From Cyrtodaria siliqua (Eukaryota > Mollusca > Bivalvia > Adapedonta > Hiatellidae): a DNA stretch of 64,000 nucleotides. The stretch lies in NCBI GenBank assembly GCA_037043455.1, contig JAWPHD010011506.1, positions 1-64,000 on the forward strand, in the 5' to 3' direction. The position numbers and the translations under genes are program-made. Within the stretch, counting starts at the first letter, position 1, and every line of letters starts with the position of its first letter. This document shows positions 1 to 64,000 of this stretch, piece by piece. A model generated the notes under the pieces. The model did not search any database. It had not been told where the DNA came from and saw only the letters and a list, made by a program, of their open reading frames with translations.

Positions 1-2666
1 TGCCAGATGCATTTTACAAGGCGGCACTTCACATCAGCTTACTTTACATGTTGTTTTCATTATTTCATTAATATAAAAATATTGCCTAGTAAAGTAACTG
101 ATTACAAATAATTATCACCCCTGTGTGGTGGCTGGTGGGTAAAATACAACCACTGCAAATTGTGCTTAAGCCACATGGGACACCCTCCAAACCCCCATGT
201 CATGCTCATTTTGGTATTTTTTATCATGCAAGTTCAAGGTCTTTGTTGTGACACCGCATATGGAAACATTGCTTCATTGTTAATGAAATGCGTACTATTC
301 GCATAAACTCTACAGTTCTCAGGTTATTCATGTACTGTTCCAGGCCTGTTTCCCATGTCTTATTTTGATGTATAAAATAATAGAGAATGGACCTTGCATA
401 CATGTTCAATCGTGTTTGGCGCTATATAACTTTGTATGTGTTGAGGTGCCTTAATACTCAGTTCAAATTCTAAAAAAAACATTAAATATAATATGCAACA
501 TTTCCTCGAATGAAAATGATCCATTACCGTAAAGTCAATAATATGAAGCATTGCATAAAATTGCATTTTGACGCAAGAAAATATCAGGAAATACCTATTG
601 TATTTATGAGTTGCCAACATCCAAAAATAGGAAGTTTAACATTTCTCACTAAACTTAAAAATTATGGACAAAAAATGACCTAAATGGAGAAATAGATGTG
701 TAATTTCGAGATGGCCAAATTTTGAGTTTCTATGCAAAATATCTTCGCTTAAGTCAGTGTTAAATCTAGCTTTGCCAAACAGGGTGCCATTTCAGCCCAT
801 GGACTTTGCAATTGGGGGCCATTGTAAAAACATGGGGGCCAAACAAAAAAACTACAAAGTCAATAAAATCATACCTTTAAAGTTTAAATAATGTATTTTT
901 TGTTGCTTTGATTCAAATGTCTCAGTGGCTGTTATCTTATAATAAATGCAACTTGAAGTGAACTAATGTAAACTTGCACACAATTTAACCAATTAAATGT
1001 TTGAACTGTCAATAAACAGTACTATATTCGGCAAGAAAACATCTGAAATCCGCTTCATCATTGATGCTGACACGGCTAAAGTAAAGCCATAGCAACAGAC
1101 GGGTTACACTGTATTTACTATGTACAAATACTGTACAGTTTAGTTTATCGATCGCAACACAGTCAGCAGGTGCGCGCGGTGTGCCTAAATAGCAGAATGG
1201 GAGGGAAATGACCAAAATTATCGAAATGAACTTGGCCGATCGAGTGCGCCCGGCGGGCCCATTCCTTTTGAGAAATTGCGCCATTTCGATCGCAAAAGGG
1301 TCAATGGCGCAATCTAGATTGAACACTGCTTAAGTATGCCATTCATTTTGTCACGTGGTTGATTTCCACTCCAAGCAGTTTGTCATCAAACTCCACAAAA
1401 GTACGCAATTTTACTCACTGGAAATGAAATAATAAAGTCTGGGTTTGACGTGAGCTGCATTGTACCATCCCAGTAAACTCGATCATGAAACATTGTAATA
1501 AAGTAATCTGATAAAGGCTTCACTGACCAATTTTAGATCATAATGTTAAATCGGAACAACAGTTGCTCTATGTGGCTTGTCAAAATCGTTCAGCCCTTTA
1601 GTTAGTGATGTACTAATTAATCGATTGTAACTGATGCAAATCTATAATCGATCATCGGTTGAATGTAAAAATGCTCATAATGTTCAATATAGGTCTCTTG
1701 GAAAGGAATTTCAGCAAATAAGCTTTTTGAAACACAATATCAATGGATTTTGTTTACGACGGGACGTTTATTTGTTTACACGTTTTGCTGAAATCTTATC
1801 TATAATTCATTAAAAAAAAATCTTCAGAAAATAACCCACATCTTAGGGAAGACATATATTTAACACATATAATCCAATGATACGTCTACGAATGACTATA
1901 TTTAATGAGAAATCTGCTATTTTGTAGACATCGTATCAGTACACTGGTTATACGCATTCGTTTTTAAAAAAAAAGCATTCAGTGTGTTGTAAAAAAATTC
2001 TGTCGGAAGAATATCAGTTTGTTACATCCAACAAATGTAATTATTATTCAAGTAGAGGTACGATTTTTTTTCGTATACCTTTATTTTAATTTGTCAGTTG
2101 TGTAGTGTTGAATAGTGAGAATAAGGTAAGTGTCCTAACAGTTACTGTATTAGAGAAAATAATATCTACACATAATAAACATCAAAATCAAGCTTTTTAA
2201 TTATTTCTTCATTTATTTGCACCAATCGAATAAATTCCAGTTTCCAACTATTCCTAGAAAATGGCAAGCACTTTTCGTTTCTTCGTATTTAACTGTTTAT
2301 ACTTATATAGACAGTTTCATGTATTCATGAACACTTACAAAACACATCTAGAACTAATAAAAATGGTAAGTGGTCAAAAGTCATTGTGTAAACCTAGCTA
2401 AACATCACTTTTATTACTTTTAATTGATATTTATTGCCGCCAGAGCGGATATAAGGGGTAATAAAATTGTCTGCTTTTTCACACCTCCTCGACAAAAGTT
2501 TATCAAACAATATATATAAAGTTAGTAAATATATATATATATATCATCATATTATATAATATATATATCCCTTAATAGCAGACTGTTTTTACCCTTTAGT
2601 TTCGATGTCTAACAAATAATAAACCTAGTATTTGAAATAATCAGTGATTTATTAGTTCACTGAAAT
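1..2666. other. No recognisable gene
   Basis: AT-rich sequence without a frame I can assign. A stretch at about 1,140-1,320 is markedly richer in G, C and CpG than its surroundings and carries a 105-codon minus-strand open frame (1,009-1,326) that matches no family I know. An (AT)n tract with imperfect dyad symmetry lies at about 2,519-2,570. Confidence 0.6.
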
Positions 2667-4652
2667 AATATACGAACAGTTTCTGTCGGATTTACCTAGA
2701 CAAAAACATGGTCAAGTTCTCAACATGACCTTCTCGAACATTGCCGTGAGGTAGTGACGCACGTCATAAAAATAGATTAATTGAGACGACAACCTCATTG
2801 GCAGATGAGATGATTTATACAATAACCATCGAGCCCGAGTTAATTGCATGTGATAAATAAGGATCTATAGTATTTAATTATATCTCAAGTACGCGTCCTG
2901 TAGTGAATGGACGGATAGAAAGCAAATCAATTCAATTCAATTCAATTATTTTATTCAGCATAAACATCATACAAAGTTCATAGCCTATTACAATGAGGCG
3001 GTTACATTACATTGAGAAGAGCATGTATAATACTATCATGGAGTAAAGCTACAAAAGAGCACTTACACCTACTATTTTAAACAAACAATTTCGAATAGTA
3101 TAATAGCATAACTAATACAGAGGGGAACATCATCAGAAAAAGAAAGAGAGAAAGAAAACAAAACAACTCTATACATATAATTTGTTTGTACAGTGGATAC
3201 ATTTCGGTCAAGCTTATTTACAACTCCTGCTATCAGTCCTCGCACTAGCGGTTTCACACAATAGCAATTCTTCGGAAAATAAGTCTAAGGCCAGTAGGCA
3301 AAAACTATGTGTTTCAGACAAGATACTTGAATAATGGTTTACAATCATAATAAATATTACGTTAATCTCGATAATTCAAGTTAATTATCTATTATACTCT
3401 CACGTCTCAAATTCGCTAAATATACATATTTTGCCAGTTTACTTAATACACTAGACTGGCTAGAAGTAAGTAACAATTAATTTTTTGTAAATTTGGCCAG
3501 TGACAATAGTATTTAGGAAGACACTCAATTCTAATATCGCTAAAACATGGACAAACTAAAACAAAATGATATTCATCTTCGATTACATTCATCTGACAGA
3601 ATACACATTAACGTTCAGATCTCTCTCTACATTTTTAAATCTACCGTTCTTCTATAGCTAATTTATGGGCAGAACACCTTAGTCTTGTCAAAGAAATACG
3701 ATGCCTTTCGTTTGCAACACAGTTCAGGTACAAAATTATTTTTAATTTTCTTGTAGGTGTTTAGCTTTGGTGATGTAAGCTAATGTCGAGTACCATTGCT
3801 GATAATACTGGTCATTTAGTCGCTCTATAATTTTCGATAGTTGAAGATTCGTAATATTAGCATTATTCCATAAATAGGTAAAACCTAGATCGTTTAACAA
3901 ACGCTGTACTTCTGAGGCCCACGACCCACGAACATTATTATTTACTTGGTCTTTATAAACTTCGTTGATTAAAAATCAGATGATCCGAATTCCACATCTC
4001 ATCATTTTTTTTAATCGATTAAGGAAGATTTATACAATTTACAAGTAACGTAGCCACAAAACATAACATAATACTAAAAATATACCAATATAATGACATA
4101 TAAAACCTAATAGTGATTTATCAAATTATAAAATAACAGAACCTGTACGTAATACAGATTTTAATGGTAGCCTATTCTTTTCTTTCTGTAATCTCTTATC
4201 ATTGTCTAGAACTTTCTAGTAATTAAAGCCACTGTGTTTTTTTCCACAGGATATTACGTAAGTAGCTACACAGCGAGTTGTTGCCATCGATGAAAACGTC
4301 CACTATCCAAGCTTGACAAGTCACGTGATTCCATTCCACACTCGCCCCAACCCAACTCCAGAACAAAAAAATATCTCAAAATGATTTAGCCTTGAATATT
4401 TTATCAACGGACCTTAGGACAAAATCATTCGTCCATCCCAACACACAGTATTTGCACCTAAAGAAAACTTCGTCATGGTCCCCACCCTGGAAGTAATTGC
4501 TTACCAACCCACTCCCGCTCCTACTCTAACTTATCTACCCTTAACATTTTTCAACATAAACATAAAACATAATACTAAATAGTAACAACTGACCCCAGTA
4601 TTTGATCATTTGATAGTTTGCTAGTCGGGGAACTAAGACCGAGACTTAAAAG
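2667..4652. repeat. 1-kb dispersed repeat, copy A, split by a LINE insertion
   Basis: The halves 2,667-2,929 and 3,979-4,652 align, in the same orientation, with the uninterrupted copy B at 28,310-29,305. Both copies start at AATATACGAAC and end near GACCGAGAC-TAAAAG. They differ by scattered substitutions and small indels. No coding capacity and no convincing terminal inverted repeats are visible, so the class is unknown. It could be a non-autonomous transposon or a segmental duplication. Confidence 0.85.
2930..3972 (-). mobile_element. 5'-truncated non-LTR retrotransposon (LINE) 3' fragment
   Basis: The insertion interrupts the repeat at 2,667-4,652. A 6-bp duplication, AAATCA, flanks it at 2,924-2,929 and 3,973-3,978. 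Read on the minus strand, 3,960-3,600 gives interrupted peptide resembling the region after the reverse transcriptase of jockey/CR1-type LINEs: a GSWASEVQRLLNDLGF-like segment, then a Cys-rich segment resembling CQMN..EDEYHF. The minus-strand 3' end has an AATAAA-like stretch and a short (AATTG)n tail. Many stops and frameshifts mean it is dead. The exact clade is not resolved. Confidence 0.75.
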
Positions 4653-4979
4653 CATGATGGGAGAAGCAAGTTTGATCGGGTGGTTAAAACAAATGTGATA
4701 CTTATTCCTGCGTATGTGCTACCATAAATGAACAAAACCGTATAGTTATATACAAATTTCATGTTTTTTTATTAACATGATGAAACAATTAAATATTGAC
4801 ATAGATAGGCGTGATAGTAACCAGGTTTCTTATTATAAGAACCCTGACTAAACTTTACCCATACCAGCGCTCGTTGGACTTTAATATATCCACATCAGTT
4901 GTGTAATAGAAATTAACCGCACAGTTGAGTGTCACATAACTAATAGACACAGTGGAATATCATTGCGTTCTATTTCCAT

Positions 4980-6296
4980 ATATAACAATGAATATTGAAA
5001 TGCAACGACATTGTATATTCACAGGCATACTCTACCCATTGTATGAATATTGCGTGTTATTATCAAGGCCGTGGTATGAATTACCCATTGCGTGTAATTA
5101 CCACGGCCGAGGTATGAATTACCCAACGCGTATTATTACCGCAGCCGTGGTATGAAATACCAAATGTGTGTGAGTATCACGGCCGTGTTATGAATAACAC
5201 AGTGCGTTTGTGAGGATCACGGCAACTGAATGACAATGCGAGTGATTACCACGGCCATTGTATGAATTACTTAATGGGTGTGGCTTACCACGGCCATGTT
5301 TTGAATTACCTAATGCGTGTGCTTACCACGACCGTGGTATGAATTATCCAATGCTTGTGTGATAAATACGGAAATCGTATGACAATGCGTGTGATTACCA
5401 CGGCCGTGTTATGAATTACCCATTGTGTGTGATTACCACGGCCGCGATATGAATTACCCATTGCGTGTGATTACCACGACCGTAGTATGCTTACCACGAG
5501 GTCCACGACCGTGGTATAAATTACACAAAGTATGTGATTACCGTGGCCGATGTATGAATTAACCAATGCGGGGTGATTAGCATGGCCGTGGTATGATTTA
5601 TAGGCCAGTAATTATAGCCGAAAATAACAGTCAAGGTCAAAATAATTCCAACAGAAAGTATTTTAGGATTTTTAGAATCACTGGCATGCATTGAGTTTCA
5701 GAAAAAAAGTCCCGAAGATAAAGATGGTGGGAAATGCTAAATTTTGTTATTATCAAGGCCGTGGTATGAATTACCCATTGCGTGTAATTACCACGGCCGT
5801 GGTATGAATTACCCAACGCGTATTATTACCGCAGCCGTGGTATGAAATACCAAATGTGTGTGAGTATCACGGCCGTGTTATGAATAACCCAATGCGTTTG
5901 TGATGACCACGGCAACTGAATGACAATGCGAGTGATTACCACGGCCATTGTATGAATTACTTAATGGGTGTGCTTACCACGGCCATGTTTTGAATTACCT
6001 AATGCGTGTGCTTACCACTACCTTGGTATGAATTATCCAATGCTTGTGTGATAAATACGGAAATCATATGACAATGCGTGTGATTACCACGGCCGTGTTA
6101 TGAATTACCCATTGTGTGTGATTACCACGGCCGCGATATGAATTACCCATTGCGTGTGATTACCACGACCGTAGTATGCTTACCAAGAGGTCCACGACCG
6201 TGGTATAAATTACACAAAGTATGTGATTACCGTGGCCGTTGTATGAATTAACCAATCCGGGTGATTACCATGGCCGTGGTATGATTTATAGGCCAG
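4980..6296. repeat. Satellite array with palindromic core, left flank of the inverted structure
   Basis: Units of roughly 35-40 bp repeat the pattern GTGATTACCACGGCCGTGG followed by TATGAATTACCCAATGC with much variation. The core TACCACGGCCGTGGTA is a perfect 16-bp palindrome in the best units. No long open frame persists, so I treat it as a satellite. It lies immediately outside the left inverted arm and reads in the same direction as the right-hand array at 11,140-11,890. Confidence 0.85.
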
Positions 6297-6436
6297 TAAT
6301 TATAGCCGAAAACAACAGTCAAGGTCAAACTAATTCCAACAGAAAGTATTTTAGGATTTTTAGAATCACTGACATGTATTGAGTTTCAGAAAAAAAAGTC
6401 CCGAAGATAAAGATGGTGGGAAATGCTTAATTTTGG
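5057..6436. repeat. Recent 690-bp tandem duplication
   Basis: The block 5,057-5,746 recurs at 5,747-6,436 with only scattered differences. Each block holds the same series of satellite variants in the same order plus about 140 bp of the adjacent arm (ending near GATGGTGGGAAATGCT). Conserved unit order shows a duplication of the whole block rather than unit-by-unit amplification. Confidence 0.85.
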
Positions 6437-7030
6437 GGTAAAAGTTGCGTTTTTAAGAGAAATCTCCGGAAACTGGAATAATTTTATAAAAAATCATTTG
6501 AGCAAATTAGAATCATTTAATAGTGCGGAAATGCTCTTCCAAATGCATGTCTATTTAAATCTAATGTTTTATAGATGGACATGAGGTTAATAATATGAGA
6601 TTTTGGGGGCAAAACTTGGAAAAAATGAATAAAATCGTTGATTTCTGTAATACATTTGGTGTTACTAGGCTATAAATTAAAAAAAAAACTAAATGAGCTA
6701 TAAACAATTAGTTTCTTACTGTTTGGGACAGAGAAAGGTACAGAGATGTGCCAGAAAAAGGTCCTTTTGAATACGACGATCTGAAATACTTTATTTTTTG
6801 GGTCTAAAAATGTGTTTTTCATTAAAAAAAATCGCTGAAAACAGGAATCATTTTTTAATAAGATGTTTGAACATAAACTATCTAATGGAAGTGATAAAAT
6901 GGTGCATATATTATATATACAAATGTTACATTGTATCGTAAGTTAATGTGGAAGTTCACATTGTGAGAATTTGGGGCAAAATGTTGATAAAATGAATAAA
7001 ATCGTTGATTTCTGTAATACATTCGGAGTA
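6297..7030 (+). repeat. Left inverted arm (pairs with 10,418-11,135)
   Basis: Reads as the reverse complement of 10,418-11,135 with moderate divergence. Landmarks include AAATGAATAAAATCGTTGAT near 6,622 and again near 6,993, and CAAGGTCAAACTAATTCC near 6,319. The repeated landmark shows that the arm itself contains a diverged internal tandem duplication of about 370 bp, which is mirrored in the other arm. No coding signal is seen. Confidence 0.8.
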
Positions 7031-8668
7031 CAGTGACCCGTTTTATGGAACATCTTACGACGATTTTGCTCTTAAGTCAAATTAAATTGATTGCTATAAA
7101 ATAGTTCATAATCATGTTTTTAAACTATCTAATACATATATTGTTCATTCAATATTTACACCCTTAATTGTTTGCTTCAAATGCTTTTAAGAAAAATGAT
7201 GGAAGGTATTTTATTTTGACTTTAAAAATTATCAAATTAAAGTTGTTTCCTGAAACAGAGCCCTGGCCTATCAGCTGTAGAAGTAGGTAAATGAATAACG
7301 GGAACGAAAATACAGCATATTATATTCATTTTAAAGTGAGGTAACCTTTTTCCAAACCCATCTTCATGTGAAACACGGAATCAGAGATTGATAATACGCT
7401 AAAATTAAATTAAAACAATTGTCCTTCATCAAAAATCACTTAAAAAGAATCATTTTCAAATAAATATTTCAACAAAAAGAATTGAAGTGAAAAAATGGTG
7501 TACAAAACGTACGTTACATATGTTTGATAATATCAGAACTTCAGAAGTGAATAAGATGCTCAAATTGCGAGGTCATGGTCAAAACGTGGAACAGAAATGG
7601 AGAAAAAACACCAATGTTTTTGTTGTGATACAATCAAATTACTGGGCTTTAATAATGAAGTATGTATGAACTAAAAGAGACATTTGTAAAAAATACTCGG
7701 TCTACATTTGGAATCACACCTATGTGTTTCGATGAAAATCCTAACATTGTGTTATCCGGAAGTCAACTGGACAGAAAATAGTTCACTGTTGCTGTATTCT
7801 AAACAGTATGGCCGTTAGCCACACAAAGTGTAAAATATAAGATTTGCATTGCATGTTTGTTATTAAAAAATACAATGATGTCACAATATGTTTCACTATT
7901 CAATGTACATAATTATATCAAAATTTTTCATTGTATTTGAAATTAAGAAGAATGCTCAAAACCGTGATTTTTTTTGTTTTGACGACTTGCCTTAACAATT
8001 GCATAGAATCACCCTTTTCATACACAAAGTACTTCGTTATAAACTAAAAAAGTGTAGAAAGATCATTTTCTTGTATCAGTTTGGCGCATTATAAGTGTTG
8101 CGCATGTGCACTACTGTGTCAGAAATAAGTCCACACACATACGAGTCTATATGATTTTGGGTGAAAAAAATGCAAAATAGACATAAACCAATTTTCAAAA
8201 ATCATTTGAGCAGTACAAAAAATATTTTGAAAGATATGAAATATTGCCTTATATGAAATATTGCATTATATATGTACTCGCACAGTTTCATTATTTCAAG
8301 ATTGAATTAGATACTCACATTGCGGACATGTTGACAACAAGTATACTCAAACATGGATAATTTTTGTCATTTTTGTAATTGACAGGGATATTGGACTTGA
8401 GGATTTTCATGTGTCTAGAGTAAAATATATTTTAACTTTTTTTGTAATAGATAAAAGGATGGATGTTGGAGTAATTAAACGTCATAACCCCTGTGATGTG
8501 TTATGCGTAAAATATAACGTTTTCAATTGAGTAGAACAGTAACTGAGTGTATCAATAATTTGCACGTCACAGATGCTATTTGTATTTGTAACCCTGAATG
8601 AAATGGGATTAACACTCATATTAGGTTATATTGGGAAAGCAATTTCTGATGGAGATGCCATTAAGGGT
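7031..8668. other. Interior of inverted structure, no gene seen
   Basis: AT-rich sequence between the two inverted arms. The longest open frame (7,487-7,669, 60 codons) has no recognisable motif. No transposase or integrase motif could be read in any frame. Confidence 0.5.
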
Positions 8669-8726
8669 GAAAGTTCCCATCAGACATGCCTCCACAAAGA
8701 AGCGAACCCATGCGGGGGCAGAGTAT

Positions 8727-9050
8727 TTGAATTGAATTGAATGTTGTTTAACGGCTCATCAACACAATACAGGTTATTTAGAGCCGCCCCAGAGAGAGGG
8801 GAAGGATACATAGGAATCCGGGAACCTGCCCTACTCTTATTATCAAATAGATTCCTATGGTTCTTTAACGTGCTCGGTTGATAGACCGATACACGGGACC
8901 GCCCGGTTTACGTCCCCATCCGACGGACGCGGCTAAGGAAAAGAGTCTTGCCCAAGAACATACCGACGGAACTCAGTGGCACCACGGAGGATTGAACCCG
9001 GGGCCTCCGGTTACAAATCCGCCGCGCTACCGACTGCGACACGCCAGCCC
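8727..9050 (-). mobile_element. tRNA-derived SINE
   Basis: On the minus strand the head at 9,050-8,985 resembles a tRNA gene: an A-box-like TGTCGCAGTCGG and a B-box-like GGTTCAATCC, then a body containing TTGGGCAAGAC, a motif that also occurs in the tRNA-like repeat at 47.4 kb. The 3' end is a short (ATTCA)n tail at about 8,727-8,745. Flanking DNA on both sides is related (CCCATCA..CATGCCT..GCGAACC at about 8,669-8,720 and 9,068-9,115). The distal copy also resembles a degenerate minus-strand tRNA-like head. No real tRNA folds from it. Confidence 0.75.
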
Positions 9051-9130
9051 TCTTTGAGATGTAGGATGAAGTTTCCCATCATGCATGCCTCGGGAGCGAA
9101 CCAATTGGGGCAGAGGCCTGTGGCTCCAAA

Positions 9131-10417
9131 GCCATGGCCATATCCACTGGGTTAGCGTGGCCTCTTGTTCGTAACCAAGCTTGTATACATATGTAAATTC
9201 ATGTATATAGCTTTTTATAGAGTGTGAGGCGTTTAGTCCAAAACACAAATTCTATATTAACGTACACAATTATTTTGGAAAAATAATAATAGTGATGGAT
9301 ATGCATGTTTAATAATATTAGTGCTACAGCTGAAAACACCAGTTGTGTAAGGTTTGACCCAAATATTTTCGTACAACGGATGTCTGATAGTTAGCTAAAT
9401 CTATGGATTATCCCACTAGTAACACACTAGTCTTCCATCACAATCATCATCTTTTAATTAACATACATACCTTAGTGTTTTCAACAAATAATTGCTTCTC
9501 GGAAGTGTGGGCATTGCATGTTAATGAAAGGTTAATATACATTATGAACAACCAAAACAATGTAATCAGAGTGTACATTTATAGCATTTATAGCATTGAA
9601 TGTGTAACAGGTTTTTGTAGAAAGCATGGAATCTCATGTATCCAGTGCCAAAATGTAAGCTCTATGAATTCTACAGAAATTGAGATTCATTTAAATTAAG
9701 TTTTTAGTTATTTGATCACCTTTTTCTTACATAAACAAGCAATAATATTAGGTGATGCAAAATTTCAAAATAGATAATTTCATAGTTACTTTGAAAGTGG
9801 TGATCTTTTTCATTAAAATGTAATTATCACACCTAAAGATAAAACATATTGCACCATTGTAATATAAGTTCAAATATACTATTTAAATGATTATAAACCC
9901 TGTTGTAATGATTCCTTGAAAAATATTTCCGCCACATATTCAATGAAATGTTTACAATATGTGTATCAAAAGGTTACAAATACATATGTATGTAATTACA
10001 TCATGTTTTTCCTTCATTATTTTATATATAAAATTTCCAAATGATGTAAACATGATCCATGGTCGTAACCATTGTAAACAGACATTTATACAACGGACAT
10101 TTTGTTTGCTACAGACCTTAAAATTGAGCATCTAACTAAATTTCTGATACTATGAAACATTTGGATATATGCATATATAGGATAATAGCACTTCAAGTAG
10201 ATTATGTATATTCAAAATACATCTTAACAATGATTCATGTACAACATTTTTTTATGAAAAAATATTTTGCCACCCGAACATAATGCATTTTTCAACAGTA
10301 TACGCCTGATGACTTTTTGGGGACACATCCTAGCATCTTGCTCTATTGACAACCATTATAGATTATCATTTTATAATTAATTTCCATACTTCTTTAGCTT
10401 AAAGGCATGTACTACGA
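9131..10417. other. Interior of inverted structure, no gene seen
   Basis: AT-rich. The open frame 9,403-9,699 (98 codons) has no recognisable domain, and its composition matches non-coding surroundings, so I do not call a gene. Confidence 0.5.
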
Positions 10418-11135
10418 CTGTATTACAGAAATCAACGATTTTATTCATTTTTTCAACATTTTGCCCCAAATTCTCACAATGTGAACTTTCACATTAACTT
10501 ACGACACAATGAAACATTTGTATATATAATTATGCACTATTGTATCACTTCCATTAGATAAGTTTATGTTCAAACATCTTATTACAAAATGATTCCTCTT
10601 TTCAGCGATTTTTTTATGAAAAACACATTTTTAGACCCAAAAATAAAGTAATTTATATCGTCGTGTGCTAAAGGACTTTTTTCTGGCACATCTCTGTACC
10701 TTTCTCGGTCCAAAACAGTACGAAACTAATTGTTTATAGCTCATTTAGTATTTTTTTATTTATAGCCTTGTAACACCAAATGTATTATCAGAAGTCAACG
10801 ATTTTATTCATTTTTTCCAAGTTTTGCCCCAAAATCTCATATTATTAACCTCATATCCATCTATAAAACCTTGATTTACATAGAGGTGCATTTGGAAGAG
10901 CATTTCCGCACTATTAAATGATTCTAATTTGCTCAAATTATTTTTTATAAAATTATTCCTGTTTCCGGAGATTTTCTCTTAAAAACGCAACTTTTACCCC
11001 AAAATTTAGCAAAATTTAGCATTTCCCATCATCTTTATCTTCGGGACTTTTTTTTTAAAACTCAATACATGTCAGTGATTCTAAAAATCCTAAAATACTT
11101 TCTGTTGGAATTTGTTTGACCTTATAATTACTAGA
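10418..11135 (-). repeat. Right inverted arm (pairs with 6,297-7,030)
   Basis: Reverse-complement partner of the left arm. It begins at TGTATTACAGAAATCAACG and ends at GGAATTTGTTTGACCTTATA next to the right satellite array. About 16 bp present at the outer edge of the left arm are missing here, just inside the satellite junction. Confidence 0.8.
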
Positions 11136-11139
11136 CTAT

Positions 11140-11890
11140 TACCCAATGCGTGTGATTACCACGGTCGTTGTATGATTACCCATAGCGTGGGATTACCCCG
11201 GCCGTGGTATGAATTACTCAATGTATGTGATTACCACGGCCTTTGTATGAATTACTCAATGCTTATACCACGGCAGTGTTTTGAATTACCCATTGCGTTA
11301 GATTACCACTACCGTTGAATGAATTACCCATTACGTGTGATTACCCCGGCCATGGTATGAATTACCCAATGCTTGTCATTACCACGGATGTGCTATGAAT
11401 TACCCATTGCGTGTGATTACCACAACCGTTGTATGAATTAACCAGTGGGTGTGATTAACACGGACGTGGTATGAATTACCCAATGCGTGTGATTACCACG
11501 GCCGTGCTATGAATTACCCAATGCGTGTGATTACCACGGCCGTGCTATGAATTACCCAATGCGTGTGATTACCACGGCCGTTGTATGAATTACCAATTGC
11601 GTGTGTTAACCACGGCCGTAGTTTGAATTACCCAATGCATGTGATAACCACGGCCGTTGTATGAATTACCCATTGTGTGTGATTAACACGGACTTGGTAT
11701 GAATTACCCATTGCGTGTGATAACCACGGCCGTGGTATAAATTATCCATTGTGTGTGCTTAACCCGGCCGTGTTTTGAATTACCCAATACGTGCCATTCC
11801 CACGGCCGTAGTATGAATTTCCCATTACGTGTGCTTACCACGATCATGCTATGAATTACCCATTGCGTGTGATAACCACGGCCGTGACGA
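11140..11890. repeat. Satellite array with palindromic core, right flank
   Basis: About 20 units of the same family as 4,980-6,296, consensus GTGATTACCACGGCCGTG plus TATGAATTACCCAATGC, period about 35-38 bp. Several adjacent units near 11,460-11,600 are almost identical, indicating local homogenisation. Orientation is the same as in the left array, although the arms between them are inverted. Confidence 0.85.
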
Positions 11891-12250
11891 GGCCTTCAAT
11901 ACACGAACCACCAGGCTATCGTATCCACTAAAAGGACGGTGCGCTATACCCCTCCCCAGGCTCATATATCCATCGATCATAAGGCGCAGTTACTAGATGA
12001 CTCATTTTATTAGTGACTACTTCCGAAACACGGACTCCGAGGCCGTAACCACCAGGCTAACGTACGGTGTAGAGTACCAATTTTATTTGTGACGACGTCC
12101 GATACACATACCACCCCACCTTAACCACCCGGCTAACGTATCCATCCAACAGACGGCTTAGTATACCCACTTAGCAGTGGCGATTCTTCTAATACACGAG
12201 CCACCCGCTTAAAGTACCAATCTCACATTGTTGACGACTACTCCATTACT
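11885..12250. repeat. Degenerate tandem repeat abutting the satellite
   Basis: Three to four diverged units of roughly 100-130 bp. Each carries a version of AATACACGAACCACCAGGCT, then AACGTATCCA, then a stretch like TTATTAGTGACGAC. The array starts directly at the last satellite unit, so it may be part of the same element. No gene is seen. Confidence 0.55.
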
Positions 12251-12892
12251 GAGAATCAATCCAGGGAACTCTTGGATGACAGGTGATATTACTCATACCA
12301 CAGGGGAGCATATGATGTTAGTTTAAAGTGGTAGTAGATCTTCATTTCCCCAATCAGAAACATACATATTATCGTCAAAATACAGTTAAAATATATAAAA
12401 ATCAACATATAACTGACATACAACACATGTGACTGAAATGAAATACTTTAACTCTTCAAAATACAGAATATTTACAAATCACATATAAAACATACAACAA
12501 AGATGAATTTTAGTCATAAATAGCAAATGGAAAAAAAATGGAAAAAAATAAAATAATAATATATGGTTGTAATTATCATAATACCATGGGTCACTTGTCG
12601 AAGCGAAAAACAAAATATTACAAAATATATTATTAATTACGAGCCTCCTTGTTTAAACGTTACTATTGGCAAATATATATGATCATATATATATTTCTCC
12701 AGATGACTTCTTCTCTTCTTTTTCTTTCTTCAGTACACGTTTCTAATAATTGGAACATTCTTATATATAGGGTAGTATATATATGTTCATATGTCTAGGC
12801 TTCCAATCATAGGATACATCTCTATTTCTTGGGTAGTATATGTTTATATTTCCAATAAGGTATTTACTGATACATATAGATATACACATCGA

Positions 12893-13085
12893 AAGGAAAA
12901 GCAGAATTCAAGGACGACAGTCAATCACAAACACACACAGAAACAAAGAACATATTTAAAGATGAATAAAAGGCAAAATAAGACATCACAAACACAAAAG
13001 GGTTCACAATAGGGCTAACGCCTTGGAACGGTCAGTGGCAAAAAAGGTTGCTGGGGGTTTCAACCAGGTTCTAGGCTGCACCACA
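12893..13085 (+). repeat. Dispersed repeat family F1, copy a
   Basis: Shares with 19,812-20,300, 40,625-41,125 and the reverse of 37,895-38,110 the string of landmarks AAGGACGACAGTC, ACATCACAAACACAAAA, CTTGGAACGGTCAGTG and GGGTTTCAACCAG. No coding content is conserved across the copies. The class is unknown. Confidence 0.75.
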
Positions 13086-13917
13086 GTATATATGTATATG
13101 GTGTCACTATTTCGGGATGATCTAGCCTGCCTCGCGTATAATAGTGAAGCGCGGTACAATATTTTCCAGGAAATATTTCTACACGATACATTGCTGTTGC
13201 CAGTGAAAACTTTACTTTATCTTCTACAATCTTTCAGTAGGTTTGTAATCGAGAGTCTTTTTGCGATATAATTATCTCAAGTATCACTGCCAATGGCCAT
13301 TACTACTTCCGATTTGATTTTATTCTGTTGTTTTCCTGAGCTACCTAGAACAATTAAAATGGTTTAAAGCTAGATATACAGTATATCTATTTTATTAATC
13401 TCTGTTATATAGTGTTTTATAATTAATTTTACAATATATACAATTATTGCACAATTGTTTTTTCGGTTTCATATCATAAACATATCATGAACTAAATATG
13501 AATTATTTGTATGTTATACATGTTATATGCTATAGATTATTTGATATAATAAAACAAATTTATTTAAAAACAGTATTACTTATATATTAATAACTGTCGT
13601 TGTTTTTAGTTGTTGTTCTTTTTTAAAATATGAAAAAAATGATATTATTGTTGTATGGGTAAAAGGTAAATCAGACTTGTTCAGAGGCGTAGGAACATTG
13701 AGTCATGGGAAGCCAGCCCTCCACCCACATAATATGAAAGGAGGGACACCGTTTGTTTTGAACTCTTATATTTTGCAACATTGTGTGTTGCAACCCCTTC
13801 TCCATCCTCACCCCAACCCACATTGTGTTCATCAACATGTATGGCAAGCAAACAAAAATGTTGTAAACAGTTTGAAAATATTCACTTGCCTTTTATTCCA
13901 GCAAAAGTAGTTATAAA
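13086..13917. other. No recognisable gene
   Basis: AT-rich spacer between two F1 copies. The short open frames at 13,023-13,271 and 13,677-13,910 have no recognisable motif. Confidence 0.5.
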
Positions 13918-14050
13918 AGTCGAACAGAAAATATAGCATTCAAGGACCATAATCAACCAAAAACACGTACAGAAACAAACACTTGTAACAAAGATGAATA
14001 AAAGGGTAGATATGACATCACAAACACAAAAGGCTGTCTACAGTTGAATC
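13918..14050 (+). repeat. Dispersed repeat family F1, copy b (partial)
   Basis: Matches the first half of the F1 family: AGCATTCAAGGACCATAATC, ACAGAAACAAACAC, AAGATGAATAAAAGG and GACATCACAAACACAAAAGG. It ends before the CTTGGAACGGTCAGTG core. Confidence 0.65.
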
Positions 14051-15344
14051 ACGCAACTATTCGGATAGTAAACGATCGAAAAATGTCCTTAACCGGCTTC
14101 ACTTGAACAATTGCGAATGAAATTGCAAAAACGTCCTCTCATTTTAGTCGAACGTTTTTCAACGATAACGAGTAATTCATGATGAGGAATCAGGGCCTTT
14201 TACCTTTTTAACAGTCATGTGTATGACTTTGTTAAGCTTATATAATATAGATATGGACTCTTAAGGCTTTGTCATATACACCTGATTTATTATTAGGTTA
14301 ATCACAGTGTCATGATTAGGTAAAATATGCATTATTTGGGAGTATAGTGTCTTAAAGCGGTGTACCCTGTGTCTGTTATCGTTTTATTCACGAGAAACGA
14401 AAGTAATACGAAAACTCGTTTATATGATGTACAATTAGTACTTGTTTAATACATGATGTACGTGTTGTGTTTGATGGTATTTTGTATTATCATCTGAATG
14501 GGATAATGTCCAGTAATGAATAAAAGTGCAGGTGAACGATTTAAAGATGTCTTTGTATAACATGGTTTCCCATATAGAAAGTAAATGTTGTTCCTTGGTT
14601 ATTTAGTTCACCTTCTAGCAAAGTAAATAGTTATCTTCATTGAGATCCAAAACCAAAGTATATTAAATAGGCTTGACTCCAGAATGTGCCCGAAATTAGT
14701 CGTGCTTTGATATTTACAACGATAACATATAAAGATGCATAGGGAATAATAATATTTAAACTAAAATAACACTTTCTGAAACAGGTTTAACAGACAAAAT
14801 ACTGTCAAAGTTCTCGAAAATACAATTCAGGGGACATTTTACATCAAGTGTTTGAATGCATTTCTCATACTTTATATACAAAATATTTTTTGGCCAACAT
14901 ATTTTCTACCCGTGCCAAACCCAGGGTCAAATCCTGAGCATTCATTCTGAAAGAATTTTGGAGGCATGCCCCAAATATTTTAATCGTTTAATTTAATTTT
15001 TTGTTATGTAGTGCGATCGTCATCTGTACCTGTAATACAGAATATTGTTTTCTATTGAAAAAAAACACCAGGTGTTATATTATAGAAAATAAGTTTCTGA
15101 AGTAGATCAAACAATCGATAATGTATCCATGTGTTTATCTAATTCAAATAATAATGTATAGAGCTACAATGGTTACCATTATCAGTAAGTTTATTGTTAA
15201 TCCCACCAGATTTATTGTGTATTTGTATACATGTTTCAATGTGATCATTAGTATAACATATATATGACATTACAATGCAATCTTATATGTGTCATGTGTT
15301 CAGTGGTCACAGATGAATGAAACCATCTGGATTTAACTAGATAA
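14051..15344. other. No recognisable gene
   Basis: AT-rich. No persistent open frame, RNA gene or repeat pairing was noticed. Confidence 0.5.
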
Positions 15345-15345
15345 C

Positions 15346-16010
15346 GACTTGAACCAGATCGCAGAGGTAACCATACAGGGTATTATTGAGAAGAAACGTC
15401 AGGCATTATCAACACTTGTTTATCCAGTTGGGAAAACATCTTTTCGAGCTCGAAAGACAACACAGGAGAGATTCTGTACCAGGATCGGTGCCAAGGTGAC
15501 GACAACGGGAGATAAAGAAGGTCCACAAGGAACTAAAATTTCCATGAAAGCCAACAGGAAAGCCAACATAACGTCCAATGATAGTTTGCGTGAGCTCCGC
15601 AGAACTCCTCTGCAGAATCTTCGTACAACAGAAAGAATTCGGCGTGGAAAAAAAAACGGGAAACCAAGAAAAGAGCAGCTTTCATCTCATGCAGATTCAC
15701 ATCATTAGTTCTAGGAGAAGAAAGGTTAGGACAGTTCGAAAGCAGCAACGAATTGGTTGAACAGTTCTTCAGAGATAGACATCTAGAGTTGTGTGGTAAT
15801 TAACTAAATGGAAATTGTAAAACGCATGTGTATCGGAAGAGTTGACCGAGATAACTTTTGACAAGACAGAAATAACTTGGAAAGACCTTGAAAACAAACG
15901 ATATAGTCAAGAAAATCAGATCCTGTTCTGCTGCCGGGCCCAGTAGAATACTCTCTAAAGTTTGCAAACAATGCTCGAAATATATTGTTTCCAATTACAG
16001 ATTTAGCTAC
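15346..16010 (+). pseudogene. Non-LTR retrotransposon fragment, pre-RT region
   Basis: An open stretch (15,349-15,708) followed by shifted frames to about 16,000 reads like the linker before a reverse transcriptase in a LINE polyprotein. There is a basic segment with RRTPLQNLRTTERIRRGK, then in another frame LGQFESSNELVEQFFRDRH, then KIRSCSAAGPSRILSKVCK. The last resembles the SAPGPxGxxYKVYKxC block that opens the RT domain in many mollusc LINEs. The rest of the RT is absent. Stops and two frame changes show decay. Recognition is by motif spacing only, and the clade is not assigned. Confidence 0.55.
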
Positions 16011-16730
16011 TTGCTCTAAAAATTAATATTATGAACATACAAAGAATCAATCAATATCATTAACAGAATCAGAAACTGTGATTATAAAATGATTGTATTA
16101 AATTGCTGCATATTGAACAATGTGATAAATATGTTGCATTGTTAAGACGATAGGGCCTTTATAAGTATTCACTGCTGAGATTGTGAGGCTCGCTCTATTC
16201 GGGATAAATCCCAAGGCCATCCACAGTTACAACTAGAAAGTTCTTATCCGATTGGTCTTTCTACTGCAACGAGAATCACTTTCAAAACCGTTTGACTTAT
16301 TCAGCGTCAGAACAACAACCAACCCGATTTTCTGGCCGATTTTCATCCGTAAGAAATCGACACTTTCTCGCCTGACTAGCCGGGCTGCCAGTTGACTGTT
16401 GACTGTTTTTTTGCTTTTCTACGGGCAGGAATATAAAGCCAAGAACATCACTGTTAAAGTACTATATATTTTTATACATATTTCTAGACCCAAAAGGAAT
16501 TTCATTTTTGGACGGTGTCGTCGTTATGCGACGTTCTAAGTAGGCAGTTTTTCAATTCTATTACAGTTTACTACAAAACTAACAACAGCTTTCTGGATGG
16601 CAGCGGAAGAAAAGAAGTTCCTAAAGAAGTGAATACAAAATTACAAACTAACCGATTTTTCAAAAAAATCGGTTCTGAAACTTGTTTATGTTTACAAAGA
16701 AAATAAATTAATGTTAATTTCTAGCTTTAG
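16011..16730. other. No recognisable gene
   Basis: Spacer between the LINE fragment and the DNA transposon. The 63-codon frame at 16,515-16,706 has no recognised motif. Confidence 0.5.
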
Positions 16731-18173
16731 CAGTGTGGCAATACCACGTGACCTATGATGTCATACAGCCTACAAAACCAAGACAAAAAATGTCAATATT
16801 GGCTCATGGGTTCTGAGATTTCTCTTATATTTAAATTCTTTTGCACATTGTGAGCACACATAAAGGCCTCCGTTTTGTGACATCGTAGTCTATGGACTTA
16901 GAACTGTACTGAAAATAATAAAAAATAAACTTCATAATGTGTTTGCATTTGATGAATTTTGAATTGAGCTTTACTGGTTAGCGTCATAGTTTCGGGACGT
17001 AAACACATCAATTGAAACAGCTGTATTTTACTGTTATCGTTTATATGTGTCTTGGCATCATTGTTAATTAAAATGAACATAGAATTAAAATACATACGTT
17101 TTTTAAATGTCTAGACATAGCATTCAAACCATTATAAACAGCTGAAAGGGCTACCCAATTTTAAGTTCTTTCACGGGCTACAACTCACTTTGATTATATC
17201 AACCTTCTGATGCTGTAATGTGACGTCATTGTAATTTCCAAAAATAAGCAAACTTGCATTTGGTGAAATTTTGAACACATTTGTCAGTTATTTTGCAAGT
17301 TGCGGTAAAAAAAAACGTAAAAACTTCCCAAATTAGGACGCCAACCAGTACCTTGAATTTAAGTTCCGATGTTAAATCTAAGATGGATGAAAATGACAGT
17401 TTTTGTCAACTATCACAAGATAGTCATTAGAGACGGTCCATTTATGTCAAGTGAAGGCAGGGGGTATAGGGCACCACCCCAATAATTTTGCCAATGTTAA
17501 TAAAAGTAGGCTACTTACTGCCAAAAATGCTATAATTTCACACCAAGTCCCTGGAACTCGCCCCCCCCCCCCCAACTCCCCCCAACTAGCAAGACTGGTG
17601 CCCCCAAATACATTTTGCTTCCTATGTCGCTGACATGTTTATATAGGTTAAATGTTTGACACAAATAACGTATTTCCATTAAAGATTGGCATTTTAGTCT
17701 ATCTGCAAATCAACTTGGAATGGATGCCGTTAACTTTCTGCTTGTAACTGGTGCCATTTGTTTGGCAAACTTGAATAAAAGGTAATTTCTGCATTAAAAT
17801 TTGACGTTTTGTCTCTAATATGGTTCGATGTGGTCTCTGGTGTTCCCGGTTGTAGTTGATCGGCTTTAAAATCATGCAAAAGCAAGAAAATGGAGGAAAC
17901 ACAGAACGGCTTGGAACAGAAGTCCGCTGTAATGCCAACAAACTTCAAGGTTTTTTTGAGTGTTGGAAAAACTACCCACCTTACGATAGCGAACCTGTTC
18001 TTCGTGGAAAGCTTATATTTTTCTGCTTAACATGGCCTATATGCCATAAAAATCGGAGAAGAAATAAAATACTTACAGCTATTTATAGACCTGAAGCGAG
18101 CTCAATATTGACATTTTTTGTCTTGGTTTTGTAGGCTGTATGACATCATAGGTCACGTGGTATTGCCAAACTG
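16731..18173. mobile_element. Non-autonomous DNA transposon with 71-bp terminal inverted repeats
   Basis: The ends 16,731-16,801 and 18,103-18,173 are reverse complements over 71 bp with one mismatch, starting CAGT(G/T)TGGCAATACC and containing CCACGTGACCTATGATGTCA. A 5-bp direct repeat TTTAG flanks them at 16,726-16,730 and 18,174-18,178. CAGTG-like termini fit the hAT superfamily, some members of which make 5-bp duplications, but that assignment is an inference. The interior has several short frames (for example 17,856-18,134) but no recognisable transposase, so it looks non-autonomous. Near-perfect ends suggest a fairly young insertion. A poly-C run lies at about 17,561-17,574. Confidence 0.85.
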
Positions 18174-18774
18174 TTTAGTGGATTTCTTTCAATGCGCACT
18201 TTCATGTTATTGAAAATTGGTCACGTGACAACAAACAAGACACACAAAGCTCAATTAAACGAGTAGTAACATAAACGGAGGATTGTGACCTTTTACGTGT
18301 TATTTTTTATATATTTATGATAATAAACCACTGGGAAATACTGGACAATAATGGTGACCTTTGCTGTTAAAGATTTTGGTTCAAGTTTGTTTCCAGTTGC
18401 TCAGTATCTTGGAAACGCCTGGATTGAACAAATTTAAACTATACACACGTTCCTCGTAGTGCAGTGCCATTACGCACACACGTCCCATAACTCTTACAAC
18501 AGCTAAGTAAGCCCCTTCTTGCCATAACTAATTAAGCCCCTTTTTCAACTTCATTTCGCATGAAATGTACATCTACTTGAACATTTCTTGACATATACCA
18601 TGCATTTGCTAAAATATATTGTTTTTATAGTCGAGCTTGAACATATATATATGTGTGGTTCAGCTTTGTATTTGTTACTTAAAAAGACATTTATTTCTGT
18701 TCAATGTTTTGGGTTTTCTCGTCGTTGTTTATTAATTTTTGACTTACCTTATAAACATATGTTGTTTTTTTTAT
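18174..18774. other. No recognisable gene
   Basis: AT-rich spacer. Nothing assigned. Confidence 0.5.
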
Positions 18775-19662
18775 CTCACCTGAGCCACAGGCTCAGTGAG
18801 CTATTGTTATCGGGTTTCTTCATCATCTGCCGTCCGCCCGTCCGTCCGTCATCCAACAACATTTTGGATGTGGACACTCAAGAGGTCACATTTTTCATCC
18901 GATCATTATGAAACTTTGTCAGATTATTTGGCTCAATACAAGCTGGGTCATCTGGGTCCAAAGCTGGATAAATGAAGGCCCTATCATCTTAACAAGGCAA
19001 AAAATAGCATTTTTAAATAAATCAAGGGCCATAACTCCGCTGTTACTGGTCCGATCTGGCTGGTTAAAAAATAGAAAAAAGAAAAAAATATACAAAAAAA
19101 AACTTAAAAAAATAAATAAAAAATAAAAAAATAGATGACATTTTTTTTTTATATAAAATAAAAAAAATTAAAAAAAATGAAGGAAAAATAAAATATTTAA
19201 AAAATAAATAAAATTATGAAACGAAAAACATATAATAATAATAATAAAAAAAATCAAATATAACATTATTAACGAAATCAAGAGCCGTAACTCCGCTGTT
19301 ACTGGAGCGATCTGGCTGTTTTTCAAACTTGTCCGAGCTCTCATTTATATTAACAATCTATTAAAGTTTGGTAAAGATCGGAATAAAAATGAAGGCCCTA
19401 TTGTCTTAAAGAGGCAAAATATAGCATTTTTAATTAAATCAAGGGCCATAACTCCGATGTTACTAGTCCGATCTGGCTGGTTTTCGAACTTGTCCGAGCT
19501 TTCATTGATATTAATCTTTTAAAGTTTGGTAAAATTCAGATGAAAAATGAAGTCCCAATCGTCTGAACAAGGTAAAAGTTATCAGACGGACGACGGACGG
19601 ACGGACGGACGACGGACAAATCGCCATCCCATAAGCTCTGCTGGCCCTTGGCCAGTAGAGCT
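18775..19662. repeat. Dispersed repeat bounded by inverted CCGTCCGT/ACGGACGG tracts
   Basis: Begins with CTCACCTGAGCCACAGGCTC and a CCGTCCG tract (about 18,829-18,850). It ends with an ACGGACGG tract (about 19,583-19,617) and GGCCCTTGGCCAGTAGAGCT. Inside, the phrases GGGCCATAACTCCG and TGTCCGAGCT recur at intervals of about 170 bp. A block rich in A and T (about 19,065-19,260) is low-complexity expansion. I associate this layout with a repeat class abundant in bivalves; no coding region is visible. Confidence 0.7.
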
Positions 19663-21240
19663 ATAAATATTGTGGAGATAGAAGCTGTATTTATCAGCTG
19701 ATCTATATGAAACTTTGTCATTATGTTTGTTTTGATGATATCTGATGTAAGTTTAAAATTGGGTCAAAAATTATATCACTGAGAAATCATGTTGACAATG
19801 TAGAAATAAGTGTAAAAGTCGAACAGGAAATGCAGCTTTCACAGAACACAGAAACCCAAAAACACGCAAAAAGACAAATATGAATGGCAATGTTAATAAG
19901 GAATAAAGGGCATATGACGTGACAAACACAAAAATGGTTGACAAAAGGGCTACCGCCTTGGAACGGTCAGTGACGAAAAAGGCCGCTGGGGGTTTAAACC
20001 AGCTTCTAGGGTGCACCAAAACTCACACTTATCCTACTGTCATCCCAATAAAATGGGACCGTGTAAATAAAGAAATCCCCGCCATGAACTATTCTCCAAC
20101 CAACAAGATAGCATTAGTAGGCAATATAAGTTAAACACAAAGATGCTCGTGTATGTATAAAAACAAAAAGCACTAGCCTCGAAAGCCACAAAGAAGGTAC
20201 TCAGTGACTTGGCAGAAGCCAGAGCAAAAAGAGAATAAACCATTGAGGGCACGACAAGACAATATTGCAGACAAACATCACCGTCCTTTTGGTCTTTAGG
20301 TCGACATCATCATAGGGTCCACAACCTGTCAGGCATCGCACAATTAAAGAGGAAAGCATAATGGCGAACTGTAAATGGATCCACCACCAAGCATTACAGT
20401 CCGTTACAAAATGATAAGGTCATAACCTCCTTTGATAAACCTTTTAACAAAGATATTATGAAAATGATCATGACCAAGGATCTTACGAAGTTTGTAAATC
20501 ACGTCACCTTAGAAGAAATATAAGAAGATCGGACAGGGAAAGTAGCATTCAAGGAGGACAGTCAACAACAAAACACAGAAACAAACACGCAAACAGACAA
20601 ACAGAAGTTGTATTTATCGTCTAATTGTTCTTGGAACTTTGTCAGATTGATTGTCTCAATAAAAGGTAGATTGAGTTCGAAATTGGGTTTTCTGGATTTA
20701 ATAAATAGGTCACTCGGCCAAATAATAGGAAAAACGTATGGACACCCCCGAAGATTTATTAATCATCTGATTTTCATTAAACAATTGCCAGAATATTTGT
20801 CTCAATGAAAGCTGGATTGAGTTTGAAACTGTGTCATCTGGGCTTAAACTCTACGTCACTAGGTCAAATGATAGAAAAAACTTGCGGACACTACAGAAGC
20901 TATATTTATCATCTAATATGTGTGAACCTTTGTCAGGATGTTTGTCTTGATGATGGTTGTTTTGCCTATGCAACTGGGTTTCCTAGGGTGAAAAACTAGG
21001 TCAGTAGGTTAAATAATCGAAAAAGAATGTTGACACTCTAGAAGTTTTATATATTATCTGCTCTCCGTGAATCTGGGTTGAGATTGAAACTGTGTCATCT
21101 GGGATCAAAAACTAGGTCACTAGGGCAGATAATAGAAAAACCTTGTGTACACTCTAGAAGTTGTATTTAACATTTGTTCTTTATAAAACTTTGTTGCCAT
21201 GCGGTTCGTGATTTCCTGCCAGGGTTATGACCATTTTCTT
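19663..21240. repeat. Tandem-repeat element, units of about 150-190 bp, interrupted
   Basis: Units contain GAAACTTTGTCA, TGTTTGTCTTGATGATG, AACTGTGTCATCTGGG, ACTAGGTCACTAGG and AATAATAGAAAAA in that order at about 19,680-19,790 and again at 20,600-21,190. The intervening 19,810-20,600 is F1-family DNA that appears to have been inserted into the array. The open frames at 20,608-20,808 and 20,805-20,999 simply run across units. Confidence 0.7.
19812..20300 (+). repeat. Dispersed repeat family F1, copy c
   Basis: Carries the family core CTTGGAACGGTCAGTG at about 19,955 and the following CCGCTGGGGGTTTAAACCAG. It continues through GACCGTGTAAATAAAG with weaker similarity to the copy at 40.6-41.1 kb. 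A further short F1 start (AGCATTCAAGGAGGACAGTC) lies at about 20,533-20,600. Confidence 0.7.
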
Positions 21241-23456
21241 CATTTTTTAAAAAGCAAAACTTGTCTCCTCTGCCATATCGTCGTCCCTTTCTGGTTTGAT
21301 GATTCTGGGTAGATTTATTAGCCCTTATTTGTTTACCAGTCCATGCTTCACATTTTGGACTTCTCCTTGGATTTTCCTTACACTAGGTACATGTATCAGA
21401 ATTAAGTATGGTTTTACATATTATTATCATGTTCCGGGTTGGATGATATCACTTGCTGGAATGGGGGCGAGGGGTTGTGAGACGACATCTGATTTTGATA
21501 CAGTTGTTAATGCCTTTGCTGATGACAGCTCACCTTGACAGGCTTTGATCATGGCTTGTCACATTTGAGAATTTTAAAGATTTTTCCTGGACGTTACGAT
21601 TACAAATAAACTGCATTGCTTATTATCATTTATACTATTTTGTAACAACTACTTACCATGATCATTTGATACCATTTAATTGTTACACCGAAGTGTTCCG
21701 TTGTTATCTTCGACCTCAGTTTTTGTAAAATAAAAAAATAAAAAAAAGATAACATATATTAATTTCATCATTTAACAGCTATCTGCTGCTAATGCAAACT
21801 TTTCCCACAACATTGCTGTACAGGTTCATATAGTTCTTCCTAGACAAGTTTGAAACCCCATTACTTCATTCTCAAACACTATGAGGCAAGAGAGAGAGAA
21901 TTATGTCAGTGATTACACAATGAATAGCAATACCCTGTCAAGTTATGTAATCTGTTTAACGTGCATTCTAAATTATAACTTGTCCTAAGTCAACAGGCGT
22001 CTGATATTAAAACAAAATTATCAGTGACATGGTGTGTCATTGACAGCATGTGACGTAGACACACCTATGATACTCTTCATCGTATATATATATGTACGCC
22101 ATCAATCCGTATGTCGTGTGTTATAATTAATGTTTGGACAAAATAAGTAAACAATGAATACAATAATTCACCGAACAACTAGATATGAACGGCTTATTAC
22201 AGACGCAATGTGTTTCTTCCTAAACATCATTTATGTTTAAATTTGGAACTTGAAGGTAAGTCAGCAATGTCATATAAAACTAATCTTCCGCTAATAAAAG
22301 ATGGCGACTAATCCGGAAGTCAAAAACAAACAATAGTTTAGTAAAACACGAATAAATGATATGGTTTAAACATATTTTGGCTTTCAAAAGTTTACAAAGT
22401 TTCATATATTACAGACATTATTGAAGAGTGTGTTTTGGTCATTTAAATAATTGCACGATTTAGAGACGAAACAAGTTATACTACGCATTTGCTAAAATAA
22501 AACTTTTTGAATATCGCCTATAATAGTATTTTGGTTTATACAGACCATTTCATTTAGGAATTGGATTACTATTTAACAATTATAATTGATAAACGTAGTA
22601 TGTGTCCTTATTTCTCCCATTTCTAGTCAAATAAAATATCTATCTTACATGATACGTCATGACGTCACGTTGGCGTCGCCTTATTCTAGCGTTAATCAAA
22701 TACAGTTATTGAAGTTTTATGCCTGTACGAAGCGCATAATGGGAGGGAAATAATCTCAAATTAGCAGAGCTTCGTCGCTGGTTATTATTCTGACCCTCGG
22801 CTGAGATTTCCCTATCTCACATGGATACTCATGATAGATTTTTTATAATTTTTGCTGACATGATTGCAGGACTTGGGATCCTTCGAAAGAAATGAACAGA
22901 TGCATATTACACCTATTACACCACATTAACGGGAGTACATCACTGTTGGCATCATATTAGAATTGTTTAAATACACGGTGGATTGACTCAACTTACAACC
23001 GCTTTACCTGAAGCCTGGTAGCCATCTAACGGACCCTGGCCCGTAACGGACACTGGCATGTAACGGACTCTGGCCGTTATCTCTTTATAGTCCCTATACT
23101 ACTTAGTGTTAACCATAGATGTATCGATAGTCTCTATGTAGGTCATTCTCTTAATTTTGAAGAGAGATGGTAGTAAAATATTCAAAAATAACTGGTGCAA
23201 GTCTACGAAAATCGGAGGATTTCACACAAGAAGGTTAAGCACAAAAGTAGGTTAAGCACAAAGGCCTGATAAGTCTCGTTGTTATTTATAATTCCTAATT
23301 CCTAATTCCTAATTAGTATGCTTTATCATAGGCAACTGTTAATGCTCCATCGACATGTTTGCACCTTGTGATGTATTTAATTGGTAATTTTCATAGCTTT
23401 CTTTTTAAACAATGTTGTCCTCAAAGCTTGATGTACATGTACTCCGATATTATACT
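21241..23456. other. No recognisable gene; short AACGGAC tandem
   Basis: Mostly unassigned AT-rich DNA. At about 23,027-23,075 three imperfect copies of TAACGGAC(A/T)CTGGC occur. At 22,740-22,830 a more GC-rich patch with GGGAGGGAAATAATCTC looks like part of a dispersed element, but no partner occurs in this window. The 80-codon frame at 21,296-21,538 shows no motif. Confidence 0.5.
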
Positions 23457-23460
23457 TTAA

Positions 23461-23735
23461 AGGGACACATGACACTCTTGAAGTGTTTATCAAAGCGAGT
23501 AGTGTCTCGATTTATTTACTTTAAAACTGATTGCATATACTTAAATAATATTTGAGTTTTTATTTTTTCATACTCTACCATAGATTAAAATATATTATTG
23601 GTGCAATATAATCAATATGCAAAAACAGTATGCGTTATACTATTCTTATATTAATAATAATTATTGAACAAATGCAAGTTATGTAGAAAACTAATGGGAT
23701 GCCGTGATTAAAAATCAAGATTGTCATGTGTCCCT
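23461..23735. mobile_element. TTAA-flanked MITE, copy 1
   Basis: A 275-bp element with ends AGGGACACATGACA and the inverted TGTCATGTGTCCCT. It is flanked by TTAA at 23,457-23,460 and 23,736-23,739. A diverged, longer relative lies at 30,541-31,285. TTAA target duplication suggests piggyBac-type mobilisation, but the terminal bases are not the usual CCC, so the superfamily is tentative. No coding content. Confidence 0.8.
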
Positions 23736-23739
23736 TTAA

Positions 23740-25480
23740 ACACATTGACTTGCTCGATGACCAGTACATGTAAGTAATAACACTATATTAAAGAGGCTCT
23801 ACCTATATCTTTTTGTCCACCAACTGATATAAACTTTACTTAATTATAAAGAGGACTATGAAAAAGGTAAATGGCAATAATTTCACCCAATGTAATATGC
23901 GTTTTGCTGGGGAAAAACAGGATTGAGAAGATCGGATTTTTGAAATGGTATTCGTAATTGTTTTAGACAAGCGGATTGCGGAGATTTTCCGATCTTAATC
24001 GTTTACAATCGGATCTACCTCGTCTGATTAGCGAAGAGTTCCTATCGATTCGTTTGCTATCGGAACTGCGCCGAATAGTTTGTAATTGCATTGCGCATGT
24101 CGAGAAAATCCGTAAAAACTCGTAGTTCTCCGGCAGGAATAAACGGATGGGCAGCATTTTATTCAAGATATTGTTTTGATCATAATTAACAATTTACAGA
24201 ACTGGAATACGAACCATGTTTCTTCTTAGAATACTCATACAATAGCTTTGTATACATATAAATGCAGTAATATTGAGTATTTAATATTTTACATTAAAAA
24301 TCGCGTAGATATAGGTAGTGCCTCTTTAAATGTAGAGCGATCTTATGAAGCCGGTAAAAGGTATGTGTCGTATACAGTATTTTCGCAAGCTGATCATAAC
24401 AAAATGGGTTGAAGTCCAATTCATGTAGTGCAAACTGCATTGCTCAAAACTAAGGTCAACTTTGATGAGATAGGCGACCAGTGTAACCAGATATTGTAAC
24501 ATGACCAAATGTCTAAACATTTATTAAATTTGTTTATCGAAGTATGTTAAATCTTGCAAGCTTAAAGTTTGCCCCACATACATGCAGTGTATAGATCAAG
24601 CAAAATGTTATCAAGATAATTATGAATCTGTTTACATCAAATATGTAAATCCTAATCGCGTTTGCAACTAAATGTTTAATCGCGGTAACACAGACTAGTA
24701 TAGTCCTTCAAAGTATTCCCCCCTTTACTCATCGCTTGATTCATTCCTGATATGTTTTGATTTCGGCATATAACCAAAATGACATGTTGTTATAGAAACA
24801 CACTTCGGTGATTGCTAAAGTTGAACATCGCTAGTGCCTGTGCTCAGAGGCAAAAATCAAGCCTTGCCTTAGTCCAAATTACTTTTAACGTCCTAAGAGG
24901 GTCTAAGAAGTAAACATCATTTGAATATAACAATTATTTTTTTGTTTAACGGTTCATCAACGTACAATTATTGCTCATTATAAAAACTAAAAGAGAGATA
25001 AATCAGATACAGAGTAAACCGGTATCACACATTTGTAACAAACGCATTTTAAGCTCTGGTTACTTGCACGGCCAAAAGGTTCCAGTACACTGCACTAGAC
25101 GGCCCAGTTAGTCACATTTCTATGGTTGGCTAAAAATTAAACACATATCGTAAATGAGTCTGTATGCCCCTTCCATAGTAAAGAGTAAAGTGAGAATGTT
25201 GACAATCATTTAAAATCTCAAACCGTGTTAGAATTCTGGGAAGCTTTCTTTATCTTTGCAAATAAACATGTTCTAAGATACATTTATTCAGCTGTATACT
25301 AAACACCGGCGACGTTATTTTTACCCATTGCAATTGCATACCCTGTCTATTTAGCGGTTTGGCATGTACTGTAATTTGAAAACTGTTTGTAAATGGAATG
25401 GTAACTATACCTAGTGATAAAAAACAAAAACAATTTGAATCAAAAAAATTAACGCCATCATTTCATAGAGAAAAAAATAT
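23740..25480. other. No recognisable gene
   Basis: Unassigned. A weak match to the 3' region of the SINE at 8.73 kb (GTTTAACGGTTCATCAACG) occurs at about 24,951. Minus-strand frames at 23,963-24,166 and 24,326-24,520 have no motif. Confidence 0.45.
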
Positions 25481-25489
25481 AATAAAACT

Positions 25490-25705
25490 CTATTAAATTA
25501 ATAGCTGGAACAACAATAAGACGAGGGATTTCTTGGACTACTTGCATCACTAGAATTCCTTTAATTGGATCCCTTATTAGTTGTTTGACAGGCAAAGCTT
25601 TACAAGTAGATAGAAAAGGGAAAATATTAAGAGTTTGTCCTGGAAATGGTTTACAAGTAGATTCACAAATTAGAGCATATTGAAGTATCCCATTTGTAAA
25701 AAACA
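25490..25705 (+). pseudogene. Possible Polinton minor-capsid-like remnant
   Basis: One plus frame reads a hydrophobic IPLIGSLISCLTGKALQ-like segment, a spacer with GNGLQVDS, then IPFVKNIKFQK before a frame change into the protease at 25,721. A hydrophobic Gly-rich stretch followed by a short PFKNIP-like block directly ahead of the protease is a layout I associate with Polinton-like elements of molluscs. The evidence is weak on its own and rests mainly on adjacency to the protease. Stops are present. Confidence 0.4.
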
Positions 25706-25720
25706 TTAAATTTCAAAAAG

Positions 25721-26390
25721 GAGCCTATTTCTAACCTAGATATACTAAAATGGGTTAAGCAGTTAAGCATACAAGACTTCAGGGGAGTATTTAGCAAAAA
25801 TACAATACAAACGAAATATATGAGAATGTGGCGTATTATTAATCTTGATGATTTTACTGGACTTGGTACACACTAGACTTGTTACACACTGGACTTGGTA
25901 CACAATGGACTTGGTACACACTGGACTTGGTACACAATGAACTTGGTACAAACTGGACTTGGTACACACTGGACTTGTTACACACTGGACTTGGTACACA
26001 CTGGACTTGGTACACAGTGGACTTGGTACACACTGGACTTGTTACACACTGGACTTAGTACACACTGGACTTGGTACACACTGGACTTGGTACACAATGG
26101 ATTTGGTACACACTGAACTTGGTACACACTGGACTTGGTACACATTAAATTTGTTACACACTGGACTTGGTACACACTGGACTTGTTACTGCGATCATTA
26201 TTATTTTGATCCGTTTGGCCTAAGTCCGCCAAAAGATGTTTCAACTTACATACCTGACATAAAATACAACACTATTCCGTATCGAGAAGAAACAAGTGTA
26301 CTGTGTGGGTATTTCTGTTTCTTCTTTAAAAAGTTGCAAGAAGGATATAGTTTGTCTGATATTCTTCATAAAAATATTAAAACCTTATAA
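25721..26390 (+). pseudogene. Polinton/Maverick adenovirus-type cysteine protease, disrupted by a minisatellite
   Basis: N-terminal part (25,721-25,876): SNLDILKWVKQL, FRGVFSKN and INLDDFTGLGTH, then a stop (TAG where TGG is expected). C-terminal part (26,169-26,390): GTHWTCY, YYFDPFG, YNTIPYR and LCGYFCFFFKK, ending at a stop. The His of THW, the acidic residue of FDPFG and the Cys of LCG sit where the adenain-type (C5/Ulp1-like) protease of Polintons has its catalytic residues. The two halves are separated by a 16-bp tandem array that repeats the codons around the catalytic His and shifts the frame. In intact elements this enzyme processes capsid proteins. Here it is dead. Confidence 0.75.
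25857..26189. repeat. 16-bp minisatellite derived from protease coding sequence
   Basis: About 21 copies of GGACTTGGTACACACT with point variants (GTTACACACT, ACACAATGG, ACACATTAAA). The unit equals the protease codons for G-L-G-T-H-W plus neighbouring bases. Because 16 is not a multiple of 3, each unit advances the frame by one, so long false open frames appear on both strands (for example 25,895-26,116 and 25,978-26,244). Confidence 0.95.
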
Positions 26391-26526
26391 ACATGATAAA
26401 TCAATAAAAAATGAAAACATAATACGATCATATTTTATCGAATCATATGTTATATATGAGTTACTGCGTTAAAGAAAAGATGATTACTGAAAATGTTAAT
26501 CCTCAGTATATGTAAATGGTATATCA

Positions 26527-26731
26527 ATGTTAAAAGCAACATGTGCATCTTGCGGTATTACTAAAACACAATAATGTTAAAAGAACACGAGGTGGAAACA
26601 TTGATATCCATAAAGCCTTACTCCCGTTATTGCCTAAAAAGGGGTTAAAAATTCCTGGTTATAAATATTGCTGTACAGGCAGATAACCTACTTCATAGTT
26701 GAGAACCATCAAATGAATTAAATGCCATTGT
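26527..26731 (+). pseudogene. Polinton-associated zinc-ribbon / phospholipase A2-like remnant
   Basis: Reads MLKATCASCGITKTQ, then in a shifted frame RGGNIDIHKALLPLLP and GLKIPGYKYC, then in another frame NLLHS and EPSNELNAI. This order (CxxC ribbon, RGGNxDIHK, PGYxYxGPGN, PxNELDAI) fits the parvovirus-type PLA2-like protein encoded by some Polintons and adintoviruses. Three frames and internal stops mean it is decayed. It is cut off by the dispersed repeat that starts at about 26,740. Its position just after the protease supports one shared element. Confidence 0.6.
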
Positions 26732-26739
26732 ATTAAAAA

Positions 26740-28303
26740 CAAGAGGCCCAAAAGAGCCTATGGACGCTCTACTGGCTAAAACGGCTCTTATATCAAGGGT
26801 TGTCAACATGAAATTCCCATCAGTATTTTTTTTAAAACATTGCAAAAACAGCAGGGATAGGATGGCTTTAGATCGCTCACCTGGTTATCATGGGCAATAA
26901 GTCAGAATTGAATTGAATTGGGTTTTAAGGCGCATCAACACATGAAAGGTTATATGGCGCCTAGCAGGCATGAACATACCAGGCTCATCCTCCATGTACA
27001 TCGAGATAAAATATGGAAAATGGGCCTAGAAGCTGTTCACCCTGAACTGCAGAGTTGCTGCAAATTATATCGTAGAAGCTCCATTTACGCTGGAGCTAAG
27101 TTTATTGTTTTTCTGCCACTGCTCTTTTGATGTGAGCGAGATGGCACCTGAAACAATGCAGGGATCATGATGAAGACCTTTAACAAAAAATGATAAAATG
27201 AACATAAATTTGGGGGTATTCTACCCCTCTGCCTACCCCTCCAAAGGGATCTGCAGTGGCCCTATTCTTTGCCCCGTGACCAAACGGGGCCCCCGGGAAC
27301 CACACGGGGCACAGCTGTGTCTAGTCTGGCATGGGTATTTTTTAATTTGTCCCACTTTCTTCTGTGAATGAAATTTCATAAAAAATGGGGGATGGTGGTG
27401 GGAGTGGGAGATGGGGAGTTGTATTAACATTCTAAACAAATATGGTAAAGATCAGATAAAAAATGAAGTTACTACAGATTTAACAAAGGAAAATACAATA
27501 TAGCATTTTTCAACAAATCAAGAGCCATAACCTGTCGTTACTAACAAGATCTAGCTTGTTTTTGAACTTGTCCAAGATTTCATTGATATACCGCGCTTTG
27601 CACAACTAGACATCATACTGAGGCTTCCTGTCAACTTTTGTAGAAATCCAACAGGCCGTTTAGGAGGAGTAGCACCGACAAGAAATTTAAAGTAAAACTG
27701 TCAAGGTGCCATAACCGCGATATGCACAACTAGACATCTTACGGATGCTTCCTGCCAAGTTTCATCTAAATCCAAGAACGCGTTTAGGAGGAGTAGCGCC
27801 GACAAGAAATTTAAAAGTAAAAATGTCAAGGGGCCGTTACTCCATCAAAACTCAACGAACCGGAAAAAACGCAATAGGCACAACTAGAAAGCATAGCTTC
27901 CTGCTAACACGGCGTTAACACAAAAAAAATAAAAATAAAATAAAAAGATTTAAAAAAAAAATGAATAAAAAAAGAATTAAAAAATAAATCAATCAAAATA
28001 AAAAAAAGTTTGAAAAGTCTAGAGCATACAGTTTGTGAAAAAGTGACCTAAACGCAAAAGTTGAACACAAAATATATTAAGTTATCTGCCCTTTGCTTGG
28101 TGGGTCTAGGTCACTTCCACATATGCTTTGTCACGTTGCGATGTACCACCCAAGATACAACTATAAGCAAATTTTGAACGGACTAGTGCATACAGTTTGT
28201 GAGAAAATGACCTAAACGCAAAACTTGAATGTTGACGTCGCCGTCGCCGCCTCCGCAGCCGCCGGAAAAGCAACACCTATGTCTCATTTTTTCTTCGAAA
28301 AGG
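26740..28303. repeat. Composite dispersed repeat with internal tandem units
   Basis: Starts at AACAAGAGGCCCAAAAGAGC and ends near CATTTTTTCTTCGAAAAGG. Two units of about 140 bp (27,600-27,835) share GCACAACTAGACATC, GGAGGAGTAGC and CGACAAGAAATTTAAA. Later units repeat GTTTGTGA(A/G)AAA and TGACCTAAACGCAAAA. The element is interrupted by a retroposon at 26,906-27,310 and abuts copy B of the 1-kb repeat. No coding content. Confidence 0.65.
26906..27310 (-). mobile_element. SINE-like retroposon, copy 1
   Basis: About 405 bp, homologous in reverse orientation to 58,488-58,901. It starts (minus strand) at GCCCCGTGTGGTTCCCGGG and ends in an (AATTC)n tail. No clear target-site duplication or polymerase III boxes were found in this copy. 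The open frame 26,918-27,130 lies wholly inside it and is not a gene. Confidence 0.8.
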
Positions 28304-28309
28304 TGAGAC

Positions 28310-29305
28310 AATATACGAACAATGTCTGTCTGATTTACCCAGACAAAAACATGGTCTAGTTATCAACATGAGCTGCTCGATATTTGCCGTGAGGTTGTGA
28401 CGCAAGTTTTAAAAAATAGATTAATTGAGACGACAACCTCATTGGCAGATGAGATGATTTATACAATAACCATCGAGCCCGAGTTAATTGCATGTGATAA
28501 CTAAGGATATATAGTATTTAATTATATCTCAAGTACGCATCCTATAGTGAATGGACGGATAGAAAGCAAATCAGATGATGCGATTCCACATATCATCATC
28601 ATTTTCCTTTTTTTCTTTTTTTTAATTGACTAAAAAAGATTTATCAATTTACAAGCAACGTAGCCACAAAACATAATACTAAAAAATACCAAATTAATGA
28701 CATATAAAACATAAATAATTAAAAATACACTGTAGTATAAATGCAATATAGACCCTAAGAGTGATTGTTTTATTAAATTATAAAAAGAACCTGTACGTAA
28801 TACTGGGATGATAATTGAAATAAGGCCCTGGTAATACAGCTTTTAATGGTAGCCTTTTCTTTTCTTTCTTATTATTGTCATTATGCTCTAGTAATTATAG
28901 CCACTGTGAGTTTTTTCCACATGATATTACGTAAGTACCTACACAGCCAGTTGTTTCCATCGATGAAAACGTCCACTATCCCAGCTTATCCAGTCACGTG
29001 ATTTCATTCCCCACTCGCCCACCCCAACTCCAGAACAAAATCATATCTCAGACGGACTTCAGGACAAAAATCATTCGTCCATCCCAACACACAGCACACA
29101 GTAATTGTACCTAAGGAAAACTTCGTCATGGTCCCCATCCCGGAAGCAATTGCTTACCACCCCCACTCCCGCTCCTACTCTAACTTATATACCTTTAACA
29201 TTTTACAACAGAAACATAAACATAATAAAACATAGTAACAACTGACCCCAGTATTTGATCATTTGATAGTTTGCTAGTCGGGGAATTAAGACCGAGACGT
29301 AAAAG
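28310..29305. repeat. 1-kb dispersed repeat, copy B (uninterrupted)
   Basis: 996 bp, same orientation as copy A (2,667-4,652). It shows the pre-insertion state of the LINE site: AGCAAATCAGATGAT here versus AAATCA, insertion, AAATCAGATGAT in copy A. Confidence 0.85.
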
Positions 29306-30067
29306 TCAAATATCATGTAATTGTTTAAGGATGTTTTTTGTTGTTGTTTTTTTTCAAAGTATTTATATACACAAACTTCAAAAATACTTATTTTCTAAAA
29401 AAAAAAAGGGGGGGGGGGGGTGCGTGGTATTAGGAAAAGGCAAGACACAGGTATTGTGTTATTTGTCTTTATCTTTTTCCAGTATATAAAGGTTTAATAT
29501 GTTTGCTAGAGAGAATTAAAATGTGTATTATCTATATGTGCATAATAACAAAATATTTGACGAGAGTATGAATTGACATATCATACTGATCCACGTTCGT
29601 GTTTACAGAATCGATCAGAATATATTGCTTAAATATAGTTGATACTGTCCAAAAATAATTTAAGGGTGTCGAAAATAGGAATATAATGTTATAAAACTTT
29701 CTTGTTATCGACACCTTCATAACACATATTCATTTAAGATAGTTTTGAACATTTTGCTATTTGTTTCTGCATGCTATATTAATATAAAGAAAGAGGTAGG
29801 GGCGGGATAGGGGTGACACCCTCTATACCTCTCTCTCTCCCCATTTCCAAATAACTTACCTGTATATTAGTGGTTTGGCTCCTTCTAGTTGCAAGAATCA
29901 CCATTCTTATGGTACCATAGATGGTACATACTACCAAAAGAGCTATTATTCTCACGTCTAAATTTCTTCCCGACGCGTAACCCAGAACTGTCAGTGAGAA
30001 CACCAATGAGTCTTGGGCATAAACGTTCTAAAGTGACATTGATATGATGACAGGTGGGTTCGGTGGG
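29306..30067. other. No recognisable gene; G homopolymer
   Basis: A run of A followed by about 13 G lies at 29,397-29,420. Nothing else is assigned. Confidence 0.5.
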
Positions 30068-30178
30068 GTTTATAATTTCCTTAAGAAGGACATACCTGGA
30101 TACGATGAGCTATTACAAAACCCTCAACACGTTTTTAATGCTGACGAATCTGGGTTCCCGCTGTCAGTAAAGTTTTAG
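30068..30178 (+). pseudogene. pogo/Tigger-like DDE transposase fragment
   Basis: One open stretch reads VYNFLKKDIPGYDELL then NPQHVFNADESGFPLSVKF before a stop. The (F/Y)N(A/M/V)DE(S/T)GFPL block is the first catalytic-Asp motif of DDE_1 transposases of the pogo/Tigger group. Only about 36 codons are recognisable; neither the DNA-binding part nor the other acidic residues were found nearby. Confidence 0.6.
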
Positions 30179-30377
30179 ACCGAGACCATCACCCGTCTAG
30201 TTGGATAGAGTGTGGCCTGCTGCAAATGTATCCATCTGTACTGATACAGTAAAAATAAAACTTTGTAGCTGCCAGTTTTGAAGTAACGTTTTCTTCATTA
30301 GGCGAACGTGTTTGTGTCCTAAATTAATATGCAAGCAGTTTTAAAGTCAAAATGAGGTAGGATTAATAAATTGAGTT

Positions 30378-30445
30378 ACTATTGTTTGTTTGTTTGTATG
30401 GTGTTTTACGTCATTTTCAACACATATAAGTTTATATATGACGGT
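30378..30445 (-). repeat. Truncated retroposon 3' end
   Basis: Reverse complement of TGTGTTGAAAATGA(C/T)GTAAAA then CACCATACAAACAA, which also ends the repeat at 47,880-47,942. Presumably a shared SINE tail. Confidence 0.6.
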
Positions 30446-30540
30446 CGATTTTTTTTTGTGGTTGAGGCAGACCACCCACTTTGTCGAGTTACTAATTTTA
30501 ATATGTTAATAAAACTAAAGATTGCCGAATATCCCTTTAA

Positions 30541-31285
30541 AGGGACACACGGCAATCGTGAAGTGTTTAATAAAGCTTGAAATTAGCGTCTCGATTTATG
30601 TATGTATGTATCACGTAAAGCAAAACATCATATGCATTATACAACTATACTACACACACAGCAATATTCTTAAAAGGCCTGTAATGAATACTTACGTCCT
30701 GTATATGCCCATGTCTACAAATAATGTATAAAACTAAGAACACACAGAGAAACAAGAGAGAGATGGTAATACTGATCTATGAACGGTTATGCAATATATG
30801 AACTGTAAACCAAAGCGGAGCGCGATTGAGTAATTTAAAGGGCAGTTAAGTAAATGTGTTTTGAATCTAAAAATATTTTAGTTATATTGGAATATGTATT
30901 ATATTAACCTATACGAATAACAATTTGTTAGAGTGTGTAAATAAACATTATAAAACAATGCAGGAGTTTGTCAAGTATGTTTATCTGGTAATAATCGAGA
31001 TGGTTTAAACATATCCCGGTAAAGTAACGTAACCCGGTTGAGGTATGGTTAACGTTATATATGTATCATTCTGACTTTAAACCTTTCTGCATATAATTAA
31101 ATAAAATGTTGAGTTTCCTTCTTTTAGTGATGGTGTTATTTAACCAACAGTTAATACTATGCAAAAACAACTTGTTTTAAGCTATTCTTATAATTATTAC
31201 TAATGACTAAACAAATGCAAGGTATATTGAAAAACTAGCTGGACGCCGTGATTGTTTTCAATAATCAAGATTGTCGTGTCTCCCT
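30541..31285. mobile_element. TTAA-flanked element, copy 2, with an internal insertion
   Basis: Starts AGGGACACACGGCAATC and ends GATTGTCGTGTCTCCCT, flanked by TTAA at 30,537-30,540 and 31,286-31,289. Its outer parts align to the 275-bp element at 23,461-23,735 (AAGTGTTTA..AAAGC, GTCTCGATTTAT, ATGCAAAAACA, ACAAATGCAAG, CCGTGATT). About 450 bp in the middle (about 30,610-31,060) has no counterpart there. It is either a later insertion or the part lost from the smaller copy. Confidence 0.7.
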
Positions 31286-31619
31286 TTAAGAAATACGAAC
31301 ATTGATATAACAATATATTTTTGTAAATATATGCTTAAAACTGATTATCTATACTTCGAATATTCTAATAATGTGTAAATATGTGTTTTCAGTCTGAAAT
31401 GATTAAGAATGACATGAAGAATGCATCAGTGCACTATGCATTTTTATATATGCAAATGCCTGTACTTTGCGTAATAGTAATTAACAGAATCGTTGGGTGC
31501 TCCAGGATATTATGTAACAGCTAATATGTACAGCAAGGTGCAATTGCGTTATATTGCCATAAGTCATAGAGACTAATTTGCTATATACAGAATCGTTACA
31601 TTTAAACTATAAGTGTTTA

Positions 31620-31995
31620 AAAGTATGTGACTGAGTTAGTGAGTTGGTGAACATAACACAATGAGTGATTGACTTACTCACTGAGTGATTGATTGACTAA
31701 ATGAGTCATTGAATACATTAGTTTTTGACATTGCCTGCATAGTTAAGTGAATAAGAGAGTAAGTGACTGATTGACTGAGTGATCAACTGAATGAGTGACT
31801 GACTATATGGCAGATTAAGTGACTGACTGACTGACTGACTGACTGACTTAATGAGTTACTGATTGAGTGATTGTGTTTGTGCATGGGTTCCTGACTGACT
31901 GGATGAGTGAACAGGTGAATGGATTAGTGAATGACTGAATGAACTATTGACCGAGTCAGTGAGCGATTGACTGCCTGAGTGGCTGAATAAGTGAT
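31620..31995. repeat. Degenerate (TGAC/TGAG)n tetranucleotide array
   Basis: Imperfect tetranucleotide repeats of TGAC, TGAG and TGAT over about 375 bp, with the purest run near 31,820-31,850. Confidence 0.85.
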
Positions 31996-32009
31996 TTACT
32001 GAGTGGGCA

Positions 32010-32470
32010 AGTGAACTGGATTGTAAAATTGAACCCCGAACTGGGTTCGAATGGTTCGAATGTTGAATACGGAAACGGTTTGGAATGTCGAATACCGAAC
32101 TCGGTTCGAATGTGGAACCCCAAACTGGTTTCGAATGTCGAACCCCGAACTAGGTTCGAATGTTGTATGCCGAACTGGGTTGGAATATCGAACCCCGAAC
32201 TGGGTTCGAAAGCTAAATATCGAACTGGGTTTGACTGTTGAATACAAAACTGGGTTTGCACGTTGAATACCAAACTTGTTAATTTAAATGTTGAATACCG
32301 ATCTGTGTTCAATTTTCGAATCCCGAACTCAGTTCTAATGACAAATACCGAACTGTGTCAGAATGTCGAACCTCAAACTGGGTTCAGATGTTGAATACTA
32401 GTCTGGGTTTGAATGTTCAATACTGAACTGGGTTTGAATATTTAATACCGAACTGGTTTTGCATGTTGAA
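32010..32470. repeat. 25-bp minisatellite
   Basis: About 18 copies of a 25-bp unit (GAATGTCGAATACCGAAC plus TGGGTTC) with point variants, purest at 32,090-32,165. The unit has no frame constraint, and open frames on both strands (32,011-32,266 plus, 31,956-32,312 minus) are by-products. Confidence 0.9.
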
Positions 32471-32514
32471 TACCTGGGTAATATCAACTACTTACAGAAG
32501 AATACGGTTGTATG

Positions 32515-33370
32515 TTTATACGGCGGTATATGCTTAGGACACACAACTTTTTATCTCGAGTGCTCGACGTTTTTTATCTTGATCCCTCAACTTTTTATCT
32601 CGAGCGCTCAACTTTTTATCTCGCCAGTACTTGACTTAAGTTTCTCGAAACAATAGACTTATTGGAGTATGCCACGTGCAGTTTAAGATTGTTATCAGAA
32701 GCACTCGAGTTAAAAGTTAAGCGTTCGATTTTAAAAAGTTGAGAAATCTAGATAAAAAGTCGAACACTCGAGATAAAAGGTCAAACGCTCAAGATAACAA
32801 AAGTTGAATGCTCAAGTAAAACAAGTCAAGCGCTCGATATAAAAAGTCGAATTGACCTTAGCTTGAAAAAAAAAAGTACGTTTAGTACATGCAACTTTTT
32901 TCATTACGTGTGTCCTAAACGTACCACTGTTTGTTTAGGACGGATAACATTTTTTTCAAGCTAATGTCAACTCGACTTTTTATATCGAGTGCTTGACTTG
33001 TTTTACTTGAGCGCTCGACTTTTTTTTATCTCTAGTACTTGATTTTTTATCTCGAGTGTTCAACTTTTTATCTCGAGTGCTCAACTTTTTAGACTCTAGC
33101 GCTCAACTTTTCACTCACCTACTTGACCCTATGAAGACGACGGTGGTACGTTTAAGACACAAAACATTTTTTTTTTCAAGCTAAAGTTAAGTCGAACACT
33201 CGCGATAAAATAAGTCGAGCGCACGAGATAACATTAGCTCGAAAGAAAAGTCCTATGTCCTAAACATGACATACCACAATAAGTCGAGATAAAAAGTCGA
33301 GTTATCGAGATAAAACGACGAGCACTCAAGATAATTTTAGCATGAAAAAAGTACTTGTGTGTCCACACTT
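32515..33370. repeat. Foldback region built from CTCGAG-containing units
   Basis: Short units of about 22 bp around TTTTTATCTCGAGTGCTCAA occur in four blocks of alternating orientation (about 32,548-32,650 plus, 32,700-32,870 minus, 32,955-33,115 plus, 33,190-33,340 minus). The middle two blocks, with flanking TTCAAGCTAA and TAAACGTAC, form a long imperfect hairpin centred near 32,925. Every block edge carries a version of TTTAGGACACA. No coding content. Confidence 0.8.
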
Positions 33371-33509
33371 TGTATAAAAGCTATCAACAAAAATCGTCGA
33401 GAGGTGCAGCTGCTGGCTGTATTCTACCAGACGCGTTCATATAGTAAAGGTCAAAGGTGAACGTCATCATATGGGACGACTAGAATAAGTTTTCAATGGG
33501 GTATTGTTT

Positions 33510-33680
33510 TTGGGAATGTCTATCGGCACGACGGTCGTGCCGATTATTTTCCTTATCGGCACGACGATCGTGCGGATAATATTCCTTATCGGCACGACGG
33601 TCGTGCGAATAATATTTCTTATCGGCACGACGGTCGTGCGAATAATATTCTTTATCCGCACGACCGTCGCGCCAGTGTAT
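33510..33680. repeat. 33-bp tandem repeat of strong hairpins
   Basis: Four to five units of 33 bp. Each contains GCACGACGGTCGTGC, an inverted repeat of 7+7 bp around one base, followed by an AT-rich spacer (AATAATATT). In the first unit the arms extend to ATCGGCACGAC / GTCGTGCCGAT. Because 33 is a multiple of 3, both strands are open (IGTTVVRIIFL repeat), but I see no sign of a gene. Confidence 0.9.
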
Positions 33681-33699
33681 CTATATGTGTTGCATCTCA

Positions 33700-35080
33700 T
33701 GTAATGTTATGTTTACGTGGAATTTAGAGCTAATACACTTTCAATAATTTAAGACTTGTATATAAATGCAAAACATTACCTACAGTACCGTTTGTTTACG
33801 TTTTGGCAAAAATGGCGTCTCGGGGACAATATGTGTGTTTCATTTTTTACCTTTAAAACACATAGTGTTCTTTCAAAATTCACACAGAGTCAAACATATC
33901 ATTCTCACATAGCCCTAAACAAATATCAATATAAGATACTTTATAGCAACAGAAATATAAGCATAACATCACATACCGCTTACATATACTTTTCGGGCAA
34001 AACCATCCATGTTCAGGAGGGAAGGTGTATTAAAATCTAAATTAATTAAAATTTACTTCTGTTTTTCAAATGCAAAGCATTGAAAACGGAGGTGAAATTG
34101 TACTCATACCGCTATTATCTATACTACAACTTCCATTAGAATTACATTTCAAGTTCAACTAAACGCAAGTACCGTTATTTCTCATTTTATAGATGGAATG
34201 TTATTAATGAGACATACATAATCACTTGTTATCTGGGAGTACTGTAAGTATACTCGAGGCGAGGACTTTAAAAACACCTCGCTAAAAATGAACAAAGATT
34301 ATACCCTAGTGTAATATTTTATTTCAAAGTCAGTTGTGAGTATAAATCATTTCACGTTCACTTCATCAAATTGTGAAATACCGGTTTTAAATATGTGATA
34401 TACAAGGGCTACTGAGACATTAGTTTAAAAGTTGCATGACATAATTATTGAAACTATATACATGAGGCTTGGTAAATACCTCGAGTATATGTCCCCGTAT
34501 TCTAACCACTAATTAAAGCACTGCGGACATTATTCAATATAATATTTACATATATTTGTTTTATATATACATAGATGATCACATACAAAAGTAAGACACG
34601 ATCTCATCAGTAGAAACACATTTTTGCAGCTTACTCGTCCTCAATATGCTTACTTTTGCACATTTTATCTAGGCTGATCCTGATATGCATGTATATTATG
34701 TTTGCCTCCTTGACAATATTGTATATGTCTCGGTTTAGGGAAGTGAACCATTAATATGCTTGCACATGTATCTAGACATCGTTACCCTTGCATACTTGAC
34801 AAACATGTACATGTATCAATATTCAGCTAATAACTTAATCTATGTATATCATTTGTGTATTTCACATATTTATCAAGTTGGTGTTGAGTATCCAACGGTA
34901 GCAGTTATATGTGCCACAAATAGGTCAAATGATGTAAAACAAAAATATATTTCTTGTAAATGTAGTCAGGCATATCATTTATCCAATTTTAACAATTCAC
35001 TACACAATAAAGTGAAATCATCCTTAAAGGTATTCTTTTCTCCAGTAAATCATTTTGCTTAATCAATATTCTGCATTTTG
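33700..35080. other. Upstream of the HEPN gene; no exon identified
   Basis: No coding exon or clear promoter was recognised. The frames at 33,756-34,040 and 34,760-35,062 carry no motif. Any 5' untranslated exon of the downstream gene should lie here or further upstream. Confidence 0.45.
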
Positions 35081-35086
35081 TTTTAG
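35081..35086 (+). promoter_or_regulatory. Predicted splice acceptor before the HEPN exon
   Basis: A pyrimidine-rich CATTTTGTTTTAG precedes GGAAGATCC. The exon would start at 35,087 with 28 untranslated bases before the ATG at 35,115. Placing the start after a 5'UTR intron is an inference. Confidence 0.5.
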
Positions 35087-35114
35087 GGAAGATCCAGACA
35101 AAGTAAACAAAAAC

Positions 35115-35999
35115 ATGGCGGCGTTATTTGATACTACTAGCTACACTGAAAATTACCTCCGTCTTCATTTACTTGAGGTGAAAGGAGGAACGCCGGTTCT
35201 AAGAGAATTATTTTTAAAGATAGTGAACAATTCGTCGGCCAAAGGAGATGTAGACGTGTATTTAAATTATTTCAAGGATGATTTAAAGCAGGTAAAGTCA
35301 TCGACATCAGCGGAGTACCAGATGCTTTTCCCAAGCCACGGCAAGACAGACATCAACAAGTGGGATATTTCATTACTAGCCTATAAACTAATTCACTGCT
35401 GTACCGTTGAAGGACAACTTAGTATTAAAGGTAAATTGAACCCAAAGGAAATTTTAAAACAGGAAGTTAAGACAACAGGAGGATTGGATTCATTTTTGTC
35501 AATTAACAAGTCAAACATTGTCCAGATGGAATTCACCGACGAACAAAATAAGATACTATATCCCCCAAATGGTCAACCATCGGACATCAAATCATGGGAT
35601 ATAGAAGTTTTACTACGAATATTGTTTTGGCTTTGCGGTCGTGATAACTTACAGAAGGTATGCACTGTATGTAAATACATTGTGACTAGGCAGGTCGCAT
35701 TATGTGATACTGGTATTCGCTTAGCAAAGTTTCTCTCGAAAACTAAACACACATTTAAGAAATTAAGAGAAGATGCAAAGCTATCAGATTCTCAGTATAA
35801 GCAATTGTATCCTAGGGTTTTTACGTCAGATATCGGAAACTGGGACAATGACGTTTTGCTTATCGTTGTCCTTAATGCGTGCCAATCTTTCTCACAGACA
35901 ACATATGATGACGTCAAAACTGTCAGAAACATGCGGAAGGAATTGGGTGCACATGCAGAACGTACCGAGATTACTGATAACGAGTTTAGAGAAAAATAG
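35115..35999 (+). CDS. DZIP3-like HEPN protein, first coding exon up to an in-frame TAG
   Basis: 294 codons from an ATG in good context (AAACATGGCG). Residues 10-35 (YTENYLRLHLL, VKGGTPVLRELF) match the start of the DZIP3-like HEPN family, which is widespread in bivalve NLR-like and adaptor proteins. Three related segments follow: LFP..DINKWDISLL (about 68-97), LYP..DIKSWDIEVLL (144-174) and LYP..DIGNWDNDVLL (228-256), about 80 residues apart. The last precedes DVKTVRNMRKELGAH (267-280), the RN...H signature of HEPN domains, and ITDNEF (286-291). HEPN domains often act as RNases or as protein-interaction modules; which applies here is unknown. The reading frame continues unbroken after the TAG (35,997-35,999) to a donor at 36,316. 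Family assignment is by motif; function is inferred. Confidence 0.78.
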   Translation: MAALFDTTSYTENYLRLHLLEVKGGTPVLRELFLKIVNNSSAKGDVDVYLNYFKDDLKQVKSSTSAEYQMLFPSHGKTDINKWDISLLAYKLIHCCTVEGQLSIKGKLNPKEILKQEVKTTGGLDSFLSINKSNIVQMEFTDEQNKILYPPNGQPSDIKSWDIEVLLRILFWLCGRDNLQKVCTVCKYIVTRQVALCDTGIRLAKFLSKTKHTFKKLREDAKLSDSQYKQLYPRVFTSDIGNWDNDVLLIVVLNACQSFSQTTYDDVKTVRNMRKELGAHAERTEITDNEFREK

Positions 36000-36315
36000 C
36001 AATATTTGAGCGGTGCCATAACTGGCATTTTATGCAGTGAGTTGCCAAATATCAAAAAAGGCATAGAGGACGCAATTTATAATTTTCTGCGTGGCCCGCT
36101 GGACATTATGTCCTCGATAGCTGTATTGACAGAGTGTTACAGGAATTATGACACAAAGTATGATAACATATTGAAGACATTGTCTGTCATCAAATCCAAC
36201 ACTGAATCCATTGCACAAACAATGCAAGTGGGGTTTGCTACCACGAGTCGGAACATTCATCAAAGCGAAAGGAACATAATACAAAAGATGGATTCCGGTC
36301 ATCCACTAATCTTAG
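36000..36315 (+). CDS. In-frame continuation of the HEPN exon after the TAG
   Basis: The same frame stays open for 105 codons after the TAG and ends TTA-G|GTAAAG, a good donor at 36,316, leaving phase 1. It begins QYLSGAITGIL, which fits the helix that follows NEFxxxW in this family. It then becomes a probable coiled-coil or helical linker (YDNILKTLSVIKSN, SRNIHQSERNIIQKM). The frame has no other stop, so either the TAG is recent or this part is still translated by readthrough or after recoding. The open frame beyond 36,316 (to 36,455) is most likely intron. Confidence 0.65.
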
Positions 36316-36886
36316 GTAAAGTACTCAATATTGTCTGCATTTTCCCCCTGCTTCTTCCGTTTTTAGCTCTTGTCCACCTGTCGACCGTCGTCCGCGCTCA
36401 CGTTCACTACCTTAGATGGTTGGAGGTCTGGCTTAGCACAAAGGAATTCAATTAATGCCGTAAACACTTAAGCCTATTGTTCTTAAGTAGTCATTCCTTT
36501 GATATTAAACAACGGAAAAAACATTTAAAGATACTATAGCTGTATATAAGGTTAGTGCGCGTGTACCTAAAGCAAATGGGAGGTTGTTTACGCTTGGTTA
36601 ACTACCAAATTCAAGCTACTGAAACTTGGACTGAAACCCTTATATAAGGCAGTTTTATAGCAAACCGTTTTCATTTATTTACCTGCTACGGTAATGTACA
36701 CCCATTCACTGACAAATAGGTCGGCCTGGTGACAGTACAATGTGACTGAGTATGTTATCATGCTATGTGTCATGCGTGATAGTCCAGTGTGGCAGAATTA
36801 TAATGTTGAGCATTGGGCTCACGTAGAAAATGACCTGATACGATTGAAAGACTTTTCAAAGTGACTTTAAAACATACACACGCGCA

Positions 36887-36917
<31 letters not shown>

Positions 36918-37894
36918 AATTCACAATTTCTGCTCTCAAATAGTTTTACTCGGTATCGTGAGAAACAATAGAACTATTGCAAAGGGGCGAGTTTGGGCTT
37001 GAAAGTCAAAAGTAAACTTTCGTAAGTTTACAGATAATAACTCGTTTATCTTCCACTAATATTGCCTATAAACATATTAACTTAATCTGCATACATATCT
37101 GAACATATTACCATACTAAGTGTTTGCAATATCAATAAAAATGCTTTGTTATAAGTAAAATAAAAATACCTACCGTTTCCTGAGTGCTTCAAAATTGGAA
37201 CCGATTTAAAACTATATCCGACTTTGCGATTGCCGGTTATCAATATTGTCTTGGACAAGTTCAAAACCAGGGGCATATCTGATCCCGACCCTGACCCTAC
37301 CCCCTAATCTCTACCCATGGCCTCGTGCTATTTGTTGCTTCTAACACTCAATCCTGAACTCCCCCTCCCACAACCACCACCCTTTTCCACCTACACACAC
37401 ACCTTTTTTTAAAGCACAGAAGCGTTGTTTTTATTCATTTACCATCAAATTTGCCGGACAGTTTTTATGAATGAGATAAAATATATATAAAAACCTTATG
37501 GACAACATACAGCCTTAAACCAGTAAAGCGATATTATTTCTGCAATAATTAAATCGAATTTATTTCTGAAACAATTGCAAAAGAACACAAATATGAATGT
37601 ATATATCAATACATGACTTTCCTCATTATTGTGCGATTACCGGACAGACAGATTGTGGACCATATGATGACGTCTACCTTTATCTTTATATGACGGTAGC
37701 GTTTGATGTTTGTCATTAATTGTGTGTTTCATACCCTTAACGGTTTGTTCTCTTGATGCTCATTGAGTACTTACTTTGTGAATTTCTAGGCTTTTTATAT
37801 TATATATACATGATCATGTATGTGTTTTACTTAAATATTGCCTATTAATGCTGGCTTGTTTGTTAGAGATTATAACCTGGCCGGGATAACTGTA
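36316..37894. other. Intron 1, proximal part
   Basis: Non-coding. A CACG/ACGC tetranucleotide run lies at about 36,880-36,916. No other assigned feature. The whole presumed intron runs to 52,204. Confidence 0.55.
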
Positions 37895-38110
37895 TGTACA
37901 CTGTCCTGTTTATTGGGATGACAATAGGATAGTAATGAGGTTTGGTGCACATTAGAACCTGCTTTAAACCACCAGAGGCTTATTGGCCGCTGACCGTTCC
38001 AAGGCGGTAGCCCTATTGTCAACCATGTTGTGTTTTAGATGTCATATATTTCCTTTAATTCATCTTTATAGTTGTTTTTCGGTTGACTGTCGTCCTTGAA
38101 GTCTACTGTT
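37895..38110 (-). repeat. Dispersed repeat family F1, copy f
   Basis: Reverse complement of the F1 family: GACTGTCGTCC near 38,085, CTGACCGTTCCAAGGCGGTA near 37,992, and a match to GGTGCACC..TTATCCT further left. Confidence 0.75.
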
Positions 38111-38144
38111 ACAGCTCGATCTTATATCTACTTTTGTGTAGTAC

Positions 38145-39600
38145 GCTACTGAGTTTGCTAGGTAAACTCTTCACTATAAGTTAAAATAATTGGGCTGAAA
38201 ATTACACTGTGTATATCGAGGCACACGCAGGTTTCCGCAAACACATGAGAACAGTCGATAACATGTTTGTACTGCATGGAGTTATATCCAATATGATTAA
38301 TACTGGACAACAACTTTTATTGTGGGGTGTTTGTTGATTTTACGAACGCTTTTGACTGCATTGTGAAAAAAACCTATGGTTTAAATTAATAAAACTAGAG
38401 ATAAGAAGTAAAATATTTGATATTATAAAATCAATGTATAACTCAATAACATCAAGGGTAAAACATAATAAGTGTCTAAGTGTTGAGTTGACTTGTACGC
38501 TAGTTTGCGCCAAGGTGAATGTTTGTCTCCGTTTTTATTCTTAATGTTTTTTAAATGATCTGGAAGAAGAGTTTATATTACATGATGCTGAGAGAGTCGA
38601 CATTAATACAATGAAACGTGTTATATTACTAGTGTATTTTTGTTGTTGTTTTTTTTTGTTCTAAAACTGCAACTGGAATTACAGAAACGATTTGATATTT
38701 TAAGTGATTTCTGTATAAGTTGAAAATTAAAAGTAAAGACAACAAAAACAAAGGTCATTGTTTTTCGTAAAGCGGGTTCATTGCCTAGGACCTTTTGTTA
38801 CCTTGGAATTGTCTTCACTCAATTTGGATTAATTTAATGAAACACATGTCACATTAGCAGGCCTAGCACAGAAGGTAAAAATGAATGAATGTGTGTATAA
38901 GTTTACGAATATCTCTATTATTCACAACTTGGATTTGTTTGATTTGTTTGATACACTTGTACTTCCAGTTCTGAGCTATGGATCTGAGGTATGGGGATTT
39001 TCTACGGCTTTGAATATTAAGAGTGCATGTAAAATGTATTGAATGTATAAGGTGTATAACGGTGTACACATAATGATTTTATTTAGAGAATTTGGAAGGA
39101 TTAATCTAATCAACCGTAGGTATTTCAATATTTTAGAATATTGGACAAAGGTCATTGGATGTCATGAAAATAAATGTGTAAAACATGTTTATAATTTGAT
39201 GAGAGTGGGTGCTGAATTACACACAAACAAAACAAATTGGGTAACTTCATTAAAACAATTTTTAACTTCACTTGGTTTTCAGGATGCAAGGTGTAGGTTC
39301 ATTGAAATAAATCATTGTTCCAATGATTTATTTCTGTATAATGTAAAACAAAGATTGCAGGATAACCTTTTTCAAAATTCAAGTGGAGCAAAACTGTTTT
39401 GAAATCTTACTAATATGTTTCAAATACAACAAAATATAGAAATGCATTCAATTTATCAAAATTAAGACTTTAATCTCATAACTTACAAACAGAAGCTGAT
39501 AGATGGCATCAGCCGAATAGCATACCATTAAATCAATGTAAATGTATCACATGTGCAAAACTAGAAGATAAATATCATTTTTTGTTGAACGTTCGTTATA
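38145..39600 (+). mobile_element. Decayed non-LTR retrotransposon, RT plus C-terminal region
   Basis: Interrupted frames read LLSLLGKLFT-like, then HAGFRKHMRTVDNMFVLHG, then VDFTNAFDCIV (RT motif A with its catalytic Asp), a degraded GVRQG/LSPFLF region, LNDLEEEF, and TKTKVIVFRKAGS..CYLGIVF. An open stretch 39,043-39,402 covers the post-RT part (RRYFNILEYWTKVIGCHEN, NWVTSLKQFLTSLGF). The order of motifs matches jockey/CR1-like LINEs of molluscs. Many stops and indels make it inactive. It lies in the first intron of the HEPN gene, in the gene's orientation. Confidence 0.8.
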
Positions 39601-39632
39601 TTATTTGATAAGAAAAAATATATAAATATACT

Positions 39633-39710
39633 TTGTGGAGGGGAGACATATTGTTTTGTGCTGTCTGTCTGTTTATCTGTCTGTTGTCTGTCTGTTGTGT
39701 CTGTCTGTAG

Positions 39711-39741
<31 letters not shown>

Positions 39742-41660
39742 ATGTCTGTATGTCTGTCGTCTGTCGTCGGTATGTCACAGACTTTGTCCGGACTAGTTTT
39801 CCAGAACCCCTGGCCGGATTAGAAAAAAACTGTGCAGGGATGATCAGTACCCAGTACAAGTCTAATTGTGCATATCGTCGCCATGCGTCGGTTGAGTGAT
39901 TTGTGGCGGAGTTATGGCCGTTTAAAAGTTTTAATACACAAACTTTGTCCAGACTTGTTCTCCTTAACCCTTTTCCGGATTTTAACGAAACTTTGCAAGG
40001 ATGATCAGTACCAAGCCTTTTTATTCATATCTTCGCCGTGTTCCGGTTGAATGCTTTTTAGCAGAGTTATGGCCCTATATAGGTTTTAATACACGAAATG
40101 TGTCCGGAATAGTTCTCTTGAACCACTTGCTGGATGTCAACGAAACTTTGCAGACATGATCAGTACCAAGCCTAGTTGTACATATCGTCGTCGTGTTACA
40201 TTTTTTTTGGCGAGTTATAGCCCTATAAATGTTTTAATAACATTGTCCGGACTAGTTCTCCTGAACCCCCGGCCGAATTTCAACGAAACTTTGCAGGGAT
40301 GATCAATACCAAGCCTTGTTATGCATATCATCGCCATGTTTCGGTTGATTAATTTTTGACAGAGTTATGGCCCTTTAAATGTTTTAGTACACAGACTTTG
40401 TCCGGACTAGTTCTTCTTAACCCCTTGCCTGATTTCAACGAAATTTTGCAGAGATGATCAGTACCAAGTGTAGTTGTGCATATTGTCATCGTGTTCCGAT
40501 TGAATGATTTTTGGTAGAGTTATGGCCCTTTAAAGGTTTAAATACACAAACATTGTCAAGACTAGTTCTCCTGAACCACTGTCCAGATTTCAACGAAACT
40601 TGGGAATGAAATACATGATATATAGGGTCCTATAGAAACCACAGCGTCCGAAAGCAATGGCATTGTAGGTCCGCACTGTACTGCAAACAAGGACTTTAAA
40701 CTACAATAAAAGAGACAAAAAACAACAGAAAGGGTGATGAAGACAGGGTTACCGACTTGGAACGGTCAATAGGCAATAAGGCCTACTGGTTAGCTTGAAT
40801 CGATTTTATATGCGCACAATCCTCGCTATTATCCTGTCTTCAGCGCCCAAATAGACAAGACAATGTAAACAAAACTACATCCCATCAAAAGGAAATCTCT
40901 AACAATAAAGTCAACATCCAGAGAAACTAGCTAAAGATATACATACAAAATAATTAACATCTCAGGATGTATCCAGAAGCGTACTGAACAACCATAGTAG
41001 TTGCAGCTAAAGAGAAAACCAATCTAGGGTACGACCAGAAAACCCGAGGGACGAAAGCTCATGCACCCACCTCTCTTAGTTGGGGTTTCAGTAGGTACAA
41101 TCATAGAGTCCCAAGAGGTAGTCCAAGTCTTTTTTGCCCATGTTGTCGCCGTGTTCTGGTTGAATGACTTTTGGCAGAGTCAGGGCCTTTAAATGTTTTA
41201 ATACACACATTTTTCCCGACTAGTTCTCCTAAACCACTTGCCGGATTTCAACGAAACTGTATCATCGCTGTGTTTTGGTTGAATGATGTTTGGCAGAGTT
41301 ATGGCCCTTTAAATGTTTATTACATAAACTTTGTCCGGACCTGTTCTCCTGGATCCCCTGGTCAGATTTCAACGAAACTTGGCAAGGATGATCTGACCAA
41401 GCCCAGTTGCGGATATCTTTGCCATGTTCCGGTCAATTTATTACTTATGGCCCTTTAAATGTTTTAATACACAAAATTTGTCCAGACACGTTCTCCTGAA
41501 CCCCTAGCCGGATTTCAACGAGACTTGGCAAGGATGATCAGTACAAAGCCTAATCACGCATATCCTCTTTGTGTTCCATGTGAATGATTTTTTGCCGATT
41601 TATGATATTTTCCCTAGTCATGCTAGTGAGGGAGACATCTGTTTTTACTAAAAACAACCT
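39633..41660. repeat. Tandem-repeat element, units of about 155 bp, with a CTGT microsatellite
   Basis: Begins GTGGAGGGGAGACATATTG and a (TGTC)n tract (39,660-39,760), and ends GTGAGGGAGACATCTGTTTT. Between them about eight units share TTGTCCGGACTAGTTCTCC, TTTCAACGAAACTT, GGATGATCAGTACCAAGCC and AGAGTTATGGCCC. GGGAGACAT at both ends suggests one bounded element. An F1 copy (40,625-41,125) interrupts the array. Open frames at 39,868-40,050 and 41,171-41,458 only cross units. Confidence 0.8.
40625..41125 (+). repeat. Dispersed repeat family F1, copy e (longest)
   Basis: Contains the core ACTTGGAACGGTCA and runs on through CTCAGGATGTATCCAGAA, AATCTAGGGTACGAC and GGGACGAAAG..ATGCACC. The distal half pairs with the minus-strand copy at 51,380-51,575. 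It sits inside the 155-bp tandem array. Confidence 0.75.
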
Positions 41661-44554
41661 CTAGTTAAAAGAACTCATAAGATATCAAATGCTTTAAAAA
41701 AGAAAGCAATACCATATATAGTTGTGTTGCAATAAATGACATAATAGTAAGAGAAACTCATCTACGGATGTAGCAGTCCAAAGTGTGACGTCTTTTTTTC
41801 ATAACTGCATTTCGGGAATTGCTAAATAAAAGGAAAAACACAAAACTAAAGTAGCATTCTGACTGGTATCCAAAATTACAATTATGGAATTTTATGAATA
41901 TTGAACAAGGAGATCTATGATAAATATAAATAAGTAGAACACTTCCTTGCTTTTAACTTGAAATCGACGACGTCAGAAAAAATCACGGAGCACTAAAATG
42001 TACGTCAATTTTCATCGCAGATTTCATATATTCAATTTAGTCGAAACACGTTTACTGCTTTGGACATTATACAAGAAGTGTTGAACTTATAACGTAACAC
42101 TTTCATTTTGTAATTTAATTAAATGTATTGATATTTACCCCGAATGTTTTCATTTAATGATTCCTTTGATATAAAACAATGTGACATGAACAATAATGTG
42201 CTTCATATGTTGATGCATCCATATTTTTGTAAAGGGAAGAGAATGAGATTTGATGAAAATATCTTCAATTATAAATATAAACGCAATATGTTTTCAGGAA
42301 ACATTGCTTGTAAAATTGTCATTTAAATTTATATTATTCCGATATGTCCATGTGTGAAAGTAAAAAAAATGAAATATGTATTTTATTTATTGTTTTGCTA
42401 TTTTTTCGGTTTGCTCGTTTTCGTGAACATTAACATGAAATTCAATGCTATTAAAGTGATAAAATTGATGAAAAATCTAGTTCAAACCATCAGTTGCAGG
42501 AATTGTTATGATTTTGTTTATTTCGCCAATTGTTTTCTCGTTAAGGGCAAATCATTTAGTATGAAAATACCAGATTGATGATTTCATGTTCATCGTCATA
42601 TGCATGCCATCTTCGGGATGGCTCAAAATTTCGTACTATTGACATTTTAAATATGGAGTTCTGCTCAATCCGGAGCAGTTGACACTACCGTTCATGAACT
42701 GTCTCAATCAAACCGAGACTGTAGTATGTATATTATTTTTCCATTTACATTTATCGTGTTCGACGATTTCCACATTTCTCCTTTCATATTCCTTTTAATA
42801 CTTTATTATTATAACACGATTGAAAAGATGTTACTTAACACACACATTTAGAAACAATGACAACAAAACTAAAAAACAATTGACCAAAGATACGTTTATA
42901 TAGTATGTGATAAACAGTACCAATAACTATTCATCATTTTGCCTTACAAAATATGAAAAAATGCTTATTTTTGGTAATTGATAAAAATCATCTGTTAATA
43001 CGAGCAAACTGTCCGATTATCTGTCAGTTTCATAATATTGCGTTAAAATTCACACTTTTAATTCATGTTTTATATTAAAATTAAACTTACGATCATATTT
43101 AAATGAAAACACAGTTTTTAACAATCAGTATTATATTAAGCATTTGATGGATTTATTTTGGTTTAAGGTAAAACTGTACGGCATTAGAAACATAATAGAT
43201 TTAAAATTTGAAAATAGCAGGCAACTAATTAAAAATTATAGTTAAAGCGAACCGCGTGAAATCGGAAATTATGTTTAAATGCATCATGTCTAAATGACAG
43301 TCTCACCCAATTAAATCACGTATTTTTAATGACGTCACTTCGGATGAAGAAACAAATTTTGACCAAAATTGTTTCGCTATAAGTTGTAAACCTTGTGTAC
43401 ATGTGTTACGCTACTTTCAATGGTATTATAGTGTTTTAACTCCTTTCAAAGGGAAACAATATGCAGACATGACTTTGAATTATATTTGGCGCCGAACTTC
43501 AAAAGGAGACAATATGCTGACAAAGGTTTGAAAATGATACGACCACCGATTGAGCGTGACCATTGCACACATTCGGTATAACACGAATGGATAAGTAATT
43601 TGATCACAGTCTTTTATCTGTGTATTTGACATAACACGGTGGACTAGGGAAAACATGAAAACAGGGTGTTTTAATTAGTGTCATGTGTGATTATTTCTGA
43701 TTAAATTTAAATTGATATAACATGTTATCCCATCCTTTTGTATTACAAAATACAGATGACGTTGAAACGTGCATGTGTTAATGTGATGTATGCATATATT
43801 ATGTGAATATCTAAATCACAGTTTGTGTATTAATTGGTTATTATATGAAGATTTCTGTCATTTTGTCCATAGAAATAAATCCAAGAACGATATATATTTT
43901 ATAAATACATGTATATGTCATATTAAATTTGAACACGGTTATACATTTGGTATTCATGTATTGTATCTTATTCTCAACTTTAAATAAAATAAAAAATTGG
44001 CATGCGCATCCTACCGTATGCTGCATTTACAGCGCCTGCTTTCATAAAATGTGTGCATATGTAAGCAGATGACTTATAAATATATCATAGCCTTACATAT
44101 AAAATAAACAAAGGGATAATGTACAGTAATTTATAATAATAATTATACAACACTAACTTGTTTTTAGAAGAGTCACATCACTGTTGCAGTTCGCATACGA
44201 TCAAACGAAAGGAAATTGTGTGATTAAGCTTGTTTCTATTAAAGCTAAACAGACATCGCTTTAAAGAAAAATAATTACCTCTCATATCATCTTTAAATGA
44301 TCTATCTAATTTGTGTACGTTTCTCAAAACAAATAATATTAACAACGATATGTATATTATGTTCTTTTATATTTGATCAATTCGTAAGACGGTGGGTAAC
44401 TTAGCGCGACTTGCATACATGTGCGAAAAAAACATTAACTGTCCGCGCAAGTTTTCATGGGTAAATTATTATTCGGCGGATAAATTGGTTTTAAGACTTG
44501 TTTCTAATCCAGTGTATGTAGGTCTATGCTTTAGATAATAGGTGAAATAAATAA
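41661..44554. other. Intron 1, unassigned, with one small hydrophobic ORF
   Basis: Mostly AT-rich with nothing recognised. A 69-codon plus-strand frame from the ATG at 42,369 to 42,578 starts with a strongly hydrophobic stretch (YVFYLLFCYFFGLLVFV), as in a signal anchor, and later has SCRNCYDF. It could be a stray exon or chance; no family is assigned. Confidence 0.4.
42585..42722 (+). repeat. Short dispersed repeat (pairs with 55,848-56,010, inverted)
   Basis: Shares GCCATCTTCGGGATGGCT, GTACTATTGA, GAGTTCTGCTCAA and CAATCAAACCGAGAC with the reverse complement of 55,848-56,010. No coding content. Confidence 0.8.
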
Positions 44555-44675
44555 AGAATATTATGTCAGTGCATTTTACTATCAAGTTTATTAGGCGAGA
44601 CTTAGAAAACGAAGAATGGCGTGGCTCTCCCGAGCCTAATAAACTTGATTGTAAAAGGCACTGACATAGTATTCT
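44555..44675. mobile_element. Hairpin MITE
   Basis: 121 bp. Arms 44,555-44,596 and 44,634-44,675 are reverse complements at 39 of 42 positions (TATGTCAGTGC..TTTTAC..ATCAAGTTTATTAGGC) around a 37-bp spacer. Target duplication not resolved. Confidence 0.8.
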
Positions 44676-45576
44676 ATTTATCATGTCGATTATTCACATT
44701 TTCTGTATGAATTACTATTATTACCTATTTGTCAGAATGTAACTCTTATCGAGGACGCCGTCATGTGTTTGTTTTATGACGTCAGGCAACGTTACGTGCA
44801 TGACGTCAGATAACGTTACGTACAATAAACGCCGAGGGATTCCGCATTTATTCGCTCTATTGGTCAGTGCAAAGCAACATTTATTAGGTCACCCCTTTGT
44901 TAGGCAGAAAAGTGCATATCTGCATGATAAAGTTGTTTAACTGAAACTATACTGTTTTGCTATCTTCTCCGCATATATATCTATATTATGCGATGAAAAG
45001 CAATATAAAAAGTACAGCATAAATACAGGCTATTTTAAAAACGAGTCCCTATTCATAACGAGTTTCATAAATCATATATGAAATGGGATGGGGACCAGTT
45101 GAATATTCGTTTTATCACATAGCATTAGTCAAATATGTACAATATAATTCAGATGAACATGAACAAGCCAGGACTTCAGACAAACGTTAGCACCAAAACG
45201 TCATAAATGCACGTCTTTTGACGACAAAACGTGTGACGTCATAACGTTGGGTATCAAAGAGTTCATGTTTTATATCTTTACCAAGGGCAGTTTACGCTGA
45301 CTTGTTAAAAAAAATACACTGATTTGTATAACGTTATTTTTTTTGTTGGTAAATACTGAGGTTGTATTGCACATGTGTACATACAATAGAATATTAAATG
45401 GGTGTTCGACACTGCTAACAAGGGACGTTATGTAATAAATAATAATAACAATAACATAATTTAAAACAAACCAAATCGTGTTTATGTCTTGCATGCTGTA
45501 TGTTGTGTAGTGTTTTTCCTTAGTGTGCTTTTCCTTTTTTCTTTTTTTTTAAATAGTTCTTTGTATAAGTACACAT
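44676..45576. other. Intron 1, unassigned
   Basis: No recognised feature. Several TGACGTCA-like palindromes (about 44,760-44,815 and 45,200-45,245) occur, but they are short and of uncertain meaning. Confidence 0.4.
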
Positions 45577-46368
45577 CGTCCCATCAACGCAATAACTCTG
45601 TAAGCGACATATTTTCAGAAAACTACTTTTTTACATAAATGGGTCTCTCATATTGAGATACATGTTCTATCAAAAGATAAGTGTTGATTTGGCACTTTTC
45701 GGGATTTTATTTCATTAGATGCACAACTCACTATCTGCAGTCATGAAAAAGTTCAATGCAACAACTCAATAAGTGCACTTACGGAGTTGTTGCATTGAAT
45801 GTTTCAATGCAAAATCTCTGTAAGTGCACTAACAATAACTCTGTGAGTGCACTTGCAGATTTATTGCATTCAATTAATCTGAGTATCATCACTTATGACA
45901 AACAAGACTGTGATGTCACTAAATTAATATGATGTCATATTTTTTTAATTTATTATTTAGCTTATAAAATATATATTATTCATACAAAAAAGGAAACATT
46001 TTACAGTTTTCCACCAAAATAAAACTTAAATCACTGATCAACACAGGTTGATATTGAACTCTAAAACCATAGATTAAAAAGAAAAAATACAAAATTTTAT
46101 TGTAATTATTAAGATTATTAAGATTAAGACCTTAGTTATATTTGAGCAATTTACATCTTTACAATGGACCTGTTAATTAGAAATTGACGAAAATAGTCAT
46201 TTTGTTTTTATCAATATAAATGTGATTGCCCGTGTTTTATCTTTCCTAATAAAATACTTGTTAGATATTAGTTTTATCCTCATTGAATAATAGAAAATAA
46301 TTCCCCATTTGATGTAATTCTATCCTAATAGAATTAATTACCTGTTTTACTATATCAATGCTATCCAG

Positions 46369-46498
46369 AATATTACATTGCTGTGAGGGTGAATATTACC
46401 TGAGAAAAATAATGTCAACCATATTAGTTGGAGCCGAGGTAGACAATTTCTTTCTGAAGGTTGAACATTTTCACTCACCCTCACAGGAATGTAATATT
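46369..46498. mobile_element. Short inverted-repeat element (MITE-like)
   Basis: Arms 46,369-46,392 (AATATTACATTGCTGTGAGG..) and 46,475-46,498 are reverse complements over 24 bp with one mismatch. The total length is 130 bp and there is no coding content. It is nested in the 5.1-kb element. Confidence 0.7.
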
Positions 46499-47373
46499 TA
46501 TTTTATTATAATGAAAAATACATGAAAAAATAATTGGTTCTGCTGAATACTAAAATATAAACATTATTTTGAAATAAATCATTACAAAAATTGTTTGTAC
46601 ACTTTAATAAATCAACCGTAAAAGCAAAGATAAATAATTTTATATGTGTGCATTGAGTTTTTCTAAACGGGCGCTCATCATTTGTGTGCATGTAACAGTG
46701 TATTTAGCGGCCAATAGTGAAAGTGTTTCATGGTCCGTCTATGGAAGCTCAGCATGTTCAACATTGTGTTTAAGACTTGTTGATTCATTTACAAGTGTGT
46801 ATATAATGGTGTAGCGGGTAATAGGGGGAAATGTTTCAGAGTTTAACAATTTTATTTAAGGTAGGTATGATAACAGAAAATAAGTACCAGTATGTTTAAT
46901 ATCTACTTCATAGAAAAGAATTACCTGTATGCTATCCAATCTCATAGAAAAGAAATTTGCATGTGTTTTTTGTGTCTGTGTAATTTAATTAATACCGTTA
47001 CAAACAAACGGTAATTTAAATTAATTTAGTGGCATCAAACTTTGTACAGGTAATGGTGAGGACGATGCTTGATTGTGAAAAGCTACTTAAGAACTGAGGT
47101 CAAATTAGTTATTATTGATAAACCAATTACTCAGACATTAAGACAAGTCATAGTAGTATTTATTTTGACCTGCAACAAGTGTTGTGTCTACCCCATGATG
47201 CTATGCATCAAGTTTATTCTCCGCGCCCAAGTTAAGCAACTTTTAACTTATCCATTTACTCTATGGGGTCAGGTGACGGCTTTTTATATATTTGGAATGA
47301 AATAATTGCAAAAAGGGAATCCTGTGAGGTGTTTATATGCTTTTGGAAGCAATGGCTGCTATTGATAACTGTT

Positions 47374-47942
47374 TTGTGGAGCGCTTTGGTCTAGTGGTAG
47401 AGCGTTGAACCCTTGATCGAAAAGTCGTCGGTTCGATTCCTGCCATAACCATTGTGTCCCTAAGCAAGACACTTTATCTGCATTTGCTAAGTACTTGTTC
47501 TACCCAGGAAGACATCAAGAGTGGTTCAAATAAGTTCATAGAGCTTTAGAGCTTTTGTTACAATGTTAAATAATTAAGTTTAAACTAACTGTTCAGTGGC
47601 CATGCTGTGGTATGCCATAAAAACTTTCTGTGTATAGCAGTCATATGTATTTGAAGAGGCCACACTCAAAACAAAAGTTATTATTCTTTTCATTCCACCA
47701 TTGAATGTGCAACCAAAAATACAAACTGCTCAGTGGACTTTGCCATACAAGCTTCTTGAATTATGTATGTTAGTGAGGAAAAGTCAATTCTTATGGATGG
47801 CGGGATGTGTACAGTACTGGTTCTACCCTGTAAAAGTGGGTGGTCTGCCTCCACCACCAACAAATAAAATCAACCATCATATATAACCTTACATGTGTTG
47901 AAAATGATGTAAAACACCATACAAACAAGCAAATATTGTTAT
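47374..47942 (+). mobile_element. tRNA-derived SINE, possibly composite
   Basis: The head at 47,376-47,450 has an A-box-like TTGGTCTAGTGG and a B-box GGTTCGATTCC, then TAAGCAAGACACTTTA, a variant of the motif in the SINE at 8.7-9.05 kb. The 3' end, GTAAAACACCATACAAACAA, also occurs at 30.4 kb. At about 570 bp it is long for one SINE and may be two retroposons. The 61-codon frame inside (47,701-47,886) is not called. Confidence 0.65.
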
Positions 47943-48766
47943 AAAACCTATAATGTTACTCAGCTGGCAATGAACTGACTTCAGTGATTTAAGATTACTT
48001 AGACACTGCCACTAATGGCATGAACATTTGAACATGAAATGGACATCCCCTAGAAACTTGGACAATTGATCCAACTGACATGATGACCATCAAGTAAGAC
48101 CATGATGGTATTCCCTAACAGTAAGTCTGATGCCATGTGTAAGTAAACATTCAAAGCTACCAGAACCTATAAATAAAAGAGTGCCATTCTAATACTGAAT
48201 TTATTAAACAAAATGGATAAAATTGTATCCAATAAGTTTAGTAAATTCAGTATTAAATAGGCATGAAAGTGAGATTCTATTTACCACATACTCCAAAAAT
48301 GTAACATGAAATACACATTTGTAAATGTAGTTGCTTTAGTCTTCTCTGTAACACTCTGAACAGTCAGAACTGCTTCACTGATTTCCGAATTAACAGTTTC
48401 GAAAATCTATTACAAACTGACCTGAACAGAAAAGGCCAAAATATGATGATTTGACCTTATTTATTTTTCATGTTTATTACACTCAACTGTATTATGATAT
48501 TTTTGTAATTGTTTTATTATACTCTCACATCGCAAGTTATGTGATGCAATGGTACCCCACCCATTTCTGTAAACTTTGTACCAAAAATGATTATTCCAAT
48601 CGTGTATCATGACTTTTAAAAATGTATAAAGTGAATGTGTTGCAATAATGATGCTTGTAGCATGGTCACTGAAATTCTCTTTGTCAGAATAAATGCTGTA
48701 CTACGACTACCAGTTATTGGAAGTTAGAGTATGGCAGGGAGCTGAAATGGACATGCTACAAAACAA

Positions 48767-48869
48767 ATAGAGTATGGTTTCATCTCATTGGTTAATTTAA
48801 ACACCTCGATGGGCTACGCCCATCTCGATGTTTAAATTAACCACCTCAATGAAACCATATATACTCTAT
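48767..48869. mobile_element. Near-perfect hairpin MITE
   Basis: About 100 bp folding into arms of about 48 bp (AGAGTATGGTTTCAT..GGTTAATTTAAACA..GATGGGC) with a TAC loop at about 48,815-48,817. It is immediately preceded by GGACATGCTACAAAACAAA, a sequence that recurs at about 49,943. Confidence 0.8.
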
Positions 48870-49762
48870 CTATTACTTATCAGTTTGTACAAGCTGTAAT
48901 GAGTGCCATGCTATGAAATCATATAAATATGCTGGCACTGTGTCAGATTAACCTTATAGAAAACCTTTCTTGAGTGAAATGTGAATACATTTTTTAGAAG
49001 AAAAGAAAATGCTTCTATGAATGAAGTGATTGCAATGCCAATACTAATCCTTCTGAAATATTGCTTAATTAAGAAATGATGTACAAATTCTCAGCGTTTA
49101 TACAATTTTAAACGCTGGTAGTGAATTGCAAATTCCATGTGGGCAGTAGCTCGTCCTACTTGAAAAATTAAGTTTATTTGAAAGTTTTTTCCCTTCAGAA
49201 AGTATCAAGTGAATGTAAAAATTAATAAGGAGTTAAAATGATTATTCATTATTGACCAGCCCCTTTAGATGTTATAATTGCCAATATCTGATTATCAAGC
49301 TGCATGGCATTTTAAAATATCTTGCAAAAACGTGGATTCACAGGGCTTTTTCTAGGACCCGTTCCCAATGCAAAATAGTGTATTTTTTACATTTAATGTA
49401 CTGATACATCCCTTATGTTACATACTAATCAATATAAGTAGTATGTTATTGATGTAGCAGTGTTCCTAATTGTACCTATTAGGCTATAACCTCATCGCAA
49501 CTTACACAATTTGACGTAAACAATTCTCAATTGGCCATTTTATCGATGTAAAGAATCCCTCCCAATTTGGTCATTTTTACGACAGAAATTACCCACATTT
49601 ACAAGGGTCCTTTTTCCTAAGATACCTGGAAAAAGCCTTGAATCAGTTTTGTTTGTACTACCCTTATAGTATAGATTTCCATGAAATAATCTGTGATTTT
49701 TTTAGCATTTTTACGACATGGCCATAAATTTTAGGTATGAATCCAAATTTTTTAATTTTATG

Positions 49763-50275
49763 GCTGAAGTATATATACACTTAAGAGATATGAAAACGCA
49801 ACACGGGAATTTCCGCTATATATTGTATGTACAATATGCTGCTTTTAATCGAATGGTACATGGCTACGTAAGACCTTTCCTTTTGGAAAAAATACTAAAA
49901 CAGCAAATAGTATTCCTTCAATGTTTCATTATTCACAGAGTGGACATGCTACAAAACAAACAGAGTTCATGTGAGCAAACTTAGGATGCAACATTTTGCA
50001 AACTATTTACGTTAAATACAGTATTGAACTAGCGCAATTTTTCAAAGAGCAACTTCAACATTTATGAAGTTTTTGTTACAAAGTGTAGTGTGATTAAAAC
50101 GTCTACAACATCACAGTTGTGTCCTTTCTCTAGTTAACTGCATTTTTGTTTTAAAAAACATCTTGGGATTTCTTTGGAATATTATGTGCAATTAAGTGTG
50201 CAGTATATACAATATATAGCGGAAATTCCCTTGTTGCGTTTTCATATCTCTTGAGTGTATGTTAAGCTATATATA
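49763..50275. repeat. Inverted pair inside the 5.1-kb element
   Basis: 49,763-49,830 and 50,200-50,275 are reverse complements around AGAGATATGAAAACGCAACA and GGGAATTTCCGCTATATATTG, about 370 bp apart. The frame at 49,718-49,984 runs through the left arm, which argues against it being a gene. Confidence 0.7.
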
Positions 50276-50671
50276 CTTAAATCACAAGCAACTACAAATG
50301 CAAGTTAGGTATTAATAATAATAACCAGCACAATTATTCACAAACAGCATTTAAGACTATTAAACTTAGCAAAGTGAAGTTGTTGCGTTGACTTTTTTCA
50401 GTGCAACAACTCCGTAAGTGCACTTACGGAGTTGTTGCGTTGAACTGTTCAGCGCACAAAGTCACTATGATTTAAATATTATCATTAACTCATTTAAAAA
50501 TAGTTTTAATTTAAATATCATAAAAGAGTGACCATAGTAAAGGTATATTACACTTAAATCTAAGGAAGTGTCTTTATATGTACCATTGTTAAGGAAAAAA
50601 ACAGTTTTTTGTCTCTCCTGAACAATTTACCAAAGTGAACTTACGGAGTTATTGCGTTGATGGGACGACAT

Positions 50672-52204
50672 AGCTATTGCACGTACCTGCTATCAACCTT
50701 GTATATATGTTTTGTATCATCATGGATGATAACATTTTGAAATGTTGCTGAATATAAAATCTATATTCAACTTTAAACACATTCGGAATACTTTAAAACA
50801 AAGAGATGCATTATATTATCATTTCAGATTTGACACAGCAGTTCGAAGCCTTCAGAACTGAAGAACCGGCGTACAGTGAAACGAGAGAAATTAAGTGTAT
50901 GTTTATTTTTAACAGTTTTCCCGGTAGTAATTATTCAAGAGAAGGCTTGACTCTATCTAACAGGACGAGATGGTCCCAAATGTTGTTCTACATAGAATAC
51001 ATGTACTGTATCGTTTTATAATTTGTTATATAGAAGACACCTGTTCTGATTTTGAAGTAAACACGTATTATTCTTTGCAAAAATAATCACTACTTCTAGA
51101 ATTATTCCTCAAACTGCACTACATATACAGTCACGAATGTAAGATTATATTATTATTCACATTCCACCACTATGATATTAATGTTCTAAATGTTCCTTTA
51201 ACACGACGAAAATTGCAATTTCATTCATAAGAGAAAGCATGACGTTGTATTGGGTCGTATCCCATATTGTGTCGTATTCGTCAGAAAAGGATGCGACGCG
51301 TTAGTATTGCAACGCACTTCATGTTTAGTGATTGACTCCTCTACAGTCAGTCACTACACTTCACGTTTCCCTTGTTCGATGACTTGACAACCGCTTGGAA
51401 TTCTATGATTGCGCCTGCTGAAACCTGGACAAAGGTAGGTAGGTGCATCAACTTTCGTCCCAAGGGTTTCATAGTCGTACCCTAGATTGTTTTTCTCTCT
51501 GGATGCAACTGCTGATTAGTACAATTCTGGATACATCCTGAGGTGTTTCTAATGATGTTTTTGTTTTATCGTTTCACCTTCTGACTCCTCATAATGTGCG
51601 TGAATTCATAAACAAGTACACTTCATTTATATTTCATTGAGCTTTATATATACTGACGATTTTCGTCAGTTCGTGCATGTTGTATAGTGCGAACTTGATG
51701 CCATATGATTGATTATCACTGTATTCATAAATTGCAAGAACATGCAGCGATAATATACTGTAACAAACGTTTAGTTTTGTCAGTCTTTGAACATGAGCGA
51801 TAAGATAATATAGTTGTGGTTTGATTGCTGTTGATTTCTGGCTCAGTTGTATCAGTCGTCAACAGTTGAAGGATTTGCATACTTGTTTGGCTTAGAATTC
51901 TCATTTCCTTTTGGACTAGTATACCTAGTTTTGATGTTCAACGGTAACTAGAGACGAGTGGTGTGAACGTCTCATGCAACAATTTCATTTAATAAACATG
52001 TCTGGTCAATATATGTTTCGTCTCTTGGTTAAATATGATTTAATAAACATTTCTGGGCAATATATGCGTTTTCTACCGTTTTCCTTTATGAATACAATTG
52101 CAAATTCAATAATTGATTTTAAACTAAATTAAAGTGTGGTTTTCATACCTCTGCTGATGTGTACTTTGTGTTAATTATTTGTTCATGTATACGACTATTT
52201 TCAG
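50672..52204. other. Intron 1, distal part
   Basis: Non-coding apart from the F1 copy at 51,380-51,575. It ends in a good acceptor, ACTATTTTCAG, at 52,204. Confidence 0.5.
51380..51575 (-). repeat. Dispersed repeat family F1, copy g (distal half)
   Basis: Reverse complement matches 40,940-41,132: CTCAGGATGTATCCAGAA, CAATCTAGGGTACGAC, GGGACGAAAG and GTTTCAG(C/T)AGG. Confidence 0.75.
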
Positions 52205-52594
52205 GTTTTGATGTTATATTTGTGGTGAGAGGTAGCAGTAAAGAAACTTTAGATAACGTAGAATTTCTCATCATAAAAGCATTTGACGGAATCCAAGACC
52301 ACAAAACAGAAAAAATAAAAGAAGATATCATTATGGAACTACTCTCAAAAGATAAAACGGCAATTGTTGAAACTCGGCGTGGTTCTGTCATTGTAGTGGT
52401 TAAGTGTGTATCCGTACAAGGATTACACACGTTATTCAATACTTTAGACAGCAACGAATTTAAAGGTCGGCTAAATGATCTGGCAACCGTCTTAACTGAA
52501 ATGACCGGATGTCAAATCGGTGTCACGGCCTCCATTCCTGCGCCTTCTCTTCAAATCATACTTGACGAGATAAAACAGGTGGAATCCCGTATAG
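52205..52594 (+). CDS. TRADD-N-like exon of the HEPN gene
   Basis: A 390-nt exon (130 codons) between the acceptor TTTTCAG (52,204) and the donor G|GTATGT (52,595), phase 1 at both ends. Spliced to 36,315 it restores a Gly codon in frame. Residues run from FDVIFVVRGSS through an alpha-helical middle to GSVIVVVKCVSVQGLHTLF and CQIGVTASIPAPSLQIIL. The pattern of a GS(V/L)xxxxx strand, a ...LxxL(F/W) helix and a following helix-strand fits the TRADD-N-like domain found next to NLR-type STAND NTPases and HEPN domains in invertebrates. Such domains are thought to mediate homotypic signalling contacts. The open frame past the donor (to 52,629) is probably intron. Domain name is inferred. Confidence 0.7.
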
Positions 52595-52827
52595 GTATGT
52601 CACAAACAGGCAAGTATATATTGATTTAACTACTTAAAGCTACAAGTCTCTATAATAACTCATGAATATGGATGAGCCACGTGTGAAGTAGTTTCAAATC
52701 GACGAACACCCCCAAAAGTTGCTATATAAGGCAAAAATCGATGAGTAATATATCACATATTTATTTAGTCTTCGTACAGGTAACATCGATAAATATACGG
52801 CTTCAGAATATATGTGATTACAAAGTA

Positions 52828-52912
52828 CTTGCCCGGAACGGGACTTGAACCACAGACGTTGCGCTTTTAAGTTTTGATGAATGTACGTTTAACCATAAGA
52901 CCACGGCTATTA
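52828..52912 (-). repeat. tRNA-like sequence, minus strand
   Basis: Minus strand shows GCCGTGGTCTTATGGTTAAA (A-box-like) and GTGGTTCAAGTCCC (B-box-like), about 50 bp apart. The acceptor arms pair poorly, so it is a SINE head or tRNA pseudogene rather than a functional tRNA. It lies in the intron between the two TRADD-N-like exons. Confidence 0.55.
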
Positions 52913-53187
52913 ATTGGTATATTTTAGCTATTTAACACTAAATAGGCATTACGTAATAACTAACGCACACACAACCTCATCAAGCGCAAAATAACAAGTC
53001 TAGAGATGGTTGTTTTGAGGCGAAATACTAGTTTCCAATTGATAACATATAGCATTAGACCAGGCAATGTTAATTTACACGTGCGACAAGATGGACTATA
53101 TATTCATTTATTCATCTTGAGTTGCGTTCAAATAGGTTAAGTTATTTTGCCTCTTAATAAATAGTAGCTAGCATACTGTTTTACCAA

Positions 53188-53264
53188 GCAGCGATATAGA
53201 TCAGTGGATAGAACACCCGACTTGAAATCAGAAGGTCGTGTGTTCGAGTCCCGAAACAGGCAAT
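53188..53264 (+). repeat. tRNA-like sequence, plus strand
   Basis: TAGATCAGTGGATAGAAC (A-box-like) and TGTGTTCGAGTCCC (B-box) are about 30 bp apart with a plausible anticodon-arm region between, but the acceptor stem cannot form (GCGATAT against AACAGG). Likely SINE-derived. It sits opposite in orientation to the one at 52.8-52.9 kb. Confidence 0.55.
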
Positions 53265-54870
53265 TGTTTTTCTTCTGTAAATCATAATGTTACCTGTGTA
53301 CATATACGATGTGCACTGGTCGATGTCTATACAATAAATGATGTCCTGTGTTATATTTGCTTGCTTAAATACCCGATTTCGACATGAGCTGGTGAATATG
53401 AAGTTACAAATGAAGACATGCCTAGAAAGAAGAATCGATATCGAGACTGTGTAGCTTTAAGCTACTATAGCTATACCTAATAAGTACCTAATACGTATAA
53501 ATAAAAAATATGGCGTGGTTTTAATTTCTGTTTATCTCTTCCATAACATTGTCGTAAATCCGTATACAAGAAGAGTAACTTATACCAGGACATCTTTTAA
53601 ATCCGTCATTCGATGTAGCAACATCAATAAACTACACTGTCCTAATCACTGAAAAATAGTGCACGAGATTAGAACTCGAGAAGCTGATTTTGTTTTAATT
53701 GTTTTATATTTTTTAAATCATTCATAACATATTCATTATAATAGTATAAAATGCATTATTCATAAAAGCAAATAATATTGACTATATATATTGTTGTTAT
53801 TATACCAATACACTCTTTTTTATATTTATTATATACTATGTTGTTTTGTTATTATGTTACAGAAACTAACACGCCAAACAACGGCAAACGTTGACTACAA
53901 AACCGTGTATCAAAACTCTATCCAGGTGTTCAGGTCATATAATAATATATATGTGCCGATTAAAAAAAACGTTTATTCATGGGTTATAAAAATACCTGTG
54001 ATTGACTGTGCATAAATGAATTCGCGACCAACTATACAGCGATTATCATAATTCGATTGTTTTCTTTCGAAATCCTAAAGAAACCGGGATCATCCCTATT
54101 TGGTGATTACCTTTTTGATGTTGTAAAATGCATTCACATATTTGCAATCCATATTTTCTGGATTTTTCGAAGGTCTAATGTTCTTAGAAACGCACTGAAT
54201 CACACAAACGATTATACAATTAATAATGGCAACAGTGTTATAAATATATCATTAGCCATGACGCTGTTGAACAACTGGATACAGGCATGTGATAAAACAT
54301 ATTAATATCAATCCGGGTTCGAATCGCGCACAGATCATAATAATTGTCACTGAAAGGGTTTGCTTTTTTATGTCGTTTCGTCGGTCGCAGGTAAAGTTGT
54401 CTTTTAAAGTTTGATGTTGGTAATAAACCAAGCGTTCAAACCCTACTTAAGGTAAAAGTCCACTATTCTTTAAAACTATTGTTAAAGTAGCCTTTAACAA
54501 TTTCTCTTTAAGCAAGCTATCTTGCTTTCTTGCTTTCAGCATTTGTTTTAAAATAAATACATTCTAATTATTCCGTGTAAGTATAAATTCGGCAAATGGA
54601 ACCCCTTCAAAACAAGAAAAAACATGTTTTTATTGAGTCTGTTTATTAGAACTAAAAATGTTTAATGTACCACATTTACATTCCCTATGCTTGAGCGCTA
54701 TGGTACTTTGACGCTTGTGAATCAATCCTACATTTCATGTTCGGCTTTTTTATCTAATTTTGATACTTCCAAATGAAAGGGTCAATAGTAGCTATACTAA
54801 TAAGTCTACATTTTGTATATGTTTAACATTCTTTTCTATCTCTACTTTGCAATTTAACTCGAGTACACAG

Positions 54871-55062
54871 GTTCTGTTAAGATGCGACTAAAAGCAACAT
54901 CAGTGAAAGAACTAGCACGTATCTGGCAGACGGTTCAAGATGACAGTTTTACCAAAAACCTTCAAATACTGTCAGAAATGTTGTCTCATCAACTTAATGA
55001 GAAGATTGAGGTCAGTGTCTTGCTTCAACCAGAGGAGATCCAAGCAGCTCTTCAATCGGCAG
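54871..55062 (+). CDS. Second TRADD-N-like exon of the HEPN gene
   Basis: A 192-nt exon (64 codons) between the acceptor GAGTACACAG (54,870) and the donor GCAG|GTATTG (55,063), again phase 1 on both sides. The sequence (GSVKMRLKATSVKELARIW, SFTKNLQILSEMLS, IEVSVLLQPEEIQAAL) aligns with the C-terminal half of the preceding exon: GSV, then ..K..SV..L...., then a closing I.V.......I..(A/I)L. The gene therefore seems to carry a tandem pair of these modules. If the donor is not used, translation would stop at 55,091. Further exons were not found in the remaining 9 kb. Confidence 0.65.
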
Positions 55063-55159
55063 GTATTGTTTTATTGATGACGGGTATTTAATTGTGGGGT
55101 AAATATAAAAGCCAGCCCTTTAGACTAAATAAATAATATAACATGTAGTCTAACATGGG

Positions 55160-57345
55160 GACCTGTTGTTCGAAGGCTCAAAGGTGAGCTATTGGGATCA
55201 CTCTTCGACCGTCGTCGTCCGTCGTCGTTAACTTTTGTTTCAAACACAACATTTCCTCAGAAACCACTTGGCAAATTTTGACTAAATCTCACATGGATGA
55301 TACTGAGGTCAATGCCTTTCAAAGTTACATACATTAGGTCAATGCGACATCCAAGATGGCTGCCATTACCATATATAATCAAAACCTTAAGACAATAGTA
55401 TTCTCATGAGTCACTCAACAGATTTCGACAGTTTTCTTTTTTTTGATTGCCAAGCCCCATGGGTCAAAAATGTCTGTGACCCGGTTTCCGGAGTTCGTAT
55501 ATTTTGCATGGTTCGCCTAGACTTATATAGGTGATTTTATTTTAAAATCTTATCCTCAGAAACCGTTTGGCCAGTTTAGACCAAATTTTACATTGATGCG
55601 AATAACATCAATGACTTTCAAAATTATACAAATTAGGTCAATGCAATATCCAAGATGGCCACCATTACCATATATAGGCAAAACATTAAACAATCTTCTT
55701 ATCAAGAACCACTGCACATACTTCGACAGTTTTTCTATATTAATGATCGGCAACACCTGGACTATAAATATTATACAAATGAAGTCCCCGGGTTCAAAAA
55801 TGGCTGTGTTTCGGGGGTCCAAAGTTTGTATATAGAGATTTTGCATGTCTCGGTTTGATTGATACTGTTCATGAATGGTAGTGAAATTTGCATGCTACCG
55901 TTCACGCCCACTATCCCCGGGTTGAGCAGAACTCAATATTAATAAAATCAATAGTACAAAGTTTAGCCATCCCGAAGATGGCTTGCATATGGCGGTGGAC
56001 ATGCTACTTATTTTATTAAAGCGAAATAAACAAAATGGAATTTAGTTGGGAGCAGCGGTTATGAAGCCTGCGCATCACAAATAACAGTCAAAAACCTAAA
56101 TTAAAAAGTAGACAACATATCATATGGGTGGTTAAACAATACCCAGAGCCTTTATCGGCCGGAGTAGTGAAACCATCAAATCGAAATCTAAGTAAGAAAA
56201 CATAAACTTTGAAAATGTACCACCGATATCTAAATATAAGTATCGGGCTTGTAGTATAAACGTTAGGTCCTCTATCAAGATTAATGGTGACCCTGGTTTT
56301 AAAGCTGGCCCTGACCCATGGGTCACAGTTTTACACAAGACCTATAGGGAAAAACCTTAAAATAATCTTCTTTCTCTGAAACTACAAGAGCCAGAGGTTT
56401 AATATTTTTCTTTACTATACGCTTGTGATCTTCTATAAAAACTAATTCAAATGGTGAGCCTGAGGTCACATATGGCCGCCAGGGGTCACATAATTTACAT
56501 AGACTTGTATAGAACATTGTTTTAAAAATCTTCTGCTCTGAAACCACAAGGTTTAGAGCTCTCATAGATTGAATGTGGTATAAGATTATGGTCCTTTTCC
56601 AAGTCTTTTATATTATGACCGTGGGGTAACATCTGGCCCCACCATTGGGGTCATAGATTTATATAAGAGTTATATAGGAACATCTTTAAAATATATTCTC
56701 TCTGTAAACAAAATGTACCATACTCGTATAGTCCTCCTGAAACTTAAAATAGTTGTCTTCTCTGAAACCACAGTTATACTCTTACTGAATATGAACAGAT
56801 ACAACTATCCAACCAGTATCGGCCCAGGGCTCTGGGTCATAACTTGGAATCCATTGAGAACCCCACCCTATAACTATATATTGTTTATGCACTTACCGGG
56901 CATGAACAGACGGATTCAATGGATGGATTCAACCATCCAACAAGCATCGGCCCTGGGGTCTATTTCCGCCACTGGATACATAACCCCTATGTCATAATTT
57001 GGAAACTGTTGTGATCCTCACACGAATACCATATATACGCTAACGGTGCATGAGCAGACGGATAATCTATACAACCAGCTTTGGCCGCGGCGTCCATCCC
57101 CACCCATTGGGATAAAGCCCCTTCTTCATAACTTGGAAACGGTTGAGATTCCCATCCTTTAACTATATAATACACTTACTGGGCCAGAACGCTTTAAAGC
57201 GGGTGCAGGAATTTGCGAAGGCGCGCCATTGACTGCATGCTCTAATTCCGTTATGAAAGTTTAAGCTTGTTTTACAATGTTTTCATCTTTGCAAAAACCA
57301 TCATGTGAGCGTTTCAGGGCCATTCTGGCACTCTTGTTTAATTTG
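55160..57345. repeat. Large tandem-repeat element
   Basis: Starts near GAAGGCTCAAAGGTGAGCTA and ends near TCAGGGCCATTCTGGCACTC then TTGTTT. Units of about 200-380 bp repeat TCCTCAGAAACC, TGGCCAGTTT or variants, AATCCAAGATGGC-like and ACCATATATA phrases (55,250-55,840). A second unit type with TCTGAAACCACA and GGGTCA(C/T)A follows (56,330-57,150). Many open frames cross it without constraint. Ending in AAACAAGAGTGCC (reverse) resembles the start of the element at 26,740. Confidence 0.65.
55848..56010 (-). repeat. Short dispersed repeat (inverted partner of 42,585-42,722)
   Basis: Contains GTCTCGGTTTGATTGATACT, TTGAGCAGAACTCAATATT and AGCCATCCCGAAGATGGCTT. It appears inserted between two unit types of the surrounding tandem-repeat element. 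Confidence 0.8.
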
Positions 57346-58009
57346 ACAAACTACGTTGCTAACTCTTTATTGTATTTCTCTGGACAAAATGTACGAGTTA
57401 ATTACATTGTGAAGTAATGTAAAGGGAAAAAAACATTACTTTAGAAAAAAACAATAAAACATTGTGAAGAGTGTTATTTAAGGGGCAATGTCTTTTTGTT
57501 CTTACACTCGGAATTTCATTATACATTATGCAGTCCCGTCTTAATTTCATTTAGCAATGGGAAAGCTTATATTAACATAATATTATAACGGATATTTCGA
57601 CAATAAAACACGTTTAAAAACATTTTTACTGAAAAAAAATGTGATAACCTGTTAACAGTATTCAAACCTTTTAAGTCGAAATTAATATTTTATTTCATAC
57701 CCCGGACAATCCCGTTTTCGGAGAAGTGGTTGGTGGGGGTATGAAAATTATTACTCGGACCACGTAATGAAAGTCACAAGATGTCGCCCTCAACATATTT
57801 GGAAATAACTTGGTATTGTTGTTGACGGCATTACTATTGCCATTTGACAGGAACTAATGTATGTATATCTGGGTATAGTGTTCAGTACTGTGCCTCTCTT
57901 ACAGCAGACATTTATCAGTTTCAATCTACCTAAATCGTTTAAAATAGTTAGAGAGTGCCATTATTTCAAATGACACGCAAAAAATACAGTCCAAAAAAGT
58001 ATATCGCAT
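57346..58009. other. No recognisable gene
   Basis: AT-rich. No further TRADD-N-like or STAND NTPase exon could be read here. Confidence 0.5.
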
Positions 58010-59890
58010 GGGCTTACCAAGCAAGAAGATAACTTCAGCCACGCATTCGGTCTAAACCTAAAAGTTACAAAAGTCAACGTTTTAAGGGCGGGGTTTCAGT
58101 GGCGATCAGAGCAAGCCAAAGCTCTAGGAATGGTGTTTCATACGAACAAGGCAAACATAACAGCTTTAAATCTCGAATCTAAATTGCAAGATTTTAAAAA
58201 CTATTTAAAGCAATGGCAACATAGAAAACTGACATTATTGGGTAAAATTACTGTAATAAAATCGTTTGCACTTCCGAAATTAATTTATCCTCTTTCCGTC
58301 TTACCTATCCCATCTGCATATAAAATAAATCAAATAACGCATAGTATGTACGAATTTAAATGGGACGAAAAACCGGATAAAATCAAAAGAAAAAAATTAA
58401 TGAGAGATTTCGATAAAAGAGGTCTTAAATTGATTGACATTACAAAATTCATCTACAAAACATTGAGGACATTTTATATTTGGTTGCGCCCCGTGTGGTT
58501 CTCGGGGGCCCCGTTTGGTCACGGGGCAAAGAATAGGGCCACTGCAGATCCCTTTGGAGGGATAGGCAGAGGGGTAGAATCCCCCCAATTCATGTTCATT
58601 TTATCATTTTTTGTTCATGTTCATTAAAGGTCTTCATCATGATCCCTGCATTGTTTCAGGTGCAATCTCGCTCACATCAAAATAGCAGTGGCAGAAAAAC
58701 AATAAACGTGGCTCCAGCGTAAATGGAGCTTCTACGATAGCATTTGCAGTAACTCTGCAGTTCAGGGTGAGAAGGTTCTAGGCCCATTTTCCATATTTTA
58801 TCTCGATGTACATGGAAGATGAGCCTGGCATGTTCATGCCTTTTAGGCGCCATATATCCTTTTCATGTGTTGGTGCGCCTTAAAACCCCAATTCAATTCA
58901 ATTATATTTGGTTGCAATTTGGAAAAAAAGGACATTAAGCATAATTTTCATAAAAATACATGTTTGACAGATATTCTCATATCGTGGTGCAAAACAAAAT
59001 CAAACGAAAAGGAAGAATACATAAGCAAAGAAATATTATAGATGAATTCAGAAATTTTAAATAAAACAATATATTGTAATAAATGGTACGATAAAGGTAC
59101 AAAACACATAGAGCATATTTATGATTTCAGAACAAAACAGTTTTTATCCATTTAAATACTTTACTGAATATTATAACATTCAAGCATCAGACTTTCTGAA
59201 ATATTCATCATTGATATCAAGTATACCCAAATAATGGAAAACTAAATTAAAACATGAAAATATAAGTTTCATGAAGGGAAATAGACTCACAGAAAAACTT
59301 ATGAAATCCAAACATACAAATAAGTTCCTATACAATCACCAGCTACATATATAGCCCCACAGAAGAAATTGGAAAACATTTTCCTAACGTTGAATTAGAC
59401 TGGAAAGCAATATATTTACAAGCTTTTAAAACGATCATAGATATAAAATTAAGAAATATTCAATACTAATATCTCTTTAGAATTATTCCAACAAATAAAT
59501 TACTTCTAAAGCAGAAACTAGTTAATTCTAATCTATGCGATTTGTGTAATATGTATGTCGAGAATATAAACATGTACCAAAACACAAATGTTTGGACTGA
59601 ACTGACATTATTTTTAACTGCAACAAATGTAAATATTACATTTAATTTTCAAACAATATCTTTTGGAATAAATGACATATATGCTCATAAACAAGCCTAT
59701 AATTTTGTCATTCTGTGTGATAAATACTACGTTTTTGTAAATACAGACCATTCCAAGTTGCAAACTATTTATTGTTTATCTTTCAAAACGAATCAATACT
59801 GAAAAGCAAATAGCAATGATGCATGATAGAATACAAAAACACAACTTAAAATGGAGTCATTTTTTAAATATCATATACATCCTATCAAAT
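58010..59890 (+). mobile_element. L1-like LINE remnant, C-terminal part, interrupted
   Basis: An open stretch (58,130 to 58,487) reads LGMVFHTNKANI, NYLKQWQHRKLTLLGKITVI and KSFALPKLIYPL, the end of an L1-like reverse transcriptase (thumb region). After the inserted retroposon the frame resumes (FGKKGH..) with many stops. It later shows IIPTNKLLLKQKLVNSNLC, CNMYVEN and FGINDIYAHKQAYNFVILC (to about 59,800), the post-RT Cys-rich tail of L1-like elements. Dead copy. Confidence 0.8.
58488..58901 (+). mobile_element. SINE-like retroposon, copy 2, with 14-bp target-site duplication
   Basis: 414 bp, flanked by the perfect duplication TTATATTTGGTTGC at 58,474-58,487 and 58,902-58,915. It starts GCCCCGTGTGG and ends in an (AATTC)n tail. 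The 3' part, GTTGGTGCGCCTTAAAACCC, resembles the end of the tRNA SINE at 8.73 kb, hinting at a shared LINE partner. The duplication length and tailed 3' end fit L1/RTE-type target-primed insertion. Homologue at 26,906-27,310. Confidence 0.9.
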
Positions 59891-61839
59891 AAATGGAAAA
59901 AATGCAATCTTTCTTTCTTCCCTCTCCTTTTTATTCACTTTCTGCTTGTACAAACGAGTGGGCGGTTGGGTGTATATATGTTTGTGTAGGTGTATGAGCG
60001 AACACGCGTACCCTTGGGCGTACGTGGGTGTGTAAGAAGAGCGTGATTGAGAGCGTGCGTGCATGTGAAAAAAAAGACACAACAACAATTTCAGGTAAGC
60101 TGGGCTATAACAACTCTAAAACAGTGATTAGTGTACCGTATATCTAGATAAGATAGAGATGTAGGAATCAAAACTATAGTAAAACTAAATCTATGTCACA
60201 CACAAGTATTTATCAATTGTAACAGGAAACTATTTGGACATAGACATTGTTTGTACTTATCAAATGCTCGAAAAACTATAAATACAATGGTTTGGAATCT
60301 ACAGTTATTGTCGGTATTTAGAGAAGGTTTGTTCCGACAAATATTACTCATCACATTATGAATAAATTCCTCACGCACAACGATTAACTGGTCCCTTGCA
60401 ATTAACCCCTTTATCTATCTGCAGATGATTTAAATTCGCTTATAAATATATTCGAGATTGATGCAGTGTATACATTGAATATTAATTTCTATAAGTATTG
60501 CTTGCATTATTAAAAGTGAATGATAGGCCCATTGGGCCGTGTTTTTTTCTAAGTGTTCTTGTTTAAATGTAGTAACTATTTCACTATACTAAAATATTTA
60601 CTTAATTACTTATTTACTTACGTGACTGACTTACTTACTTACCTAATTACTTACTTACTTACTTACTTACTTGCTTACTATTTTACTTTACTTACTTACT
60701 TACTTACTTATTTACTTATGTTACTGACTTACTTACTTACGTTACTGACTTACTAACGTACTTACTTACTTACTATTTTACTTACTTACTTACTTACTTA
60801 CTTACATACGCAATGCCGAACAAGTGTATCATAATGTGCACTACTATAATTATTTGCTGCATTCTGCTTTTTCTCTGTACTGTTTGATTAATTATTTTAA
60901 ATGCAAAAATATCTGCGGCGACTTGATGCTATGCATCAATTTTTCTTGTTCTGAATTACTAAAGTAAAACAGAGTACCAAACAATACAAAATATATTGTT
61001 AATGTATTCCCCATTTCGGAATGAGGCAGATGAACTAAAATTAACGACGATCGAGGTTAGAAAACTTGCTTCAACATTTTGACTAATAGCTTTTTTCTTT
61101 AGATCGAGCGATTTCGTCCAGTAGTCGGCTTAATATCATTCTTTGATTTATTAACAATTGATAGCTGATTCTTTTCAATTCGAAATTATGAGGAATAATA
61201 AAAAATAATTATTATAATCATAGGACCACCCAGTCATCATGTATAAAGCTTATTATAAAACTAGTTTATTTGATGATTTACATTTTGTGTAATGCTATAC
61301 AATATTAGTGAAATGCCACCCCAAAACAATGTCACACACTTTTATCGCTTTATTTTACCCGATTAAAATCATTAAATATCCATTTAAATATATACCAATG
61401 AGTAAATACGCAATTGATCAAAAACCTCATCTGTAGCTCTGTTTTATGTTCTTGTATCTCGCACACTATTTGTTATATTGAATTATCTCCTTCAATTTAG
61501 TTCACCAATAAAGCGACTAGGCATTGAAAGTCAAGCATCTGTACCAACAAGGATTGCTTACAGTTTACAATGCAATCCACGTTTGATAATATTGAAATAA
61601 TAAGACTGTTGGCAGTGTTCTTCACATAAATGGCATAACTCTATTTAAATAAATATATAACAAAACAAATGCAACGCATTCTGCTTCTTTCAAGCCCCTT
61701 CAACATGACAAAGGATCTAGACACTGTCAGTAAATCCTCTTCGACCAACCTAATACGCTCAGTACTTTCAGTACTTTGATTATATCTGAAAACTGCAGAC
61801 GTCAATGATTCATACATAGCACGCGAATATAGAACTGGT
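59891..61839. other. No recognisable gene; (ACTT)n array
   Basis: Non-coding apart from the tetranucleotide array listed separately. Nothing else assigned. Confidence 0.5.
60597..60810. repeat. (ACTT)n microsatellite
   Basis: About 210 bp of ACTT units with occasional point changes and short breaks (for example ATTTTACTTT near 60,680). It creates the false frame 60,553-60,756. Confidence 0.95.
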
Positions 61840-63135
61840 CATATTTGACTTTACTATGGGTAAATTTAAAAAAACCGGGAAATATCTTTGGACACTTAAC
61901 AAATCGTTGAAACTGAAGGAACGCTTCTCAATGAAATTGATAATTTACAGAAACAGAACATTGTAGATTAAGACATCCTGTAATTTAGACAAAAGCATTG
62001 TTTGAAGAATTGAGACAGGAAAAAATGGAGGAAGTTAAAATAAGATCCAGAGCACAATAGATAGAACAGTGTAAAAAAATAACCACTTATTGGTGCAGCT
62101 TTGGAAATGGAAATTGTGTAATTCAATCACTAAACGTAAGTCTAGTCAAGAAAATTATTTATACTCGCAAAATGAAATAATTTATGTAACTGAAACATAC
62201 TATTAGAATCTATACAACTTTCAGGATGCTGAAAATTGTCAACTGTTTTCCAACATTAGTATACATTTACGGATGAACAAAAAGCATCTATTGGAGGCCA
62301 AAATACTTATTTAGAAGCCGGCAAATAATTAAGGGTGTTCCAGAACAGAACATCACGATGTTCTGACGGATATACGACATATTTTGTTTTAAACAAATAG
62401 GTAATTTTGTAGTCAGATCTCTAAATTTTTGTTAAAGGAAAAACTGTCAAGCACCCAAGAAAAAGAACAATGACATGTATCCAAAATGGCGATGAAGACA
62501 AATTCGTACTAAAACACTCGATATGTCGATTCATTTATGATATTTTGAATGTAAAACATATTTACCCATTATCACTAAGAAAATGGAGAAATGAGGTTAT
62601 AACGGAACCAAACTATACATTTGAAAAACGGTATGCAATACCTTTTAAAATAACAAAAGACCCTAAATTACTTTGGCTACAGTATAGAATCAATTATAGG
62701 ATTTTGGGAACAAACTACCTACTGACTAAAATGAATATTCTAGATAACAGTTTGTGCAGTTTTTGCAATATTTTACCTGAAACCATTCATCACTTATTCT
62801 GCAAAAGTGAAGTTGTAAATACATTTTCGACAGATCTGATAATATTCATCAGAAATAACTGTAATATAGACTTGGTAAACTGGTCAGAAACAGATATCTT
62901 GTTTGGAAATAATAAATTTGATGTTGTTTTAAACAAAATACTCTTGCAAGCCAAACTATTTGTATACCAACAAAAAATGCAAAAACAAAGACCTTTGTTA
63001 AATGTTTTTACAAAACACATAATTTCTTTATATAAAGTGAAAAAATGGATAGCATATAAAAATTTAAAAGTAGAAATATTGGAAGCCATCTGGAGTCGTT
63101 ATCTCAGTATTGGTGGAACAGGGATCCAGAGATAA
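61840..63135 (+). mobile_element. L1-like LINE remnant with RT core deleted
   Basis: The early part reads TGKYLWTLNKS and, after stops, RQEKMEEVKIRSRAQ and CVIQSLNVSLVKKI, which resemble the end of the endonuclease and the pre-RT linker of L1-like ORF2. An uninterrupted frame 62,470-63,135 (221 codons) then encodes the post-RT tail: TKDPKLLWLQYRINYRILGTN, then CSFCNILPETIHHLFC, a C-C-H-C-type zinc-binding motif. The polymerase core between them is missing. The open tail suggests less decay than in the other LINE copies here. Confidence 0.8.
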
Positions 63136-64000
63136 TGTATGTGCAAATTAAACTTATATTTAATTAACACATTTGATAGCCTAGGGACACGAATTTACTC
63201 TTTTGAGAAGTAGAACACTATTGTTTTCTTCTTTTTTTTTCTAAATTATTATTTTCAGAAATATTGATGCTTTAAAAACTATTTTGTACAGCGGTTTAAC
63301 AAAACCTCTTTTTTGGGGAAAAAATAAATAAATCATTCATACATATTTACTGTGGTAGATAGTGTGACAACTAAATTGTCATGTCCTCAGCTCAAATTGC
63401 ATCTCAAATCTCTCTTTCTACTTTTCTACAGTTAATGCTTTGTATGATGAATACTGTTCAAACTTACCCGCTTATTTATACTCAATTTAAATATTATGTT
63501 ATATGTTAGATTGTACCTTAAACTACTTAACATGTACATGCCAAGAGAAACAATGTATATGTTTTGTTTGTTTGGCTTAAAGTGGCTATGCCGCCAACAA
63601 CAGCCAACGTTTACATCGTAAGTACACCGTTTCTGAGCCTACTGACGTCGAGGTATATGCATATGCATTGCTTGCACATTTTCTAAAGACACCATGTAAA
63701 CGGTTTAACCAACCAGACTAGACCCCGAAGGTGGAAAGTCTAAATTAAGAGTCACTCGTGCTTGGTTTTGCGCATAGTCAATCGCGGGCGTTTTTTGGAA
63801 CCCGTGTATAAACATTTTCTATTAATCGGTGCATATGACCTTGTGCACCTGGATAGATTTTTTATAACAAATTTTGCAGTGCTGTTTTTCTGTTGCTTGG
63901 CGGATTAAAACATCTTTTTAACAGGGTAGCAAAACAAAATGTTAAATAATAATTATATAAAAACATATATCGATATAATAACTACTTTCACAATAGATGT
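63136..64000. other. No recognisable gene
   Basis: AT-rich end of the window. No assigned feature. Confidence 0.5.

What the first reader, a model, noticed from the sequence alone, without database searches (positions are those of the whole stretch)
35115..55062. HEPN plus tandem TRADD-N-like gene, a candidate innate-immune effector or adaptor
Seen: a long exon with DZIP3-like HEPN hallmarks and the RN...H motif, then two exons whose peptides match each other in a TRADD-N-like pattern, all phase-compatible and with good splice signals. Known: HEPN and TRADD-N-like modules occur as effector or adaptor parts of invertebrate NLR-like systems. Inferred: here they are joined without a visible STAND NTPase or TIR, which would make a compact sensor-less adaptor or RNase effector.
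Basis: partly seen in the sequence, partly recalled or inferred. Interest (0 to 1): 0.8.

Follow-up and report, generated by a model that had tools for sequence, protein, structure and literature searches.

The report
HEPN–TRADD-N-like immune gene, nonsense copy
This is one copy of a large animal gene family that appears to join an RNA-cutting (HEPN) part to a signalling-adaptor-like part and that probably belongs to innate immunity; this copy carries an early stop that a nearly identical copy lacks, and its front and back parts seem to come from different gene lineages.

Summary
The three exons exist and share phase 1. They recur as a unit: exon 2 relatives lie downstream of exon 1 relatives on the same strand in 15 of 17 matches, exon 3 relatives in 20 of 23 (window included). 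Exon 1 is HEPN_DZIP3 (E 3.5e-16, three stretches); its catalytic-type R and H are kept in 20 of 20 copies aligned. Exons 2 and 3 resemble each other, and exon 2 a TRADD-like_N exon of the same genome, but Pfam's cut-off is not reached. So this copy is probably a null allele of a live family (44 long matches). It is also a mosaic: most of exon 1 goes with one paralogue, exons 2-3 with others. 'Sensor-less' is doubtful: no STAND NTPase was found to the contig end (28 kb after exon 3), but a distant member (C10045) has a phase-compatible NACHT-like exon 12 kb after exon 3. HEPN-TRADD-N fusions in bivalves and cnidarians are published (PMC8195603), so this is a variant of a known kind. Function is inferred.

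The parts
35115..36315 (+). Exon 1: start codon, three HEPN_DZIP3-like repeats and a linker; donor GT at 36316. Interrupted by the in-frame stop below.
   Evidence: Pfam PF18738 E 3.5e-16, 3 stretches with the stop read as X; 44 of 90 matches in the own genome cover at least 250 of 294 residues; start Met region shared by relatives
35997..35999 (+). In-frame TAG, codon 295, in the third HEPN repeat; relatives have Trp in this column
   Evidence: Translation; 19 of 19 relatives Trp; contig C19693 is open here
35934..35954 (+). Codons R274 to H280, the Rx5H catalytic-type motif of the third repeat
   Evidence: R and H in 20 of 20 aligned copies; spacing Rx5H in 19, Rx4H in 1
35304..35402 (+). 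Core of first HEPN_DZIP3-like repeat (residues about 64-96, placed by eye), no R...H motif
   Evidence: Sequence pattern; Pfam reports 3 stretches
35532..35636 (+). Core of second HEPN_DZIP3-like repeat (residues about 140-174, placed by eye), no R...H motif
   Evidence: Sequence pattern; Pfam reports 3 stretches
35718..36029 (+). Third HEPN_DZIP3 repeat (residues 202-305), best Pfam stretch
52205..52594 (+). Exon 2: TRADD-N-like domain; has a 2-residue in-frame gap where its 11 aligned relatives have none
   Evidence: 17 matches in own genome; alignment A1; weak PF20694 in 3 of 12 members, best E 0.0021; hhalign to own-genome TRADD-like_N exon E 1.4e-5
54871..55062 (+). Exon 3: second TRADD-N-like piece (C-terminal half of the exon 2 domain); donor GT at 55063, so the gene goes on
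   Evidence: 23 matches in own genome; alignment A2; hhalign to exon 2 profile; donors of relatives
36316..52204 (+). Intron 1. The paralogue affinity of the gene changes between about 36.0 kb (end of exon 1) and 51.9 kb; the point itself is not resolved
   Evidence: Trees, flank alignments, 100-base steps along exon 1

Best explanation
The locus is a nonsense-carrying copy of a live multigene family that encodes a triple HEPN_DZIP3 module followed by one and a half TRADD-N-like domains and further, unseen exons. Shown: the exon set and its conservation as a unit, the stop, a nearly identical collinear copy without it, and discordant ancestry of exon 1 against exons 2-3. Inferred: in intact members the third HEPN repeat is a metal-independent RNase; the two degenerate repeats scaffold or pair with it; the TRADD-N-like part is the switch or adaptor that brings the HEPN sites together when a receptor assembles, either a partner protein or a STAND NTPase further down the same protein, as the C10045 locus suggests; RNA is then cut as an antiviral or cell-death output. 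In this copy translation would end just after the catalytic motif, before the last part of the HEPN domain and before the TRADD-N-like exons, so it is most likely a null allele, or at best a HEPN fragment without its adaptor. C19693 is most likely the other haplotype.
Confidence: 0.6

Rival explanations
1. The gene is an NLR-like receptor: HEPN and TRADD-N-like modules lead into a STAND (NACHT-type) NTPase exon that the window's contig does not show because introns are long, or that this copy has lost.
For: Family member C10045 (exon 1 at 39,416, exon 3 at 85,244, both +) has an exon with a P-loop at about 97.2 kb, +, 12 kb on; Pfam NACHT E 9.2e-5, 22.8 bits, cut by the contig end; its acceptor is phase 1, as is the exon 3 donor (by eye). 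C7942 has exon 3 at 20,999+ and a NACHT exon with a phase 1 acceptor at 66 kb+; C2591 has a partial exon 1, exon 3 and NACHT at 167 kb, all +. Exon 3 ends at a conserved donor.
Against: The C10045 match is below Pfam's cut-off (26.7) and that copy is distant (46% in exon 1, 34% in exon 3). In C7942 and C2591 the NACHT lies 45 and 75 kb on, and C7942 has no seen exon 1. No Pfam NACHT, TIR or LRR at E<=0.1 on the + strand from 55,063 to 83,302, and neither NACHT peptide matches the DNA held. Of the 96 scored NACHT places none lies downstream of exon 1 on the contigs of the other family members; C2995 has two, over 100 kb upstream (96 of 410 candidates scored).
Confidence: 0.4
2. The stop is an assembly or base-calling error and the window copy is as intact as its relatives.
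For: A nearly identical copy is open here; exon 1 against C19693 has dN/dS 0.13.
Against: The two contigs differ at about 1-2% of sites even in their most alike part, so real variation exists. The window copy also has a 2-residue gap in exon 2 unique among 12 and lacks the AG that 5 of 5 relatives examined have 17 bases before the shared GGT of exon 3. Other loci carry lesions (C7537, C938).
Confidence: 0.2
3. The locus is a decaying duplicate (pseudogene), and C19693 is its parent paralogue, not its allele.
For: Stop in exon 1, gap in exon 2, lost upstream acceptor of exon 3; divergence from C19693 rises from about 1-2% to 4-9% from 52.3 kb on.
Against: C19693 lies wholly within the aligned stretch, as a haplotig would; exons 2 and 3 are open; dN/dS below 1.
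Confidence: 0.25
4. Exons 2 and 3 are a family-specific alpha-beta domain of ferredoxin-like type, unrelated to TRADD-N.
For: No Pfam hit in the window; ferredoxin-like folds score like 1f3v; a second own-genome TRADD-like_N exon (L052) did not match the profile (E 0.17).
Against: Match to own-genome TRADD-like_N exon L054, E 1.4e-5, 0 of 200 shuffles as good; sub-threshold PF20694 hits in 3 of 12 relatives.
Confidence: 0.25

Closest known systems
Bivalve and cnidarian HEPN plus TRADD-N multidomain proteins (PMC8195603, passages read)
   Same: HEPN RNase N-terminal to a TRADD-N domain in lineage-specific expansions; proposed effector/adaptor role in immunity; TRADD-N at the junction of constant and variable parts; STAND NTPases among the variable parts
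   Different: The published Crassostrea gigas type has Ig repeats, a DED and WD40 or cGAS-like parts; here three HEPN_DZIP3-like repeats come first, no DED, Ig or WD40 match was seen in the stretches scanned, and two TRADD-N-like exons follow; the TRADD-N-like part is divergent
DZIP3/hRUL138-like HEPN genes of pearl oyster (PMC9646362, abstract and passages seen)
   Same: Expanded HEPN_DZIP3 genes with Rx4-6H motif, strong haplotype differences, copies with and without NACHT
   Different: TRADD has 0 occurrences in that paper's main text; here the HEPN exon is coupled to TRADD-N-like exons
HEPN superfamily RNases (PMC3710099, passages read)
   Same: R...H motif of Rx4-6H type, spacing 5 here; DZIP3-type fusions to NACHT, DEATH, CARD listed there
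   Different: Lys after R in 14 of 20 copies instead of the usual N, D or H; two additional degenerate repeats

Membership tests
HEPN_DZIP3 (PF18738) | Pfam score above the curated cut-off (27 bits) | tested here: met
   59.7 bits with the stop as X, 56.1 bits up to the stop; 20 of 20 family members match
HEPN_DZIP3 (PF18738) | Rx4-6H motif | tested here: met
   Rx5H at R274-H280; R and H in 20 of 20
HEPN_DZIP3 (PF18738) | Complete, translatable domain in this copy | tested here: not met
   TAG at 35997-35999 falls before the end of the third repeat
HEPN RNase | RNase activity that depends on R and H | not testable with these tools
   Needs biochemistry
TRADD-N (PF20694 TRADD-like_N) | Pfam score above the curated cut-off (23.7 bits) | tested here: not met
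   Window exons 2 and 3: no match at E<=1; 3 of 12 exon 2 members at best 18.3 bits. So it is called TRADD-N-like and not filed as a member
TRADD-N (PF20694 TRADD-like_N) | Profile similarity to an accepted member | tested here: met
   hhalign to own-genome exon L054 (C16935:21082-21240), E 1.4e-5, 66 columns, 0 of 200 shuffles as good. Of three such exons one more was tried, L052, without match; L053 was not compared
TRADD-N (PF20694 TRADD-like_N) | TRADD N-domain fold | tested here: inconclusive
NLR-like (STAND NTPase) receptor | NACHT or NB-ARC domain in the same gene | tested here: inconclusive
   None found on the + strand to the contig end; a NACHT-like exon 12 kb after exon 3 in distant member C10045; the 3' end of the gene is unknown

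The most novel reading that the evidence does not exclude
The family is a modular repertoire in which an RNase half (triple HEPN) and a fast-changing TRADD-N-like half are exchanged between loci, the junction lying in or just before the long first intron, so that effectors are rewired to new signalling partners or STAND sensors; null alleles such as this one segregate in the same individual. The window gene is one such exchange, and its 3' half also differs more between the two nearly identical contigs than its 5' half.
Probability: 0.3. Interest if true: 0.6.

Novelty: new variant of a known kind. Interest (0 to 1): 0.42.

Why it matters
It shows at exon resolution how an invertebrate immune family may diversify: catalytic and adaptor exons of one gene have different paralogue ancestry. 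The layout (three HEPN repeats, doubled TRADD-N-like pieces, in one distant member perhaps a STAND NTPase behind) gives a concrete object on which the published idea that TRADD-N acts as a switch for linked effectors can be tested, with stop and no-stop copies in one genome.

Tried and rejected
Protein search of the joined exons (X at the stop) in the 5.8-billion set: none of 7997 scored candidates at E<=0.001, so no cross-species homologues were obtained. PDB sequence searches with exon 2 and with the exon 1 and exon 2 profiles gave no relative that I trust. Foldseek with the exon 1 model gave nothing at E<=0.001. A search for a fourth exon by comparing open frames downstream of exon 3 (six loci, seven, whose output was cut) showed only exon 3 and repeat-like matches. 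The Ribosomal_L19e_C hit (14 of 20 members, below cut-off in the window) was set aside as a short charged stretch.

Changed on re-checking: I had first written that no NACHT lies downstream of a family member. One search shows C7942 and C2591, and searches added C10045; the NLR rival was raised from 0.15 to 0.4. I had first placed the exchange inside intron 1; one search shows that the affinity to C6060 fades already at about 36.0 kb. A genome search with the C10045 NACHT peptide, which would show how many members have it, did not complete.

The organism was not identified; that it is a bivalve is inferred from the kind of family expansion, not from a call. That HEPN sites usually form by dimerisation is recalled. 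Of papers I saw listings and found passages only, no whole text.

In the trees 13 loci were used; left out beforehand: C938 and C7537 (frame breaks in exon 2), C942 (no exon 2 match), C21675 and C505 (exon 2 but no exon 1 match).
Full report
What is there. Exon 1 encodes a HEPN_DZIP3 protein, 59.7 bits against a cut-off of 27, in three stretches when the stop is read as X. But exon 1 is not open: a TAG stands in frame at 35997-35999, codon 295.

Is it a gene family? The window is part of an unnamed 2.88 Gb genome, contig C11506 of 83,302 bases. Exon 1 has 90 matches there (133 of 220 candidates scored), 44 of which cover at least 250 of 294 residues; 43 of these 44 have no stop within the matched stretch (the query ends at the window's own stop, so that stop is not counted; some places may be alleles of each other). 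Exon 2 has 17 matches, 15 of them downstream of an exon 1 match on the same contig and strand. Exon 3 has 23 matches, 20 of them downstream of an exon 1 match on the same strand, one of these (C2591) with a partial exon 1 only; C505, C7942 and C75 have no exon 1 match. The window itself is counted each time. PF18738 as a whole gives 151 matches, a lower bound.

The stop. Contig C19693 (34,665 bases) matches the window from 35,141 to about 65.6 kb, collinear, with gaps, in the three pieces read (24.7 of 34.7 kb). In 500-base steps the identity is 97.6-99.2% in 35.1-39.1 and 46.8-52.3 kb (39.1-46.8 was not compared), then 91.1-95.8% up to 58.3 kb. Its exon 1 is open through the site. All 19 other rows of the exon 1 alignment, made from the 20 best matches, have Trp in the column of the stop. 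C19693 lies wholly within the aligned stretch, which fits a second haplotype; a recent duplicate cannot be excluded. Other copies are damaged too: C7537 has a stop in exon 3, and C938 and C7537 a frame break in exon 2.

Mosaic ancestry. Exon 1 of the window, up to the stop, is nearest to C6060 (dS 0.30) and far from C4387 (0.96), C19693 aside; exon 2 is near C4387 (0.22) and C6381 (0.14) and far from C6060 (0.92). In trees of 13 loci exon 1 joins C6060 with support 97/95, exon 2 joins C4387 and C6381 with 100/99; the exon 2 data reject the exon 1 grouping (p 4e-56), the exon 1 data reject the exon 2 grouping more weakly (p 0.033). The groups were named after one search was seen, so the p values are indicative. 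Non-coding flanks agree: window 34,636-35,114 aligns with C6060 but not with C4387 or C6381, and window 51,941-52,204 aligns with C4387 and C6381 but not with C6060 (1.5 kb flanks were held). In 100-base steps C6060 is ahead until about 36.0 kb; from 36.0 to 36.3 kb no paralogue is close (at most about 73% of aligned bases), and a 65-base match at the end of exon 1 is to C6381. At least one exchange between loci, somewhere between about 36.0 and 51.9 kb and before C11506 and C19693 split, explains this.

Is there a sensor? On the + strand from 55,063 to the contig end Pfam gives only zf-RVT and DDE_Tnp_4/HTH_Tnp_4, i.e. transposon parts, at E<=0.1; short exons could escape such a scan. Genome-wide, 96 of 410 NACHT candidates were scored. 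Among contigs of the family, C2995 has two NACHT places over 100 kb upstream; C7942 (exon 3, no exon 1 match) and C2591 (partial exon 1) have one 45 and 75 kb downstream on the same strand. The NACHT exon of C7942 starts at a phase 1 acceptor (by eye). A search with its first 107 residues gave 147 matches (150 of 249 candidates scored), the weakest in C10045 at 97,234, 12 kb after exon 3 of that member and on the same strand. The stretch has a P-loop and a NACHT match (E 9.2e-5, 22.8 bits, cut-off 26.7), starts at a phase 1 acceptor and is cut by the contig end. Neither NACHT peptide is found in the window or the other DNA held, apart from each other. So some members may be HEPN-TRADD-N-NACHT receptors; for the window and its close relatives this is open. 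HEPN_DZIP3 and NACHT also lie within 6 kb of each other on one strand in C2248 and C2163.

Known or new. A paper on TRADD-N domains reports expansions in Crassostrea with an N-terminal HEPN RNase, Ig repeats and DED-TRADD-N, and N-terminal HEPN with TRADD-N in cnidarians, with STAND NTPases among the variable parts (PMC8195603, passages); it suggests transposition as a source of new fusions and places TRADD-N at the junction of constant and variable parts. The pearl oyster paper reports HEPN_DZIP3 genes with and without NACHT and strong haplotype differences (PMC9646362, passages). So the kind is known. The triple HEPN plus doubled TRADD-N-like layout, the exon-wise mosaic and the stop/no-stop pair are new details as far as four searches of open-licence papers show.

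Noticed in passing
window 52333-58332 against C19693: Identity between the window and the nearly identical contig drops from about 98-99% to 91-96% at the TRADD-N-like exons; a second exchange or a very polymorphic 3' half.
   Followed up: partly
L063 (C10045:97226-97689): NACHT-like exon with P-loop 12 kb after exon 3 of a distant family member, cut by the contig end.
   Followed up: partly
window 62425-63132 and 57974-58627, + strand: Probable retrotransposon remnants; zf-RVT match in the first.
   Followed up: no
L010 about 8290-8940 (contig about 82.3-82.9 kb): DDE_Tnp_4 transposase with HTH_Tnp_4, E 4.2e-33.
   Followed up: no
window 52634-53460: About 830 bases of intron 2 match, inverted, a stretch upstream of exon 2 of C1039 at 85% identity; probably a mobile element.
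   Followed up: no
C2248:79268-83691 and C2163:258380-264887 (own genome): HEPN_DZIP3 and NACHT matches close together on one strand, candidate HEPN-NACHT genes.
   Followed up: no
window 31856-32357, - strand: Three overlapping open frames with repetitive Ser/Phe/His-rich peptides, probably a minisatellite.
   Followed up: no
L053 (C15437:26222-26374): TRADD-like_N exon in a long open frame that looks like NCOA6 by eye.
   Followed up: no
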